A DNA stretch of 64,000 nt from NCBI GenBank assembly GCA_030680835.1, contig JAUXUD010000053.1, forward strand, positions 62,001 through 126,000, read 5' to 3'. The notes under the pieces are model-generated. The model saw nothing but the letters and a program-made list of their open reading frames with translations. It did no database searches and was not told where the DNA came from. Source of the DNA: Bacteroidota bacterium. GTDB taxonomy: Bacteria; Bacteroidota; Bacteroidia; UKL13-3. The translations under genes and the position numbers were made by a program. Positions 1 to 64,000 of this stretch are shown here, piece after piece. The first letter of the stretch is position 1. Every line of letters starts with the position of its first letter.

Positions 1-841
1 TTTCGGTTGTAACCACATCTTTGCCGTAAATCTTATCAAAGAATTCCTGGTTCAACTCCGAATTTGTGGTACGTTTAATTTCTTTTATGATTAGCTTGAA
101 ATTCGGGCTTAAATCAATGACGCCCGGTTTTTGTACGCTTAAAGCATGACTCATTTCTGCTTCATCATTATTAAACAGGGTAAAAATATTTACCGTTAAT
201 TCAGCTCCTTTTTCCAGTGAGATAAATTGATTTTTTAACGCTTCGTCCTTGATGGTATTAATGGCAATTGGAACGGAATCAGCATTTACACCTCCCTCTA
301 ATACACTGCCTTCATCAGTTAATTCGGTTAAACCCACATAAATCATGTCGTTTTCGGCAACGGCATCTGCATCTGTTAACTGTCCCATACGCTTTACCAT
401 ACGGTCCATTTCTTCATCGAGCATTTTATCGGTAATGGTAACGCTGTATTTCGAATAGGTATCGGCGGCGCTGATGTTTAAATCAATTTCGGGTGCAAGA
501 CCCAAATCAAAGCTAAAGGTATACGATGCGGTTCTGCTTAATTCATCTATTTTGGTATCTTCGGTTAATACGGGCTGACCCAAAATATTAAGTTTGTTTT
601 CATCAATATAATCAAATAATCCTTTACTTGCCAAACCATTTATTTCTTCAAGCAACAGGCTGTTACCCACCATTTTTTCAATCATGCTTTTGGGAGCGTG
701 TCCGGCCCTGAAACCGGGGATATTGGCTTTTTTGCTGTAATCTTTTAATTTCTTCTCATAAGTAGGAAGATAATCTTCGGTGTTGATGTGAACGGAAATA
801 ACTCCGTTTAAAGCATCTTTTTTTTCAAATGTTACATTCAT
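1..841 (-). CDS. tig: Trigger factor, ribosome-associated chaperone (C-terminal end outside window)
   Basis: The reverse strand reads continuously from an ATG at 841 to the window edge, about 280 residues. The N-terminus resembles the trigger factor ribosome-binding domain: a run like PGFRAGHAPKSMIEKM holds the GFRxGxxP signature that docks on ribosomal protein L23. The following PPIase-like and C-terminal arm regions are less conserved, as is usual in Bacteroidota. The protein binds nascent chains at the ribosome exit tunnel and has prolyl isomerase activity in many species. The tRNA-Leu gene and a 26-bp perfect inverted repeat lie just upstream on the same strand. Only the C-terminal part is missing, because of the window edge. 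Confidence 0.9.
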   Translation of the reverse strand, partial: MNVTFEKKDALNGVISVHINTEDYLPTYEKKLKDYSKKANIPGFRAGHAPKSMIEKMVGNSLLLEEINGLASKGLFDYIDENKLNILGQPVLTEDTKIDELSRTASYTFSFDLGLAPEIDLNISAADTYSKYSVTITDKMLDEEMDRMVKRMGQLTDADAVAENDMIYVGLTELTDEGSVLEGGVNADSVPIAINTIKDEALKNQFISLEKGAELTVNIFTLFNNDEAEMSHALSVQKPGVIDLSPNFKLIIKEIKRTTNSELNQEFFDKIYGKDVVTTE

Positions 842-942
842 CTCTTTTGTTCTTTCAATACTGGCTGCACAATAGTAAGACCTAAAGTTGATCTTGATTT
901 TGTGATTTACCCGGAAAACCTCTCAGGCTTTTTAAATACTAT

Positions 943-1001
943 AGAAAGAGTAACAGAAAGAGAAAGAGTGTAATTCTCTTTCTCTTTCTGTTACTCTTTC
1001 T
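943..1001 (-). terminator. Perfect 26-bp inverted repeat between tRNA-Leu and tig
   Basis: Arms 943-968 and 976-1001 are exact reverse complements, 26 of 26 bases, around a 7-base loop. Each arm is itself a low-complexity purine or pyrimidine tract. The hairpin begins 8 bases after the tRNA 3' end and lies 101 bases before the trigger factor start. It could terminate or process the tRNA transcript, or act in the tig leader. There is no clear U-tract on the minus strand, so classical intrinsic termination is not certain. Confidence 0.55.
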
Positions 1002-1008
1002 TTTGTTG

Positions 1009-1090
1009 TGCGCATGGAGGGACTCGAACCCCCACGCCTTACGGCACCAGATCCTAAGTCTGGCACGGCTACCAATTACGCCACATGCGC
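1009..1090 (-). tRNA. tRNA-Leu (anticodon UAG)
   Basis: The reverse strand folds as a class II tRNA. The 7-bp acceptor stem is GCGCATG/CATGCGC with discriminator A at 1009. The D-arm contains the TAATTGGTAG loop. The anticodon stem CCAGA/TCTGG closes the loop CTTAGGA, giving anticodon TAG. A long variable arm and the T-arm loop TTCGAGT follow. The 82-nt length and the variable arm fit leucine, and the anticodon reads CUN codons. CCA is not encoded, so it must be added after transcription. Confidence 0.95.
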
Positions 1091-1200
1091 CTTTTTTAAA
1101 AGGGATGCAAATATATGCATATATAGGTGATAAAAAGAAAATTTTAAAAATATAAAAAAAACTTAAATTGAGCCGTTGATATTTTAGCAGCGAAATAAAC

Positions 1201-3411
1201 ATGGTGGTTCACATAATAGATACAGAAAAAGAGAATAAGGAAATCGTAAAGGAATACCGCAATTTGTTGCGGAGCATCAGGAGGAACTTAACAAAAGAAG
1301 AACGTAAAAAAATAAGGGAAGCCTTTGAACTTTCGCTGGAGGCACACAAAAATATGCGCCGCAAAAGTGGTGAACCCTATATACTTCACCCCCTGGCGGT
1401 GGCGCAAATTTGTGCTGCCGAAATGGGTTTGGGTGTTACCAGTGTAATATGTGCCTTGTTACACGATACCGTTGAGGATACAGAAATTACCCTGGATTTA
1501 ATCAAGTTAAAATTTGGCGAACGGGTTTCAGTAATTATTGATGGATTAACAAAAATTTCGGGCGTATTCGATCAGCCCGACCGAAGCATTCAGGCAGAGA
1601 ATTTCAAGAAAATGCTGCTTACCCTCAGCGACGATGTGCGGGTAATATTAATAAAACTGGCCGACCGCATGCACAATATGCGAACGCTCGATTCTATGAG
1701 TCCGAAATCGCAGTTGAAAATTGCTTCTGAAACTGCTTATGTTTATGCGCCACTTGCCCACAGGCTTGGTTTATATGCCGTAAAAACAGAACTGGAAGAT
1801 CTTGCTACCAAGTATTTGCAAGCCGATAATTATATATATGTAAAGAATAAGCTAAACGAAACCAAAACCCAACGAAACAAATACATCCGCTCATTCATTG
1901 AACCCCTGATTGAGGACATGGATAAGCAAGGTTTGGTGTATGACGTAAAGGGAAGACCCAAAAGCATTCATTCGATTTTAAGCAAAATGAAAAAGCAAAA
2001 CATTCCTTTTGAAGAGGTTTATGATTTGTTTGCCATACGCATTATTATAGATACCGATTATGAAAACGAAAAGAGCGATTGCTGGAAAGTGTATTCGATC
2101 GTTACCGATTATTATACCCCAAATCCCGACAGGTTGCGTGATTGGGTGAGCACCCCAAAAGCCAATGGTTACGAAAGTTTGCACACCACGGTAATGGGTC
2201 CAAAGGGACGCTGGGTAGAGGTTCAGATACGAACCAAAAGGATGGATGAAATTGCCGAAAAGGGTTTTGCCGCACATTGGAAATATAAGGACACCGCCCA
2301 AAGTAACGACAACAGTCTGGAAGGCTGGCTGAGCCGGGTTCGCGAAATTCTGGAAAACCCGGATGCCAATGCACTTGAGATTTTAGATGATTTTAAACTT
2401 GCCTTATACAGCGAAGAAATTTTTGTGTTCACACCGAAAGGTGAATTAAAAAAATTGCCCTCTGAAGCCACAGTACTTGATTTTGCATTTGATATACATA
2501 CCGATATTGGAATAAAATGTATCGGAGCCAAGTTAAATAACAAACTGGTGCCCATCAACCATAAATTAAGCAATGGCGACCAGGTTGAAATTCTTTCGAG
2601 TGCAAAGCAAAAGCCCAATGAAGACTGGTTAAATTTTGTGATTACGGCAAAGGCCAAATCAAAAATCCGGGATTACTTTAAGCAAATTCGCCTCGAATCA
2701 TCTGCCATGGGCAAAGAGATTCTGGAGCGGAAATTTAAAAATGCAAAAATTCCGTTTAACTCCGAATCATTACAGGATTTAATCAAACATTTTAAGTTAA
2801 AGTCGGTATCGGAATTGTATTACCAGATTGCCAGCGAAAAAATTGACCGCACAAAACTGGATATAGAAGGGATTTTGCATCTGGAACGAAACAAACCTTC
2901 TGAAATTCAGGTTAACCACAAACAAAAGGCATCGGTAAGCATTCCCAATGATGCTATTTTATTGGGAGATAACGATACCAGTATGGAGTATTCATTTGCA
3001 AAATGCTGCCACCCCATACCCGGCGATGAAGTGTTTGGATTTGTTACTGTTGGAGAAGGCGTTAAAATTCACAGAACCAGTTGTTCCAATGCCGTTGCAC
3101 TCATGAGTAATTACGGCTATCGCATTATAAAAGCCAAATGGGCCAAGGTTGATTTGAACGCAAATAAAGCATTTTTAACATCCATTAAAGTATCAGGAAT
3201 TGACAGCGTGGGCATTGTAAATATTATCACCGATATTATTTCAAAGCAACTGCAGATTAATATGCGTTCAATTAGCATTACCAGCAATGAAGGTATGTTT
3301 GAAGGCAATATTTTTTTGGAGGTGCACGATACCCATCAGCTCGATAATATCATGAATGCCATAAAGGAGGCTTCTGAACTGATAACCGTAAGCAGGGTAG
3401 ACTTAAGTTGA
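1201..3411 (+). CDS. Bifunctional (p)ppGpp synthetase/hydrolase, RelA/SpoT family
   Basis: This 736-residue protein makes and degrades the stringent-response alarmone (p)ppGpp. The N-terminal HD hydrolase domain has the metal-binding HDTVED motif at residues 88-93, so hydrolysis is likely active. The synthetase domain carries GRPKSIHSI and then RLRD at residues 311-314; this RxKD-like motif is typical of bifunctional Rel/SpoT enzymes rather than EXDD-type RelA. A TGS domain starts near EEIFVFTPKGELK, a Cys-rich segment has Cys602-Cys603 (CCHPIPGDEV), and an ACT domain ends the protein. The length is normal. It is transcribed away from the tRNA-Leu/tig pair. Confidence 0.95.
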   Translation: MVVHIIDTEKENKEIVKEYRNLLRSIRRNLTKEERKKIREAFELSLEAHKNMRRKSGEPYILHPLAVAQICAAEMGLGVTSVICALLHDTVEDTEITLDLIKLKFGERVSVIIDGLTKISGVFDQPDRSIQAENFKKMLLTLSDDVRVILIKLADRMHNMRTLDSMSPKSQLKIASETAYVYAPLAHRLGLYAVKTELEDLATKYLQADNYIYVKNKLNETKTQRNKYIRSFIEPLIEDMDKQGLVYDVKGRPKSIHSILSKMKKQNIPFEEVYDLFAIRIIIDTDYENEKSDCWKVYSIVTDYYTPNPDRLRDWVSTPKANGYESLHTTVMGPKGRWVEVQIRTKRMDEIAEKGFAAHWKYKDTAQSNDNSLEGWLSRVREILENPDANALEILDDFKLALYSEEIFVFTPKGELKKLPSEATVLDFAFDIHTDIGIKCIGAKLNNKLVPINHKLSNGDQVEILSSAKQKPNEDWLNFVITAKAKSKIRDYFKQIRLESSAMGKEILERKFKNAKIPFNSESLQDLIKHFKLKSVSELYYQIASEKIDRTKLDIEGILHLERNKPSEIQVNHKQKASVSIPNDAILLGDNDTSMEYSFAKCCHPIPGDEVFGFVTVGEGVKIHRTSCSNAVALMSNYGYRIIKAKWAKVDLNANKAFLTSIKVSGIDSVGIVNIITDIISKQLQINMRSISITSNEGMFEGNIFLEVHDTHQLDNIMNAIKEASELITVSRVDLS

Positions 3412-3470
3412 TCCTGTACAATATGAGCATAGCTATTAAAACTTAACTATCTCTTTTTAATCAAAAAGAT

Positions 3471-3478
3471 TAACTTTG
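3471..3478 (+). promoter_or_regulatory. Putative Bacteroidota -7 box for fur-purA
   Basis: TAACTTTG matches the Bacteroidota sigma-factor -7 consensus TAnnTTTG exactly. It lies 18 bases before the ATG of the Fur-family gene. No convincing -33 TTTG was found at 19-21 bases upstream, so the assignment rests on the -7 box and its position. Confidence 0.4.
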
Positions 3479-3496
3479 ATCCGTAATTAATGATTG

Positions 3497-4000
3497 ATGC
3501 AAACAGCAAGTGCAAACTCAGAGCAACTAAAAAAAGAAGTTAAAGACAAGTTTATTGAGTTTTTGGAAGTCCACCAGCAGCGCAAAACCCCCGAAAGGTT
3601 TGCTATATTGGACGAAATTTACTCCAATAAAGAACACTTTGACGTTGAAACCCTGTACGACCACATGAAAGACAGGAATTACAGGGTAAGCCGGGCAACT
3701 GTTTATAATACCCTGGATTTATTACTCGATTGCGGCCTGGTTATTAAACACCAGTTCGGCAAAAACATATCGAGATTTGAACGTGCGTATGGGTTCAAGC
3801 AGCACGACCATTTAATATGTAATGTATGCAGCCATGTACTGGAGTTTTGCGACCCGCGCATTCAACAGATTAAAACCACGATGGGCGATCTGATGGAATT
3901 TGAAATTACCAATCATTCGCTTTATTTATTCGGACAACCTAAAGTTGATGGAGAACACAGGTGTGTTACCTGCAAAAGATTAGTTAAACAAGATATTTAA
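3497..4000 (+). CDS. Fur-family metal-responsive transcriptional regulator
   Basis: This 167-residue protein has the winged-helix DNA-binding domain of the Fur family (RVSRATVYNTLDLL, around residue 65), followed by a dimerisation domain with His and Cys metal ligands (HDHLICNVC and a C-terminal CVTC). The two CxxC pairs suggest a structural zinc. The family includes Fur, Zur and PerR, and the subtype cannot be fixed by eye. An in-frame TTG at 3494 is possible, but the ATG at 3497 is preferred. It lies 8 bases before purA, so the two are probably co-transcribed. Confidence 0.88.
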   Translation: MQTASANSEQLKKEVKDKFIEFLEVHQQRKTPERFAILDEIYSNKEHFDVETLYDHMKDRNYRVSRATVYNTLDLLLDCGLVIKHQFGKNISRFERAYGFKQHDHLICNVCSHVLEFCDPRIQQIKTTMGDLMEFEITNHSLYLFGQPKVDGEHRCVTCKRLVKQDI

Positions 4001-4008
4001 ATAAAATT

Positions 4009-5271
4009 ATGGTTGATGTAGTATTGGGCCTTCAATGGGGCGATGAAGGGAAAGGTAAAATTGTTGATGTGCTTACCCCAAAATACGATGTGGTTGCAAG
4101 GTTTCAGGGAGGTCCGAATGCCGGACATTCATTAGAATTTGGTGGCAATAAATATGTATTGAACACCATTCCGTCAGGTATATTTCATGAGCATTGCATC
4201 AATATTATCGGCAATGGGGTAGTGGTTGATCCGGTTCAGCTAAAGAAAGAAATTGAAAAGGCATCGGCTACCGGAGTTAATATTAAAAAGAGCCTTTATA
4301 TTTCGGAAAAAGCACATGTAATTTTACCCACACACCGCTTGGTAGATGCGGCCAGTGAAGCACATAAAGGGGAGCATAAAGTAGGTTCAACATTACGCGG
4401 CATCAGTCCGGCTTACCAGGATAAAATTGGCAGAAGCGGCATGCGTATCGGCGATTTATTAAGTGCCGGATTTATGCAAAAATACCAGGGCACTGTTGCC
4501 ATTCACAGAAAGCTGCTCGATTCGTTAAATTATGAATACAATCTGGCCGATCACGAAGCTGCATTTTTTGAAGCTGTTGAGTTTTTAAAGCAGTTTAAAA
4601 TTATCAATTCAGAATATTTTATAAACGATTTAATATCAAAAGGCAAAAAGGTTTTGGCCGAAGGCGCGCAGGGAACCTTATTGGATATTGACTTTGGTTC
4701 CTATCCTTTTGTAACCTCATCAAACACCATAACCGGTGGTGCCTGTTCGGGTTTGGGCATTGCACCCCAAAAAATAGAAAAAGTTTTTGGTATATTTAAA
4801 GCCTACGCAACCCGTGTGGGCAACGGACCTTTTCCCAGTGAGCAGGACAATGCAACCGGCGAAAAAATACGCACCCTGGGTCACGAATTTGGTGCCACCA
4901 CCGGCAGGCCCAGGCGCACCGGCTGGCTCGATTTGCCAACCCTCAGGTATGCAATCATGCTAAACGGCGTGAGCGATTTAATATGCACCAAAAGCGATGT
5001 ATTAAGTGGATTTGAAGAAGTGCTGGTTTGCGATGCTTACAAAATAAACGGACAGTTAAGCAAAGAAATTCCTTTTAATATGCAGGATGGCATATTGGAA
5101 CCTCAATACAAAACTTTTAAAGGCTGGGACGGCAATTTAAGCGTGATGCGCCAATACAGCGAGTTGCCCGAAACATTTAGAAACTACATGGATTTTGTGC
5201 AAGGCGAAATCGGTGTTCCTATTAATGTAATTTCGGTAGGACCCGATCGGGAGGAAACGATAATACGGTAG
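4009..5271 (+). CDS. purA: Adenylosuccinate synthetase
   Basis: This 420-residue enzyme makes adenylosuccinate from IMP, aspartate and GTP, the first committed step to AMP. The N-terminal GTP-binding loop GLQWGDEGKGKIVD contains the catalytic Asp and Lys. The GPNAGHS segment and a long C-terminal TTGRPRRTGWLDL stretch are family hallmarks. The length is typical. It follows the Fur-family gene with an 8-base gap. A tandem heptamer array starts about 10 bases after its stop codon. Confidence 0.96.
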   Translation: MVDVVLGLQWGDEGKGKIVDVLTPKYDVVARFQGGPNAGHSLEFGGNKYVLNTIPSGIFHEHCINIIGNGVVVDPVQLKKEIEKASATGVNIKKSLYISEKAHVILPTHRLVDAASEAHKGEHKVGSTLRGISPAYQDKIGRSGMRIGDLLSAGFMQKYQGTVAIHRKLLDSLNYEYNLADHEAAFFEAVEFLKQFKIINSEYFINDLISKGKKVLAEGAQGTLLDIDFGSYPFVTSSNTITGGACSGLGIAPQKIEKVFGIFKAYATRVGNGPFPSEQDNATGEKIRTLGHEFGATTGRPRRTGWLDLPTLRYAIMLNGVSDLICTKSDVLSGFEEVLVCDAYKINGQLSKEIPFNMQDGILEPQYKTFKGWDGNLSVMRQYSELPETFRNYMDFVQGEIGVPINVISVGPDREETIIR

Positions 5272-5280
5272 GGACGATTT

Positions 5281-5387
5281 ACGATGTACGATGTACAATG
5301 TACGATGTACGATGTACAATGTACGATGTACGATATACGATGTACAATGTACGATGTACGATGTACAATGTACGATGTACAATGTAT
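5281..5387 (+). repeat. Tandem GTACGAT/GTACAAT heptamer array, copy 1
   Basis: About 15 seven-base units alternate between GTACGAT and GTACAAT, with a few single-base variants such as GATATAC. The array sits directly after purA. The same array occurs at 24552-24636, 26062-26155 and, in the opposite orientation, at 54285-54320. Because 7 is not a multiple of 3, its translation in any frame gives peptides of the YIVHRT type; these are artefacts. Confidence 0.95.
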
Positions 5388-5766
5388 GGGGTGCTATTGG
5401 CAGCGGAGTCGAGAACAGTAATCAGAAAACTGTAATCGGATATCAATTCGAATAAACAATTTTTGCTATAGCAAAAAATTTCTTTAATTAACATTTCCCA
5501 AACTGCGTCAGCAGTGTCATCTCAGTAGCAAAAAAAGAATAGCCGAATAAAATTGAACAGCGTAGCTGTGGCATCTTTCTTCTTAAAGATCACACAAAAT
5601 TACCGTGCCGGAATGCGATGCAGGCATTCCAATAAAAAAACAAGGACTGTACCATAAAGATGCAGCTTGTACCTGGGTTTAACTGTATTGTACTAAAAGG
5701 AATGAGCCCATCCCCGAAAAAAAACAGGCATTGGGCGAAAAGAAACAGGCATTGCAATACCAAGAA
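5388..5766. other. Non-coding stretch after the heptamer array
   Basis: No supported gene is seen here. It contains an 18-bp perfect palindrome at 5460-5477 (TTTTTGCTA/TAGCAAAAA), which could be a weak terminator but is 190 bases past purA. It also has a short duplicated segment near 5717-5756 in which the ACAGGCATTG motif occurs twice. Confidence 0.6.
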
Positions 5767-6228
5767 ATGAAATTGCAAATCCCAAAAATGACAAGTAACC
5801 AGGTTACGGCTCGTGTTTTTTATGCGACGGCACATTTCCCCGAGGTGCAAAGCCACAACTTTGCTGCACCGGATGAAATAATTGTTGGAATAAGCCTCAA
5901 CATGGATGCCCCGGATGAGATAATTTTTGAATTTTGCCACATGATTGATGCCCCGGATGAGGTAAATTTTGCCCTGAGCCATTTGATTGAAGGTTTGGAA
6001 GAGATAATTTTTGAATTTTGCTTCAACATTGATGCCCCGGATGAGATAAATTTTGTTCTGAGCCATTTGATTGAAGGGCTGGAAGAGGTAATTTTTGAAT
6101 TTTGCCACAACATTGATGCGCCGGATGAGGTAAATATAGAGCTAAGTCATTTGATTGAAGAACCAGATGAAATGATTTTTGAATTATGCCACAACACTGA
6201 AACAATTTGTCAATTTATTAATCATTGA
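5767..6228 (+). CDS. Possible repeat protein of 14-residue acidic/hydrophobic units
   Basis: The plus frame is open from 5683 and closes at 6228. The first ATG is at 5767, giving 153 residues, and a TTG at 5731 is possible. Residues 33-144 are eight 14-residue units of two alternating types, such as DAPDEIIFEFCHMI and DAPDEVNFALSHLI or EGLEEIIFEFCFNI. The units are acidic at one end and hydrophobic at the other. There is no signal peptide and no recognised family. The minus strand is also open for 172 codons across the same repeats, which is expected when the unit length is a multiple of three, so coding on either strand is unproven. Confidence 0.35.
   Translation: MKLQIPKMTSNQVTARVFYATAHFPEVQSHNFAAPDEIIVGISLNMDAPDEIIFEFCHMIDAPDEVNFALSHLIEGLEEIIFEFCFNIDAPDEINFVLSHLIEGLEEVIFEFCHNIDAPDEVNIELSHLIEEPDEMIFELCHNTETICQFINH
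5863..6198. repeat. Eight tandem 42-bp repeats
   Basis: Eight units of exactly 42 bp lie head to tail from 5863 to 6198. The inner units group as an 84-bp higher-order pair: one half reads about GATGCCCCGGATGAG..., and the other carries TTTGAATTTTGCCAC. Unit 1 and unit 8 are the most diverged, the usual pattern for an array that grows in the middle. A single decayed unit lies at about 6522-6556. Confidence 0.9.
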
Positions 6229-6636
6229 GAAGATATGAAGGTGGTTAATTATTATTTTTTGAACCGGATTGCCATAACCTTGTAGGCCTGTTGAGTTAGG
6301 TAAATAATAGGGTATGAATAGCTACATCGGATAGCGAAATTTGGGAATCGCTTATGGAATTCAAAATGGCTGGACTTGCAACAAATTAAAACTCGTTTTG
6401 ATGATTTGGATAACTTATATTAAACATATACATTTGGGTATGGAATGGAGATACCAATCATGTCTTTCAGTATTGCCACGACATGATTGGTGTATTCATA
6501 CATATAAGAGAGTTAGCGCTCATGTTTTGGAATTATGCTACATGATCAATGAATAGCAAATGGACAAAGAAACTTACTTATTAAAATGAATAAATACCCA
6601 AGTAGAAAAGCCAATGCTTTACTTAAAAGATCGTCA
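6229..6636. other. Gene-poor stretch with a 12-bp inverted repeat and a stray repeat unit
   Basis: No convincing gene is seen. A 71-codon plus-strand frame at 6341-6556 starts with TTG and has no recognisable family. Its last residues, HVLELCYMINE, resemble the 14-residue units upstream, so it may be a decayed extension of that repeat region. Arms at 6453-6464 and 6480-6491 are a perfect 12-bp inverted repeat around 15 bases. Confidence 0.5.
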
Positions 6637-7302
6637 ATGAAAGTTCATTTTCTGATGATTTTAATTTTAGCCACTGCTTCCACTGCTAAATGTCAATCCC
6701 AAAAGTTCGATAAGGTGAAACCCGTTCACTTTAATGGCTCAATTTTCAAAATTCCGCTTCCTTCCCAGTATGACTATTTTCATAACTCAATTTATAGGAA
6801 TATGAAAATGTCAGAGTTCACAAAAAATAATTTACTACCAGGAAATGGAATAATGGAATTGGAAATATTAGTTCCACGAGGTAATAGCGATCCTATCATT
6901 CAACTATATAGTTTTAAGGAGTTGGACAGTTTAAAGCTATCGAACGAGAATTTTATTGGCTACAAAAAATTTATCAAAACAAACATAACTCCGAGCAAGT
7001 ATGACAGCTTATCAAGGACTGTTTTTAGTGACAGCTTAGTAAAAAAAGAACTGGGAAACCTCTCGACAGACTATTCTTTAACTCAAACAATTTTAGAGAC
7101 CGAGAATAGATTAACAACTGGCATGTTGATTAGAGGACACGTTAACAATAAGTTTCAGAAGTTATTTATTATTTCAAATTATTTATTCATCAATGAGACT
7201 ATTATTGTTGTAAGATTTACTTATAGTGAATATCCTAAAAGTATACGGGCCGCGGTACAATTCCAGAACGATTATATTTCTGAACTATTAAAACTTAAAT
7301 AA
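6637..7302 (+). CDS. Secreted protein of unknown function
   Basis: The frame is open from 6586, but the ATG at 6637 begins a clean signal peptide (MKVHFLMILILATASTAKC), so that start is preferred, giving 221 residues. A Cys at the end of the hydrophobic segment could be a lipobox cysteine or sit next to an ordinary signal peptidase site (AKCQS). The mature protein has no motif I recognise. The next small membrane protein begins one base after its stop, so the two form an operon. Confidence 0.65.
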   Translation: MKVHFLMILILATASTAKCQSQKFDKVKPVHFNGSIFKIPLPSQYDYFHNSIYRNMKMSEFTKNNLLPGNGIMELEILVPRGNSDPIIQLYSFKELDSLKLSNENFIGYKKFIKTNITPSKYDSLSRTVFSDSLVKKELGNLSTDYSLTQTILETENRLTTGMLIRGHVNNKFQKLFIISNYLFINETIIVVRFTYSEYPKSIRAAVQFQNDYISELLKLK

Positions 7303-7303
7303 G

Positions 7304-7555
7304 ATGAAGAGAAAAGGATTGAGAAATGTCGGGATTGCAGTAATACTATTTCAACTATGTGGTTATTACGGAGGCATCCCTATACCATTTTCAAACATTA
7401 ATTTTGACAAAGTTGATTCAGCGAACATGCCTTTCCTAATATCAACAATACTTGCTGAAAACTTTTGGCTTCTCTTGGGAATAATACTTCTGTCAATTTA
7501 TTGGTTCATTAATCGAAAGCCAAACAAAGCTATTGGGACGACCGAACCCAGTTGA
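7304..7555 (+). CDS. Small membrane protein with two transmembrane segments
   Basis: This 83-residue protein has hydrophobic segments at about residues 7-25 and 50-68 and a charged C-terminus. No family is recognised. It starts one base after the preceding secreted-protein gene and is probably translated with it. Confidence 0.55.
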   Translation: MKRKGLRNVGIAVILFQLCGYYGGIPIPFSNINFDKVDSANMPFLISTILAENFWLLLGIILLSIYWFINRKPNKAIGTTEPS

Positions 7556-7577
7556 GGGAATAATACATCATATAATT

Positions 7578-8162
7578 ATGGATTGGGGACTAAAATCATA
7601 TAAAGACATTGCGGAATTTGCTTCTTACCTGGTGACAAGCTTGTCACTAATGGGCTTATTTATAGTTTATCGGTTCTCAAAAAAGCAAATACATTTCTCA
7701 ACTATGGAGAAATGTATTAACGACTTTAAGGAATTGGACAATTTAGATAGTAAAGCTTCTCAGAAAGATATAATGAAATATATCGAGCTTGTTAACGAGG
7801 AGTTCTTTTATTTGGAGAATGGCTATTTACAAGCCGCGGTGGCGATCGAATGGATTGACGGCATGATTGACTTTTTACCTTTTTTGGATAAGTCAGGTAA
7901 CATCAAAAACCAAAGATTTGAGCTAATGGTGTCTGGGGAAGTAGTTAACACATATTTAATTAATTATCCAAGAGTATTAAATTCTATAAAATTGAAAACG
8001 GAGATCGACTTTGATAAAATCCATTCATCGAGTTTTGCAGAAAGGAAAAATGAACGCGATAAATTAATAACTCAAATTGTTTCGAATTTGAAACTCAGCA
8101 GGTTTGCTTTATTAAAAAAGTGTGCTTTATATAAACTGAGATGTGAAATTAAAAGGCGTTAA
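7578..8162 (+). CDS. Membrane-anchored protein of unknown function
   Basis: The frame opens at a TTG (7533) overlapping the previous gene, but the ATG at 7578 is a better start and gives 194 residues (MDWGLKSYKDIAEFASYL). One transmembrane helix lies at about residues 15-33, followed by a long charged, probably helical cytoplasmic part. It resembles the unknown short proteins often found in defence and accessory islands, but no catalytic motif is visible. It is the last gene before the first attC-like element. Confidence 0.55.
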   Translation: MDWGLKSYKDIAEFASYLVTSLSLMGLFIVYRFSKKQIHFSTMEKCINDFKELDNLDSKASQKDIMKYIELVNEEFFYLENGYLQAAVAIEWIDGMIDFLPFLDKSGNIKNQRFELMVSGEVVNTYLINYPRVLNSIKLKTEIDFDKIHSSSFAERKNERDKLITQIVSNLKLSRFALLKKCALYKLRCEIKRR

Positions 8163-8290
8163 TTCAATCAACAATACAATCGTATCGCTGCGAAAATATT
8201 GAGGCTTGACTATTTAGTAATTAAGACGCTTTTAAGAGGCCGACAAATTGACGCCGATAGTAAAATTGACGTGCTGGTGTAAAACACGAA

Positions 8291-8422
8291 GCGCTAACAC
8301 AGCATATAAGTTATTTTGGTATTGGCTTTCACCGTAAATTTTTCTACTTTCGTTCATTCAGTGTATGCGGACACTTTTGTGGTATCACATCCAAAACAAC
8401 CCATATGCTGAAACCGTTAGTG
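8291..8422 (+). repeat. attC-like recombination site A
   Basis: A 132-bp imperfect palindrome. The left end has CGCTAAC (8292-8298), one unpaired A, then CAGCATAT (8300-8307). The right end has ATATGCTG (8403-8410), five spacer bases AAACC, then GTTAGTG (8416-8422). The inner stem continues with TTATTTTGG against CCAAAACAA. This is the R''-L''...L'-R' layout of integron attC sites, with the asymmetric spacer and the GTTR core. Its core sequence is shared with sites B, D and E, but the outer arms are specific to this copy. Confidence 0.75.
8345..8352 (+). promoter_or_regulatory. Conserved promoter-like box in attC-like site A
   Basis: TACTTTCG differs by one base from the Bacteroidota -7 consensus TAnnTTTG. 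The equivalent position holds TACTTTCG in site B (8973-8980), TATTTTCG in D (11604-11611) and TACTTTAG in E (13644-13651). A TTGGC lies about 20-25 bases upstream in A and B. Conservation in the unpaired middle of the element suggests that each cassette may carry its own promoter. Confidence 0.35.
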
Positions 8423-8467
8423 GTAACAAGGCGGACAGACATTTCGGTAGACAAAAAACATTCGGGC

Positions 8468-8875
8468 ATGGACTTTAATACAATAATCAAAGACAAATTT
8501 TCGGGACTTCTGGAGAATATTAGTTTTAAAATCCTCGAGGACAATAAAAATTCCGTGACGTTCAAGTCTGACGCTGTAACTTTTAAATTCACCTACGATC
8601 CTTTCGCATTTGAGTGCAACTACTTCGTTAATCTCAACACTAAGGACACTACATATGAAAATAGTTTCGTTGAAGGTTATTTAAACATAAAAGACGAGCC
8701 GGTTTTTGGACTTAAAACACAAGACGAGAAAATTGACTTATGGGCTACTCGAAAGTATAGTTATTTCATGACTTTCAAAGACACATTATTAACCGGTGAC
8801 AAAAAATTCTTCTCGGAGCTCAATTCATACTTTGACAAAGATTGCATTGAATACAACAAAAAAATAAATCCGTAA
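8468..8875 (+). CDS. Cassette ORFan protein, 135 residues
   Basis: The frame is open from an ATG at 8405, but that ATG lies inside the right arm of attC-like site A. The ATG at 8468 (MDFNTIIKDKFSGLLENI) is the likely start. The protein is soluble and rich in aromatic residues, with alternating strand-like segments. It has no recognised family. It is the only gene between sites A and B, so it looks like a single-gene cassette. A strong hairpin follows the stop codon directly. Confidence 0.6.
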   Translation: MDFNTIIKDKFSGLLENISFKILEDNKNSVTFKSDAVTFKFTYDPFAFECNYFVNLNTKDTTYENSFVEGYLNIKDEPVFGLKTQDEKIDLWATRKYSYFMTFKDTLLTGDKKFFSELNSYFDKDCIEYNKKINP

Positions 8876-8906
8876 ACAGGCGGACACTTAAGCGTGTCGC
8901 ACCTGT
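8876..8906 (+). terminator. Hairpin directly after cassette gene
   Basis: Arms ACAGG..GACAC (8876-8887) and GTGTC..CCTGT (8894-8906) pair around a TTAAGC loop, with a small internal bulge. The stem starts one base after the stop codon. No U-tract follows, so it may protect the 3' end of the transcript rather than terminate on its own. Confidence 0.5.
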
Positions 8907-8920
8907 GTTAGCCTTGCAAC

Positions 8921-9049
8921 CACTAACAGCGTACATAATATATTTTGGTATTGGCTTTCATGATAAATTATCTACTTTCGTTATTCAGTTTAAGTGGACA
9001 GATTTGTGGCATCACATCCAAAACATTTTATGTACGCAAACCGTTATGG
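8921..9049 (+). repeat. attC-like recombination site B
   Basis: A 129-bp imperfect palindrome. The left end has CACTAAC (8921-8927), one unpaired A, then GCGTACATAA (8929-8938). The right end has TTATGTACGC (9028-9037), spacer AAACC, then GTTATGG (9043-9049). The 10-bp L arms pair perfectly yet share no sequence with those of site A, while the inner core (TATTTTGGTATTGGCTTTCA and beyond) is nearly the same. The conserved structure with changed sequence is typical of attC sites. Confidence 0.78.
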
Positions 9050-9207
9050 CTCAGTTGGCTTTTTAAATTTCGGGACGCATTTGCTTAGTGGGTTTATGTT
9101 TTTCGTTGAACCATTTTGTTAAAGCTAAAACAAAAGTTTTACGCGACGTATATCGGCGTTGGTTTAAGGTTTCTGGCGGACAGTTCGAGAACATCTGTCT
9201 ATCCACC

Positions 9208-9498
9208 TTACTTACAAATAATTTCGGCAATAGGTATTTGAGTAGCGGAAATCATAAGGGCAATAAATTGCAATACGAATCCAACGGAAAGGATGAACAT
9301 TCCACGTCTGAATAATTTTGTTTTATGTGGGTTTTCTGATAATTCTTTCAAGTCTTCTTCATTAGGAAGCATTATTGAAGGAGGCTGAATTTTCGGACTG
9401 GCTCTAAACATCATAACGACACCTATAAAATTGGTAGATAGACCGATAATATTTAGAAGGAGAATAAGTAAAGTAAACATAAGTAATATTTTGAGCAT
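9208..9498 (-). CDS. Small membrane protein, two transmembrane helices
   Basis: The ATG at 9498 starts directly into a hydrophobic helix (MLKILLMFTLLILLLNIIG). A second helix lies near the C-terminus (MFILSVGFVLQFIALMI), and a charged loop joins them. This gives 96 residues; an upstream ATG at 9564 would add 22 residues. No family is recognised. It is oriented against the other cassette genes, which integron arrays tolerate. It lies between sites B and C with the next gene. The 158 bases between site B and this gene contain no supported feature. Confidence 0.5.
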   Translation of the reverse strand: MLKILLMFTLLILLLNIIGLSTNFIGVVMMFRASPKIQPPSIMLPNEEDLKELSENPHKTKLFRRGMFILSVGFVLQFIALMISATQIPIAEIICK

Positions 9499-9622
9499 GT
9501 AAATGTAAAAACATTTTATCAATTTTTTGCCCTCCGACAATCTTAGTGATAGCTGAATTATCATAAAATGTGTATCATTTTTTTATATTTGAATGGAGTT
9601 GGTATTTTAATTAAAAGTAATT

Positions 9623-10318
9623 ATGGAAAATTTTAACTTTAAACCGTATATTAAATACGGAATATTTCTATTGTGTATTGTTTTATTGATGCTACCTTTT
9701 CATTTTGTGCCATCTCATAAGATGGTTTTTCCTAAGGAGCACTTTACATTTAGTAACACTTTTATATTTCAAAGTGATATTGATAATCTTATTGAAAGGT
9801 ATAATAACGAAGCATTCTTGGGGAAAGCTATTTTAGCCAGCGACCCCTTATGCAAAAAGTTAATGGAGAAAGGGATCATAATTTCAGAGGATAAAAAAAC
9901 TGCGGATATGCCGACGCCCTCACAACCTTTGAAGTCAGTTAATACAACTTATAAAATAGGAGAAGAAATTGTATATGGCACCTCTCATATTATTACAGTT
10001 ACAAAGTATGACCCCGATACACATTTAGAGTTTTTAGACCCTGAAAAAGGTAGAAAGTACGTTTCGGTCGAAATAATATATAACAACATATCAGACCATT
10101 CTCAGGGATTAGATGTAATGGGCATAAATGTTTATGACGATGAAGGATATATTTATGATTACGCAAGCTTGACTAAACAACCGCAGTTCTCTTTTATTTC
10201 AGAAATAAATTCAGGGCGCAAACAAAAAGGCTGGATAACATTTGATGTTCCAAAAACAGCTAAAAATTTAAAGTTACAGCTACCTCAAGAAGTCTCTGTA
10301 CTACTTACAAAACAATAG
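9623..10318 (+). CDS. Membrane-anchored protein with DUF4352-like domain
   Basis: This 231-residue protein has one N-terminal transmembrane segment (residues 11-30, FLLCIVLLMLPFHFV). Its C-terminal half looks like the DUF4352 immunoglobulin-like fold: GRKYVSVEIIYNNIS, a DDEGYIYDY strand, and KQKGWITFDVPKTAKNL near the end. Such domains occur in extracytoplasmic lipoproteins and stress proteins of unknown role. It shares the B-C cassette interval with the minus-strand membrane gene. Confidence 0.6.
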   Translation: MENFNFKPYIKYGIFLLCIVLLMLPFHFVPSHKMVFPKEHFTFSNTFIFQSDIDNLIERYNNEAFLGKAILASDPLCKKLMEKGIIISEDKKTADMPTPSQPLKSVNTTYKIGEEIVYGTSHIITVTKYDPDTHLEFLDPEKGRKYVSVEIIYNNISDHSQGLDVMGINVYDDEGYIYDYASLTKQPQFSFISEINSGRKQKGWITFDVPKTAKNLKLQLPQEVSVLLTKQ

Positions 10319-10632
10319 CAATTACTTAGAGTTATCTCGACATATGCACTTCTAAATGTAAGATCAACGTGGAACAAATTTGTTTAGATTGTAATTCACT
10401 GTACCGCGACTCGCTTACCATTTCAAAGTAATTTTTCAAAGCCAAATTTATAATGGCAACAATTAGTTTACCGTGACAATTTCGCCGTCCAAAGCACGTT
10501 CGGCATGACCTATTTGTTTTGTCGTGCATTTGTTAAAACCATGACAAATATGCAATCAACGAGAGTTCCCTACGCCCGTAAAATCAGCTTCCCAGGACAA
10601 TTACCAGCGACTGGTTTGCGCAGCCAACCGTG
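10319..10632. other. Non-coding part of the B-C cassette interval
   Basis: No supported gene lies here. Short open frames at 10332-10529 (minus) and 10505-10729 (plus) lack family similarity, and the second runs into attC-like site C. No inverted repeat or RNA gene was recognised. Confidence 0.5.
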
Positions 10633-10764
10633 CCATAACAGCAGGCACCAGAAAGTGGCGGTCTCATTGTTCGCTGGACAATTTTGTGTATGTTTGAAAT
10701 GCAGTTTCCCAGATGGTGTTTTGTGGTAACTTCGCCACCTTCTGGTGCCTGCAAAACGTTAACC
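10633..10764 (+). repeat. attC-like recombination site C
   Basis: A 132-bp palindrome with the longest stem of the set. The left end has CCATAAC (10633-10639), one unpaired A, GCAGGCACCAGAA (10641-10653), a one-base mismatch, then GTGGCG. The right end has CGCCAC (10733-10738), the mismatch, TTCTGGTGCCTGC (10740-10752), spacer AAAAC, then GTTAACC (10758-10764). Nineteen of 20 paired positions match. The core differs from A and B but keeps fragments such as TTTTGTGGTA. Confidence 0.8.
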
Positions 10765-10819
10765 CAAATGGTGAAAACTCATATTTTCAATAATTGATAA
10801 TTTTTATTATTTTTACAAC

Positions 10820-11011
10820 ATGAGTACTATTTTAATAAAAGCGGACAAACAGAGTAATAAGATACTATCCGATCTGGCTCAAAAACTTGGTGGAAATGTA
10901 ATTGACATGAAAGATGATCAATTTGAGGATTTCTTGCTTGGCACCATGATGGATAAAGTAAAAACTGGAAAAACCGTATCAAAAGCTACTATTTTAAAGA
11001 AATTAAGATAG
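10820..11011 (+). CDS. Small antitoxin-like protein (solitary type II antitoxin)
   Basis: This 63-residue protein (MSTILIKADKQSNKILSDLA...) resembles the short antitoxins that pair with RelE/ParE-type toxins in Bacteroidota: an N-terminal strand, a helix, then a degenerate VKTGKTVSKATILKKL tail. The family call is from memory of typical sequences, not a search. Two bases after its stop codon is a start codon followed by only 11 toxin-like codons (11014-11049), so its toxin partner is broken. Confidence 0.6.
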   Translation: MSTILIKADKQSNKILSDLAQKLGGNVIDMKDDQFEDFLLGTMMDKVKTGKTVSKATILKKLR

Positions 11012-11013
11012 AA

Positions 11014-11049
11014 ATGATTGTTGAATTCGACAATTCATTTGAAAACTAA
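11014..11049 (+). pseudogene. RelE/ParE-like toxin reduced to 11 codons
   Basis: An ATG two bases after the antitoxin stop starts the frame MIVEFDNSFEN and then TAA. RelE/ParE toxins of Bacteroidota often begin with a strand like MxVEFDxSFEKSLKK, so this is the expected first strand and helix start of a toxin, cut short. The sequence that follows encodes an unrelated membrane protein. This is inferred from position and the 11 residues only. Confidence 0.45.
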
Positions 11050-11050
11050 T

Positions 11051-11578
11051 ATGATTGGTAAATTATTTGAAAAGAGTCAGACCTTAATTACTTCATTGAC
11101 CGAAAAGGAGGTTTTTAAAAAATTAGAAAATCACTCTGTTGGTGGTAGCTTGAATGACCAAAGTCTTAAAATATTTTTCAAAGGTAAATTCAACTTAGAG
11201 CACCATGAGTTCAGATTACTACAGGTTTTTGACTATGGCCCAAGGAATCAAATCAGACCAGAGATAATTGGTTTTACTGAACTAACTGGAGACGATTTGA
11301 CTGTAAATTTGAAAATACGACTGCCAAAAGAACTTGATGTATTGTTGGATTTTGCTGCAATATTGAATATAACATTTCTTATCGTGTTAGTTCTTGTTCC
11401 GCTACCTGAAGATATTCCAAAGCGTTTCTTTTTCATAGGACTTCCTATTACGATGCTCGTATTCTATTTAATGTGTAAGCTATTTTTTAACTTCAAAACT
11501 TCTGATTGCATAACTATAATAGCGCGTATAATAAACGCCAGAAAAACGAATTTTGACAGCGTTCATAATTTAATTTGA
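11051..11578 (+). CDS. Membrane protein of unknown function
   Basis: The frame is open from 11018, but the ATG at 11051 (MIGKLFEKSQTLITSL) is preferred because it follows the toxin relic stop; this gives 175 residues. The N-terminal 100 residues are soluble and strand-rich. Two transmembrane helices follow at about residues 100-118 and 127-147. No family is recognised. The gene's 3' end runs into the decayed left arm of attC-like site D. Confidence 0.55.
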   Translation: MIGKLFEKSQTLITSLTEKEVFKKLENHSVGGSLNDQSLKIFFKGKFNLEHHEFRLLQVFDYGPRNQIRPEIIGFTELTGDDLTVNLKIRLPKELDVLLDFAAILNITFLIVLVLVPLPEDIPKRFFFIGLPITMLVFYLMCKLFFNFKTSDCITIIARIINARKTNFDSVHNLI

Positions 11579-11681
11579 TTTTTGTAGTTTTCGATAAATA
11601 TTCTATTTTCGTTAATGCAGTTTCGAGGATCAGTTTCACGAAATTAAATCCAAAACAACTCATGCCCTCGGAGCGTAATGG
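11551..11681 (+). repeat. attC-like site D (decayed)
   Basis: This 131-bp copy is recognised by the shared core (TAAATATTCTATTTTCGTTAATGCAG and ATCCAAAACAACTCATG) and by its length and position. The right end ATGCCCTC-GGAGC-GTAATGG keeps the L'-spacer-R' order, but GTT has become GTA. The left end TTTTGAC-A-GCGTTCAT only weakly pairs with it. It overlaps the 3' end of the preceding gene and is probably no longer recombinogenic. Confidence 0.5.
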
Positions 11682-11698
11682 CAATTTCAAAATTAATT

Positions 11699-12583
11699 AT
11701 GAATCAAAAGGAAGTATTGGCAAAAGCATCGGAATATCTTTCCACATTTAAGGATACTGTTATAGATGTATTAGAAATTACCGAGCCACCAGATCAAGAA
11801 TATGCAATTCATTTAGCAAAGACAGTTTCAAAGCTTTCTCCACTTGTTGGAAATATGATTGAATATCAAGTCTGTGCTGAATTGAACAAATTAGACTGGA
11901 ATGGACTCGGGGAATGGGAGCGACAAGATCCGGGTTTCCCAGACACAATCTTTAAATCTAATTTTGAGTATCAACCAGGAATAGAAATAAAAACATGGTT
12001 TCCAAATGCTACAGAAATTACAGCAAGATTTAAAGATAGTGTCAGCTTCTTTGATAATGAACAAATAAATGTTGCGGTTGTTGCGTGGCTACCCGAAAAT
12101 ATTATTTATGGAAAACCGAAAATAATCGATATTTGGACCTGGAGCGCAAAGAGCCTGGCCAATGCTAGAGATTCTCATTATCATAAGCCCCCCAGCTATA
12201 TAGTACTTGAACCTGAAGATACGAGTTTAAGGACCTCAAATCTGCAACAGACAAATACTAATGGCTATAAATTTCAGGGTTCAATGGTTGAACTTGCTGA
12301 AGCAAAAAAAATGGTTTTGGAATTCGGAGATTTTTATGAAAATTACAGTTCAGAAAAGTTGTATCAGGACCTCACCAAAAGACTTTTTAAGTCATTTCCA
12401 TATCGCTTAGATACAAATTTTGCCAAGATAGACCGGATTATGCATCCAAGCTTGGAAGAATTTAAGAAAAGGGTGTTACTTACAGAAATGAATGGTCACA
12501 CTATAAAACACTGGTCGCATTTACTCGGTCAAAAAAACAAAGATATTATGCAACTAATTCGAGAACTTTTACCCGCGAGGTGA
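11699..12583 (+). CDS. Putative type II restriction endonuclease, PD-(D/E)XK fold
   Basis: This 294-residue protein (ATG at 11699; an upstream ATG at 11678 lies inside site D) carries a PD at residues 81-82 and an EIK at 96-98, separated by 13 residues. That spacing fits the PD-x(n)-EXK catalytic core of restriction enzymes. It converges on a DNA methyltransferase gene, and their 3' ends overlap by 38 bases, which supports a restriction-modification pair. It should cut unmodified DNA at the site protected by its partner. The recognition sequence cannot be read from sequence. Confidence 0.65.
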   Translation: MNQKEVLAKASEYLSTFKDTVIDVLEITEPPDQEYAIHLAKTVSKLSPLVGNMIEYQVCAELNKLDWNGLGEWERQDPGFPDTIFKSNFEYQPGIEIKTWFPNATEITARFKDSVSFFDNEQINVAVVAWLPENIIYGKPKIIDIWTWSAKSLANARDSHYHKPPSYIVLEPEDTSLRTSNLQQTNTNGYKFQGSMVELAEAKKMVLEFGDFYENYSSEKLYQDLTKRLFKSFPYRLDTNFAKIDRIMHPSLEEFKKRVLLTEMNGHTIKHWSHLLGQKNKDIMQLIRELLPAR

Positions 12584-13562
12584 CTTTTGCGGTATTTAGA
12601 AAGCGTTTAATTGCATTTTTATAAATTTCAGGATCAATTTCACTAGCATAAAAATATCTATTTAGATTGTTTGCTGCCAATGAAACCGTACATAAACCTC
12701 CAAATGGCTCCCATATTATGTCATTAATATCACTGGTACTTTTGATAATAATTTCTAACAAGTTTAATGGTTTCTGATTACTATGAATTGTCTTAAGTCC
12801 ATTTTTTAATCTTTCAATTCCGTTTAACGGAGGTGTATTCCATACATTGGTGATGCCATGTATGTAATTGAACTTGGAACGATATTGTTCCCATTCAAGG
12901 GAAGATAATGATTTCCTCCCATCTACGCTGAAGTATGGTCGGCCATTTGGAATGCCATTTGCGTTTGCATAGCTTACCAATTTTTGAAATGCTTCAGCTG
13001 GCGGGAAATACCACAAATGGCATTGGGTTAAATATTTTCTTGTTGCAGCATTTTTAACCTCACATGCTTGGTTTGCTTTAGACAACGGTAAACCAGATCT
13101 ACGCCATTCATACCGCAACCAATCCTTGAGACTTAATTCTTGATTTTCTTTTGTAAGTATCCTATTTTTACGAACATATTGTACACAAACCTCCGTAACT
13201 TTTGGAAAATGACGGATCGTTTTAGAATTTACATTGCCCGCAATATGAGCTATTCCCTTGTTCCAAGTATGACAATTGACAAAATCCCAGCCATTAGAAA
13301 CTATTTCGTTGTGGACTGTGGCCCACCCTTCCTCGGTATTCCAAAACCACAATGTTGTGTTCGGCTGAGACCTTTCATACCAAATTTTTATAAAAGGTTT
13401 GTACCATTCCGACAGTCCTTCCGTAGTCAATAAATCTCCCTTGTATCCATTAATTCCGTATGGGCCATCAGACACAATCACAGTAGGACTATTCCAAGTT
13501 CCTACACATTGTAGAAAATCTTCGTTGAAAATAACACCATTTGAAAATTTTGTAGATTTCAT
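12546..13562 (-). CDS. DNA methyltransferase, beta-class N6-adenine/N4-cytosine type
   Basis: The frame opens at 13607, inside attC-like site E, but the ATG at 13562 (MKSTKFSNGVIFNEDF) is the likely start, giving 338 residues. The catalytic motif IV is SDGPYG at residues 31-36, a variant of DPPY. The SAM-binding motif I, EPFGGLC, is at 285-291 and is preceded by HSNQKP. Motif IV before motif I marks the beta class. It pairs with the convergent endonuclease gene. The second residue of the DPPY box is Gly instead of Pro, which is uncommon but seen in some restriction-system methylases. Confidence 0.8.
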   Translation of the reverse strand: MKSTKFSNGVIFNEDFLQCVGTWNSPTVIVSDGPYGINGYKGDLLTTEGLSEWYKPFIKIWYERSQPNTTLWFWNTEEGWATVHNEIVSNGWDFVNCHTWNKGIAHIAGNVNSKTIRHFPKVTEVCVQYVRKNRILTKENQELSLKDWLRYEWRRSGLPLSKANQACEVKNAATRKYLTQCHLWYFPPAEAFQKLVSYANANGIPNGRPYFSVDGRKSLSSLEWEQYRSKFNYIHGITNVWNTPPLNGIERLKNGLKTIHSNQKPLNLLEIIIKSTSDINDIIWEPFGGLCTVSLAANNLNRYFYASEIDPEIYKNAIKRFLNTAKVTSRVKVLELVA

Positions 13563-13591
13563 AACCACAACAAAAATAGTAAATTTATTGC

Positions 13592-13720
13592 CACTAAAAA
13601 AGGGCATAAATTATTTTGATTTTATGGTTCCCGGTAAATTATCTACTTTAGTTATTGCAGCTTTTGGGTACAGATCTGTGGCATCTCATACACAACAACT
13701 CATACCCTCGAACATTAGCA
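13592..13720 (+). repeat. attC-like site E (partly decayed)
   Basis: A 129-bp copy. The left end has CACTAAA (13592-13598) and then AGGGCATAAATTATTTTG. The right end has ACAACTCATACCCT, spacer CGAAC and ATTAGCA (13714-13720). The L arms pair through GGGCAT/ATACCC with one wobble, but AAC has become AAA and GTT has become ATT. The core (CGGTAAATTATCTACTTTAG, ATCTGTGGCATC) matches A and B closely. Confidence 0.6.
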
Positions 13721-13726
13721 CTAATT

Positions 13727-13856
13727 GCTGCAGATCAATTGAAGCCGAAGAGGTAATTTGAATTTATTTCTTTTCCTTTACATTTCGTTTTACAGAAAGT
13801 TTTGTGGCTTCTAATCCGAAACTACTTAAGTAAGGTATTTCGAATAACACCCATAA
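13727..13856 (+). repeat. Vestigial core of a sixth attC-like element
   Basis: The segment around 13777-13825 (TTTACATTTCGTTTTACAG, then TTTTGTGGCTTCTAATCC) aligns with the core of sites A, B and E. The outer arms no longer pair. It follows site E directly with no gene between them, so it may be an old empty cassette end. The boundaries are estimates. Confidence 0.35.
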
Positions 13857-13884
13857 CGCTTCCCAAAAAAACAAATTATCTTAT

Positions 13885-14406
13885 ATGAAATACTTCTTTT
13901 TATTTATACTTTTCTATTCCCTTCACATAACTGCTCAAGCGCAAAAAATTGATTTTTGCCGGATGCTCAAAGCCGTGCAATCCAATTATTGTCAGGGTCT
14001 CGAATTGTATAGTGATTCCTGTGTTGCACAAAAAATCAGGAGAAATCAGGCCATTGAAGATAATTATAATGCCCTGTTGGATATCACAAACAAAACCGGA
14101 TTTCCCAACCGGCAAAACCATCCTAAGGATTCTTGTGTTCACGACTTTACTTTAGTAACCTTAATTCATATGGTTCAATCAAAACCGGAATTAATATTCA
14201 ATGAAAGTATAATCACCCTGTTTGAGGAAGAAATCAAAAAAGAAAATTTAAAAAAAGTAATCTTGTTGTCCATGTTTAGTGTATACTCCAGGAACAGTTA
14301 CCCAAAAGAAAAGGATAGAGCTATGGTAGAATTGGCCATAAAGAAATGGAAATTGGAGCGTGAAATGAATCAGGGAATTGAAATAGAGTATTATCCTGAA
14401 CTTTGA
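13885..14406 (+). CDS. Secreted protein of unknown function
   Basis: This 173-residue protein has a clear signal peptide (MKYFFLFILFYSLHITAQA, cleavage before QK). The mature part contains four cysteines and a helical C-terminus. No family is recognised. The same reading frame stays open past the TGA stop into a second stretch that looks like a decayed coding region. Confidence 0.6.
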   Translation: MKYFFLFILFYSLHITAQAQKIDFCRMLKAVQSNYCQGLELYSDSCVAQKIRRNQAIEDNYNALLDITNKTGFPNRQNHPKDSCVHDFTLVTLIHMVQSKPELIFNESIITLFEEEIKKENLKKVILLSMFSVYSRNSYPKEKDRAMVELAIKKWKLEREMNQGIEIEYYPEL

Positions 14407-14700
14407 TTTTGTTTTAGCCTGGCATCTGCTCATCGAGTCTGCATTCTAACCGCTGTTTTTTATCAAAACAAAATAGATCAGTATAAATTTGCTTTTACCA
14501 ATTATTATCGCAAGTTTTACATGCCGGATTGGGGATGGGTTTTTTCACGGTTTGGCATTGACAGCTATGTTTGACAGACGCAGTTTAACCCTGACATGAA
14601 AATATATCGTGACAACAAAACAACTTTTATTTATTATTACAAAGACAAGAATGGCGAATTTGTTTTAAAGTTTTCTGTAACACCGAACATGTATGAATAA
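14407..14700 (+). pseudogene. Decayed coding remnant with in-frame TGA
   Basis: In the frame of the preceding gene, 14407-14571 reads as protein-like sequence (for example QYKFAFTNYYRKFYMPDWG), then stops at TGA 14572-14574. It continues in the same frame (QTQFNPDMKIYRDNKTTF) to TAA at 14698. The composition is protein-like on both sides of the stop. There is no start codon with a signal peptide, so this looks like a broken secreted-protein gene rather than recoding. Confidence 0.45.
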
Positions 14701-14756
14701 TCATCTGGCAATTTTGAAAAACTTAGAAAGCATAAATTAATCAAAAAATAACAACC

Positions 14757-15428
14757 ATGAACAATATTAAATTAATTTTTATCGGACTTCTGATTTTGAA
14801 TTCGGGAACAATTTATGGACAAACCAATAGGTTTGACATTGGAATAGAAGGAAGCCCAGGTTTAACTTTTCTGAGGGGTAATGACTTTATAGATAAATAC
14901 CATAATACGACAATGAGTTTTTCAGGTGGATTTTTTTTTCAGTTTAATTTTAAGAAGATTATTTCTCTGCACACAAATATTGCTTATGAAAGAAAGGGTT
15001 CTATAACTACTGCTCAGGCAACCAACATGTATGGCAACTCAATTGGTGAGGTGACTATAAACACAAACTTTGACTATTTGACTATACCAATTCTACTTAG
15101 GGCCACATTTGGCAAGAAGGTTCAATTCTTTGTAAATGGGGGACCCTATTTTGGGTATTTACTCAAGAATACTTTTGTAAGCAAAGGGGACAACATTCCC
15201 AGAACAACAGGTGACAATACAAAGTTCAACAAACGATTTGACACAGGAATTTCGACAGGACTGGGACTTTCAGTTCCTGTTAAGACAAGATTTGCTGTAT
15301 CCTTTGAAATTAGAAATAATCTTGGGCTTTATAATGTAAGTGCAGGTCCGGTTGTAAACAATGGAACAATTAAAACAAATTCAACAAATTTTCTTTTCGG
15401 TTTCATATACAGACTTGGACTTAGGTAA
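14757..15428 (+). CDS. Outer-membrane beta-barrel protein, PorT-like family
   Basis: This 223-residue protein has a signal peptide (MNNIKLIFIGLLILNSGTIYG) followed by alternating amphipathic strands with many aromatic and glycine residues, ending in an aromatic-rich strand (FLFGFIYRLGL). This fits the Bacteroidota outer-membrane beta-barrel (OMP_b-brl_2) family. The role is unknown; members are often small porin-like proteins. It stands alone after the pseudogene. Confidence 0.75.
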   Translation: MNNIKLIFIGLLILNSGTIYGQTNRFDIGIEGSPGLTFLRGNDFIDKYHNTTMSFSGGFFFQFNFKKIISLHTNIAYERKGSITTAQATNMYGNSIGEVTINTNFDYLTIPILLRATFGKKVQFFVNGGPYFGYLLKNTFVSKGDNIPRTTGDNTKFNKRFDTGISTGLGLSVPVKTRFAVSFEIRNNLGLYNVSAGPVVNNGTIKTNSTNFLFGFIYRLGLR

Positions 15429-15494
15429 AGTATATGCGGATGTATAGAACTAAAAATTCTGATTCATCATATGGATTAATTCTTATATTTGATC

Positions 15495-16466
15495 ATGTTT
15501 ATGAAAATTCGTTATATTGGCATAGCCTTCTTGCTGCTGGTTTTTTCGTGTACTAAAATCCTTAAAAACGATCCACCGAAAAGACCTCCAACCCAGCCTC
15601 CTGTTGCGGCTTTTAGCTACTACACCGAATCGGAGGGAGAGGCTCCGGCCCGGGTTCATTTTTATAACAGTTCAAAAGATGCCGATTCATGTTTTTGGGA
15701 CTTTGGCGATACAAGTTTTTCAAGAGAATTCTCACCTATACATGAGTTTAAAAGTCCGGGTAACTTTAAGGTAAGACTGATTGCCAAAAATTGGCTTGGA
15801 TCAGATACCGTTGAGGATTACATTTTGATTACTAAAGGCATTGTGGCCAATTTTTCCTTTACCGGAGATGGGGCGCATGTGCCTGCAAAAATCAGGTTCA
15901 CGAATCTGTCTCAGAATGCGAATTCATATGATTGGGATTTTGGTGATGGTACCTGGGATAACTATGCAGACCCCGTTCATACTTATTACCAAAGCGGAAA
16001 CTATCAGGTTACACTTAAGGCAATGCATTATATCCGTCAAACAAAGACAATCAGCAAAACGGTTCATATTTTGCCTGAGTTCACATCGGCCACTTTAACT
16101 CAAATGCAGTTAACCTCCTGGCCATTCAACAGACTTAATGGAAGCAGCTGGGACAGTGAACCGGGACAATCATCACCCGACATTTACCTGCTTATTGAAG
16201 ACTCGGCCGGTACGCAATTGTACAAAACGGCAACGGTTAATAACCTGATGCTGCCAAGCACCTATACAACATCATTTGTACTCAATAAAAACATGTGGAA
16301 CAAACGGATAATAATAAAAATGATGGATGAAGACGGTGCAAACGCAGAGGTAATGGCATCGTCCTGGATCCGTATATCCGATTATGGTCCCGGAACCTAT
16401 CCTGAACAGATTGTAATCAATAGTCAGTATATAGGACTTAAACTAAACTTTTCATGGAAAGAGTAA
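15495..16466 (+). CDS. Lipoprotein with two PKD domains
   Basis: This 323-residue protein starts at ATG 15495 or 15501. The signal peptide ends in FLLLVFSC, a lipobox whose Cys would be lipidated. Two PKD domains follow, with the motifs WDFGDTS (residues near 75) and WDFGDGT (near 155), each preceded by a YDW/CFW-type strand. PKD domains are adhesion or spacer modules on the cell surface. The C-terminal 110 residues form a domain I do not recognise. Confidence 0.78.
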   Translation: MFMKIRYIGIAFLLLVFSCTKILKNDPPKRPPTQPPVAAFSYYTESEGEAPARVHFYNSSKDADSCFWDFGDTSFSREFSPIHEFKSPGNFKVRLIAKNWLGSDTVEDYILITKGIVANFSFTGDGAHVPAKIRFTNLSQNANSYDWDFGDGTWDNYADPVHTYYQSGNYQVTLKAMHYIRQTKTISKTVHILPEFTSATLTQMQLTSWPFNRLNGSSWDSEPGQSSPDIYLLIEDSAGTQLYKTATVNNLMLPSTYTTSFVLNKNMWNKRIIIKMMDEDGANAEVMASSWIRISDYGPGTYPEQIVINSQYIGLKLNFSWKE

Positions 16467-16530
16467 ACAGGGTGATTGCGATAATTTCTATTGATTTTGA
16501 TTTAATAACGGAAAATAGAAATATTATAAT

Positions 16531-17115
16531 ATGAATTGGGAAACATATATTGCATTTGGCGACAGTATTACAATTGGTGCAAGAACCTATTTGGGGTATC
16601 CTGAATTGGTTGGCAATAAACTTAGTGACAGATTAAATAAACAATGGAATGTCATTAATCATTCTGTAAGTGGCTTTAAAGCTATTGACCTGGCAAGATA
16701 TATCGACAAACATTTTTATTCTCTTCAGGAACACAAATCGTCTGTTACATCTGTTTTAATTGGAACAAACGACATTAAAGATAAAACGTCTGTTGAGGAT
16801 TTTAAAATTGCCCTGAATCAGATTATTATCAAAACAAAATTACTGACGACAAACAACAATGTAATTATTTTTTTGATCCCTGAATTTCATAAAGGAATCA
16901 TGTATCCCTATTCTATTGAAATGAATGCATCAATTTCTATTTTCAATAAAGCGATATGTCAATTAGTAAAAGAACATGATTTAAGGATGTTGGAACTGAA
17001 TCACACGGAAAAAGATTTTTTAGACGGAGTACATTTAAACCGGGTAGGAATTGAAAATTTTTCGGATCAGATTTCCAGATACATCCTTAAAGATAAAGGA
17101 ATGGACTTTGGCTAA
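16531..17115 (+). CDS. SGNH/GDSL-type hydrolase
   Basis: This 194-residue protein has the SGNH family blocks: AFGDSIT (nucleophile Ser at residue 12), a glycine block around SVSGFK, GTND near residue 76, and DGVHLN near 168 with the catalytic Asp and His. It is probably an esterase or acyl/acetyl hydrolase acting on a sugar or lipid. No signal peptide is visible, so it should be cytoplasmic. Its stop overlaps the next glycosyltransferase start by 8 bases, which suggests a joint role in polysaccharide building. Confidence 0.85.
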   Translation: MNWETYIAFGDSITIGARTYLGYPELVGNKLSDRLNKQWNVINHSVSGFKAIDLARYIDKHFYSLQEHKSSVTSVLIGTNDIKDKTSVEDFKIALNQIIIKTKLLTTNNNVIIFLIPEFHKGIMYPYSIEMNASISIFNKAICQLVKEHDLRMLELNHTEKDFLDGVHLNRVGIENFSDQISRYILKDKGMDFG

Positions 17116-18283
17116 GATATTGTTTATTACATCACGTTTCCCTTACCCTCTGAATAAAGGAGATAAATTAAGGGTGTATTTTCAGCTAAAACATCTGTCA
17201 GAAGAAAACGAAGTACATTTGGTTGCAATCAATGAAACGAAAGTTTCTGATAAACATCTTATAGCGTTATCTCCATTTTGCAAATCCATCCATATGTTTG
17301 TTCTGCCAATTCACAAAAGGATATTCCAGTTATTCTTAAGTCCTTTTAAAGGGATTCCATTGCAAGTAGCTTATTTTTTTAATAATAGAATAAAGAAAAA
17401 AATTGAAGAACTAACGAATGAAATTGCACCCGACCATATTCATTGCCATCTTATCAGGACAACGGAATATATAAAAGATATTGGAGGCGTCAGCAAATCA
17501 CTTGATTTCATGGACGCATTCGGAAAAGGTATGGAAAAAAGGCAGGTTATTGAGTCCAATATTTTTAAGCGCATACTTTATACCTACGAAAAAAATCAAC
17601 TTTATAACTATGAGGCTAAGGTATTTCATTTCTTGGATAAATTTTCCATCATTTCGAATCAGGACAAAAATCTGATCAAAAGTCCGAGGGCCAATGAAAT
17701 AAATGTTATTCCCAACGGCGTAGACTTTGAAACGTTTTATCCCCGGGCGGAAGAAAAAAAATATGACCTGTTATTTATGGGAAATTTAGGTTATCCGCCT
17801 AATATTGATGCTGTTCTGTTTCTCTGTAATGAAATAATTCCACTTGTAGAAAAAGACAAACCTGATATCAAGGTGCTGATTGCAGGTATTAACGCTCCGA
17901 AACAAATACAGAAACTTGCCTCCGGGAAAATTAATATTATAGATGATTTTGCAGACATAAGTACCTCGATAGCGATTTCAAAGATCATGCTGGCTCCAAT
18001 GAAAATAAGCATCGGTCTTCAAAACAAAATATTACAAGCAATGGCAATGAAAACACCTTGCATTGTAAGCACTTTATGTAATAACGCTATAAATGCGCCC
18101 AATAACAAAGCGATAATTGAAGCCAATACGCCCATCGAATTCTCAAAAGAAATTATCACATTATTAAATAATGAAAACAAAGCTGCAGAAATAGGGCAAG
18201 AAGCTTATAAATTTGTAAGGGAATACTTTTCCTGGGAAAGACAAAATGATTTATTTGCGAAACTAATGCTCAATCAGAATTGA
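17108..18283 (+). CDS. Glycosyltransferase, GT4-like (TIGR03087-like sugar transferase)
   Basis: The likely start is TTG at 17108 (MAKILFITSRFPYPLNKGDKLR). It is preceded by AAAGGA at a good distance and overlaps the SGNH gene by 8 bases; this gives 391 residues. The N-terminus with the glycine-lysine loop and the C-terminal GT-B segment (LLFMGNLGYPPNIDAVLF, then KILQAMAMKTPCIVS) match glycosyltransferases that add sugars in exopolysaccharide pathways. The donor and acceptor are unknown. The frame itself runs from 17051 without an ATG in a sensible place. Confidence 0.8.
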   Translation: MAKILFITSRFPYPLNKGDKLRVYFQLKHLSEENEVHLVAINETKVSDKHLIALSPFCKSIHMFVLPIHKRIFQLFLSPFKGIPLQVAYFFNNRIKKKIEELTNEIAPDHIHCHLIRTTEYIKDIGGVSKSLDFMDAFGKGMEKRQVIESNIFKRILYTYEKNQLYNYEAKVFHFLDKFSIISNQDKNLIKSPRANEINVIPNGVDFETFYPRAEEKKYDLLFMGNLGYPPNIDAVLFLCNEIIPLVEKDKPDIKVLIAGINAPKQIQKLASGKINIIDDFADISTSIAISKIMLAPMKISIGLQNKILQAMAMKTPCIVSTLCNNAINAPNNKAIIEANTPIEFSKEIITLLNNENKAAEIGQEAYKFVREYFSWERQNDLFAKLMLNQN

Positions 18284-18412
18284 AAGAATCAACTATTAAA
18301 ATGCTACATTTTATTTTGAATACAAAAAATATCAACAGGGTTAAATTGGAGTACAATGAAGGATTAGCCAAAATGATTGGTATGGAAATATTTGGTAACA
18401 GAAAAGAAAAAA

Positions 18413-19531
18413 ATGCATAAAATACTTATTGTTTTCGGTACGCGCCCGGAACTTATTAAGCTGGCACCAATAATCAATGAGTTCTGTAAGCGGAATCTGA
18501 GGGAAAGGTTGTACATAATTAATACGAATCAGCATAAAGATTTTTTACAACAAGATTTAGACTATTTTCACATTGATGTTGATCATCAATTTAAATTAAA
18601 CAGGAATGATGACAGTTTATCACTTTTAAATGGTTTATTATTGCTTGAATTCAATGAGCTAAAATCAAAATTAAAAGATCTTAAAATAACTATAGACGCA
18701 ATCCTCGGTCAGGGTGACACCTGCACTTCTTATTCAGCTGCACAATATGCTTTTTATGAAAAAACTCCTTTTATTCATATTGAAGCAGGACTAAGAACGG
18801 ATGATTTATGTCAACCATTTCCTGAGGAATATTTCAGGAAAATGATTTCTACAATTACTGCAATACATTTTGCTCCAACTGCCTATGCAGAAAAAAAACT
18901 GATCAATGAAGGGATTGCTGCGAATTCAATAGTGGTGACAGGCAATACGGTAATCGACAATTTAAAACAACTTAAAAATATTAATGAATTTAAAAATATA
19001 AAAACAGAAGACAACAAGTTGGTTTTAATCACAGTTCACAGGAGAGAAAATATTAAAAACAATTTACCATTAATAACAAAACGCATAATTCATTATATCA
19101 AAAATAATCCTGATAAATCATTTATATGGGTTGACAATCCGGGATATAAGATTGAGCCCAATATCAGCATCCAATTAAATAATTTGAAAATTATTCAACC
19201 CGTTTCTTTTTTTGAAATGATTGAATTTTACAAAAGAGCCCAACTGATTATTACAGATTCCGGTGGAATCCAGGAAGAAGCGGCTTATTTAGGGATACCG
19301 ACTCTTTTGTTCAGAACAAAAACGGAACGAATTGAGGGAATCATATCCGGGATTTCAAAATACATTGAAGATTCAGACAATGATCTGGATTCTGTAATTA
19401 AGGCGTTAAATAAAAACAGACTTACTAAATTCAATACTATCTATGGTGACGGTAATGCTTCAAAGCGAATCGTAGACATACTGATTTGTGAAAGAAAGCT
19501 AATTTCGTTTTTGAAAAAGACAAGCAAATGA
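18413..19531 (+). CDS. wecB: UDP-N-acetylglucosamine 2-epimerase (non-hydrolysing)
   Basis: The ATG at 18413 starts MHKILIVFGTRPELIKLAPI, the signature N-terminus of the WecB/MnaA family; the upstream start at 18377 is unlikely. The enzyme interconverts UDP-GlcNAc and UDP-ManNAc for polysaccharide synthesis. Active-site residues appear in GQGDTCTSYSAA, HIEAGLRT, HRRENI and DSGGIQEEA. It is 372 residues, the normal length. It sits behind a GT4-like gene, and its stop overlaps the next gene by 4 bases (ATGA). Confidence 0.85.
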   Translation: MHKILIVFGTRPELIKLAPIINEFCKRNLRERLYIINTNQHKDFLQQDLDYFHIDVDHQFKLNRNDDSLSLLNGLLLLEFNELKSKLKDLKITIDAILGQGDTCTSYSAAQYAFYEKTPFIHIEAGLRTDDLCQPFPEEYFRKMISTITAIHFAPTAYAEKKLINEGIAANSIVVTGNTVIDNLKQLKNINEFKNIKTEDNKLVLITVHRRENIKNNLPLITKRIIHYIKNNPDKSFIWVDNPGYKIEPNISIQLNNLKIIQPVSFFEMIEFYKRAQLIITDSGGIQEEAAYLGIPTLLFRTKTERIEGIISGISKYIEDSDNDLDSVIKALNKNRLTKFNTIYGDGNASKRIVDILICERKLISFLKKTSK

Positions 19532-20031
19532 TTAGTATCACCGAACTCGAAACGCCATTGGGAACCATGTTTGCCTGTGCAACAGAGCATGGTGTTTGCC
19601 TTTTAGAATTTACCGACAGATTAAAGCTGGAAACGGAATTTAAATCATTGGCAAAACTTTTAAATTCGGATATTATTCAGGGTGAAAATAAACATTTTGA
19701 AGTACTTAAAATGCAACTAAATGAATACTTTGAAGGAAATCGAAAATCATTTACAGTTGCATTATATACTCCGGGTACAGAATTTCAACAAGCTGTTTGG
19801 GCAGCCTTGCAAAATATCACATACGGTACCACCCATACATACAAGCAACAAGCAATGGCATTGAAAAAACCTGGAGCAATCAGGGCAGTGGCACATGCAA
19901 ATGGGACGAACAGAATTTCGATAATTATACCCTGTCACCGGGTAATTGGAGCAAATGGGAATTTGACCGGTTACAGTGGTGGGCTATGGAGAAAAAAATG
20001 GTTGCTTGATTTGGAAAAAGAAAATGTATAA
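19528..20031 (+). CDS. ogt: Methylated-DNA--protein-cysteine methyltransferase
   Basis: This 167-residue suicide repair protein removes alkyl groups from O6 of guanine. The motif IPCHRVIG carries the acceptor Cys, and a helix-turn-helix DNA-binding segment lies just before it (YGTTHTYKQQAMALKKPGAIRAVAHAN). It overlaps wecB by 4 bases, so it is translated from the same message. No Ada-type activation domain is present. Confidence 0.93.
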   Translation: MISITELETPLGTMFACATEHGVCLLEFTDRLKLETEFKSLAKLLNSDIIQGENKHFEVLKMQLNEYFEGNRKSFTVALYTPGTEFQQAVWAALQNITYGTTHTYKQQAMALKKPGAIRAVAHANGTNRISIIIPCHRVIGANGNLTGYSGGLWRKKWLLDLEKENV

Positions 20032-20060
20032 GTAGATTTGATATTAAGAATAAAAACAAT

Positions 20061-20714
20061 ATGAAAATAGCAGTATTTGGAACCGGAAACGTTGGAGATA
20101 CGATTGGTTCAAAATTAATTGAATTGGGACATGCAGTAATGATGGGTTCCCGAACAGCAGACAATGAAAAGTCAATAGCATTTGTTGCCAAACACAATGG
20201 CATAGCACACTCAGGTACTTATGCGGATGCAGCTGCTTTTGGAGAAATTATTTTCAATTGCACTGCCGGAGTGGGTTCAATCGAAGCATTAAAAATGGCC
20301 GGAGAACAATACCTGAATGGCAAAGTGATCATTGATTTAGCCAATTCACTTGATTTTTCGAAGGGGATGCCCCCCACTCTTACTATTGCCAATACCACCT
20401 CTCTCGGAGAAGAAATTCAAAAAGCCTTTCCCCAAACAAAAGTTGTAAAGGCACTCAATACTACTTGGTGCGGATTGATGGTAAATCCTGCCATGATAAA
20501 TGGTGGCGACCACAACACATTTATTTGCGGAAATGATGAAGAAGCAAAAGAAAAGGTAAAAGATTTTTTAAAAGCATTTGGATGGCTGGGAAAAAACATC
20601 CTGGACCTGGGTGATATTACAAAAGCCAGAGGGCCTGAAATGTATTTGCCGCTTTGGTTGAGTATATATGGAGCTACCCAAAATGGAGCGTTTAATATAA
20701 AAATTGTTAGCTGA
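20061..20714 (+). CDS. NAD(P)-binding oxidoreductase, F420-dependent NADP reductase-like
   Basis: This 217-residue protein begins with a Rossmann fold (MKIAVFGTGNVGDTIGSKL, GxGxxG at residues 7-12) and a basic GSRTA after strand 2, which favours NADP. The whole length matches the F420-reductase-like family seen in many bacteria that lack F420, where its role is unclear. It overlaps the next gene by one base (TGATG). Confidence 0.82.
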   Translation: MKIAVFGTGNVGDTIGSKLIELGHAVMMGSRTADNEKSIAFVAKHNGIAHSGTYADAAAFGEIIFNCTAGVGSIEALKMAGEQYLNGKVIIDLANSLDFSKGMPPTLTIANTTSLGEEIQKAFPQTKVVKALNTTWCGLMVNPAMINGGDHNTFICGNDEEAKEKVKDFLKAFGWLGKNILDLGDITKARGPEMYLPLWLSIYGATQNGAFNIKIVS

Positions 20715-21097
20715 TGAAAACATTCTTATCAATACACTGGGCTTTAATTGCCGCATTATGGTATTTTGTAAACGGAGTATTGCATACTGCAGCAGTTCTT
20801 TTGAAACATAAGGGCAAATATGACAGAGAACTGCTGCGTTTGTTAATGGATGGACATGTATTAATGTTATCGGGCGCAGTTGTATTTGTATGCTGGTTGA
20901 TGATGCTAAGTAAAATTCAATGCGGAGGTACAATCAGCATTATTGTGGCCGTGTTTATGCTTTTGTATTGCATCATGATTTTTCCATTTCTCAAATCTTT
21001 TGTTACCATGGCCATCAGCATTATGTTAATTATTATTTCAATTAAAGCCATAAACAGTTTTCCCAATATTTACGACATTATGCAAAACTATAAGTAA
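20714..21097 (+). CDS. Small polytopic membrane protein
   Basis: This 127-residue protein has four hydrophobic helices (about residues 8-26, 47-64, 70-90 and 94-115) and a conserved-looking HAAVLLKHKGKYDRELL segment between helices 1 and 2. No family is recognised. Its start codon overlaps the stop of the F420-reductase-like gene by one base, so translational coupling is likely. Confidence 0.65.
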   Translation: MKTFLSIHWALIAALWYFVNGVLHTAAVLLKHKGKYDRELLRLLMDGHVLMLSGAVVFVCWLMMLSKIQCGGTISIIVAVFMLLYCIMIFPFLKSFVTMAISIMLIIISIKAINSFPNIYDIMQNYK

Positions 21098-21198
21098 TTT
21101 TAAATGCTTTTTTTAATAGAAGTTGAGAAACCTCAAATGATTTCTGCCTGCTTTGGTTGGTTGGATAGAAACCTCACTAATTGATTTTCATATAAGGA

Positions 21199-21924
21199 TT
21201 AAAAAACAGTATTCAACTTTCGTTTATAAAGCTGTATGGTATTTTCCAATCCAAAGTAAAGGGCATCACAAATGAGTGCATGGCCAATTGAAACTTCATT
21301 TAAATAGGGAATGTTTTTGGCAAAATATTCGAGATTCTCTAAACTCAAATCATGCCCTGCATTAATTCCGAGTCCCAATAAGTTTGCTTCGTGAGCAGCC
21401 TGCAAATAGGGTTTCAGGGCTTCCTCTTTATTTACACTATAGTTAACGGCATAGGCTTCGGTATACAACTCAATTCTGTCGGTTCCGGTTTCTTTGGCGC
21501 CTCTTACCATGTCGAGCAACGGATCAACAAAAATGGAGGTGCGGATACCGGCACCGGTAAATAAGGCTACAACATCCCTAAGGTAAATTTTGTGTTCAAG
21601 GGTATCCCAGCCATGATTGCTGGTTAACTGGTTATTTGAGTCGGGAACCAGGGTTACCTGCGCCGGCTTAACAGCTAAAACCAGGTCGATAAACTTTTGT
21701 TCGAGTGGGTTGCCTTCAATATTTAATTCGGTTTTACATACTTTTTTTAACGCATAAACATCGGCATAGCGGATATGTCTTTCATCAGGCCGTGGATGTA
21801 CTGTAATTCCATCAGCGCCAAAGCATTCGCAGTCTTTTGCGGCACGAATTATATCGGGATTATTTCCGCCTCTGGAGTTCCTGATTAAGGCAAGTTTGTT
21901 AATGTTTACACTAAGTTTAATCAT
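21199..21924 (-). CDS. pdxJ: Pyridoxine 5'-phosphate synthase
   Basis: This 241-residue TIM-barrel enzyme condenses 3-amino-1-hydroxyacetone phosphate with deoxyxylulose phosphate to form pyridoxine 5'-phosphate. Family motifs include [16 protein letters not shown] at the start, [25 protein letters not shown] and [10 protein letters not shown]. The length is typical. It is transcribed divergently from the hybrid histidine kinase gene. Confidence 0.95.
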
Positions 21925-21962
21925 AAATTTGTGTTTGTTGAGAAAAGTAACGAAGTTAGTTG

Positions 21963-21970
21963 CAAAATTA
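21963..21970 (-). promoter_or_regulatory. Putative -7 box of the pdxJ promoter
   Basis: On the minus strand TAATTTTG, followed by C, matches the Bacteroidota -7 consensus TAnnTTTG. It lies 38 bases before the pdxJ ATG in the divergent region shared with the histidine kinase gene. Confidence 0.4.
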
Positions 21971-21988
21971 GATATATTTATTTAAGGT

Positions 21989-24541
21989 TTGAAGAAGATT
22001 TACTTTCAAAGATTCAGCATTATTATTGCATTATTTGTAATGGTGTTTTCTGTTGAAACAATACATGCAGATAAGATATCAGAAACAGACAGTTTAATTG
22101 CAATTATTGACGGTAATTCGGCTGAAAATGATAAAGTGGAAGCCTTGCTGGAACTGGCAAATCATTACCAGTTGGTTAAAGAGGAGGCAATGGCTTTAAA
22201 TATTGCCAATAAAGCATTGCTTAAAGCGATATCGTTGAAAAATACTTTTGCCATTGCAAGAGCCCGCTTTTTAATAACATCATTAACGACCGATTTTTTA
22301 CATTACGACAGCACAGTTTATTATTTAAAAATTTCTATTGAAGATTTTGAAAAAGCAAACGCACAGAAGGAGCTTGCATCAGCCCAGAACTTATTGGGAA
22401 TAATTTATGAAAAGCAGGGAAAATACAACCAGGCAATTAAATGTTATTTTAAAGCTCTTTTTATTTTTGATCAGTTATCAGACCAAAAAGGTATTGCCAA
22501 TGAATACAATAACATTGGCCTTGTTTTTAATATGGAACGGCACTACCAAAGGGCATTATTGTATTTTAACAGAGCCTTAAAAATTGGAAATGAATTGCAT
22601 GATGAAAGTATTATTACAAATGCGTTAAGCAATATGGCAATTTGCTATCAGGAACAAAAGTTGCCAGAAAAAGCACTTGAGTACTTTAATAGAGTTTATG
22701 AAATTGACCTAAAAAGAAATGATACCCGGAATTTAGGACTTACCTATAATAACCTGGGAGTTGTTTATTTTGATTTAAAAAAATATGCGCTTGCAAAGGA
22801 ATATTTATTGCGCGCAGCCACCCTAAAAACCAATGATGAAGAATTAGAAGGACTTGCCAATACCTATAATAATTTGGGTTCTGTTTACACCAAATTAAAA
22901 AATGATGATTCTGCCCTGTTTTATCTGCAAATGGCTGTAAAAATTGCCAGAGAGGAGGGAAGCTTACCGGTTTTAAAAGAAGCCTATGATAACTATTCTG
23001 ATTTTTACGAACAGAAAGGCGATTTGGTAAACGCTTTTGATTACATAAAAAAATCAAATGCTTTAAACGACAGTATCATATTAACCGGGTCAGCGGTTGC
23101 TTTAAGTCAGCTTGAAAATGACTATTTAAGTCTGAGTACTGAAAAAAGAGAATTTGAAAGTGCTTCCAATAAAGAAAAATCAAAACTACGTTTGCGGCTT
23201 TATGTTGTAAGTTTATTATTGGTTGTTATCGTTTTTGGATTTTTATTTTATTATATCGTTAAAGTTAAGAAAAGCAATAAACACCTTCAGATAAAGCAAA
23301 AGAAAATTGAAATACAGAATAAAATTCTTCAGGTAAAAAACATTGAAATTTTGCAGGCGAAAGAAGCGGCAGAAGAGGCAGCAAAAGTTAAAACGCAGTT
23401 TATATCTACAATTAGTCACGAAATACGCACCCCCTTAAACGCAATAATAGGAGTTGCCAATTTGCTGAACCAAAACTCACCACAGCCTGCCCAATATGAA
23501 AACCTCAATATCCTTAAAATAAGCTCTGAAAATTTACTTTCGCTCGTTAATAATATTTTGGATTTCAGCAAAATGGAAGCGGGTAAAATGCAGTTGGAAA
23601 CCATAGATTTTAACTTGCGCAGCATTGTATTTGATGTGAAGGAATTGTTCTCTATTAAATCGGTTGAAAAAGGTGTGGAGCTGTTAATTCAATACGACGA
23701 AAAAATTCCTTCTGTATTAAAAGGGGACCCATTGCGGATCAATCAGCTTTTGATTAATCTGGTAAATAATGCAATTAAGTTTACAGATTCGGGCTATGTG
23801 AAAATTGATATCAGTTTGCAGCTTTCAACCATAAACCACGCCCTGGTTCATTTTGCCATTTCGGATACCGGCATTGGGATTTCGCAATCGAAACAAAGTG
23901 CAATTTTTGAAAGCTTTGCCCAGGCAGATACCAACACTACACGCAAATACGGAGGTACGGGTTTAGGCCTTTCTATTTGCAAAAAAATTCTTGAAAACCT
24001 CAACAGTAAATTACAATTGGAAAGCGTTTCGGGTAAAGGTTCAACCTTTTATTTTACCATTAATTTTGAGGTGAGCAGAAATGCTTCCATTGGCAAATCA
24101 GCCAAAACGGCTTCATTTGAAGATTCCATTAAAGGTAAGCGGGTTTTAATTGTAGAAGACAATATGATGAATGTGATGGTACTCCGCCAGTTTTTGCAAA
24201 AATGGGGCATCATTACCGAAGTTGCTTTGAACGGTAAAGAAGGTTTTGAACGGGTGAAGGAAACGAATTTTGACGCCATTTTGATGGACATACACATGCC
24301 CGAAATGGATGGGATTGAAGCTACCATGCTTATCCGTCAATTAGCCGATGAACGTAAACGCCGCGTACCCATTATTGCCATCACAGCCGAAAACGAAATG
24401 CAGTTGCGCCAGCAGGTTTATGAGGTAGGTATGAACGACTATATCTTTAAACCGTTTAACCCGGATGATTTAAAGGAAAGACTGGGTTATGCCCTTTACA
24501 ACAATACTTTGAATATCAGTAATTTTAAAGCCATTAATTAA
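21989..24541 (+). CDS. Hybrid sensor histidine kinase with TPR sensor region and receiver domain
   Basis: This 850-residue protein has a TTG start, which is needed to include the signal sequence (MKKIYFQRFSIIIALFVMVFS). Residues 50-360 hold about seven TPR repeats, the sensor region in the periplasm. A transmembrane helix is at 402-424. The HisKA box FISTISHEIRTPLN has His477, and HATPase motifs follow (NLVNNAIKFTD, DTGIGIS, GTGLGLSI). A C-terminal receiver domain (718-850) has Asp767 in LMDIHMP. No HPt or output domain is fused, so a separate phosphotransfer protein or regulator is expected. Confidence 0.92.
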   Translation: MKKIYFQRFSIIIALFVMVFSVETIHADKISETDSLIAIIDGNSAENDKVEALLELANHYQLVKEEAMALNIANKALLKAISLKNTFAIARARFLITSLTTDFLHYDSTVYYLKISIEDFEKANAQKELASAQNLLGIIYEKQGKYNQAIKCYFKALFIFDQLSDQKGIANEYNNIGLVFNMERHYQRALLYFNRALKIGNELHDESIITNALSNMAICYQEQKLPEKALEYFNRVYEIDLKRNDTRNLGLTYNNLGVVYFDLKKYALAKEYLLRAATLKTNDEELEGLANTYNNLGSVYTKLKNDDSALFYLQMAVKIAREEGSLPVLKEAYDNYSDFYEQKGDLVNAFDYIKKSNALNDSIILTGSAVALSQLENDYLSLSTEKREFESASNKEKSKLRLRLYVVSLLLVVIVFGFLFYYIVKVKKSNKHLQIKQKKIEIQNKILQVKNIEILQAKEAAEEAAKVKTQFISTISHEIRTPLNAIIGVANLLNQNSPQPAQYENLNILKISSENLLSLVNNILDFSKMEAGKMQLETIDFNLRSIVFDVKELFSIKSVEKGVELLIQYDEKIPSVLKGDPLRINQLLINLVNNAIKFTDSGYVKIDISLQLSTINHALVHFAISDTGIGISQSKQSAIFESFAQADTNTTRKYGGTGLGLSICKKILENLNSKLQLESVSGKGSTFYFTINFEVSRNASIGKSAKTASFEDSIKGKRVLIVEDNMMNVMVLRQFLQKWGIITEVALNGKEGFERVKETNFDAILMDIHMPEMDGIEATMLIRQLADERKRRVPIIAITAENEMQLRQQVYEVGMNDYIFKPFNPDDLKERLGYALYNNTLNISNFKAIN

Positions 24542-24551
24542 AATTACGAAT

Positions 24552-24636
24552 GACGATGTACAATGTACGATGTACGATGTACAATGTACCATGTACGATG
24601 TACGATGTACAATGTACGATGTATAATGTACGATGT
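24552..24636 (+). repeat. Tandem GTACGAT/GTACAAT heptamer array, copy 2
   Basis: About 12 seven-base units of GTACGAT and GTACAAT with variants (GTACCAT, GTATAAT). The array lies about 10 bases after the hybrid kinase stop codon and before the convergent Pif1-like gene. Confidence 0.93.
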
Positions 24637-24695
24637 TTGGTATGTTGGTAATTTGTGGTGTTTTGAAATTTGCTAAAGGCTAATAGTTTTTTTCC

Positions 24696-26036
24696 TCAAC
24701 TATCTTCCAGAGCGGCAAAATTTCGGGCGAAGTCAATTACGCGGTCATCAATAATCATGTCTTTATACTGAATCGGTTCACGCAATACCATACCTTCCAA
24801 ACTTCGGCAGCGGCTTAGGGCCACATAAAGCTGTCCATGGGCAAACGTACCGCCTCCCAGTTCCACAATCATTTTTTCAAACGTTAAACCCTGACTTTTA
24901 TGAATGGTTATGGCCCAGGCCAGTTTGATGGGATATTGTTTAAAAGTACCGATGGTTTCGCTTTTAATTCTGCGGTTATCGGCATCCCAACGGTATAATT
25001 TGTTTTCCCAGGTCTCCATTTTTACCTCTTCTACCGTTCCGTTTTCGAGCTGAACTTCAATTTTACCGGGTAATAGTTGTTTTATTTTTGCAATGGTTCC
25101 ATTCACCCATTTCCCTTCCTGGTTGTTTTTGATAAATATAATCTGGGCACCCTCCTTTAAAACCAAAATCTGTTCGGTTGGCAATTGTTTCAAACTAAAT
25201 TCATCTTCTACAATGCCTTTATAAATATATTCTGCAGCACCCAGTTTGCGCAATTCATATTCGTTGATTCCCGCTGCCGTATTGTTGCGTGTACACAGGT
25301 TCACATACAATTCATCTTCGCTGGGTTCAAAGTTTTTTTGAACCCGCAAATTGAGCTGGCGCAGGTCATACTCATCTGCATTTTTGAGCCGGATGCTATC
25401 CAGCAATTTTATAAAATCAGGATCCGTCTGACGGTAAACTTTCCTTAATTCAATACAATGCAAATGGACCTGAGAAAATACTTTGGCATCAAAAAAATAA
25501 TGACTGCGGTAATATTCGGTAAATAAATAACGCTCTACTTCATTATTTTGTACTACCGGTTCAAGCTGAAATAAATCGCCAAAAAATACAACCTGCTTGC
25601 CCCCAAATGGCAGGTTGATATTACCTCCGTTGATACGCAGCGAATAATCAATGGCATCAATCAAATCGGCCCGTAACATCGATACTTCATCAATAATTAG
25701 GGTTTCGAGTTTATGAATGATTTTGAACTTACTGCTGGATTTGGCGAATTTGGTTATTTCTTCATCCTTATCCACCAAAGGGCGAAAAGGAAAGCGAAAG
25801 AATGAGTGTACTGTTGCTCCACCCACATTTATAGCTGCAATTCCGGTTGGAGCCAAAACCACGCATTGTTTTTTGGTGTTTTTTGCAAAATGTCTCAACA
25901 AAGTTGATTTCCCGGTTCCTGCCTTACCGGTAATAAACAAACACTCATTGGTATATTCGATGGCCTCAAAAGCCCGCTTAAAATTATTGTTAAAATCGTC
26001 AATAGATTCTGTTGTATTCGGTTTGAATTCTTCCAC
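24696..26036 (-). CDS. Pif1-like DNA helicase (ATP-dependent, superfamily 1B)
   Basis: A GTG at 26036 is the likely start (VEEFKPNTTESIDDFN), giving 446 residues. Starts further upstream would translate the heptamer array into an artificial MYIVHRTLYIV-type leader. Walker A is GKAGTGKST (residues 37-45), the DEVSML box is at 116-121, and the C-terminal helicase motifs AITIHKSQGLTFEK and YVALSRCRSLEG follow. This fits 5'-3' helicases of the Pif1 family, which unwind G-quadruplexes and replication obstacles. Heptamer arrays lie at both ends of the gene. Confidence 0.85.
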   Translation of the reverse strand: MEEFKPNTTESIDDFNNNFKRAFEAIEYTNECLFITGKAGTGKSTLLRHFAKNTKKQCVVLAPTGIAAINVGGATVHSFFRFPFRPLVDKDEEITKFAKSSSKFKIIHKLETLIIDEVSMLRADLIDAIDYSLRINGGNINLPFGGKQVVFFGDLFQLEPVVQNNEVERYLFTEYYRSHYFFDAKVFSQVHLHCIELRKVYRQTDPDFIKLLDSIRLKNADEYDLRQLNLRVQKNFEPSEDELYVNLCTRNNTAAGINEYELRKLGAAEYIYKGIVEDEFSLKQLPTEQILVLKEGAQIIFIKNNQEGKWVNGTIAKIKQLLPGKIEVQLENGTVEEVKMETWENKLYRWDADNRRIKSETIGTFKQYPIKLAWAITIHKSQGLTFEKMIVELGGGTFAHGQLYVALSRCRSLEGMVLREPIQYKDMIIDDRVIDFARNFAALEDS

Positions 26037-26061
26037 AAGTGCAAGATAAAGAAAATAATGA

Positions 26062-26155
26062 ATGTACGATGTTCGATGTACAATGTACGATGTATAATGT
26101 ACGATGTATAATGTACGATGTACGATGTACAATGTACGATGTACAATGTAAGATG
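26062..26155 (+). repeat. Tandem GTACGAT/GTACAAT heptamer array, copy 3
   Basis: About 13 units between the divergently transcribed Pif1-like gene and the cyclophilin gene, with variants (GTTCGAT, GTATAAT). It lies in the 5' region of both genes, unlike copies 1, 2 and 4, so it may touch their promoters. Confidence 0.93.
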
Positions 26156-26218
26156 AGTCTTTATTGCATTGATTTTTTTATATTCGCAGCCATAAGTTTA
26201 AAATAACAAATAGAATAT

Positions 26219-26656
26219 ATGACAAAAGCAGAGATACACACCGCCAAAGGCGTTATGAAGGTTGAATTTTTTGAAAAAGATGCGCCCAATACGGTTGCCA
26301 ATTTCGTGAAATTAGCCAAATCAGGTTTTTATGATGGAGTTACCTTTCACAGGGTGCTCGATAATTTTGTAATCCAGGGTGGCGATCCTACAGGTACAGG
26401 AGCCGGTGGACCTGGCTACAAAATAAAATGCGAATTAACCGGCGAAAACCAATATCACGACCGGGGCGTATTGTCTATGGCACATGCAGGTAGAGATACC
26501 GGTGGTTCCCAGTTTTTTATATGCCACAGCAGAGACAACACCGCCCATTTAGACCGTAACCATACAGTATTCGGAAAAGTGGTAGAGGGATTAGAAGTTA
26601 TTGACGCCATCCGCCAGGGCGATGCCATGGAAAAGGTAATTATTGTGGAACAATAA
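26219..26656 (+). CDS. Peptidyl-prolyl cis-trans isomerase, cyclophilin type
   Basis: This 145-residue single-domain cyclophilin has the active-site blocks [36 protein letters not shown] and [10 protein letters not shown]. It accelerates proline isomerisation during folding. There is no signal peptide, so it acts in the cytoplasm. It lies between a heptamer array and serS. Confidence 0.92.
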
Positions 26657-26663
26657 TCCGTAG

Positions 26664-26684
26664 GGGCAGGCCTTGCGCCTGCCC
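26664..26684 (+). terminator. GC-rich hairpin after the cyclophilin gene
   Basis: GGGCAGGC (26664-26671) pairs perfectly with GCCTGCCC (26677-26684) around a CTTGC loop. It starts 7 bases after the stop. The surrounding GTAGGGGCAGGCC sequence resembles a dispersed intergenic palindrome, and a related GTAGGGG palindrome occurs at 45348-45387. There is no U-tract, but it probably ends or stabilises the cyclophilin transcript. Confidence 0.55.
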
Positions 26685-26735
26685 ATCCTGCCCATCCCAA
26701 CATGAAAGCAAATCATACCCAATAAATCAAACAAC

Positions 26736-28007
26736 ATGTTAACATTACAATACCTGCGCGATAATACTGAAGAAGCCAAAACCCGGATAAGCAAAAGAAA
26801 TCCAAAATATGCTGAGGCCATCGATGAAGTTTTGCTTTTGGATGAAGCAGGCCGGAAAGCCAAGGCCGAAATGGAGCGCAATCAGGCAGAGGCAAATGCA
26901 TTGGCCAAAGAGGTAGGAGCGTTGATGAAAGCAGGTGATCACTCAGGTGCTGAAACGGTTAAGGCAAACACGGCCCTTTTAAAGGAAAATGTAAAAAGAC
27001 TTGAGGAAGAGCACAAATTGCTGGAGCAAAAACTTTATGATGTGCTGGTTACCATTCCAAACACACCGCATGTTTCGGTACCCAACGGACAAACCCCGGA
27101 AGAAAATATTACTGTGCATCAATGGGGAGCGATTCCGGTTTTGCCTGAGGGTTCGGTACCCCACTGGGATTTGGTAAAAAAGTATGACTTAATAGATTTT
27201 GAACTGGGTTCAAAAATTACCGGTGCTGGTTTTCCGGTGTACAAAGGCAAGGGCGCAAGGATTCAGCGCGCAATGATTAACTTCTTCCTGGATCAGGCCA
27301 TTAAAGCAGGATACAGAGAAGTGATGATGCCTTTGCTGGTGAACGCCGACAGTGGTTTCGGGACGGGTCAATTGCCCGATAAAGAAGGGCAAATGTATCA
27401 TGCAACGGTTGATGATTTGTATTTGATTCCCACTGCTGAGGTTCCCATAACCAATATGTACCGCGATGTAATTTTAAAAGAAGAAGATTTGCCCCTGAAA
27501 AATGTAGGATATACACCCTGCTTCAGACGAGAGGCCGGTGCCTGGGGAGCGCATGTGCGTGGTTTGAACCGATTGCATCAGTTTGATAAGGTAGAAATTG
27601 TTCAGATCGCACATCCCGATAAGTCCTATGAGATTTTGGAGGAAATGGTAAAACATGTGCAGGGACTTTTGGAACAGTTGGAATTGCCTTATCGCATACT
27701 TCGCTTATGCGGAGGCGATATGGGATTTACATCGGCCTTAACTTACGATTTTGAAACCTACAGCACGGCACAGGGGCGCTGGCTGGAAGTTAGCTCTACC
27801 TCCAACTTCGAAACCTATCAGGCCAACCGCTTAAAATGCCGCTTTAAAAACAAGGATGGTAAAAACCAATTGGTTCACACACTAAATGGAAGCGCATTGG
27901 CATTGCCACGAATATTAGCTACTTTAATAGAAAACAACCAAACACCCGAAGGAATAAAGATTCCAAAAGTATTGGTGCCTTATTGCGGGTTTGAGTTGAT
28001 TAACTGA
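26736..28007 (+). CDS. serS: Seryl-tRNA synthetase
   Basis: This 423-residue class II synthetase attaches serine to tRNA-Ser. The N-terminal coiled-coil arm (residues 28-100) clamps the long variable arm of the tRNA. Class II motifs follow: motif 2 in TPCFRREAGAWG and motif 3 in LNGSALALPRILATLIENNQ. The length and start are normal. It follows the cyclophilin gene by 79 bases. Confidence 0.96.
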   Translation: MLTLQYLRDNTEEAKTRISKRNPKYAEAIDEVLLLDEAGRKAKAEMERNQAEANALAKEVGALMKAGDHSGAETVKANTALLKENVKRLEEEHKLLEQKLYDVLVTIPNTPHVSVPNGQTPEENITVHQWGAIPVLPEGSVPHWDLVKKYDLIDFELGSKITGAGFPVYKGKGARIQRAMINFFLDQAIKAGYREVMMPLLVNADSGFGTGQLPDKEGQMYHATVDDLYLIPTAEVPITNMYRDVILKEEDLPLKNVGYTPCFRREAGAWGAHVRGLNRLHQFDKVEIVQIAHPDKSYEILEEMVKHVQGLLEQLELPYRILRLCGGDMGFTSALTYDFETYSTAQGRWLEVSSTSNFETYQANRLKCRFKNKDGKNQLVHTLNGSALALPRILATLIENNQTPEGIKIPKVLVPYCGFELIN

Positions 28008-28101
28008 GGTTTATTCAGTTGAAATTTTAAGAGGATAAAACACATAGGCAGATAGGGGAACATAGGCACATAGCGATAGATTGAAAAATAATGGAATAAA
28101 T

Positions 28102-28962
28102 TTAGAACGCTATTTGTATTCCCACATTAATTCCCAGGCTGCTAAAGGGTAATGAAAAAGCCAGTCCTTTTTTTGGCGAACCTTTATCAACAGTAGCATT
28201 GCTGTCGAAAGTCACTTCTTTTGAATAAATAGTTTCTTTTTGGTTGGTGGTCATGGAAGCCAGATTGTCTTTTCCATTTGTTTCATCTTTGGTAATAACA
28301 CTTTTTGCAAGTGTAAAAGACTGAGCAAGCAAATTACATTCGGCAAATAACATTATTTTAGAATTCAATTTATAATTTACACCGGCACATCCTAAAATCC
28401 CAAATGATGTAGTGCCCGTATATTTTACTTCCCTGACTGATCTGTTAATTGTGCTTCCCGATGTTGTTTCGGAATTGTTATATTCCATCGCACTATTCAT
28501 CATGCCCATAATCAATCCAAATTTCAAATAGGGATTTATTTTATCTGATCCACCACAAACTTTAAATGCCGGAATAATTCTTAAAGAACGGCATTGCCAT
28601 TCTGTAGTACTTTTATCTATTGAACCGGAAGAAGAAACATCGGTAGAAGCATCTACCATTATTCTGCTACCCAATAAGTATCCAACCCCCAATTCAATTC
28701 CAACATTTTTATTAAACATATAACCAAGGCATCCACCCATATTAATTCCTTTTCCTAAACCTACATTGAGTACGGTTTGTGTACTTGTAAAACCACCCGA
28801 GTTTGAATTGGTAGTACTTTCGGTGCCCAGTAGAAAATTATTAGCTCCAAAGGCATATCCGGCACCTAATGTCAGGTATGGGCCTTGTGCTTTTGCAAAG
28901 GGCATCATGCCAATGATAAAACCAAATGCAATAATTGCGGTTAAACTTTTTGTTGATTTCAT
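28102..28962 (-). CDS. Outer-membrane beta-barrel protein
   Basis: This 286-residue protein has a signal peptide ending near FIIGMMPFAKAQ and then alternating amphipathic strands rich in Gly, Ser and aromatic residues. The C-terminal strand is hydrophobic and aromatic (LGINVGIQIAF), a typical outer-membrane insertion signal. Its exact role is unknown. It converges on serS across a short spacer that holds the imperfect direct repeat CATAGGCA. Confidence 0.75.
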   Translation of the reverse strand: MKSTKSLTAIIAFGFIIGMMPFAKAQGPYLTLGAGYAFGANNFLLGTESTTNSNSGGFTSTQTVLNVGLGKGINMGGCLGYMFNKNVGIELGVGYLLGSRIMVDASTDVSSSGSIDKSTTEWQCRSLRIIPAFKVCGGSDKINPYLKFGLIMGMMNSAMEYNNSETTSGSTINRSVREVKYTGTTSFGILGCAGVNYKLNSKIMLFAECNLLAQSFTLAKSVITKDETNGKDNLASMTTNQKETIYSKEVTFDSNATVDKGSPKKGLAFSLPFSSLGINVGIQIAF

Positions 28963-29105
28963 AGTGCTTTTTTTAAGTGATGAATAAAATGCAATTCAAT
29001 AGGCTTGGCGTTAAAATAATTTTAACTGGGGTATTGAATTATTTAATTATTCAATATTACAAATTTATTTATAAATAATTGGTTAAAACAAAACAGTGTT
29101 TCGTT

Positions 29106-29582
29106 TTAACTTCTTCTTCGCTTGTGTTTAAGCAGTATTTGCCCATGTTCAGCAACTAACAAATTAATTTGCTCCAACATTTCTTCATCAATCAATGAAA
29201 CATTATCAATAATAGTTTGATACGTAAATACATGCGTATCTACTTCGAAATTTGTTGTGTAAACACCTAAAACCTGGCGTGTTAAACTATCGTAATTTGC
29301 TATGTATTCAAGCCGGTCCCAATTGGTGCTCAATGCGTGCCGAATAGATGCCAATACCAATATATGCCAAAGGTCCATTCCTCTCCGGCCCGTCTTTTTT
29401 TTGCCTTTGCTGATTTTATTCTCGAGTAAATTGAATACTGCTTTATTCAACTCGGGAGTAATAAAAATAAATTGCAAAACTTTTAAAACTCGAGGTAATT
29501 CGTAACGGCTATGGGTTGGAAATTTGGCATCTTCAATGGGCACCACACCCAAAACCAATTGCTGATCAAATCTTTTCCGCAT
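29106..29582 (-). pseudogene. Truncated transposase, ISNCY-like N-terminal part
   Basis: This 158-codon frame (MRKRFDQQLVLGVVPIEDAKF...) looks like the N-terminal domain of ISNCY-family transposases of Bacteroidota, which are normally about 450 residues. It ends at KHKRRRS with a stop, and the catalytic DDE part is missing. No terminal inverted repeats were recognised nearby. The family assignment is from memory of typical sequences. Confidence 0.6.
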
Positions 29583-29654
29583 GGTAGTTTATTTAAACAC
29601 GAATCTAATTGATCTCACATATAACTTATTAAAATAACTGATTATTTTAAATAT

Positions 29655-29747
29655 TTCACTCCGTCTCCTATTTTCCTACCTTCCTACCCTCCTGCATTCC
29701 TACCCTCTTATTTTCCTACCCTCTTATTTTCCTACCCTCCTCTTCTA
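29655..29747 (-). repeat. Polypyrimidine tract of imperfect direct repeats
   Basis: The plus strand is almost pure pyrimidine here, with repeated units close to TTTTCCTACCCTCTTA. On the coding strand of lspA this is a purine-rich 3' flank. It starts only a few bases past the lspA stop. It may form triplex DNA or act in transcript ending. Confidence 0.7.
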
Positions 29748-30368
29748 ATCCCCACCTCCAATCTCATATCTTTCCTCAACGGGAGTCTTCACATCCAAGT
29801 CAACCTCTTCATGCTGGGCAGATTTCTGAAAAATCAATATCAAAACAAAACCCACGCTAATGGCGGCATCGGCAATATTAAAAACCGGACGGAAGAACTC
29901 AAAATCTTCTCCAGCCCAAAAGGGAAAGGTTTCCGGGATGGTGGTGCGGATGAGCGGGAAATACAGCATATCTACCACGCGGCCATGAAACCAGGTATCA
30001 TAACCAAAGTGTACTCCGTAATAAACACTGTCGATGATATTGCCCATTGCCCCGGCAACGATTAATACCCACGAAATAACATAAATAGTTTTTGTGTTTT
30101 TATCAATCAATGTTTTAATGTAATAAGCAATGGCTATTACAAAAATAATCCGGAACACGGTAAGAAAAATTTTGCCGGTTTTTCCTCCAAATTCAAGTCC
30201 GAATGCCATGCCGTAATTTTCTGTAAAATGCAGCCTGAACCAATCTCCGATGACAGAAATTTCTTCTCCGATAAAAAAATGGGTTTTGATATACAACTTA
30301 AAGAACTGGTCTAAAAATAAAATAACCAGAAGAATCGCAACAGGAAGAAAATAGTTTTTTGCTTTCAT
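29745..30368 (-). CDS. lspA: Lipoprotein signal peptidase (signal peptidase II)
   Basis: This 207-residue inner-membrane aspartic protease cleaves lipoprotein signal peptides before the lipidated Cys. Four transmembrane helices are visible. The catalytic Asp pair lies in GAMGNIIDSVYYG and VFNIADAAISVG. A C-terminal extension of about 40 charged residues is longer than in E. coli but common in Bacteroidota. It is the third gene of the ileS-dksA-lspA cluster and is transcribed leftward. Confidence 0.95.
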   Translation of the reverse strand: MKAKNYFLPVAILLVILFLDQFFKLYIKTHFFIGEEISVIGDWFRLHFTENYGMAFGLEFGGKTGKIFLTVFRIIFVIAIAYYIKTLIDKNTKTIYVISWVLIVAGAMGNIIDSVYYGVHFGYDTWFHGRVVDMLYFPLIRTTIPETFPFWAGEDFEFFRPVFNIADAAISVGFVLILIFQKSAQHEEVDLDVKTPVEERYEIGGGD

Positions 30369-30461
30369 TTAAAATTATTGAGAGAAGGAAAAGGCACAGC
30401 GCAGTGGGCAGCGGGCATGGGGCATTTTTTTACTCCATGTTCCATACCCTTTGCTCCAAGC

Positions 30462-31757
30462 TTACTTGTATTGTTGCAGTTTAGCTTCCATGCTCAGTGT
30501 GGTGTGAGGCACAGCGCGTAAGCGTTCTTTTGAAATTAATTTGCCGGTAACTTTACAGATTCCGTATGTTTTGTTTTCAACCCGGATCAGGGCATTTTCA
30601 AGGTTTTCGATAAATTTCCGCTGGCGGGCAGCCAACTGGCTTAAATATTCTTTTTCGGAAGTGGATGCGCCATCATCTAATTTATTGTATAAATTATCAG
30701 TATCAGCTCCTCCATTAATTCCCGGATTTTGCATTTGGTTCAGCAAATTGTTTAACTCTTCTTTTGCCAATACCAGCTTTTTGTTGATGATGTCTTTAAA
30801 CTCTGCTAAATCTGCTTCGCTGTATCTTTTCGAATCGGCATATTCATGGTTGTTATCTTCCTTTTTATCTTCAAATACCGGTTGTTTGCTAACAACAGGG
30901 GTTAAAGGTTTAGGAGGAGCAACTTCTTTTTTGGGTGCAACAATTACTTTAGATTTCGGTTTGGTTACAGCAACCTGAGGAGTATTTTGAGCTACTGGTT
31001 TTTTCGTTGCTTTTGAAGGGGTTTTTGCTACCGATTTCGGAACTACAGCTTTAGCAAGCGGTTTGGCAACGGATTTTTTAACAAGTGGTTTGGCAACGGG
31101 CTTTTTGGCAACCGGTTTGGTAATTGTTTTTTTAGCAAGCGGTTTGGCAACGGGTTTTAAAACGGCTTTCTTAGTTTTCTTAATGGGTTTTTTAGCAACC
31201 GGTTTCGCAATTACCTTTTTGTTAAAGGGTTTCACTAGCTTTTTAACCACTTTTATTGCTTTTTTTATAAGCTTTTTGGGCACAATTTTTTTAACTACTT
31301 TTTTGGGAGTAATTTTCTTTATTGCTTTTTTAGGGGATACTTTCAATACTTTTTTAGGAGTTACTTTCACAGCTTTTTTAGGAGTTACTTTTTTCTGCAC
31401 TTTTTTAGGAATTACTTTTACTACTTTCTTTGGAATCACTTTCACCGCCTTTTTAGAGATTACTTTTACTACTTTTTTAGGAGTAACTTTCACCGCTTTT
31501 TTAGGAGTAACTTTTTTTGCTGCCTTCTTGGCTGTTGCTTTAACAACTTTTTTAGGCCCCGATAGCAATCGGGATGGCTTTTTTGCAACCTTTTTAGGGG
31601 CAACTTTGATTATTTTTTTAGGGGCAACTTTTTTTACTGCTTTTTTAGGGGCAGGTTTAGTTACTTTTTTGGGGCTTGATTTCTTAACAGCCACTTTTTT
31701 TGCAGAAGCCTTTTTCACGACTTTTTTTGCAACACTTTTTAAATTTTTCTTCGCCAT
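30462..31757 (-). CDS. TraR/DksA-family protein with long histone-H1-like lysine-rich N-terminus
   Basis: This 431-residue protein has two parts. Residues 1 to about 300 are low-complexity Lys/Ala/Pro/Val repeats (PKKAVKVTPKKVV-type units), like bacterial H1-like nucleoid proteins. Residues about 315-431 are a DksA/TraR domain with a coiled coil and the end YGICKVTGKLISKERL. The zinc site is reduced to a single Cys, as in most Bacteroidota DksA homologues. DksA proteins bind the RNA polymerase secondary channel; the basic tail probably adds DNA binding. It starts 9 bases after the ileS stop and lies upstream of lspA. Confidence 0.85.
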   Translation of the reverse strand: MAKKNLKSVAKKVVKKASAKKVAVKKSSPKKVTKPAPKKAVKKVAPKKIIKVAPKKVAKKPSRLLSGPKKVVKATAKKAAKKVTPKKAVKVTPKKVVKVISKKAVKVIPKKVVKVIPKKVQKKVTPKKAVKVTPKKVLKVSPKKAIKKITPKKVVKKIVPKKLIKKAIKVVKKLVKPFNKKVIAKPVAKKPIKKTKKAVLKPVAKPLAKKTITKPVAKKPVAKPLVKKSVAKPLAKAVVPKSVAKTPSKATKKPVAQNTPQVAVTKPKSKVIVAPKKEVAPPKPLTPVVSKQPVFEDKKEDNNHEYADSKRYSEADLAEFKDIINKKLVLAKEELNNLLNQMQNPGINGGADTDNLYNKLDDGASTSEKEYLSQLAARQRKFIENLENALIRVENKTYGICKVTGKLISKERLRAVPHTTLSMEAKLQQYK

Positions 31758-31766
31758 GGTGATAGT

Positions 31767-34700
31767 TTAAGCTTTTAGTATTTCAACAGTTAACCTGACA
31801 TCGTCAATTACAATCTCTGTTCCCAATGGCATTTCTTTCTCTTCGGTAATTGACGCCGCCAAAATTTCGGTGCAAATATATGCTTTGTAGTGATTTATAG
31901 AATTTTTTATGTAGTTGTTTGTACTAATTTTCACTTTTATTTTATCTGTAACTTCAAAATTTAACTCTTTTCTCAGGTTTTGAAGCTTGCTGATCAGTTC
32001 CCGTGCAATACCTTCTTCCCTTAGAGAGTCGCTGAGATTGATGTCAAGGGCAACTGTAATTTTGCCCTCATTGGCAACTTTATAACCTGCAATTTCGGAT
32101 GATAAAATTTCCACATCTGTGCGTAAAATTTCCAGCTTTTCTCCTTCAATTTCCATCTCAATCAGTCCGTTTTGTTCAATTTGGTCAATTTCAGCCGGGG
32201 TAAAAAGCAAAATTTGGGCTGCAACCTGCTTCATTTTTGAACCTACTTTCTTCCCCAAAGTCTTAAAATTGGGCTTTATTGTTTTACCAATGGCATCAAT
32301 AAATTCCAGCTCCTTAACATTTACCTCGGCCAGAATCAGGTCTTTTACATGTATAATTTCATCTTTAATTCGTTGGTCAATAACCGGAATTAAAACCTTT
32401 TGCAAAGGCTGGCGTACTTTAATATTCTCCTTTTTACGGATAGATAAAACCAAAGAGGAAATTCTTTGTGCATATTCCATCTGCTCTTCCAGTTCGGGAT
32501 TGATCCACAGTTGGTTTACCGCAGGAAAAGTGGTTAAATGAACCGATTCAGCTTGTTCCTTTCCTGTTGCACTATTTAAATCACGAAACAATTTATCGGA
32601 ATAAAAAGGGGCAACCGGACTCATTAATTTAGAAATTGTATTTAAACAGGTATATAAAGTCTGGAAAGCTGAAATTTTATCTGTTGTATATTCCCCTTTC
32701 CAAAAGCGGCGGCGGCACAAACGCACATACCAGTTGCTTAAATTTTCGCCAACAAAATCCTGTATTGCCCTACTGGCCGGCGTTGGATCATAGCCGGCCA
32801 TATGTATATCAACCTTAATAATAAGAGTATTTAACAGGGAAAGTATCCAACGGTCAATTTCAGGTCTTTGCTCTAATGGAATTTCTTCTTCCCGGTAGGT
32901 AAAGTTGTCGATATTGGCATACAGGGCAAAAAACGAATAGGTGTTGTATAAGGTGCCAAAAAACTTACGCTGACTTTCAGCCACGCCTTCCAGGTCAAAT
33001 TTCAGATTATCCCAGGGGTCGCTGTTGGTGAGCATATACCAGCGGGTTGCATCGGCTCCGTATTGTTCAATGGTTTTAAACGGGTCTGCTGCATTACCCA
33101 GTCTTTTACTCATTTTGTTACCGTTTTTATCGAGTACCAGTCCGTTTGCAATTACATTTTTGTAACTGATACTGTCAAACAACAATACCGAAATGGCGTG
33201 CAGGGTAAAAAACCAACCCCGGGTTTGATCTACTCCTTCGGCAATAAAATCGGCCGGAAAGTTTTTACGGAATATTTCTTCATTTTCAAAAGGCCAGTGC
33301 CATTGTGCATAAGGCATGGCACCGCTATCAAACCAAACATCTATCAGGTCGGCCTCGCGGTGCATTTTTTCACCACCCGAAGAAACCAAAACCACGTGGT
33401 CAACAAAGGGCTTGTGCAAGTCCTTAATTTCAAACCCCGATTCCATAAAACCGGCTTCAACCGATTTCTTAATTTCGGCATGAAGTTCTTCAATCGAACC
33501 AATGCATTTTTCTTCACTTCCGTCTTCGGTTCTCCATATTGGCAAAGGAGTTCCCCAATACCTTGAGCGCGATAGGTTCCAGTCAACCAGGTTTTCTAGC
33601 CAGTTTCCAAAACGGCCGCTTCCGGTATGTTCTGGTTTCCAGTTAATGGTTTTATTGAGTTCAACCAAACGTTCTTTAACGGCCGTGGTTTTTATGAACC
33701 AACTCTCAAGTGGGTAGTATAATATGGGTTTATCAGTACGCCAGCAATGCGGATACGTATGTTCGTATTTCTCAATTTTAAAAGCCTTGTTCTCAATTTT
33801 TAGCTTGAGTGCAATAATTTCATCAACGCTTAAATACTTATCCAGTTTGGGAATAATACCGCCCAAACGGTCTTGTTGTATGCTTAATTCAATTACTTTT
33901 TCTTCATCAGTGAGGTATGCTTCTTTCACAAATTTTCCACCCAACGGATAGATGGCGTCATTCACTTCTTCCAGAAACTTCCCGCGTTTATCAACCAAAG
34001 TTAATGAGCCTATCCCATTTTGCCGGGCCACCCTAAAGTCGTCGGCACCAAAACTCGGGGCAATATGCACAATACCGGTTCCATCCTCAGTGGTCACAAA
34101 ATCACCGGCAACCACCTTAAATGCATCCCCGTCAATAGGCTGAACATAAGGCAACAGTTGCTCATAGCGTATTCCAACCAAATCTTTCCCTTTAACTTCA
34201 CCCACTATCTGAAACGGAATTTTTTTATCGCCGGGTTTATACGCATCATATTCAAGGTCGCCCGATTCAGTAGGAAAATATTTTCCCAACAGGTCCTTGG
34301 CTAAAATAACTGTAACGGGAATATGCGTGTATTGATTATAGGTTTTAACAATTGCATAGGTAATTTTCTCTCCAACTGCTAAAGCGGTATTGGAGGGCAA
34401 AGTCCAGGGGGTTGTGGTCCATGCCAGAAAATAGATGTTTCCTAAATTTTCTCCGGTGAAATCAAATGTATTCCCGTCTCCTTCGGGAGAAGGGTTGGGG
34501 ATGAGGCGAAACTGAGCTACAACCGTGTGATCCTTAACATCTTTGTACGTACCCGGCTGATTCAGCTCATGGCTGCTCAATCCGGTTCCGGCCGCCGGTG
34601 AATAGGGTTGGATTGAATACCCCTTGTATAAATAACCTTTATCGTAAAGCTTTTTCAGCAGGCTCCACAAACTTTCAATATAGTTGTTTTCGTATGTGAT

Positions 34701-35147
34701 ATACGGGTCGCTTAAATCTACCCAATAGCCCATGCGGTTGGTGAGTTTGTCCCAGATATCGGTATACTTCATTACGTCTTTGCGGCAAGCTTCATTGTAT
34801 TCTGCCACTGATATCTTTTTTCCAATATCTTCCTTGGTAATGCCCAGGGTTTTTTCAACCTGTAATTCTATAGGTAATCCATGCGTATCCCAGCCTCCTT
34901 TGCGTTTTACCTGAAATCCTTTCAGGGTATTGTATCTGCAAAAAAGATCTTTAACAGCCCTCGACATTACATGGTGTATGCCCGGCAACCCGTTGGCACT
35001 GGGCGGACCTTCATAAAAAACGAATGCAGGTGCACCTTCGCGGCTGGTTACACTTTTTTCAAAAATTTTATTTTCTTTCCAATACTTCAATATTTCCTCT
35101 TCAAATGCGGGAAAATCAAGCTTTTTATATTCTTTATATTTCGTCAT
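31767..35147 (-). CDS. ileS: Isoleucyl-tRNA synthetase
   Basis: This 1126-residue class I synthetase starts at ATG 35147 (MTKYKEYKKLDFPAFEEE); the open frame extends 18 codons further up without a better start. The HIGH-type motif is PGIHH, the editing domain contains AWTTTPWTLPSN, and the KMSKR loop is GNKMSKRLGNA. Near residue 220 the peptide LIPNPSPEGDGN is encoded by a palindromic repeat inserted in frame (34471-34506), between HTVVAQFR and the editing-domain start. It is the first gene of the ileS-dksA-lspA cluster. Confidence 0.96.
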   Translation of the reverse strand: MTKYKEYKKLDFPAFEEEILKYWKENKIFEKSVTSREGAPAFVFYEGPPSANGLPGIHHVMSRAVKDLFCRYNTLKGFQVKRKGGWDTHGLPIELQVEKTLGITKEDIGKKISVAEYNEACRKDVMKYTDIWDKLTNRMGYWVDLSDPYITYENNYIESLWSLLKKLYDKGYLYKGYSIQPYSPAAGTGLSSHELNQPGTYKDVKDHTVVAQFRLIPNPSPEGDGNTFDFTGENLGNIYFLAWTTTPWTLPSNTALAVGEKITYAIVKTYNQYTHIPVTVILAKDLLGKYFPTESGDLEYDAYKPGDKKIPFQIVGEVKGKDLVGIRYEQLLPYVQPIDGDAFKVVAGDFVTTEDGTGIVHIAPSFGADDFRVARQNGIGSLTLVDKRGKFLEEVNDAIYPLGGKFVKEAYLTDEEKVIELSIQQDRLGGIIPKLDKYLSVDEIIALKLKIENKAFKIEKYEHTYPHCWRTDKPILYYPLESWFIKTTAVKERLVELNKTINWKPEHTGSGRFGNWLENLVDWNLSRSRYWGTPLPIWRTEDGSEEKCIGSIEELHAEIKKSVEAGFMESGFEIKDLHKPFVDHVVLVSSGGEKMHREADLIDVWFDSGAMPYAQWHWPFENEEIFRKNFPADFIAEGVDQTRGWFFTLHAISVLLFDSISYKNVIANGLVLDKNGNKMSKRLGNAADPFKTIEQYGADATRWYMLTNSDPWDNLKFDLEGVAESQRKFFGTLYNTYSFFALYANIDNFTYREEEIPLEQRPEIDRWILSLLNTLIIKVDIHMAGYDPTPASRAIQDFVGENLSNWYVRLCRRRFWKGEYTTDKISAFQTLYTCLNTISKLMSPVAPFYSDKLFRDLNSATGKEQAESVHLTTFPAVNQLWINPELEEQMEYAQRISSLVLSIRKKENIKVRQPLQKVLIPVIDQRIKDEIIHVKDLILAEVNVKELEFIDAIGKTIKPNFKTLGKKVGSKMKQVAAQILLFTPAEIDQIEQNGLIEMEIEGEKLEILRTDVEILSSEIAGYKVANEGKITVALDINLSDSLREEGIARELISKLQNLRKELNFEVTDKIKVKISTNNYIKNSINHYKAYICTEILAASITEEKEMPLGTEIVIDDVRLTVEILKA
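34471..34506 (-). repeat. Intergenic-type palindromic repeat inserted inside ileS
   Basis: The minus strand reads CCTCATCCCCAACCCTTCTC and then CCGAAGGAGACGGGAA. The core TCTCC-TTCG-GGAGA (34477-34490) is a hairpin. This resembles the dispersed CCTCACCCC..CTCTCC repeat common between Bacteroidota genes. It adds whole codons and encodes LIPNPSPEGDGN without shifting the frame. Confidence 0.65.
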
Positions 35148-35289
35148 TGTTTTGTTAATCTTCTTTTTTTGGGTCAAAAAATTAAAATGAGCTGAACCCA
35201 AAGTAAAAGTTGGCGAAAATAAGGAATCGCAGGTGGAATTGAAAGGAACATTAAGGATGAAAATCTAAATTTATCCGTTGTATATAAAT

Positions 35290-37638
35290 TTAATCTTCTT
35301 CAGGTTCAATCTCAACAAGCGTTGTACCCAATTCTTTTTTAGAGTTGATGTTGTTTTCGAGTGAAAGCAACATACTTGGTAGCAAAAGCAGGTTCATGAA
35401 CATGCCAAAGATTAATGATAATGAAGTAAGTACGCCCAATGCTACGGTACCCCCAAAATCGGAAGCAGCAAAAATAATGAAGCCGGCAAACAGGGCTACG
35501 GCCGTGTAAATAATGCTCGGGCCGGCTTCCGATAAACTCTCGGGAATGGCAATTTTCATATCCCAGTTATGCTTTTTGAGCGAGTGCCTGTATTTGGCCA
35601 GATAGTGAATGGTAAAGTCAACAACAATTCCATAGGCAATACTAAATATAATAATGGTTGAAGGTTTTAACCGAATGTCGAAAAAACCCATAATACCAAA
35701 TGTCATGATTAATGGAATGAGATTGGGTATCAAGGAAATCAACACCATTTTCCAGCTATAAAACAAAAATGCCATCATTACAGAAATAATTATCAGAGCT
35801 GCAATCATACTTTGTATCAGGTTTGTAATCAAATAATCATTGCCTTTTAAGAAAATAGCACTGGTACCGGTAATTTTAACATCGTATTTATCTTTAGGGA
35901 AAATACTGTCAATTTTTTGCTGAACCGATGCAGTGAGTATTTTCATTTTTTGTGAACCGATATCGGCCATCTGAACACTCACACGGGCAATCCGATTATT
36001 GCTGTCGAGCATCGATTTTAATAGACTTTCGCTTCGTTCCTGTTTGGGCAAATAACTCATAATATTTGAAATATCAACCACATTGGGTACAATATAATAA
36101 CGTTCATCGCCATCATTCATTCCCTGGTTTGCAAATTTTAAAATATCAACCACCGATATGGGCTTTGAGAACTCAGGATATTTATGGAGTTCCTTTTCAA
36201 GCCGATTAATTTTTTGCAGTGTCACATAATCTTTTACTCCGTCATTTCTTTTGGTATCAATTCTTATTTCAAAGGGTAAGGTTCCTTTTAAATGCTTTTC
36301 AAAAAACTTTAAGTCCATATAAACTTTATCCTTTTCAGGCAAGTCATCCACCACATATCCCAGGTTTTTTACGAGGGTTGAACCATATAACGAAATAATC
36401 ACCAGCCCTGCGGTTATTATATATATTGTTTTACGCCGGTTGTAAATTAAATAATTACAATAATCAAGCACCTTATTTAAGCGCACACTGTCCAAATGCT
36501 TAATATGCCTGGGTTTAGGCGGAGGTAAGTAACTGTAAACAACCGGAATAAAAATTAAACTGATAATATAAATGAGCATGATGATAATACCCGAAATAAC
36601 CGAAAACTGATCCAGAATGGCAGAACCCGAAAAGCTGAATACTACAAAACCAACTGCGGTGGTAACATTGGTTAAAAACAAAGCCAGTCCATTTTTAGAA
36701 ATGAGTCTGATAATGGCCATCATTTTATTGCCATGTTTGGTAAACTCCTGATGATAAACATTGAGAAGATAAATACAATTCTGAACTCCGATGATTACCA
36801 TTAACGGAGGCAAAATTCCTGTGAGGATGGTAATTTTATATCCAAACATAGCCAGACAGCCCATTGTGGCAATAACACCCATGCTTACAACAATCAGTGA
36901 GAAAATTACCGCACTAAAAAACCGAAAAAACAAGAAGATAAAAAGGGATGTAACCAGAATAGAAAGAAAGGTAAATATTTTAATTTCATCAGCAACTTTC
37001 GAACTCATGATGGTTCGCACATAAGGCAAGCCCGAAAGGTGCATTTCACGTCCGTATTTTTCTCCAAATTTGTTTGCACGGGCTTCAATACTTCTAACCA
37101 GGGGAATGCGCGCTTTACTGTCAAGCTGCGCTTTTTTTAGCGTAACTGCAAGTAAGGTAACATTATTTTCGGAGTTATATAACAGCCCCTCATAAAACCT
37201 CAGGGTTTTAAAAAATGTTTTAAATGAATCTACTTCATGCTGGGTTTTAAACTTGTGGTGCAGCACTGGATGAATGGTTAATTTTTGCAGCGAATCATCC
37301 CGAATCAGGGTGTATGCTTTTGCAATGGAAACCACTTTTTCTACGCCTTCTATCTCTTCAATTTCATGGCTTAAATCATACCAGTCATTAAAAAAATTGA
37401 GTTCGAAAATCCGGTCGCTTTGAACCCCGATAACCAATACATTACCATCCTCTCCAAATGTTTCTTTAAATTTTACATATTCAACATAATCGGGATCATC
37501 GGCCGGCACCATTTTTACAAAATCATAAGTCATTTGTACCTGGGTTGCAAAATATCCAAACACCAGCGTGAATACACCCATTGAAATCAGAATCCAAAAG
37601 CGGTTTCTGATAGAAAAAGTAGCTAATTTACTCCACAT
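35290..37638 (-). CDS. RND/MMPL-family transporter
   Basis: This 782-residue membrane protein has the duplicated RND layout: TM1 (residues 12-30), a large periplasmic loop, TM2-6 including the sterol-sensing-like block, then TM7, a second loop and TM8-12. It belongs with MMPL/Patched-like lipid or hydrophobic-compound exporters rather than with AcrB-sized pumps, which are over 1000 residues. Its substrate is unknown. It is a single-gene unit upstream of porZ in the divergent direction. Confidence 0.85.
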   Translation of the reverse strand: MWSKLATFSIRNRFWILISMGVFTLVFGYFATQVQMTYDFVKMVPADDPDYVEYVKFKETFGEDGNVLVIGVQSDRIFELNFFNDWYDLSHEIEEIEGVEKVVSIAKAYTLIRDDSLQKLTIHPVLHHKFKTQHEVDSFKTFFKTLRFYEGLLYNSENNVTLLAVTLKKAQLDSKARIPLVRSIEARANKFGEKYGREMHLSGLPYVRTIMSSKVADEIKIFTFLSILVTSLFIFLFFRFFSAVIFSLIVVSMGVIATMGCLAMFGYKITILTGILPPLMVIIGVQNCIYLLNVYHQEFTKHGNKMMAIIRLISKNGLALFLTNVTTAVGFVVFSFSGSAILDQFSVISGIIIMLIYIISLIFIPVVYSYLPPPKPRHIKHLDSVRLNKVLDYCNYLIYNRRKTIYIITAGLVIISLYGSTLVKNLGYVVDDLPEKDKVYMDLKFFEKHLKGTLPFEIRIDTKRNDGVKDYVTLQKINRLEKELHKYPEFSKPISVVDILKFANQGMNDGDERYYIVPNVVDISNIMSYLPKQERSESLLKSMLDSNNRIARVSVQMADIGSQKMKILTASVQQKIDSIFPKDKYDVKITGTSAIFLKGNDYLITNLIQSMIAALIIISVMMAFLFYSWKMVLISLIPNLIPLIMTFGIMGFFDIRLKPSTIIIFSIAYGIVVDFTIHYLAKYRHSLKKHNWDMKIAIPESLSEAGPSIIYTAVALFAGFIIFAASDFGGTVALGVLTSLSLIFGMFMNLLLLPSMLLSLENNINSKKELGTTLVEIEPEED

Positions 37639-37740
37639 AAAGCTGCGAAAGTAAGCAAAAACAAGTTTTAGCAGGTTAAATTACCTTAATTTGTACGATT
37701 CTTACATGCCATGTCGTTTATTTGTGGTTGAAATTAAGTT

Positions 37741-40068
37741 ATGAAGAAAAATTTAGGGTTACTTTTTACACTCGTTTTACATTTTGGATTAATCGCACAA
37801 CCCGCACTCGAAGGGTGGCGGGTACATCTTCCTTATCAACGAAACAATTCCATTACCCAGGTTGGAAATAAATTATATTGTGGCTCCTTAAGTGGCTTGT
37901 TTTCATTTCAAACAGAAGATGCCAGTGTAGAAAGGCTATCGAAATTAAACGGACTTTCTGATGTGGAGGTGAAACTGGTTCGTCACAATCCGCTTAAAAA
38001 CTGTACCGTGGTTATTTATCAAAATACCAATATTGATATTATTGACCATCAGCAAAACATCATTTATAATATTCCCGATATTCTTCAAAAAAGTATTATT
38101 GGTTCAAAAAAAATTAACCAGTTGTGGTTTTATGAAGATAAGGTTTACCTGGCATGTAGTTTTGGGATTGTAGTACTTGATATAAAAAAGAAACAGGTTA
38201 TTGATTCATATCAAAACCTGGGTCCGGGAGGAACATTGCTCGAGTTTTTATCCGTTTGTATTTTTGATCACAGAATTATCGCATGTTCCGAAAAAGGAAT
38301 TTTAGCAGCATCCCTCGAGGCTCCAAATTTAAACGACTTTAATTTCTGGGTAAATATCAATCCTAAAAAATCAAGCATGAGCGCTGCTTTTAGAGGCAGG
38401 TTGTATGTGATACTTGACAGTGTTTTATCAGTTTCGGATGATGGCAGTAATTATACTCCCTATACACAAGCCCTGGGCATGAAAATTAATATGCTGCATT
38501 ATGAAAACAACAAACTGTATACGATTGCTCCCGATAAAATATTGATTGAAAGCAGCGATGGGAGCCTGGTGACTTCAACATACAGTTACAGAAATGATGT
38601 TGTTCTCGATTCCCGCGGATTTCTTGCTATGGTTGATAATCAATACGGACTTACCATCGACAGGTCTGATTTGGGTCCGGGTAACATAGATTTTTATATA
38701 CCCAATGGTCCCTTTTCCAAAACCTTTGGGAAGATGCTTTATGCTAACGGAAAGTTATGGGTGCCCGGCGGTTCTGTAAATGAGCGTTGGGATCCGCTGG
38801 TTTATAACAGCAGTAAGTTTTATACATATTCAAACAATAATTGGTACAACTACAACGATCAAAACAGCCCATTAATAAAAGATGTTGCTGACTTTATTGA
38901 TATCAAAAAAAATCCATTCGGAAATGAACTGTATATTTCAAGTTATGGCAAAGGAGTTTTTAAAATTGAAAATGATGCGGTTGTAAAATTGTTTAATGAA
39001 AGCAATAGTACGCTGCAACACCTGGAAGTTCTCGACACAAATTATAAGCCATTGTTATCGGGTGGAATGGATTTTGATAATAACGGAAATTTATGGGTAA
39101 GTAATTATGGGGTAAGCAAACCCTTAAGTGTAAAAGTGCCAAATGGTAATTGGTATGCATTTAATATTGGAACCCTTATCGGAGGAACCGGTGGAAACGA
39201 GCTGGGTTGGCTGGTTTGCGATGATTATAACAACAAATGGGTGACAACTTTACGCGACCATGGCATCCTGATATACAATGATAACGGAACCCCTGTAAAT
39301 GCAAACGACGACAATTACAAGATGCTTACCAAAGAAACTGGTCAGGGAGCTTTGCCTTCCAATTCGGTTTTGAGTATAGCAAAAGATTTAAAGGGAGAAA
39401 TGTGGATTGGAACCACTCAGGGATTAACTATTTTAAGCAATCCGGGTGTGATTTTCAATACAAAAAATATCAATTATGATGCGAGGCAGATTATTATAAA
39501 AGTAGGCAGCAACTACGAAATATTTTTAGGCAAAGAACAAATAAACTGCATCAAAGTGGATCCATCAAACCGTAAATGGCTGGGCACACCTAACGGAGCC
39601 TGGCTGGTGTCGGAAGATGGATATACCGTAATTAAAAACTTTACCGTTTCAAATTCACCGCTATTGTCGAACAATGTATTGGAAATAGGTATTGATGAAT
39701 CGAATGGAGAAGTATTTTTTGGAACTGAAAAAGGAATCATTTCTTATATGGGAGATGCTACTGCCGGTGGAAATACTTTTGGGAAAGTTGAAATTTACCC
39801 GAATCCGGTTAGGCCCGATTTTACCGGCCAGATTTCCGTAAGGGGTTTGGCCCAAAATGCAATTGTTAAGTTTACCGATATAACTGGGAACCTGGTTTAT
39901 GAAACAACAGCCAACGGAGGATTTGCAACCTGGAATGGAAACGGGTTCAATGGCAAAAGAGTAGGCACCGGAGTATATCTTATTTTTGCTGCAAAAATTA
40001 ATAAGAATGAAAACAACAATAATGAGGTAGGTGATTCCTATGTTGGCAAATTGCTTTTTATAAACTAA
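37741..40068 (+). CDS. porZ: PorZ-like T9SS protein with two-component-regulator propellers and C-terminal sorting domain
   Basis: This 775-residue protein has a signal peptide (MKKNLGLLFTLVLHFGLIAQ) and two beta-propeller regions made of Reg_prop-type repeats (GLSDVEVKLV, NKWVTTL, GEMWIGTTQGLTIL). It ends in a T9SS sorting domain (VEIYPNPVRP to GTGVYLIFA). The length and layout match PorZ, the attachment-complex protein that delivers A-LPS to the PorU sortase in the T9SS. It implies an active type IX secretion system. Confidence 0.85.
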   Translation: MKKNLGLLFTLVLHFGLIAQPALEGWRVHLPYQRNNSITQVGNKLYCGSLSGLFSFQTEDASVERLSKLNGLSDVEVKLVRHNPLKNCTVVIYQNTNIDIIDHQQNIIYNIPDILQKSIIGSKKINQLWFYEDKVYLACSFGIVVLDIKKKQVIDSYQNLGPGGTLLEFLSVCIFDHRIIACSEKGILAASLEAPNLNDFNFWVNINPKKSSMSAAFRGRLYVILDSVLSVSDDGSNYTPYTQALGMKINMLHYENNKLYTIAPDKILIESSDGSLVTSTYSYRNDVVLDSRGFLAMVDNQYGLTIDRSDLGPGNIDFYIPNGPFSKTFGKMLYANGKLWVPGGSVNERWDPLVYNSSKFYTYSNNNWYNYNDQNSPLIKDVADFIDIKKNPFGNELYISSYGKGVFKIENDAVVKLFNESNSTLQHLEVLDTNYKPLLSGGMDFDNNGNLWVSNYGVSKPLSVKVPNGNWYAFNIGTLIGGTGGNELGWLVCDDYNNKWVTTLRDHGILIYNDNGTPVNANDDNYKMLTKETGQGALPSNSVLSIAKDLKGEMWIGTTQGLTILSNPGVIFNTKNINYDARQIIIKVGSNYEIFLGKEQINCIKVDPSNRKWLGTPNGAWLVSEDGYTVIKNFTVSNSPLLSNNVLEIGIDESNGEVFFGTEKGIISYMGDATAGGNTFGKVEIYPNPVRPDFTGQISVRGLAQNAIVKFTDITGNLVYETTANGGFATWNGNGFNGKRVGTGVYLIFAAKINKNENNNNEVGDSYVGKLLFIN

Positions 40069-40135
40069 TTTGTTTATGTTCGGTGTTTCATTTAAGCTTT
40101 GCACTTATAGATAAAAATTAATGAACAATTTATTC

Positions 40136-41137
40136 ATGAAAGCTTCGGTTTTAGAAGCTGTAAATACGCCATTCATTTTCAAAGATGTTACTAAGCCCAT
40201 TCCTCAGGTAAACGAGGTACAGGTTAAATTGTATGCAGCAGCCTTAAACCACAGGGATATCTGGATTCAAAAAGGGCAGTACGCCGGACTAAAATTCCCG
40301 ATAATTTGTGGCAGCGACGGTTGTGGGGTGATAACAGGAATTGGAGAACATGCAGATGCTAAATGGTTAAATCAAGAAGTGGTAATCAACCCTTCCATAA
40401 ACTGGGGGGATAACTCCAGGGTGCAGGCCCGGGATTATACTATTTTAGGATTGCCCGAAAATGGAACCTTTGCGCAATATGTATGTGTGCCCGAACACCT
40501 GGTTCACCAAAAACCTGCACACCTAACCGTACAACATGCCGCTGCAATTCCATTGGCGGGTTTAACAGCTTTCCGGGTTTTATTCAGCAGGGCAAAAGCG
40601 ATAGCTGGAGAAACCGTATTAATAACTGGAGCAGGTGGAGGGGTAGCCTTATTTGCCACGCAGTTTGCAATTGCTGCAGGATGCCGGGTATATGTAAGCA
40701 GTAGCAGTGACGCCAAAATCGAACAGGCCAAACAATTGGGTGCAACTGGCGGAGCAAATTATAAAACTGCAGATTGGAACAAGACATTGGCAAAAGAAAG
40801 TGGTGGATTTGACGTAATCATTGATGGGGCAGGAGGAGAGGGCTTTGCCAGGCTAACAGATTTGGCAAAACCCGGTGGCCGAATTGGAGTTTATGGTGCT
40901 ACTCAGGGAAATTGGAATTCAGGAATACCTGCAAGAACCTTTTGGAAGCAGCTTGATATTTTAGGTTCAACCATGGGTACCCCTCATGAATTTGTTGAGA
41001 TGCTTAATTTCGTTTCAAAACAACGTATCGTTCCGGTTATTGATTCAGTATTCAGTCTGGATGAAACAGAAACTGCAGCACGTTATATGGATGGTGGAAA
41101 TCAATATGGCAAGATTGTTATTGATATTGAATCTTAA
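40136..41137 (+). CDS. Zinc-type alcohol dehydrogenase/quinone oxidoreductase (MDR superfamily)
   Basis: The ATG at 40136 (MKASVLEAVNTPFIFKDV) is preferred over 40121, giving 333 residues. The GroES-like N-terminal fold (ALNHRDIWIQKG), the core NADP-binding site GAGGGVALFATQ and the SSSSDAKIEQAKQLGA strand place it in the MDR family. The Cys in IICGSDGCG and a missing second zinc-binding loop suggest a quinone-oxidoreductase-type enzyme. The substrate is unknown. Confidence 0.85.
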   Translation: MKASVLEAVNTPFIFKDVTKPIPQVNEVQVKLYAAALNHRDIWIQKGQYAGLKFPIICGSDGCGVITGIGEHADAKWLNQEVVINPSINWGDNSRVQARDYTILGLPENGTFAQYVCVPEHLVHQKPAHLTVQHAAAIPLAGLTAFRVLFSRAKAIAGETVLITGAGGGVALFATQFAIAAGCRVYVSSSSDAKIEQAKQLGATGGANYKTADWNKTLAKESGGFDVIIDGAGGEGFARLTDLAKPGGRIGVYGATQGNWNSGIPARTFWKQLDILGSTMGTPHEFVEMLNFVSKQRIVPVIDSVFSLDETETAARYMDGGNQYGKIVIDIES

Positions 41138-41166
41138 ATAGCTACAAAGCAACAAAGAAACAAAAT

Positions 41167-41238
41167 AGTAAGTAGTAAATAGTAAGTAGTAAATACGAGG
41201 TAGAAAATATTAGAATTAAATCGTACATCGTAATTCGT
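41167..41238 (+). repeat. Short low-complexity direct repeats with a heptamer trace
   Basis: TAGTAAGTAGTAAA occurs twice in a row at about 41167-41194. A single decayed CGTACATCGTAA motif near 41222 resembles the reversed heptamer units. The segment lies between convergent genes. Confidence 0.55.
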
Positions 41239-41241
41239 ATA

Positions 41242-42585
41242 TTACTTTACTACCATCACTTTTTGAAATTGCCTGACTTCATTCAGGGTAAAAGATAGTA
41301 TGTAAATTCCTTCCGCTAAATTTTGTGTGTTCAGCGTGTAGTACATATTGTTAATTTCAAAAAAATTTATGTTTTTTAGCGGCATTCCTTTTGCATCTGT
41401 TAATTCAAAATCCGGGAATGAATTTTTTGATCCAAATTCGATGTTTAATTCAGCACAAGCAGGGTTTGGATATACTGTAAATTGAGGATCAATTTCCGGA
41501 AATTCAATTTGCCCTACTGAACCGTTACATCCTGTACCTTTTAAATTAATATACCGGGGTTTTGCCAGTTCGGTTTTATATTTTAATGAAACATAGCCAC
41601 TGTTCTGTATCCTTGCCTCTCCCCAGTTTGGATAAGCACTTACCGGCCAACTGGTATTAATATAACAAAAGCCTTTTATTTCATTGTGCACTTCAATAAA
41701 GTGAAAGAATTTTGCAAACCAATTGTTCCAGTCATCAATCCCATCATTATTATTTGCACTGATGTTAATTCCTTTTGCCGAAGTTTCACTCAGGAAAACC
41801 GGTTTTCCCTTTGCTCTTGCCATAGCAAGAAACCGCTCCGACTTGCCTTTTTTGGTTATGTTTCTTGCGATTGAATCAGGTAAAGCCTGATCGAAATGAA
41901 CCGCATCGAATACATCCAGTCCAAACCAATTAACATAACTATCTCCCGGATACCAGCGTGGACCTTTGCTGTCAACTGAGTCGAAATCATTGGCGGCATC
42001 AGGTTCATAACACCAGTTTGTTGCAACAGAATCCCTGAACCCGCGTGCGGCAAACATGTTTACAATTTTTTGAAACATAGTTACATACAAATAAGGGTGA
42101 TAACCTCCGCCATTCCAACCGGGACCCTGTCCGTTAAATTCTCCGCCAATGCGTAAAAACATGCTTCTGTTGCGATTTTTACAGAGGGTAATAATACTGT
42201 CAATGATCCAATCGTATTGATTGGATAAAGCGATGATGCTATCTGTTGGAACTACATTGGCACCAATTTTCCCGACAAAAAATAAACTTAATTCGGGAAT
42301 ATATCCAATAGAATCTGCCGAATGTAAAAAATCATTAAAGCCTGCCAATGCAAAATTAGGGCCCCGTTCACTGGGTATTCCCATAAAAAATCCCCGAACA
42401 GCTGGGTGGAGTATTGTGTCGTTTAACGCACCCAGATAGCCGGAAAGAGTTTTGTCATTATCAAAATTCATGGTTTGCACGCCATGATAAACGCATGTGT
42501 TATTGGGTTCAAGCAAAGTATGATTTTGCCCAAATACATTCATTATTATAATGAGAAACACAATCAATATTAAGTATTTTTTCAT
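41242..42585 (-). CDS. Secreted GH26-like glycoside hydrolase with T9SS sorting domain
   Basis: This 447-residue protein has a signal peptide (MKKYLILIVFLIIIMNVFG) and a TIM-barrel catalytic domain. The acid/base RIGGEFNG has Glu149, and the nucleophile strand PVFLSETSAKG has Glu267. The pattern fits the GH26 beta-mannanase clan (GH-A). A C-terminal sorting domain (FPEIDPQFTVYPNPAC to the end) marks it for the type IX system. The polysaccharide substrate is inferred only. Confidence 0.75.
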   Translation of the reverse strand: MKKYLILIVFLIIIMNVFGQNHTLLEPNNTCVYHGVQTMNFDNDKTLSGYLGALNDTILHPAVRGFFMGIPSERGPNFALAGFNDFLHSADSIGYIPELSLFFVGKIGANVVPTDSIIALSNQYDWIIDSIITLCKNRNRSMFLRIGGEFNGQGPGWNGGGYHPYLYVTMFQKIVNMFAARGFRDSVATNWCYEPDAANDFDSVDSKGPRWYPGDSYVNWFGLDVFDAVHFDQALPDSIARNITKKGKSERFLAMARAKGKPVFLSETSAKGINISANNNDGIDDWNNWFAKFFHFIEVHNEIKGFCYINTSWPVSAYPNWGEARIQNSGYVSLKYKTELAKPRYINLKGTGCNGSVGQIEFPEIDPQFTVYPNPACAELNIEFGSKNSFPDFELTDAKGMPLKNINFFEINNMYYTLNTQNLAEGIYILSFTLNEVRQFQKVMVVK

Positions 42586-42622
42586 GCTGTTAATTTTTAA
42601 GTTTTAAACGTATTCAATAATT

Positions 42623-43393
42623 TCAATGTACGGTATTTGAATTAATTCCTCGGCTTTTTTTAGCTGATTTTTTATTTAAGTAATACACAAGTAATTTATT
42701 TGTTCCATGCCTGAACCGGGCTTCACAATCTTCAATTTTCCCATCATATTTCAATGCTTTTGGAATTCCAAATATAAATATTCCTTTCCCTTTTGCCATC
42801 CTTTCCAACTTATTGAGTGCACATTGTGAATTATTTTTGAATAATGTATCCAGGATGTAGCATTGCTCATTTTTTCCATAAGTTGAGTCCCAGTTTTTGG
42901 CTTCTTTTCCCTTAAGTATGTGACTTGAGAAATATACTTTTTTTAACTGTGGAAATGAAAATTCAAATGCTTTTTTGGAGCCAACATTAATAAATGCTAC
43001 CACTTCCTTATTTCTCACAATAAAAAAGCGAATGAACCCGCAATCTAATTTCGAAAACTGGCCTGCAACAATAGCTGCCAATCCAATCCATTTGATTTCA
43101 TGCCCCATTTTTACCCTTTCATTGTCAAACCATAAATAAAAATCCCGGATCTGGCTTACTGTTTCATATTTTAGATTTCCATTTTCTAAATTAAAATTAT
43201 ACAAATTTGCTTCTTTCCAAACCATACTTTGTTTTATTCTGTCTCTTTTCAGCCAACAGCCTTCCTTAAGAATCGTATTTCCTGTTTCTTTCCTATAAGA
43301 TTTTAAATTTTTCCATTCCTGTGCAGTACAAGGTAGCGGAATAAATAAAATGAAAATGGTAAGTGTTACAATAATTAAATTGGTTTTGCTCAT
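42623..43393 (-). CDS. Secreted protein of unknown function
   Basis: The ATG at 43393 (MSKTNLIIVTLTIFILFIPLPCTAQEW) gives a clean signal peptide, so the longer frame starting at 43420 is not used; this gives 256 residues. The mature part is basic and rich in aromatic residues, with eight cysteines or fewer and no recognised motif. It is transcribed in the same direction as the GH26-like gene, 37 bases upstream of it, so the two are likely co-transcribed. Confidence 0.6.
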   Translation of the reverse strand: MSKTNLIIVTLTIFILFIPLPCTAQEWKNLKSYRKETGNTILKEGCWLKRDRIKQSMVWKEANLYNFNLENGNLKYETVSQIRDFYLWFDNERVKMGHEIKWIGLAAIVAGQFSKLDCGFIRFFIVRNKEVVAFINVGSKKAFEFSFPQLKKVYFSSHILKGKEAKNWDSTYGKNEQCYILDTLFKNNSQCALNKLERMAKGKGIFIFGIPKALKYDGKIEDCEARFRHGTNKLLVYYLNKKSAKKSRGINSNTVH

Positions 43394-43550
43394 AAATTGC
43401 GCTTTAACTAATTTACTCAAATTTATACTTCAGCAGGCACTTTTTTTAATTTTTTATTATACAGCACTGAATGGAAAAAACCAAGCAATAAAACTATCAT
43501 ATGTTAAATCTCATACTTAATACCTCATAATTTGTACCTCATACGCCGTA

Positions 43551-43568
43551 AATTGTACATCGTACATT
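43551..43568 (-). repeat. Short remnant of the heptamer array
   Basis: AAATTGTACATCGTACATTT contains about two reversed units of the GTACGAT/GTACAAT array. It lies 34 bases before metF. Imperfect ACCTCATA repeats precede it. Confidence 0.55.
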
Positions 43569-43601
43569 TTTTTTACTATTTTGCGCCCATTAACAAATGC
43601 A

Positions 43602-44555
43602 ATGAAAGTAACCGAACATATCAGTAACGCTAAGGATACCTTGTTTTCCATAGAAATTTTACCACCCTTAAAAGGGAAAGATATCCATTCAATTTACCAT
43701 GGCCTTGATCCCTTAATGGAATTTAAACCTGCTTTTATTGATGTTACTTACCACCGTGAGGAGTTTGTATTACGCAAGCGGAAAGATGGCGGCTTCGATA
43801 AAGTATATACACGAAAACGCCCGGGCACTGTTGCTATTTGTGCGGCTTTAATGAACAAATACCATATTGATACAGTACCCCATTTAATTTGCGGGGGGTT
43901 TAGCAAGGAAGAAACCGAAAACGCATTAATTGACCTTCACTTTTTGGGGATAGACAATGTACTGGTTTTGCGTGGCGACAATATAAAAAATGAGGCACAT
44001 TTTACACCTGAGCCGGATGGCAATAAAACATCTCTTGAACTGCTCCAGCAGGTAATTGCCATGAACAAAGGACTTTATCTGGATGAGGAACTTGAGAATG
44101 CTTCTCCGTCTGATTTTTGTGCAGGTGTTTCGGGTTATCCCGAAAAGCATTTCGAAGCACCCAATATGAACAATGACCTGAAATGGCTGAAACAAAAGGC
44201 AGATGCAGGTGCCGAATATATAGTGACACAAATGTTTTTTAATAATAAAAAGTTTTTTGAGTTTGTTGAAAGTTGTAAAAAAATGGGTATCAGTATACCG
44301 GTTATTCCGGGAATGAAACCAATAACCACAAAGAAGCAATTAACCGTATTGCCTAAAATTTTCCACATTGATATGCCCGAAGATCTGGTTACCGCAGTTG
44401 AAAATTGCAAAGACGATAAGGCTGTAAAACAAGTGGGAATAGAGTGGGCCATTCAGCAATCAAAAGAATTGAAAGCGGCAGGCGTTCCTGTTTTGCATTA
44501 TTATACCATGGGTGTAAGCGAGGTTACAAAGGCCATTGCAAGCAAAGTGTTTTAG
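43602..44555 (+). CDS. metF: Methylenetetrahydrofolate reductase
   Basis: The ATG at 43602 (MKVTEHISNAKDTLFSIEILPP) is the start, giving 317 residues. The enzyme reduces 5,10-methylene-THF to 5-methyl-THF for methionine synthesis. The barrel contains FSIEILPP (FAD-binding), RGDNIKN and a QMFFNNKKFFEF stretch. The length is normal. The next gene begins 15 bases after its stop. Confidence 0.94.
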   Translation: MKVTEHISNAKDTLFSIEILPPLKGKDIHSIYHGLDPLMEFKPAFIDVTYHREEFVLRKRKDGGFDKVYTRKRPGTVAICAALMNKYHIDTVPHLICGGFSKEETENALIDLHFLGIDNVLVLRGDNIKNEAHFTPEPDGNKTSLELLQQVIAMNKGLYLDEELENASPSDFCAGVSGYPEKHFEAPNMNNDLKWLKQKADAGAEYIVTQMFFNNKKFFEFVESCKKMGISIPVIPGMKPITTKKQLTVLPKIFHIDMPEDLVTAVENCKDDKAVKQVGIEWAIQQSKELKAAGVPVLHYYTMGVSEVTKAIASKVF

Positions 44556-44570
44556 TTAATTTTGGCAGCT

Positions 44571-45305
44571 ATGAGTTTTGAAATTGAACCCTGGATGGGC
44601 AGAACGGAATTGCTGCTGGGAAAGGAAAAATTACACCGCTTAATCAACTCAAATGTACTGGTTGTAGGTTTGGGTGGTGTAGGGGGTATAGCAGCCGAGA
44701 TGATTGCCCGAAGTGGCGTTGGCCGCATGACAATTGTGGATGCCGATACGGTTGAAGCCACAAACCGCAACCGGCAAATACCTGCACTTATAAGCACCGA
44801 AGGGATGGGTAAAGCCGAGGTGCTGGGCAAACGTATTTTGGATATTAATTCTGCTATTGAGCTTACCATAATTTCAGAATATTTCAGAAACCAGTTTACC
44901 CACGATGTGCTGGACAAAGGCAAGTTCGATTATGCCCTTGATTGTATAGATACCCTGGCACCAAAAGTGTTTTTTCTAAAAGCCTGCATTGATCGGAATA
45001 TTCCCGTTGTGAGCAGTATGGGAGCGGGTTCAAAGGTGGATCCCACCCAGGTTAAAGTAGCAGATATCTCGGAAACCTATAATTGCAAACTGGCCCGATA
45101 TACCCGAAAATATTTACATAAATTAGGCATTTACAAAGGTATTAAGGCGGTGTTTTCTGCTGAGGAACGATCAGCAGATGCAGGCTTAATGATGATCGAT
45201 GGCCGCAATAAAAAATCGGGCGTAGGAACCATAAGCTATATGCCAGCAGTGTTCGGGTGTACGGTAGCTTCCGTTGCCATCAGGGATTTGTGTGAGAGGA
45301 AATAA
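44571..45305 (+). CDS. tcdA: tRNA threonylcarbamoyladenosine dehydratase (TcdA/CsdL-like)
   Basis: The ATG at 44571 (MSFEIEPWMGRTELLLGK) is preferred to a TTG 9 bases upstream, giving 244 residues. The ThiF/E1-like fold has the ATP loop VVGLGGVGGIAAEMIARSG and the Asp-Arg switch (NRNRQIPAL). It cyclises t6A in tRNAs to ct6A. The R-L-x-R repeats match the TcdA rather than the MoeB/ThiF branch. It follows metF. Confidence 0.85.
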   Translation: MSFEIEPWMGRTELLLGKEKLHRLINSNVLVVGLGGVGGIAAEMIARSGVGRMTIVDADTVEATNRNRQIPALISTEGMGKAEVLGKRILDINSAIELTIISEYFRNQFTHDVLDKGKFDYALDCIDTLAPKVFFLKACIDRNIPVVSSMGAGSKVDPTQVKVADISETYNCKLARYTRKYLHKLGIYKGIKAVFSAEERSADAGLMMIDGRNKKSGVGTISYMPAVFGCTVASVAIRDLCERK

Positions 45306-45347
45306 TGGTAAAAAGGTAACATCCCCCAATGCATTTTCCCAACAATG

Positions 45348-45387
45348 TTTCCCGTAGGGGTCGGTCGCGACCGACCCCTACGGGAAA
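45348..45387. repeat. Perfect 40-bp palindrome between convergent genes
   Basis: The 20-base arm 45348-45367 (TTTCCCGTAGGGGTCGGTCG) is the exact reverse complement of 45368-45387, with no loop. The arm carries the GTAGGGG start seen at 26662. It lies between tcdA and the convergent acs gene, so it can act as a bidirectional terminator, and its sequence is that of a dispersed intergenic palindrome. Confidence 0.85.
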
Positions 45388-45421
45388 CGGGAAATTGTTT
45401 CCCTAATATGTTTAGGAATTC

Positions 45422-47329
45422 TTACCCATTCAAATTTTCTGCACCGGCCTTTATCGCATCTATTACCAATGGATCAATCAGCGTGCTGATATCTCCTAAA
45501 TTACTTGTATCACCTTCAGCTATTTTACGCAAGATGCGGCGCATAATTTTGCCGGAGCGGGTTTTGGGTAATGCGTTCACCATTTGAATTTTATCGGGTC
45601 GTGCAAACGCCCCAATCATTTTACTTACATGATTTCTTATTTCTGACCTTAAGACTTCTTCATCCGGTACATTCCGGTCGCAAATAACAAAGGCATAAAT
45701 TCCCTGCCCCTTAATTTCGTGCGGAAATGCAACTACGGCACTTTCTACTACATAACCATGTTCATCAATAGCATCCTCAACTTCTCCGGTTCCAATCCGG
45801 TGCCCCGAAACATTAATCACATCATCAACCCTTCCGGTTATCCGGTAATATCCATCTTCATCGCGTTTGCAACCATCGCCTGTAAAATAAAGGTTTGGAT
45901 AGGTGCTGAAATACATGGACCTGAACCGTTCGTGATCGCCATACAAACTACGTGCAATGCCGGGCCATGGAAATTTTATACATAGATTTCCTTCTACACC
46001 GTTGCCAGAAATTTCATTTCCTTTTTCATCAACCAATACAGGCTGAACACCCGGCAGTGGCAATGTGGCATATGCTGGTTTAAGTAAAGTAATACCTGCA
46101 AGAGGAGAAATTAAAATTCCGCCGGTTTCGGTTTGCCACCAGGTATCAACAATAGGGCAGTTTCCCTTGCCTGCATTTTGATGATACCAATGCCAGGCTT
46201 CTTCATTAATCGGTTCACCAACCGTACCCAATACTTTTAATGAACTTAAATCTTTTCCTTTAAAAGGTTCTTCACCGTGCAATTGTAAAGAACGGATTGC
46301 AGTTGGCGCGGTATAAAAATAATTTACCTTGTGCTTTTCAATCAAACTCCAGAATCTGCCGGTATCCGGATACGATGGAATGCCTTCAAACATTAAAGTA
46401 ACGGCTCCGTTTAAAAGCGGACCATAAACAATATAAGTGTGTCCGGTAACCCAGCCAATATCAGCTGTGCAGCAAAAAACATCCTGATCCTGATACTGAA
46501 AAACATTCTTAAAGGTATAAGCTGCATAAACCATATAACCGGCAGTGGTATGTAAAACACCTTTTGGTTTCCCGGTTGAACCCGATGTATATAAAATAAA
46601 TAAGGGGTCTTCACTATCCATGCTTTCTGCTTCATGCAAAGGGCTTGCCGCCGCCATCAGATCATTCCACCAGAGGTCTCTGCCGGCTTGCATTTGAACC
46701 GTAAATGATTTATGATTGAATACAATACAACGTTCAACACAGGGCGACAATTGCATGGCTTCATCTGCAATTTGTTTGAGTTCAACTTTCTTTTCACCCC
46801 GTATCATGCCATCTGCGGTAATCAATAATTTACATTCCGCATCATTTATTCTGTCGGCCAGCGATTGCGAAGAGAATCCTGCAAATACTACCGAATGGAT
46901 GGCACCCACACGTGCACAAGCCAGCATGGCAACTACAGCCTCGGGTACCATAGGTAAATAAATACAAATACGGTCGCCCTTTTTTACACCTTGCTGTATT
47001 AATACATTGGCAAATTGCTGAACCAATTCAAAGAGTTCGCCATAACTGATATGTCTTGATTTATCACCTGGGTTATTCGGTTCCCAGATAATTGCTGTTT
47101 GGTTCCTGCGGGTTGTCTGATGCCGGTCGAGGCAGTTTTCAGTAATATTTAATTTCCCGCTTCCGAACCACTTTACTTTGGGCTCTGTAAAATTCCATTC
47201 CAACACCTGGGTCCACTTTTGTTTCCATTCAAAATGTTCCGCAATCCCTGCCCAAAACGTTTCGGGATGTTCTATACTCTGGGTATATTGTTGGTGGTAT
47301 TCTTCAATCGTTTTTATTTGAGGGATCAT
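45422..47329 (-). CDS. acs: Acetyl-coenzyme A synthetase
   Basis: This 635-residue AMP-forming ligase converts acetate, ATP and CoA to acetyl-CoA. The phosphate-binding loop YTSGSTGKPKGVLHT, the A5 core TWWQTETGG, the hinge RVDDVINVSGHRIGTGEVE and the C-terminal lysine in KTRSGKIMRR (subject to acetylation in many bacteria) are all present. The length is normal. Confidence 0.96.
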   Translation of the reverse strand: MIPQIKTIEEYHQQYTQSIEHPETFWAGIAEHFEWKQKWTQVLEWNFTEPKVKWFGSGKLNITENCLDRHQTTRRNQTAIIWEPNNPGDKSRHISYGELFELVQQFANVLIQQGVKKGDRICIYLPMVPEAVVAMLACARVGAIHSVVFAGFSSQSLADRINDAECKLLITADGMIRGEKKVELKQIADEAMQLSPCVERCIVFNHKSFTVQMQAGRDLWWNDLMAAASPLHEAESMDSEDPLFILYTSGSTGKPKGVLHTTAGYMVYAAYTFKNVFQYQDQDVFCCTADIGWVTGHTYIVYGPLLNGAVTLMFEGIPSYPDTGRFWSLIEKHKVNYFYTAPTAIRSLQLHGEEPFKGKDLSSLKVLGTVGEPINEEAWHWYHQNAGKGNCPIVDTWWQTETGGILISPLAGITLLKPAYATLPLPGVQPVLVDEKGNEISGNGVEGNLCIKFPWPGIARSLYGDHERFRSMYFSTYPNLYFTGDGCKRDEDGYYRITGRVDDVINVSGHRIGTGEVEDAIDEHGYVVESAVVAFPHEIKGQGIYAFVICDRNVPDEEVLRSEIRNHVSKMIGAFARPDKIQMVNALPKTRSGKIMRRILRKIAEGDTSNLGDISTLIDPLVIDAIKAGAENLNG

Positions 47330-47410
47330 TTTAGTTCCATATAATTTATACGCAGTTTATAAAAACAATTCTACATATCAAAATATTCAAATTCAAATAA
47401 CTGTTTTTAC

Positions 47411-48613
47411 TTATTTTATCAACTCCTTTTTATTATTCCGGTTTTGTAAAAAAAACAACAGATTCAGCGATACCCTGACCAGCCAATAACAAGTGGCATT
47501 ATAGGCTTTATAAAAAAAACCGTAACGTTTATGGTATTGTATCCAGGATATATTGTCACAATCTTTCAATATCAATTCTTTTAAATAGTGTTCGGTTTGT
47601 CGGCAAAATTCCTCATCATGAATTTCGAGGTTGCATTCAATACTGCCAAAATCACTTAAATGGTTCAGGTTGTATGAACCCACGCTCATCCATTGTTTAT
47701 CAATCAATGCAACTTTGGCATGCATTACACTGGGGCGCCATTCAAACAACTCGATTCCGGCTTTTAGCATATCTTCATAAAAGTATTGGGTGGCGTGTTT
47801 TACAATTCCCACATCCGATATGGCACCCAAAACGATCCAGACTTTAACCCCTCTTTGGGCAGCATTTTTTAACATTCTTTTCAGGGCAATGGATGGAATA
47901 AAATAACTGGCCAGGATGATAATCTGATTTTCTGATTTTCGGATTTGCTGCCGGTATCTTCTGCTGATTCCAAACCGGGCCTGAAGCCAGTTGTTTTGCA
48001 ATACCCTTATATGAACAGGCAAATGGCCAATACTTGAACCTTGTGAAACAAGCTTTGACTTATGTTTAATTCTTGAATGAACCGTGTGCAGGGTACTGTT
48101 ACAAATCTGTAGCAAATCCTGAATCACTTTACCCTCGGTCATCAGGGCAAAATCGAGCCAGGGTGTTTTGTGGGTATATTCACTATAGGGATTTGAAATA
48201 TTAATGCCTCCGATCAAAGCAGTTTGTTCATCAAAAATCATTATTTTATGATGCAGGCGCATGCCCATATGCAGATATTTCCCCAGTTTAAAAGGAGAAT
48301 AGAAAAACAATTGAATTCCTGCTTCCTGAAATTTTCGCTTCCAGTTTTCCGGGAAATTCTGACTCCCATATCCGTCAAGTACCACATAAATTTTTACCCC
48401 ACGCAATGCTGCATCCGTGAGTAAATCAGCAATAATTTTCCCGGTTGTGTCCGGTTCAAAAATATATATCTGAAAATGTATTTCGTACTGTGCTTCTTTA
48501 ATACTTTTTTCAAGCTGAGAAAAAAAAGCTTTTCCACTTTGCAATAATTGCAGACTATTGCCGTACCTGATGGGATATATTCCCAATCTTCTTCGCAACG
48601 CAATGTTTTTCAA
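47411..48613 (-). CDS. Cardiolipin synthase-like phospholipase D family protein
   Basis: This 400-residue protein has two HKD motifs: HHKIMIFDEQTALIGG and HAKVALIDKQWMSVGSYN. This double layout marks the PLD superfamily transferases that join two phosphatidylglycerols into cardiolipin. There is no N-terminal transmembrane pair as in ClsA, so it is closer to the ClsB/YbhO type. Its start overlaps the histidine kinase stop by 4 bases, which suggests co-regulated envelope remodelling. Confidence 0.85.
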   Translation of the reverse strand: MKNIALRRRLGIYPIRYGNSLQLLQSGKAFFSQLEKSIKEAQYEIHFQIYIFEPDTTGKIIADLLTDAALRGVKIYVVLDGYGSQNFPENWKRKFQEAGIQLFFYSPFKLGKYLHMGMRLHHKIMIFDEQTALIGGINISNPYSEYTHKTPWLDFALMTEGKVIQDLLQICNSTLHTVHSRIKHKSKLVSQGSSIGHLPVHIRVLQNNWLQARFGISRRYRQQIRKSENQIIILASYFIPSIALKRMLKNAAQRGVKVWIVLGAISDVGIVKHATQYFYEDMLKAGIELFEWRPSVMHAKVALIDKQWMSVGSYNLNHLSDFGSIECNLEIHDEEFCRQTEHYLKELILKDCDNISWIQYHKRYGFFYKAYNATCYWLVRVSLNLLFFLQNRNNKKELIK

Positions 48614-49989
48614 ACTCCCAATTGTATTACATTCGGTAACTGAACTTTAATCCGGGTTCCAATACCTTCCTCCGAATGTACCGAAATATTCCCCTGGTGA
48701 ATGTCAATTGTTTTCTTCACCAGCGATAATCCAATTCCGTACCCATGTACGCTCCGGGTTTGGTTCGAACGGTAAAAGGGTTCAAAAATATATGGTAATT
48801 CTTCCTGGTTAATGCCCACTCCTTTATCTTCTATATAAATTTCGATAAAGTATTTGTTGAAATTTACTTTGCACAAGCATTTATGATCAATGGAAAATTT
48901 ACAGGCATTGTCCATTAGGTTGATAAAGGCCGATTTTAGCAATGAAAAATCTCCAAAGGTGTGCAACAATTCATCGTCTTCAGGAAAATCACCCCATTCC
49001 AGTTGTACTTTAAACCGGTTTTTCAAACGCATAAGTTCCTCACGCGATTCAATAATCACTTCAAGTATTGATATTTTTTTGAATGAGGTATGCGGGAAAT
49101 CGGCATTGGCTCTTGCCAGTTCAGCCAAACTGTTTATAAGTTGAATCTGGTTTTGAATATCATCCAGTAAGGATTGAAAGGTTTGAATATATTCTTCTTC
49201 GTTTCGTTTATGTAAGAGCAATACTTCAATCTGCCCTTTCATAACTGTTAAAGGGGTTCGAAATTCGTGTGAAGCATTTGAAACAAAAGATTTTTGAATG
49301 ATAAAAGAATTTTCAAGCCGCTCAAGCATCTTGTTAAACACAATGGCCAAATGGGCAATTTCATCTTTCCCATTACCTTCATTAACCCGTTCGTGCAGGT
49401 TTTTTTCGTTAATCATGGCTACCTGACTCACTACCAAACTTATGGGTTTGAGGGCCTGTTGTGAGAAAATCCACCCGCTTGCCGCCACCACAAAAATGGA
49501 GGTAAAAAATAAAACCATTAACAGGTACATTAAAAATTTAATTTTCTCATGGCCCACTTTATCTATAGCGCTCGAAACTACATAATAGTTACCTGTTTGG
49601 TGAGGCACTATATACGAAATATACTCAGTATCACTTTTACTTATACTGTATTCCGAATTGTCATTAAATAACTTCTCCATTAAATCCAGTTCAATTTTTG
49701 AAGGAGCATGTGATGAAAAAATCTGGTTTTTATTTGAGTCTAAAATTAAAAGCTGTTCGCTGGGATAACGGTTTAAACCTTTTACATAAAGCAGTTTTAA
49801 TATGTCAACTGTTAATTCCTTTTTATCCAGAAAAGTGCTTACCGTATTTTTTGATCTTTTTTTAACCCGGTCGGGAAACTGGCTCTTTCTGAAAAGGTCT
49901 GAAAATTGGTAAGTAAAAATCGAAAAAACCAATAAGATTGCCGCTACAATGCCTGTAAATTTAATGGTAAGAATGCTCTTAATATTCAT
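48610..49989 (-). CDS. Sensor histidine kinase
   Basis: This 459-residue protein has TM1 (residues 10-29), a short periplasmic sensor, TM2 (153-175), a HAMP segment (about 175-225), a HisKA box with His241 in SNASHEFRTPL, and HATPase_c motifs near the C-terminus (DNACKF, DKGVGINQEELPYIFEPF, YGIGLSLVKK). It pairs with the OmpR-type regulator upstream, with 18 bases between them, and overlaps the cardiolipin synthase gene downstream. Confidence 0.9.
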   Translation of the reverse strand: MNIKSILTIKFTGIVAAILLVFSIFTYQFSDLFRKSQFPDRVKKRSKNTVSTFLDKKELTVDILKLLYVKGLNRYPSEQLLILDSNKNQIFSSHAPSKIELDLMEKLFNDNSEYSISKSDTEYISYIVPHQTGNYYVVSSAIDKVGHEKIKFLMYLLMVLFFTSIFVVAASGWIFSQQALKPISLVVSQVAMINEKNLHERVNEGNGKDEIAHLAIVFNKMLERLENSFIIQKSFVSNASHEFRTPLTVMKGQIEVLLLHKRNEEEYIQTFQSLLDDIQNQIQLINSLAELARANADFPHTSFKKISILEVIIESREELMRLKNRFKVQLEWGDFPEDDELLHTFGDFSLLKSAFINLMDNACKFSIDHKCLCKVNFNKYFIEIYIEDKGVGINQEELPYIFEPFYRSNQTRSVHGYGIGLSLVKKTIDIHQGNISVHSEEGIGTRIKVQLPNVIQLGV

Positions 49990-50007
49990 GCTTTACAGGC
50001 TTTATCG

Positions 50008-50688
50008 TTAATCTTCAGTTTTAATAATATAACCCATTCCAACCATGGTATGAATTATTTTTGTAGGAAATTCCTTGTCTATTTTTTTTCTTAAAAAATT
50101 TATATAAACATCAATCACATTTGTGCTTGTATCGAAACTTGAATCCCATACTTTTTCCGAAATTTCAGCTCTTGAAATAACTCTGTTTTTGTTCCGCAGC
50201 AAATATTCAAGCAAGCCAAATTCCTTCGCGGTTAAATCTATCGTTTTGCCCCCTCTTCGTACTACTTTTCTGTCCAGATCCAGTTCCAGGTCATGCAGTT
50301 TAATAACACGCTGTTCATGCATATTATCAGTAAACCGTTTGGTTAATGCACGCAGCCGGGCAAGTAATTCCTTAAACTCAAAAGGCTTCACCAGGTAATC
50401 ATCTGCACCTGCATCCAATCCCACTACTTTGTCGTCTGTTGATCCCAGCGCCGTTAACATTAATATAGGCGTTTTAATACCTTCGTTTCTCAATTGTTTG
50501 GCTACTTCCAGCCCATTTATATATGGAATAAGTACGTCTAAAATTATCACATCATAATAATTCTCACCTGCCATTTTTTTAGCAAAATAACCATCAAAAA
50601 CAACAGTTACTTCATAAGATTGTTCCTCTAAACCCTGCTTTAAAAATGAGGCAACTTTGGGTTCATCTTCTACTATTAGTATTTTCAT
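50008..50688 (-). CDS. OmpR-family response regulator
   Basis: This 226-residue protein has a receiver domain (Asp51 in ILDVLIP; acidic pocket Glu7-Asp8; Lys101) and a winged-helix DNA-binding domain (VRRGGKTIDLTAKEFGLLEYLLRNKN, then VWDSSFDTSTNVIDVYINFLRKKID). It is phosphorylated by the downstream sensor kinase. The order regulator-kinase-cardiolipin synthase suggests envelope stress as the signal. Confidence 0.92.
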   Translation of the reverse strand: MKILIVEDEPKVASFLKQGLEEQSYEVTVVFDGYFAKKMAGENYYDVIILDVLIPYINGLEVAKQLRNEGIKTPILMLTALGSTDDKVVGLDAGADDYLVKPFEFKELLARLRALTKRFTDNMHEQRVIKLHDLELDLDRKVVRRGGKTIDLTAKEFGLLEYLLRNKNRVISRAEISEKVWDSSFDTSTNVIDVYINFLRKKIDKEFPTKIIHTMVGMGYIIKTED

Positions 50689-50783
50689 AATTTTTAATTA
50701 TTTTATAACACAATTTAATAGATAAGCTTTTAAATAGCATTAAAAATAAGTTAAATATTGGTTAATGTTAAGTTTTTTTTTAA

Positions 50784-51125
50784 TTATCCACCGGCTTTTT
50801 TCGCTTTATAACCTTCTTTTAACAAGTATGTCAGTATTTTATCTCTAAAATCACCCTGTATTAAAATTTCTTCTCCTTTCACACTTCCACCTACCCCACA
50901 AAACTTTTTAAGTGCTGAACCCAGTATTGTCAAATCTTCATTGTTACCAATAAAACCGTTTATTCGGGTTACCACTTTACCACCACCTTTTCGGTCTAAA
51001 AATAGTTTTAAGTTTTGTTGTCCGGGCAAAAGCGTTAAATGGGTACCTTCAATATTTTCTACATACTTAAATTGTTCATCAGTTGAATACACAACCCCGC
51101 TCCGGTTTTTATTTTTATTGCTCAT
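50784..51125 (-). CDS. SUI1/eIF1-like translation factor (YciH-like)
   Basis: The ATG at 51125 ([19 protein letters not shown]) gives 113 residues. The C-terminal SUI1 fold is seen in the [14 protein letters not shown] strand pair and [22 protein letters not shown], the family hallmark, with a C-terminal KKAGG. Bacterial YciH proteins act on start-codon fidelity in some systems; the role here is inferred. It follows the lipid kinase gene with a 26-base gap. Confidence 0.82.
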
Positions 51126-51151
51126 CAGGTTCAATTAAAGAATATTTTTAA

Positions 51152-52081
51152 TCAGGGCAAAATAATATTTAATGATAAAGGATTTACCTGGATATTTAAA
51201 TTATTGTCAAGCAAAACGGGTTCTCCGTCAATATTAACATGTCCGGCATTTTTACGCATTACCTGTATATTTTTTCCTGTATATGTTTTAACGTTTCTAT
51301 CTTTATTTATGTTCTTCATAAATAAATGACTGATTAAACCTAAAGCATTCCAAAATTTAAATTCTTCTATAATGGTAATATTAAAAATACCATCATCAAA
51401 TATTGCTCCGGGAGCAATATAGGCATTATTGCCAAATTGGGTTCCGTTGCATATTACCAGCATAAAAGCCTTTTGGGTATATTGTTTTCCATCAATAACT
51501 AATTCATAGGTTTGAGACTTGTATGCATACAGTTCCTTTAAGGTAATTCTAATATAGTTACTAAAACCCCGGGTTCTTGATCCTGCAAACAAACTGCTTA
51601 CATGGGCATCAAATCCAACCCCGCATACATTAATAAAGGTCTGATCATTTACCATCCCTGTATCTACTTTTTTTATGTTGAACCGATTAATTATTTCAAG
51701 CGACTTTTGAACGCTTAATGGAATTCCCAATTCGCGGGCAAAGCCATTGCCTGAACCCATGGGTACGATACCCAATGCAATTTCCGAACCTGCCAAATGC
51801 CTTGCAATATTGTTGATGGTTCCATCACCCCCGACAGCGATAATGGCATCCAACTGTTTATGCTTCCCATCTGACGCAATGGCAATGGTTTCTGCCTCAC
51901 TTTCCGAAACTGAATATTCAATATCAAAAATAGTTTGATCAATTACACGATCAATTATTTGTGGAATCCCTTTTTTGTTCTTTCCTCCCGACAGCGGATT
52001 GATTATAAATTTTATTTTTTTCTTCACTTTTAAACTGCTCCGGTCATTTTTCAAATGTAAAATAATTGATTCGTTTAACAA
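51152..52081 (-). CDS. Diacylglycerol/lipid kinase family protein (YegS/BmrU-like)
   Basis: This 309-residue protein has the DAGK catalytic core: INPLSGGKNKKGIP, VGGDGTINNIARHL (GGDGT loop, Asp near residue 84) and GSGNGFARELGIP. These form the ATP-binding fold of diacylglycerol, sphingosine and related lipid kinases. The lipid target is unknown. It starts the operon with the SUI1-like gene. Confidence 0.87.
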   Translation of the reverse strand: MLNESIILHLKNDRSSLKVKKKIKFIINPLSGGKNKKGIPQIIDRVIDQTIFDIEYSVSESEAETIAIASDGKHKQLDAIIAVGGDGTINNIARHLAGSEIALGIVPMGSGNGFARELGIPLSVQKSLEIINRFNIKKVDTGMVNDQTFINVCGVGFDAHVSSLFAGSRTRGFSNYIRITLKELYAYKSQTYELVIDGKQYTQKAFMLVICNGTQFGNNAYIAPGAIFDDGIFNITIIEEFKFWNALGLISHLFMKNINKDRNVKTYTGKNIQVMRKNAGHVNIDGEPVLLDNNLNIQVNPLSLNIILP

Positions 52082-52180
52082 TTCTTATTAATCGTCAATT
52101 ATTTTCAATAAACCGGCCACTGGATAAGTGCTATCAGCCAATGGACAACAATATTTCACTTAAAAACTTTGGCACAACTA

Positions 52181-52210
52181 TTGTCACCGTCAAACATCTT
52201 ATTATATTTG
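52181..52210 (+). promoter_or_regulatory. Bacteroidota-type promoter of clpP
   Basis: TTG at 52181-52183 (-33 element) and TATATTTG at 52203-52210 (-7, a full TAnnTTTG match) are separated by 19 bases, the spacing expected for Bacteroidota sigma-AB. The -7 box ends 19 bases before the clpP ATG. Confidence 0.6.
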
Positions 52211-52229
52211 ACCAAAAAGGAACAAACGT

Positions 52230-52919
52230 ATGAATATTGGAAAAGAGTTTCGCAACTATGCCGTGAAACATAAAGGCATAAGCAGCATGAAAATGGATGC
52301 TTACATTGAAAGCTCCATGGAAGGTATGACGCGCACCGTTATTGAAGAGCGTCCGATGAACTTCCGCGAAATCGATGTGTTTTCGCGCTTAATGGCCGAT
52401 CGTATCCTGTTTTTAGGGATGCCCATTGACGATTATGTGGCCAATATTGTGCAGGCTCAGCTCCTGTTTTTAGATTCAATGGATGCCCGCCGCGATATAC
52501 AAATGTATATCAATAGTCCGGGTGGTTCGGTGTATGCCGGACTCGGAATTTATGACACGATGCAATGGGTGAACCCCAGTGTGGCAACCATTTGTACCGG
52601 TTTGGCTGCCTCAATGGCAGCAGTTTTATTGTGTGCCGGCGAAAAAGGCAAGCGCAGTGCACTTCCACATGCGCGTGTTATGATTCATCAACCTTTGGGA
52701 GGGGCACAGGGACAAGCTTCTGATATAGAAATAACTGCACGGGAGATTCAGAAATTAAAAAAAGAATTATACGATATCATTGCAGACCATACCGGTCAGC
52801 CTTTTGATAAAGTACAGGCCGACAGCGACCGTGATTACTGGATGATTGCTGCAGAAGCCAAAGAGTACGGGATGATTGATGATGTTTTAATGAAACACAA
52901 AAAAGAAGAAACCAAATAA
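52230..52919 (+). CDS. clpP: ATP-dependent Clp protease, proteolytic subunit
   Basis: This 229-residue serine protease forms the ClpP barrel that ClpX feeds. The active site is [11 protein letters not shown] (Ser128) and [15 protein letters not shown] (His153), with the catalytic Asp in the C-terminal third. The length, with a short N-terminal extension, is normal. A promoter with a good -33/-7 pair lies upstream. clpX follows 116 bases downstream. Confidence 0.96.
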
Positions 52920-52965
52920 CCCTTTGCCCAGAAAGGTAAATTCAAAACAAATTCATTAACTTTGC

Positions 52966-52991
52966 AGGCTGCCCATAAAAAACGGCAGCCT
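52966..52991 (+). terminator. Hairpin between clpP and clpX
   Basis: AGGCTGCC (52966-52973) and GGCAGCCT (52984-52991) pair perfectly around a 10-base loop. A TAACTTTG -7-like box (52957-52964) lies just before it. The stem may be a weak clpP terminator or sit in the clpX leader. Confidence 0.5.
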
Positions 52992-53035
52992 GTACTGTTT
53001 AATAATAGGGTATCAGAATGTGTAAATTATAGTTC

Positions 53036-54271
53036 ATGGCAAAAAAGAAAGAAGATCATTGTTCATTTTGCGGCCGGGCCCGCAGCGAGGTTAATTACTT
53101 AATCTCCGGGCTGGATGCACTGATTTGTGAAAGCTGTATCAGTCAGGCATTTCGCATTATCAATGAAGACCAGGAAAGCACGCAGAAAAAAGCAGCTGAG
53201 CCCAATATTAAGTTGCTCAAACCCATCGAAATTAAAGAACATCTTGATAAATACGTTATAGGCCAGATTGATGCAAAAAAAGTATTAAGCGTTGCGGTAT
53301 ATAATCATTTTAAGCGAATCACTTCAAAAAACACTTCCAATGATGTGGAACTGGAAAAGTCAAATATTTTATTGGTTGGTGAAACGGGTACCGGTAAAAC
53401 CTTATTGGCCAAAACGCTGGCGAAAATTCTTCAGGTACCTTTTTGCATTGCAGATGCAACAGTACTTACCGAAGCCGGTTATGTGGGCGAAGATGTTGAA
53501 AGCGTGCTGAGCCGTTTGTTGCAGGCTGCAAATTATGATGTTGCAGCCGCCGAAAGAGGTATTGTTTATATTGATGAAATTGACAAGATCAGCCGCAAAA
53601 GTGATAACCCAAGCATAACCCGCGATGTAAGCGGCGAAGGAGTACAACAGGCTTTACTTAAAATACTTGAGGGAAGTGTAGCCAATGTGCCGCCACAAGG
53701 GGGACGTAAACATCCCGAGCAAAAAATGATTCAGATAAATACTGAAAATATACTGTTTATCTGCGGGGGTGCTTTTGATGGAATAGAAAAAATAATTACC
53801 CGGCGTATACAAACCCAGGCAATCGGTTTCAAAAATAAGGATGCCAAAGCGATTCAGGAAGACGCTACCATGCTGCAATTTGTATCACCCGCCGATTTAC
53901 GCAGCTATGGCCTAATCCCCGAAATAATAGGTCGTTTACCAGTTTTATGTCATCTTGATCCCCTCGATAAGGCCATCTTAAAGCGTATTTTGGTAGAACC
54001 TAAAAATGCTTTAATCAAACAATATATCCATCTGTTTTCACTCGAAGGAATTACCCTGAGCTTTGATGATGAAGTAATAAACATGATTGTGGATACCGCT
54101 TTTGAATTAAAACTGGGCGCCAGAGGTTTACGCAGTATCTGCGAATCCATCATGATTGATTATATGTACGATACACCCGGAAACCAAACACTCAAAAAAC
54201 TCGTAATAAGCGCAGAAGAAGCCCGCATAAAAATGGAACAAATCCGCTTAAAAAACTACCAGGCAGCATAA
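53036..54271 (+). CDS. clpX: ATP-dependent Clp protease ATP-binding subunit ClpX
   Basis: This 411-residue AAA+ unfoldase starts with a zinc-binding domain (CSFCGR and CESCI, a C4 site), then Walker A GETGTGKT and Walker B YIDEIDK, and the pore loop YVGEDVE. It pairs with ClpP. The length is typical. Its promoter region overlaps the hairpin after clpP. Confidence 0.97.
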
Positions 54272-54284
54272 ATCAAACATCCTA

Positions 54285-54320
54285 CATACATCGTACATTG
54301 TACATCGTACATCGTACATT
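54285..54320 (-). repeat. Tandem heptamer array, copy 4 (opposite orientation)
   Basis: About five units read as ACATCGTACATTGT, the reverse complement of the GTACGAT/GTACAAT array. It starts 13 bases after clpX and lies between that gene and the convergent kinase-fold gene. Confidence 0.9.
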
Positions 54321-54321
54321 C

Positions 54322-55356
54322 TTATTTTTTCTTAAGCAAATGCAAAAGCGAAGCCCGCAACAATTCACCCATATTCCGGGCTCTCAAAAATCTTTTGCTT
54401 TTGTAATAGGCCGAAAGTTCTTCGCGCAAAGAAATCACATTGGCCATCGGAGCAATTTCATCACTGCTCATGGCATCCAGTAAATTTTGAATGGGCCAGC
54501 GTGCAGCTTTTATGCGGCCAATCATTAATGAGCGTTCTTCACGCTGGTACTGCAGTAAACTTTCGGGTTTAATATATTGCTGAACCAGTTCAAGAAATAC
54601 TTTGTTTTGTTTATAAAACTGAGGCAAATAAATATTTTTCCTGCCCTCAAATGATTGCTGATCGAAATCCATTGCACGTATGCGGTAATTGGTTTCATCA
54701 AAATCGGGTGTAATCTGTACCACAAAATTACTGGAGTGCATATCCCCCAGCAGGCGTACAAAACAACGCTCGTTAAATTTCACAAATTCCTTTGCAATGC
54801 GGGTGCCATTAAAATTATTTCCCCCTACATAATTTTTTATAAACTCATCACCGGGAATACCTGCAATATGTTCTTCAATCAGGGTACTTCCACTTACCAG
54901 ATAACTGATGCGGTTTGGTGAGAGGAGGTGCTCCAGTTCCAATCCGTATATTCGTGAAGCATCCGCATTCTTGATATAAAAATAATCGAAATTATCGTTC
55001 ATTTTATTCACAATACGGATTCGAAACGGAAGGGTATTTCCATATAAACAGGAATCTATTCTGTCAACAGCCAGATGATCAACAACCTGCATATCGCCAC
55101 CCACTTTTAACAGCGCATATAACATCAACAGATTCTTGTGTATCACCTGCATGTCTTCAGGACTGTATATACAGGTTTCCCAAAGCGTGTCTTTGCCTTT
55201 CTTGTCGTATAATGCAATACTTTCCTTAAAAGATTTCAGGTCGGCATAATGTATGGGAATCTTGCTCTTTCTGCCGTATTGCCTCAGGTATTGTTTTAGT
55301 TGCGGGCCTATTTTATAAATTAGTTTCTTTTTGCTGATATGTGGCATTGGAAACAA
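54322..55356 (-). CDS. Kinase-fold protein of unknown function
   Basis: This 344-residue protein carries a GDMHSSN block (residues 204-210) and a following AMDFDQQ (230-234) resembling the catalytic loop and metal-binding segment of protein kinase-like and aminoglycoside phosphotransferase-like folds (HxDxxxxN..DF). No classical N-lobe GxGxxG loop is visible, so activity is uncertain. Two ATGs at 55356 and 55347 are possible starts. It converges on clpX. Confidence 0.6.
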   Translation of the reverse strand: MFPMPHISKKKLIYKIGPQLKQYLRQYGRKSKIPIHYADLKSFKESIALYDKKGKDTLWETCIYSPEDMQVIHKNLLMLYALLKVGGDMQVVDHLAVDRIDSCLYGNTLPFRIRIVNKMNDNFDYFYIKNADASRIYGLELEHLLSPNRISYLVSGSTLIEEHIAGIPGDEFIKNYVGGNNFNGTRIAKEFVKFNERCFVRLLGDMHSSNFVVQITPDFDETNYRIRAMDFDQQSFEGRKNIYLPQFYKQNKVFLELVQQYIKPESLLQYQREERSLMIGRIKAARWPIQNLLDAMSSDEIAPMANVISLREELSAYYKSKRFLRARNMGELLRASLLHLLKKK

Positions 55357-55360
55357 TTCC

Positions 55361-57355
55361 TTAATGAATCAATACAATTTTACATACAAACTGTTTGCCG
55401 TCAACCATACCATTTAATATGTAAATTCCCGATTGGGCAAAGTCCAGGTTAAACTGGATTGAATTGTCGCTTAACCTGTTTTCATCGTTTAAATAAAGAA
55501 TCGTTTTTCCGCTCAGGTCGCTTATATTTAACCCGCTTATTTGTTTGTGTTCAGCACCTGTAACAATATTAAATACTGACTGTGACGGATTAGGAAATAC
55601 ACGAATATTCAAATGGGCATTTTCAATTTTATCTACTCCGTTAACATGACTAACTGTTGCAAACGCAGCGCCACTCACATTATAGTATGTGCCTGATGCA
55701 GTAGTTGTAAGCTTAACAGATTTAACTGCATATTTATAAGTACCGGTAAAGTAGTTTTTGGTATCTACAAAAAATGTATCTGTTATAATTTGTGAATTCA
55801 CTTTTTGGTAATTATTATCTAAATCGATTTTATAAACGTTGTAACCATCTTTGTTCCCAGTTGATGGACTCCATTTGAGGTTTACATTTTTATTTAAACT
55901 GGCTGCACTTAATTGGGTTGGGGGATTCAGGTTATTTTGCCTGAGCGTTGGATCACCCATTAAAGCTATATGAACCGATTTGTACGCAGCATTAAAATTG
56001 CCATTAAAATAGAATGTAGTATTATTTTGAGAGAGCCGGGTACCATAACCGATGTTCATTCCCATAGCCATGTGATGCACATACCATTTGGGTATACCTC
56101 CCCAAAAACTCGCCAAAGATGAAATGGCCAGCGGGGCCCTTAAAAAATTGTTTTTGCTATCCCAGTCCCCAAAAAAACTGCCACTTAATATGGTAAAAAT
56201 ATTGTTAAACGAATCGTTGTTAAAATTACCGGTTGAACCAACACCCGAACAGGATGTATATGAACCCGCTCCGCAGCCAAAACTCCATAAATAGGAGCCA
56301 TTTTTTTGAGATGGGAAATAATCCCTGTTATAAAAGATACTATCATACGGAATCAGTGCTGAAAAATTTCCGTAACCCGTTGAAGCCAGATTTAAACTTG
56401 TAAAATTGTCATCAATCAAAGCACGGGTAGTTGAAGTTAATAATCCAGTTCTCCAGTTGTGATTTCGGTTTAGGTAATTTTTTAATAAAACGGTATCGCT
56501 TTTAACAAAGGTTGGCATATCATAAAAATCAACCCTGCCCACTTCCAAATCAACATCTCCCGGAATTTTGGTATCATCAAATTTTCCATCGCCGGGTGTA
56601 TTGTGATTTCTGCTTGAAGCCCCGGTGCTGCAATTAACCCACTGATCTGTCCATTCTTCATCCAGCTCTCCGTAATATACATCTGCAGGCCATGCGCCTG
56701 TATGATTTCCGCTGCCCTCAACATGACCATCTGGCGGAGGTGCAGTACCCGCACCCGAAAAATAACCCGAATAGGGTACCGGAACATGCCCAACAATAAA
56801 TAAGGTTTTTACAGGAGTTTTAGAACCCCCGCAAATGGTTTTAATCTTGTCTCTTATTTGTTTCGGTGTTTGGGATCTTCCGGCATAAGATAAAATCGGC
56901 AACCAGCCTTCAGATTCCAGATCGGATTTTAATCGTTGTAATTCAGCCGAAAGCGGAACCAGGTAATTGCTGTCAATTAATAAGATAATAGACTGAAACC
57001 GGGTTGGTTCAGCAAGCTTGTTGCCTGCATAAATTACACCAAAAGCTTGAGTGCTAATACCAACTAATTTATCTATTCTATATTCAGCACCTGTACCTTC
57101 CAGAACCGTAGAATCTAAAAAAGAATTTGCTGTAGAAGCTAATGTAACTAATGGCAAACTGCCCCAGTCTTCAACAGCAAGACTTACTCTTTTAAATATT
57201 TTATAAGAACCTGAAAAAGATTCCTGTGGCCATTTTAACAATAACCCACCGCTTACAGAACTTGCACTGAGCATTACAGTTTGGGTTTTCGATAATTGTG
57301 CAAATGCTGAAAATACTAACAAAAAAGCGCTAATTAAAAGTATATTTTTTTTCAT
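55361..57355 (-). CDS. Secreted T9SS cargo protein with caspase-like C25 features
   Basis: This 664-residue protein has a signal peptide (MKKNILLISAFLLVFSAFAQ) and a central domain (residues about 120-420) reminiscent of the gingipain C25 fold: LFIVGHVPVPYSG, PADVYYGELDE, LEVGRVDF and a nucleophile-like SFGCGAGSYTSCS. A clear His partner was not found, so activity is doubtful. Fibronectin-III-like segments (ILSAASLNKNVNLKW type) follow, and a T9SS sorting domain closes it (VFPNPSQSVFNIV). It ends four bases from the next gene. Confidence 0.65.
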   Translation of the reverse strand: MKKNILLISAFLLVFSAFAQLSKTQTVMLSASSVSGGLLLKWPQESFSGSYKIFKRVSLAVEDWGSLPLVTLASTANSFLDSTVLEGTGAEYRIDKLVGISTQAFGVIYAGNKLAEPTRFQSIILLIDSNYLVPLSAELQRLKSDLESEGWLPILSYAGRSQTPKQIRDKIKTICGGSKTPVKTLFIVGHVPVPYSGYFSGAGTAPPPDGHVEGSGNHTGAWPADVYYGELDEEWTDQWVNCSTGASSRNHNTPGDGKFDDTKIPGDVDLEVGRVDFYDMPTFVKSDTVLLKNYLNRNHNWRTGLLTSTTRALIDDNFTSLNLASTGYGNFSALIPYDSIFYNRDYFPSQKNGSYLWSFGCGAGSYTSCSGVGSTGNFNNDSFNNIFTILSGSFFGDWDSKNNFLRAPLAISSLASFWGGIPKWYVHHMAMGMNIGYGTRLSQNNTTFYFNGNFNAAYKSVHIALMGDPTLRQNNLNPPTQLSAASLNKNVNLKWSPSTGNKDGYNVYKIDLDNNYQKVNSQIITDTFFVDTKNYFTGTYKYAVKSVKLTTTASGTYYNVSGAAFATVSHVNGVDKIENAHLNIRVFPNPSQSVFNIVTGAEHKQISGLNISDLSGKTILYLNDENRLSDNSIQFNLDFAQSGIYILNGMVDGKQFVCKIVLIH

Positions 57356-57580
57356 TCGGTATATTGATTAATAAAGAGGGTTAAAGTATGTTTAATTTTA
57401 GTCGAAAATATAGATTTTATAAGAGATAACAATAATAAATTAAAATCTTAAATTACAGCATATTAAATAAAAAGATTAAGTTTATTTTTAGTTATCAATT
57501 GATTGTAGTTGCTTTACTCTTTTTTCTCATTAAAAACTTTTAACATTGAAAAATATTTGAAAAATGTATTTTGCATATAA

Positions 57581-58993
57581 ATGGAGAGAAAATTAAACGA
57601 CCCCAAAATTACACGCGCCTGGACAATGTATGATTGGGCAAACTCAGTCTTTTCACTTACAGTTGTCACAGCAATTTTCCCTCCCTATTATTTAAGTGTA
57701 AGCAAGGCGGCTTCAATAGCACAGGGTAATGCGGTTAATGGTAAATTCTTTCTCGATTTTTTTGGATATAAAGTAATCAATTCAGCCTTGTATTCGTATT
57801 CATTATCTCTGGGATTTTTACTGGTGGCTTTAATCTGTCCTATATTATCAGGAATAGCAGATGTGAAAAGCAATAAAAAAGCATTCATGAAGTTTTTCTG
57901 TTATCTTGGGTCACTTGCATGTGTTTTAATGTACTTTTTTGAATCGGGTACCATTTATTTTGGCTTATTATTATTTGTAGTGAGCTTATTGGGTTTTGCA
58001 GGCAGTATTGTTTTTTACAATGCTTTTTTGCCAGAAATTGCAAGCGAAGATCAATTTGATAAATTGAGTGCCAGAGGTTTTTCCATGGGATATTTTGGAA
58101 GTGTTTTTTTGCTTTTGGCCAATCTGTATTTTATTATGAATCCGGAAATATTTTTCCCAATAGATGAAAAAGTACGCGAAATAATGGCAGCCAACGCACA
58201 TTTACTTGAAGCAGATGCATGGATTCAGGCCAAACAATATTATACCAGTGTTGCAAGCCGGCTTTGTTTTGTTAGTGTGGGGTTGTGGTGGGCCGGATTT
58301 GCTCAGATAACATTTAAGTATGTTCCCGAAAGAGCAGGAATAACAAATAATTATGAAGGCAATATTTTTGTGAAAGGTTTCAGGGAATTGAAAAAAGTGT
58401 TTGCTGAAATCAATAAACCACAAAACCATATTATCAAAAGATTTTTATCCGGTTTTTTCTTTACCAGTATGGGGGTTCAAACCGTAATGTATGTGGCTGT
58501 AATTTTTGCCGGTCTTGAATTAAAAATGGAAGGCAAGGAACTTATTTATACAGTATTGATTATACAGATTATTGCCATTCTGGGAGCCTTGTCGTTTTCA
58601 CGCATATCCGGTTTAATAGGAAATATATATACCCTGGTTTTTATGTTGTTTGTATGGATAGGAATTACAACTTCCGCATATTTTGTGAAAACACACAACG
58701 AATTTTATATCTTGGCTGGCGTTGTGGGAATCGTTATGGGAGGTATCCAGTCGATGTGCCGGAGTACATTTGCAAAACTAATTCCGGATGATACCAAGGA
58801 TACCGCTTCTTATTTCAGTTTTTATGATGTAACAGAAAAAATTGCAATTGTACTGGGTACCTTTGTCTATGGTTTTATCAATAATGTAACAGAAAATATG
58901 AGGGTTTCGGTTTTGGCATTAATTGTGTTTTTTGTGTTTGCCCTGTTTTTTATTGCACGTATTAAAAATTTTAAAGAAATACATACTCAATGA
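57581..58993 (+). CDS. MFS transporter, UMF1/Atg22 family
   Basis: This 470-residue polytopic protein has about 12 transmembrane helices and starts with MYDWANSVFSLTVVTAIFPPYY, the hallmark N-terminus of the UMF1/Atg22-like family. The substrates are not fixed; yeast Atg22 exports amino acids from vacuoles. Its stop overlaps the next gene by 4 bases, a hint of a joint metabolic role. Confidence 0.87.
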   Translation: MERKLNDPKITRAWTMYDWANSVFSLTVVTAIFPPYYLSVSKAASIAQGNAVNGKFFLDFFGYKVINSALYSYSLSLGFLLVALICPILSGIADVKSNKKAFMKFFCYLGSLACVLMYFFESGTIYFGLLLFVVSLLGFAGSIVFYNAFLPEIASEDQFDKLSARGFSMGYFGSVFLLLANLYFIMNPEIFFPIDEKVREIMAANAHLLEADAWIQAKQYYTSVASRLCFVSVGLWWAGFAQITFKYVPERAGITNNYEGNIFVKGFRELKKVFAEINKPQNHIIKRFLSGFFFTSMGVQTVMYVAVIFAGLELKMEGKELIYTVLIIQIIAILGALSFSRISGLIGNIYTLVFMLFVWIGITTSAYFVKTHNEFYILAGVVGIVMGGIQSMCRSTFAKLIPDDTKDTASYFSFYDVTEKIAIVLGTFVYGFINNVTENMRVSVLALIVFFVFALFFIARIKNFKEIHTQ

Positions 58994-59709
58994 AGGTTGA
59001 TTTATTCATTCCCTGTTTTGTAGATCAGTTTAAACCTGAAACTGCTTTTAACATGATTAAAGTACTGGAAAAAGCAGGTTGTAAAGTTACTTATAATCTG
59101 GAGCAAACCTGCTGTGGATTACCTGCCTTTAATGCAGGTCACTGGGAAGATGCAAGGGAAGTGGGAGAGAAGTTGTTAAATGAGGTTTCACTCGACAAAA
59201 CGATGGTATGCGGCGCGGCATCGTGCACAGCCATGATCCGTAATTCTTATGATTTACTTTTTCAAAACTCAAGTTATCACAACAAGTATCGACAATTACA
59301 GAAAAAAAGTTTTGAGTTGAGTGAGTTTTTAGTGGATGTACTCAAAGTGGAATCGCTGGGATCTGTATTAAAAGGAAAAGCGGTTTATATGGATTCGTGC
59401 CATGCGTTAAACCATTGCCATATCAAAGAGCAGCCGCGTAAATTATTAAAGCAGGTTGAAGGACTCGAATTACTTGAAATGCCTTTCCCTGAAGAATGTT
59501 GTGGATTTGGGGGTATGTTTTCGGTTAATTTTGAACCGCTTTCTATAGAAATGGCCCAGCAAAAACTTGATAATGTATTAAGCACCGGTGCGCAATACCT
59601 GGTTTCAACCGATTATTCCTGCTTGCTGCATTTGGATGGCCTTATTAAAAAGCAAAATTTAAACATACAGATTTTACATCTGGCAGATGTGCTTGCCAGT
59701 GGTTTGTAA
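58990..59709 (+). CDS. LutA/YkgE-like (Fe-S)-binding protein
   Basis: This 239-residue protein has the two CCG-type domains of LutA/GlpC family proteins: TCCGLPAFNAG near residue 40 and CCGFGGMFSV near 170. In lactate-using bacteria LutA works with LutB and LutC in lactate oxidation. Those partners are not next to it here, so its role is uncertain. It overlaps the UMF1 gene by 4 bases (ATGA). Confidence 0.85.
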   Translation: MKVDLFIPCFVDQFKPETAFNMIKVLEKAGCKVTYNLEQTCCGLPAFNAGHWEDAREVGEKLLNEVSLDKTMVCGAASCTAMIRNSYDLLFQNSSYHNKYRQLQKKSFELSEFLVDVLKVESLGSVLKGKAVYMDSCHALNHCHIKEQPRKLLKQVEGLELLEMPFPEECCGFGGMFSVNFEPLSIEMAQQKLDNVLSTGAQYLVSTDYSCLLHLDGLIKKQNLNIQILHLADVLASGL

Positions 59710-59735
59710 TTTTAAATAATATTACCAAGCCTAAA

Positions 59736-60116
59736 CTATTCAAATTTAGACAACCTTTTTTTAAGATCGCTGATTTGTTCTTTCAGCTCTCCATTCCGCT
59801 CCTTTAATTCCGCAATGCGTTCTTCATAAATTTTTATGGGTGTATTGATATGAACATCCCCCGTATTTGTTATCCCATGATTTGTACTGTTGTTAAATAC
59901 CAGTTGTTCATCAAAATGGAGCAACAAATCCGGGTCTACTTCCAGAGCTTTAGCTACCTGCTCCAGCCGTTCCATATCGCATTTGGTTTCCCCTTTTTCC
60001 AAACGCTGGTAAGCCTTTAAGCTAAGTGGAATTCTGTCAGCCACCGTTTGTGGATCTAACTTCTTTAATTTTCTAATCATTGCGATTTTTGAGTGCACGT
60101 TTCTAATATTAGACAT
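59736..60116 (-). CDS. XRE-family helix-turn-helix regulator with C-terminal coiled coil
   Basis: This 126-residue protein has an XRE-type HTH (MIRKLKKLDPQTVADRIPLSLKAYQRLEKGETKCD, residues 13-47) and a C-terminal coiled coil of Glu/Lys/Leu heptads (EERIAELKERNGELKEQI) for dimerisation. It is divergent from the large subtilase gene, with 114 bases between their starts, and may control it. Confidence 0.8.
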   Translation of the reverse strand: MSNIRNVHSKIAMIRKLKKLDPQTVADRIPLSLKAYQRLEKGETKCDMERLEQVAKALEVDPDLLLHFDEQLVFNNSTNHGITNTGDVHINTPIKIYEERIAELKERNGELKEQISDLKKRLSKFE

Positions 60117-60230
60117 AAAATGGGTAGTTTTTGCTATTAAAAGTGCTAAAATAGACTATTTTTGATATTAAAATACAATCTTTTTTGTAAATTTTTGTAA
60201 GCGAAAATATTAAAATTAATACAAACGCTT

Positions 60231-63200
60231 ATGAAAACTACATTTTTAGCTATTATGCTGGCAATAACGCTAACAGGAGCCTCGATATCAAAAGTAAATG
60301 CCGTAAACAACCGATTTGTTTGCAATGGCGATTCTTTGAAAATAGGGTTGGATTCACTCCCGGCAAATTTTCATTGGGGTACCCAAACATTAACAGTAAA
60401 GTGGAATGGGATTGTATTTGCTAACGATCAATTTAAAAGATTTGTAAAACCAACAAGTCATACGGTTTATATATTGGAAATTACAAAGGGAATACATACA
60501 TATAAGGATACATTTAATGTTATCGTTAGACCCAAACCTGTGTTGCCATTGTTTGCAAATGATACAAGCATTGTATTTGGCAGTAAACTCAGGTTGGATT
60601 TAAACTCGGATAAATTAGTCGGTTTACATTATAAATGGAATCATCAGAATAATGATTCAATACTATCATTTTTTCCAGCATCCGATACAACCTGTAACTT
60701 CACCGTTTCAAATCAGCATGGGTGCCAGGTAAGCCGGAATTATATTATTAAAGTAAAGAATCCAATTTTTGTGGTAGTAAAAGATACCCTTAAATTTTGC
60801 AATACCCAAAAGGTAAATGGTATAATCAGAATGGGTCATTCCGGCCTGGATACGCTATTTAAAAGATACCGTGTGGTGAATATGCAAAAAGTAAATTCAA
60901 AAGTTAGGAGTGCTGGAATTTTAAGCAGGGTTTTTAAAATTGTTTGTAATGGAAATGAAGATTCCCTGCTATTGGAACTTGCAAATTATGATAGTTTGTT
61001 TAATCAAAGATTTGTTTCTAAACCGGGCGTATTTAAACATGCAGCAGCTTCTCATGCACCTGGCTATCATCCCAACGAGTGGGCTAATTTTGCATGGCCA
61101 CATGCACTTGCAGCCATGCGTATGCCCGAAGCCTGGGACATTAGCAAAGGGAATCCTGCAATTCGGGTGGCAGTGGTTGAAGATGGACATCCGAATATCT
61201 ATCATGAAGACTTAGCAGGAAAAGTTACTTTTACATCAACCCCTGGAATTGGAATGGGATATACCCCTAAAAACCATACCACCAATGTTGCAGGTTGCAT
61301 TGCAGCAATTGGGGATAATAATAAAGGCGTTGTGGGTGCAGGCTATAATATTGGTGTAACCGGTTATTATTTACCATTAGGTTCAGGAGGACTTGAATGG
61401 ACACAATTAGAAGAAGTCTTAAACGCAATATACCTGGATGGAATAAAAATTGTTAATTTTAGTTTTGCCGGTTATTCGCATAACGGACTGGTACAGGCAG
61501 TGATTGATACCTATTATGATTTGGGTTTAATTTTTATAGCCGGAGCAGGAAATGCAAATATGGGTCCGAGATATGATGAATTATATCCTGCAAGTTATAA
61601 CCATGTAATTTCAGTGAGTGGTGCGGCAACAGATGCCAATCCTTCAAATCCTCCGGTATTTGTTCCTGATGTGAGTCCGGATCCGCCATTTTCTTCAACA
61701 AACCTGGATGCCTATAGCCTGAATTTTAATTATTTGGTTCATGGTCCAACGGGTCACCAGTATAATAACATGGTTGATATATGTGCTCCCAGTGTAAAAG
61801 TTAAAACAACCGGGGCAGGCCCCATGGATGGAATTACAAATGACTCATACATTGAAAACTGGGGTACTTCATTTGCAGCCCCGCTGGTTGCATCGGTTTG
61901 TGCATTAATGTCTTCTGTGAATCCTTGTTTGAGCAATGAAGATATGGAATACATTATTAAAAGCACTGCCCGGCCTATAGCAGATAATACCTCTGCAAAT
62001 CCCTGGTATAATAAACTGGGTGCTGGTTTTATTGATGCCAAAGCAGCGCTCGATATGGCGTTAACTTATGGTACTACCGATTTGGTTGTAGTCCAAAACC
62101 AAAGTATAACCTTTAGTGATGTAACAAAAAAATATGCAAATGTAACCGTTGAAAATGGAGGCACTTTAATGTTGGATAATTGCAAATTATATATGGGACC
62201 CGGAGGGAAGATATTGGTTAAAAAAGGAGGTCGCCTGGTTACTTTAAATTCGTTAATCTCTATGAGCTACAAGCCCGGTATATGCAATAGTGCTTCGGAT
62301 TGGGTGGGTATCGTAATTGAAGGGGATCCCACAAAAGAACAAGGAAACTTTGCTTTTCAGGGGGTTGCTAATTTAGTAAACACAACTATCGAATATGCCA
62401 GAACAGCTGTAATGTTAGGAGACGGTACCATGGGCAGCGGAGGAGGATTGCTTTACGCAACCAAATGTAAATTTAACTTTAGAAACTTCGGAATATTTTT
62501 TAACCCATATACATCTCCAACAGGATTAAATAATGCCTGTATTATTAAAAAATGTAAATTTATTATCCCTCTTTACTTTCCAACCATTCCCAATATTTTA
62601 GTCAATATGCAACAAGTCGGCATAGGTTTATCAGGCATCAAGGGACTGAAAATAAGTGGCTGCGAATTTATTACAGATGGAGATAATTATGTATTTGTTA
62701 TTCCGCATGCAACATACGATCGTAAGGCCATTGGTGTGAGCAGCTATAACAGTTCAGTAATTGTTCAGGACGATAAAGCGACCACTTTTCCTTATAATCC
62801 TCAAACAAAAGGAAGCTTTACAAATCTCGATATTGGTGTATATCATGTAGGTTTCTCGGCCGACCAGAATATTAATGTCAATAATAATAATTTTAACATT
62901 TGTGGGGTAGGCATTAAATTAAATGGGGGAACAAATTCTAAAATTTATCGCAATGATTTTTCCCTTACCTTATTTAATACTGCATCTTGTACGGATATGT
63001 CTAAAGAAACAGGTATTTCAAGCTACAATTCAAGCGGGGCAATTATTACTGAGAATAAATTTTTTAATACCTATTACCTAACTCCATACGACTTAATCAA
63101 TTGCAACAACAGGGCAAATAAATACCTGGTGGGGAGTGTGCTTAATAATACATCCAATCCGGTAAAACTGGCCACTGTTTTTTCTCGTAATAATTTTACG

Positions 63201-64000
63201 TTTGGCATGGCATCAAGTCAGTTCGAAGTAGATAACGGAAATACCCTTGTGCGTTGCAACGATTATGCCCATCATTTAGATGCAATAGCAGTGTATGGTA
63301 TTAACCCGGGATTTGGAAATTGCCAATCGGATCGGGTTGATCGTTTAAATACATTTACCAATACCTATGCCTGGGGTGATGTGTGTAATTTCAATTTAAC
63401 CGGTAATTCCTATGATTACCTGGTAAGTATTGCAGCAAATCCAAAACCACCAACCAGTGTAGGTTATTACAATCCTGCAACTTCAGTAAATATTAAAACA
63501 TCCTGCTTACCCTACGGTACAATAAATGGCTTCCCATGTTCAACTCAAAAGGATATTAACCCGGAAACCGACCCAAGGAACGGAGATGTACCTTATGGCA
63601 ATGGAGGGGGTATGTTTGATTTGTTTGAAGAATTAAAAATAAAAAAGCAGTTAATCAGTGACGGGGCGGCTAATTCATTGGAAGAATCTGTTATTACAGG
63701 TAATAGTAGCAATGCAGGAGCCGTTTATACAAGCCTGATGACAAATTCTCCATACTTAAGCGATGCTATATTAAACGCCGTATTATCATATGGCAGTTAT
63801 TTTTCATCCACACAAATTGCTTCCATTTTAACATCAAATTCTGCACTAAGCAGTAACATCTATGCCGCGGCACTTATTAATAGCCGTTTACTTGAAGACG
63901 CAACCGCTATGGAAAGTGTTGTAAATGCGCAATCAAACACCAATCAGCGACAGGTACTGGAAAGCGAAATTGTTGGATTAACCAACAGGTACTATGAAGC
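60231..64000 (+). CDS. Giant secreted subtilase (S8) with right-handed beta-helix region, C-terminus outside window
   Basis: The frame is open from ATG 60231 (MKTTFLAIMLAITLTGASISKVNA signal peptide) to the edge, about 1256 residues. A N-terminal domain with beta-sandwich features precedes an S8 peptidase domain at about 300-600: the first acidic block is VAVVEDG (Glu317-Asp318), the His block NHTTNVAG (His349), and the Ser block GTSFAAPLVAS (Ser547). Residues about 620-1000 read as parallel beta-helix repeats. The normal Asp position is Glu, with Asp next to it. A T9SS sorting domain is expected at the missing end. Confidence 0.85.
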   Translation, partial: MKTTFLAIMLAITLTGASISKVNAVNNRFVCNGDSLKIGLDSLPANFHWGTQTLTVKWNGIVFANDQFKRFVKPTSHTVYILEITKGIHTYKDTFNVIVRPKPVLPLFANDTSIVFGSKLRLDLNSDKLVGLHYKWNHQNNDSILSFFPASDTTCNFTVSNQHGCQVSRNYIIKVKNPIFVVVKDTLKFCNTQKVNGIIRMGHSGLDTLFKRYRVVNMQKVNSKVRSAGILSRVFKIVCNGNEDSLLLELANYDSLFNQRFVSKPGVFKHAAASHAPGYHPNEWANFAWPHALAAMRMPEAWDISKGNPAIRVAVVEDGHPNIYHEDLAGKVTFTSTPGIGMGYTPKNHTTNVAGCIAAIGDNNKGVVGAGYNIGVTGYYLPLGSGGLEWTQLEEVLNAIYLDGIKIVNFSFAGYSHNGLVQAVIDTYYDLGLIFIAGAGNANMGPRYDELYPASYNHVISVSGAATDANPSNPPVFVPDVSPDPPFSSTNLDAYSLNFNYLVHGPTGHQYNNMVDICAPSVKVKTTGAGPMDGITNDSYIENWGTSFAAPLVASVCALMSSVNPCLSNEDMEYIIKSTARPIADNTSANPWYNKLGAGFIDAKAALDMALTYGTTDLVVVQNQSITFSDVTKKYANVTVENGGTLMLDNCKLYMGPGGKILVKKGGRLVTLNSLISMSYKPGICNSASDWVGIVIEGDPTKEQGNFAFQGVANLVNTTIEYARTAVMLGDGTMGSGGGLLYATKCKFNFRNFGIFFNPYTSPTGLNNACIIKKCKFIIPLYFPTIPNILVNMQQVGIGLSGIKGLKISGCEFITDGDNYVFVIPHATYDRKAIGVSSYNSSVIVQDDKATTFPYNPQTKGSFTNLDIGVYHVGFSADQNINVNNNNFNICGVGIKLNGGTNSKIYRNDFSLTLFNTASCTDMSKETGISSYNSSGAIITENKFFNTYYLTPYDLINCNNRANKYLVGSVLNNTSNPVKLATVFSRNNFTFGMASSQFEVDNGNTLVRCNDYAHHLDAIAVYGINPGFGNCQSDRVDRLNTFTNTYAWGDVCNFNLTGNSYDYLVSIAANPKPPTSVGYYNPATSVNIKTSCLPYGTINGFPCSTQKDINPETDPRNGDVPYGNGGGMFDLFEELKIKKQLISDGAANSLEESVITGNSSNAGAVYTSLMTNSPYLSDAILNAVLSYGSYFSSTQIASILTSNSALSSNIYAAALINSRLLEDATAMESVVNAQSNTNQRQVLESEIVGLTNRYYE

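Follow-up and report, generated by a model that had tools for sequence, protein, structure and literature searches.

Around 100 loci with tandem heptamer arrays are present in the genome of one uncultured Bacteroidota bacterium, and most of these arrays begin just past a stop codon and are read in the direction of the gene that ends there. The reading that we tentatively prefer, while stopping somewhat short of calling it probable, is that the arrays form a dispersed, lineage-specific heptanucleotide satellite with the unit grammar KTAYRAK (mainly GTACGAT and GTACAAT) that arises at gene ends and extends from there into intergenic DNA. The period of 7, the common unit grammar, the location of the 5' end close to the stop codon, the gene orientation, the facing pairs and the absence of GTACRATx3 from 18 species of the same genus are direct observations. 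The abundance of seven-base repeats in bacteria is the wider question to which these arrays speak.

The window, i.e. the whole stretch of 64,000 nucleotides that was analysed, covers positions 62001-126000 of its contig in a genome of 4.30 Mb and 104 contigs. Genes were called by our own hexamer script, in which stop codons are exact and start codons approximate. The 12 loci matched by one window protein all belong to Bacteroidota MAGs. A sequence-only reading of the window had named four arrays and two short remnants; the arrays were confirmed, and the remnants proved to be short degenerate stretches. The repeats and their neighbours are as follows.

4009-5271, plus strand: purA (adenylosuccinate synthetase)
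5272-5386, plus strand: heptamer array of 16 units, directly after the stop codon of purA
22040-24541, plus strand: TPR/histidine-kinase gene
24553-24636, plus strand: heptamer array of about 12 units, 11 nt past the stop of the gene at 22040-24541 (plus), which is convergent with the gene at 24696-26036 (minus)
24696-26036, minus strand: PIF1-like helicase gene, flanked on either side by heptamer arrays
26062-26155, plus strand: heptamer array of about 13 units in a divergent gap, on the start side of the gene at 24696-26036 (minus)
41163-41195, plus strand (assigned by eye): AGTAART heptamer array, 25 nt past the stop of the gene at 40121-41137 (plus)
41217-41239, minus strand: short degenerate KTAYRAK array (remnant), 2 nt past the stop of the gene at 41242-42543 (minus), outside the counted set
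43510-43565, minus strand: degenerate heptamers of the GTATGAG, GTATTAA and GTACRAT types (remnant), upstream of the gene at 43602-44555 (plus), outside the counted set
53036-54271, plus strand: ClpX-like gene, convergent with the gene at 54322-55347 (minus) across the array at 54287-54319
54287-54319, minus strand: heptamer array of 4-5 units, 2 nt past the stop of the gene at 54322-55347 (minus)

The array at 26062-26155 is an exception to the stop rule. The array at 41163-41195 is not of the GTACRAT type and lies outside the counted set; it and the array at 41217-41239 face each other. The window has 51 copies of GTACRAT where 13.05 would be expected, and none of 100 shuffles reached 51.

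Counting and mapping across the genome, as proposed with the sequence-only reading, yielded 567 overlapping matches of GTACRATx2 in 4.3 Mb (345 on the plus and 222 on the minus strand) and none of the reversed control; GTACRATx3 gave 252 and 162 matches on the two strands. A left-edge pattern matched 108 times genome-wide, some of these matches being interruptions inside one array. A period scan of 954 kb of the genome returned 122 segments of period 7 and 107 of period 14, the remaining periods between 4 and 15 yielding 0-4 each; a control with one random sequence per stretch gave 0 segments. With their head-to-tail excess at many intergenic loci, the arrays are dispersed heptanucleotide tandem repeats of the LSSR type. 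Heptamers are the commonest category of long simple sequence repeats in most genomes (Mrazek et al. 2007, cited in PMC4679880), but the passage of PMC4679880 concerned gives no placement rule for them. The near-exclusive period of 7 would fit the earlier suggestion of a specific expansion mechanism. Microsatellite growth after loss of mismatch repair was rejected as a source, given two MutS_V matches and a period of 7 that stands almost alone among periods 4-15. The ends of several contigs fall within or close to arrays (the end of C1, the start of C34, the end of C15), so that the arrays probably broke the assembly and their true lengths may exceed the assembled ones; one array locus is present at two contig ends.

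The 1,226 units belong to one in-register KTAYRAK family comprising GTACGAT (463), GTACAAT (200), GTATGAG (132), TTATGAG (59), TTACGAT (40), TTACGAR forms and others, and unit types switch in register within single arrays. Along the arrays, WTACGAD lies nearer to the gene than GTACRAT in 25 cases and farther away in 6. The first description had the G/A position alternating between neighbouring units. The position does vary within arrays, but strict alternation was not upheld: neighbouring units had the same state in 310 of 510 pairs from 64 arrays (0.608, against 0.629 after shuffling). Autocorrelation at lags 2-6 was close to shuffled values and slightly higher at lag 4 (0.678 versus 0.641, with 4.4% of shuffles as high), and a 21-bp higher-order unit was therefore rejected together with alternation. 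The G/A order along arrays looks random, and the argument against simple microsatellite growth that had been drawn from alternation fails with it. T, A and A occupy positions 2, 3 and 6 in 97-99% of the units, a figure inflated by framing the units on the motif. This conservation could be taken to mark the arrays as candidate binding sites for a DNA- or RNA-binding protein, which we regard as very improbable, since copy number varies widely, different units have a common placement and the idea comes without a candidate protein.

Placement was assessed for 150 arrays in the same 954 kb, which consist of stretches chosen around arrays. None of the 150 lay more than half inside a gene call, with some overlapping the last codons or the stop codon, and 116 of the 143 arrays flanked by ORFs on both sides (seven at stretch ends were dropped) lay behind a stop; the dispersed, non-random intergenic placement, mostly at gene 3' ends, that had been read from the window thus extends to the genome. 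For these 143 arrays the median distance to the ORF was 6 nt at the 5' end versus 115 nt at the 3' end, the 5' end being closer in 123 and farther in 20. Sixty-six arrays had their 5' end at most 5 nt from an ORF, compared with a mean of 9.2 and a maximum of 17 in 200 rounds of random placement. The 116 arrays with a 5' neighbour read in array direction (65 convergent, 51 tandem) had its stop at a median of 4 nt. A separate count, overlaps included, gave 116 arrays with a sense gene upstream, of which 63 begin less than 5 nt and 98 fewer than 20 nt behind the stop codon. The other 27 of the 143 have the start side of an antisense gene at their 5' end, with a loose fit (medians of 53 and 69.5 nt).

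Arrays also occur in inverted pairs. Neighbouring arrays within 300 bp were facing (plus, then minus) in 25 cases, on the same strand in 5 and diverging in 0, i.e. all 25 opposite-strand neighbours face each other. The unit strand was that of the nearer gene in 60 cases and differed in 5 in convergent gaps, the corresponding numbers for tandem gaps being 51 and 17; 10 cases fell in divergent gaps. The proposed check for enrichment at convergent gene ends was positive: among gaps of at least 30 bp, arrays were held by 46 of 95 convergent, 60 of 327 tandem and 8 of 121 divergent ones, which serves only as a contrast between classes because the stretches were chosen around arrays. TGA stops were in register with the array (unit positions 4-6) in 17 of 25 cases, while TAG (33) and TAA (35) stops showed no comparable peak, and a stop-codon register for all genes was rejected as clear for TGA only. 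The position after a stop was taken by 82 of 93 arrays bearing GTACRAT and by 34 of 50 arrays of other unit types. Arrays of GTATGAG, TTATGAG and other units also tend to follow stops, though with more exceptions, which makes it unlikely that the arrays serve to present a fixed GTAC site. What the first description lacked were the additional in-register unit types, the inverted pairing and the link of arrays to the stop codon and the direction of the gene.

Two further ideas about the arrays were rejected. Seeding from a general post-stop motif would leave its mark at array-less gene ends, where the first 20 nt showed only a mild excess of sense 5-mers (12.6 versus 6.9 per kb; 12.2 versus 7.5 in congeners). 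Replacement of intergenic DNA, as opposed to insertion into it, is not general, since gaps with arrays have about the length of array-less gaps once the arrays are subtracted (medians of 84.5 versus 112 nt for convergent, 139.5 versus 127 for tandem and 175 versus 183 for divergent gaps). At 54287-54319, however, the gap is 50 nt, no longer than the 51 nt of the closest congener, G018.

Under the satellite reading, units would multiply by slippage or by recombination of hairpin-prone single strands, TGTACR being self-complementary so that the dominant unit could fold on itself. Arrays would be tolerated at the start of 3' UTRs, with the stop codon as the limit that selection on the protein sets to their 5' edge. 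Their polarity might stem from a strand-asymmetric process at gene ends, for example the exposure of the sense strand where ribosomes leave the RNA, and no specific function would be needed. As RNA, the stretch 5272-5387 is predicted to form a rod (-45.7 kcal/mol, z -4.75), and such folding of GTACRAT may favour slippage, although the majority of G at the R position makes G.U rather than A-U pairs. Folding does not set the placement, because units that do not fold on themselves show the same placement. A purely neutral satellite, however, need not hug stops within a few nucleotides or always face inward, and the 27 start-side arrays also speak against this reading. Counts of MutS, reverse transcriptase and RAYT link no gene to the expansion: the genome has a single reverse transcriptase, and none of the three gene types sets it apart from its relatives. 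REP/BIME palindromes moved by RAYT were rejected as well, the arrays being tandem heptamers and the genome holding 3 Y1_Tnp matches compared with 0-6 in congeners.

Folding is also the starting point for the view that the arrays may be functional RNA rods in 3' UTRs that protect transcript ends or terminate transcription. GTACRAT arrays are predicted to fold better than shuffled sequences (median z of -2.28 in 75 arrays), as are arrays of other units less markedly (median z of -1.81 in 44 arrays), and terminator-like hairpins are rarer at convergent ends with arrays (7 of 52) than at those without (30 of 110). At tandem ends, however, the difference nearly vanishes (11 of 44 versus 63 of 229). 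Arrays of other units are weak in absolute terms, with a median of -0.096 versus -0.32 kcal/mol per nt, and mixed arrays fold no better than shuffles (z 0.42, 18 arrays). An apparent excess of pairing among non-palindromic arrays (27 of 50 versus 19 of 82) was dropped, as the stretches had been fetched around GTACRAT arrays; with this sampling bias removed, other-unit arrays are not paired more often (3 of 24 versus 22 of 95 gaps). A role as RNA rods seems quite improbable to us.

The polarity itself can be viewed from the opposite direction. The termination factor Rho uses C-rich YC sites, and a polymerase that enters an ORF from intergenic DNA would transcribe a C-rich, G-poor, rut-like strand of the array, so that Rho might stop antisense or read-through transcription at the gene edge. 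By composition only, RNA running into the ORF has more C than G in 148 of 150 arrays, compared with 161 of 320 array-less first 50 nt after stops, which nevertheless largely follows from the way the sense strand is defined. Such entry barriers would cover the stop-side sense arrays together with the start-side antisense ones, the facing pairs and the convergent enrichment, and the weak dependence on unit sequence and the geometry described in passages on Xanthomonas (PMC4692102) would fit as well. On the other hand, GTACAAT has no YC dinucleotide on the entering strand, the units GTACAAT, TTACGAA and TTACGAT have equal C and G, start-side arrays a few nucleotides before start codons would attenuate their own gene too, and the period of 7 is left unaccounted for. 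We consider this explanation unlikely, if worth keeping in mind.

The closest precedent is provided by the heptamers of Xanthomonas and Nostoc, GGGAATC and GGGGA(C/T)T, which according to the relevant passages of Rehm et al. (2015, PMC4692102) are mostly intergenic, those on the sense strand being close to the stop codon and those on the antisense strand close to the start. For Xanthomonas GGGAATC, these passages give facing pairs (70 and 75 cases), a nearer 5' neighbour (28 versus 160 nt) and a link to G-quadruplexes. The KTAYRAK arrays have in common with them the intergenic location, the 5' end adjoining an ORF and the facing pairs, but the unit is another one, and the stop side dominates here (116 of 143), whereas the Xanthomonas strands are about equal between aligned ORFs as far as those passages go. 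With no GGG in the KTAYRAK units, a three-tetrad quadruplex is not formed: none of the 40 commonest unit types includes GGG, and GG arises where GTATGAG units adjoin in tandem but not in GTACRAT. Because GTACRAT arrays hold no GG yet show the same geometry at ORF edges, quadruplexes cannot be its general cause, and since the Xanthomonas heptamers are unrelated in sequence, the position rule seems independent of repeat sequence. It is doubtful, in our opinion, that bacteria of separate phyla share one undescribed process depositing heptamers of any unit at ORF edges with fixed polarity, be it an entry barrier or a telomere-like healing of broken ends that are later joined head to head. The heptamer geometry as such is known from Xanthomonas; new here are the KTAYRAK family and the orientation rule at stop codons. 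In the literature searched, we found no description of KTAYRAK arrays, nor of the rule outside Xanthomonas and Nostoc. A non-quadruplex family with the same polarity as quadruplex-forming repeats removes the quadruplex from the general explanation and raises the testable questions of what sets the polarity and whether it affects transcription at gene ends, for which a species with around 100 loci in one genome, and with a dominant triple GTACRATx3 found in 0 of 18 congeners, is well suited.

A second comparison concerns TAACTGA repeats, reported from Beggiatoaceae, Cyanobacteria and some Bacteroidetes, in the latter beside other heptamer repeats (MacGregor 2015, PMC4679880). Both families are dispersed, intergenic and patchily distributed heptamers. 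In the Guaymas strain, however, TAACTGA is described in the passages concerned as occurring in two to six copies mostly just upstream of start codons (PMC4679880), in contrast to the stop side here. With TAACTGA not among the 40 commonest units and a mainly stop-side placement, membership of the KTAYRAK arrays in this family was rejected.

Some arrays coincide with differences in gene order. Arrays might be scars, laid down by copying from other arrays or in a telomere-like manner where DNA has broken or genes have newly come together, and then joined head to head. The array at 5272-5386 is the left edge of a 15.9-kb stretch (5272-21198), and in 10 of 10 congener loci that span the site purA adjoins the gene at 21199-21924; the right edge of the stretch, however, has no array. 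Heptamers also stand at both ends of a two-gene stretch (41242-43393) that has no match in 9 relative loci with both outer genes, these being about 30-150 nt apart in 8 of the 9 and about 800 in the other (L146). Adjacency was kept with G018 at 4 of 16 array gaps versus 30 of 51 others (Fisher p 0.023), and at 3 of 15 versus 25 of 43 for gaps of at least 60 bp (p 0.016). Against this, array-less convergent gaps are also poorly conserved (2 of 10), and the contrast weakens in non-convergent gaps of at least 60 bp (3 of 10 versus 23 of 35, p 0.07) and in gaps of at least 100 bp (3 of 14 versus 18 of 32, p 0.05). The array at 54287-54319 sits at an old convergent adjacency, the genes lying within 0-191 nt of each other in five congener loci, and Rehm et al. 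report raised stability near repeats (PMC4692102). Arrays do mark some new gene junctions, while their general origin as scars strikes us as improbable. Within the 15.9-kb stretch lie genes for a UDP-GlcNAc 2-epimerase and a GDSL lipase. The PIF1-like helicase gene at 24696-26036 is unmatched next to the 22040-24541 gene in all 8 congener loci that extend a further 1.5 kb.

Turning to relatives, GTACRATx3 gave 0 matches in 18 same-genus genomes, and among 22 other relatives it matched one genome, with 6 overlapping matches spread over three loci. In G021, which belongs to another genus, two of the three GTACGAT loci were inspected; each is flanked by convergent genes and lies some 10 nt from the stop of the co-directional gene. 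At the threshold of 16 used for the scan above, no period-7 segments were found in 340 kb and 138 kb of relatives, and at a threshold of 14 four heptamer arrays were found in 682 kb of G018. That the closest congener also has a few heptamer arrays, mostly of other units, counts against the satellite reading. One array in G018 (C10:8704-8838, L286) consists of 135 bp of GGGAGAT on the minus strand, some 24 nt away from the stop codon of the gene with which it reads. Among 395 Bacteroidota genomes, KTAYRAKx3 occurs in 62 including the present one, which has 806 matches compared with 51 in the next-highest; the reversed-pattern control matches 44 genomes by count from the table, partly through the heptamers GAACATT, GAGTATT and TAACATT. 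Arrays of these three were seen in G116, G360 and G219, those of GAACATT in G116 reaching about 160 bp. Taken together, heptamer arrays are widespread in the phylum, and the present genome is the extreme case for the KTAYRAK grammar.

In other genera, the matches listed (60 stretches) comprised 64 clusters, of which 21 were stop-side, 37 start-side and 6 inside gene calls. Among these matches, 12 of the 21 stop-side clusters lay at most 20 nt from the stop, several clusters being near-copies, and 17 of the 37 start-side clusters lay, by reading, at most 20 nt from the called start. The stop-side preference of the present genome is thus not general, and the recurring feature is a 5' end near an ORF. 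For the satellite reading, the 37 start-side clusters among the 58 intergenic ones listed are a difficulty, as a process confined to 3' UTRs leaves them unexplained.

Other repeats were noted in passing. In the window, a tandem repeat of 84 bp and 42 bp lies at 5851-6200 within an ORF call (5788-6228), and a purine-rich repeat of period 8/16, GGGTAGGA-like on the minus strand, lies at 29673-29741 right behind the stop of the gene at 29745-30368 (minus); its GGGTAGGA-like k-mers rank high behind array-less stops, perhaps partly owing to the locus itself. Across the window and stretches L049-L125 of the genome, the palindrome CCGATAGCTATCGG has 22 copies, 14 of them at most 150 bp from an array, and a GCAAATTGCATTTGC-like palindrome has 12 copies, 10 of them near arrays, both counts standing without a random control. 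At L064 6199-6423, copies of a CTGCCGTAACTTTAGTGAAGGCAG-like palindrome interrupt GTACRAT arrays, a pattern that would suit an insertion of either element into the other.
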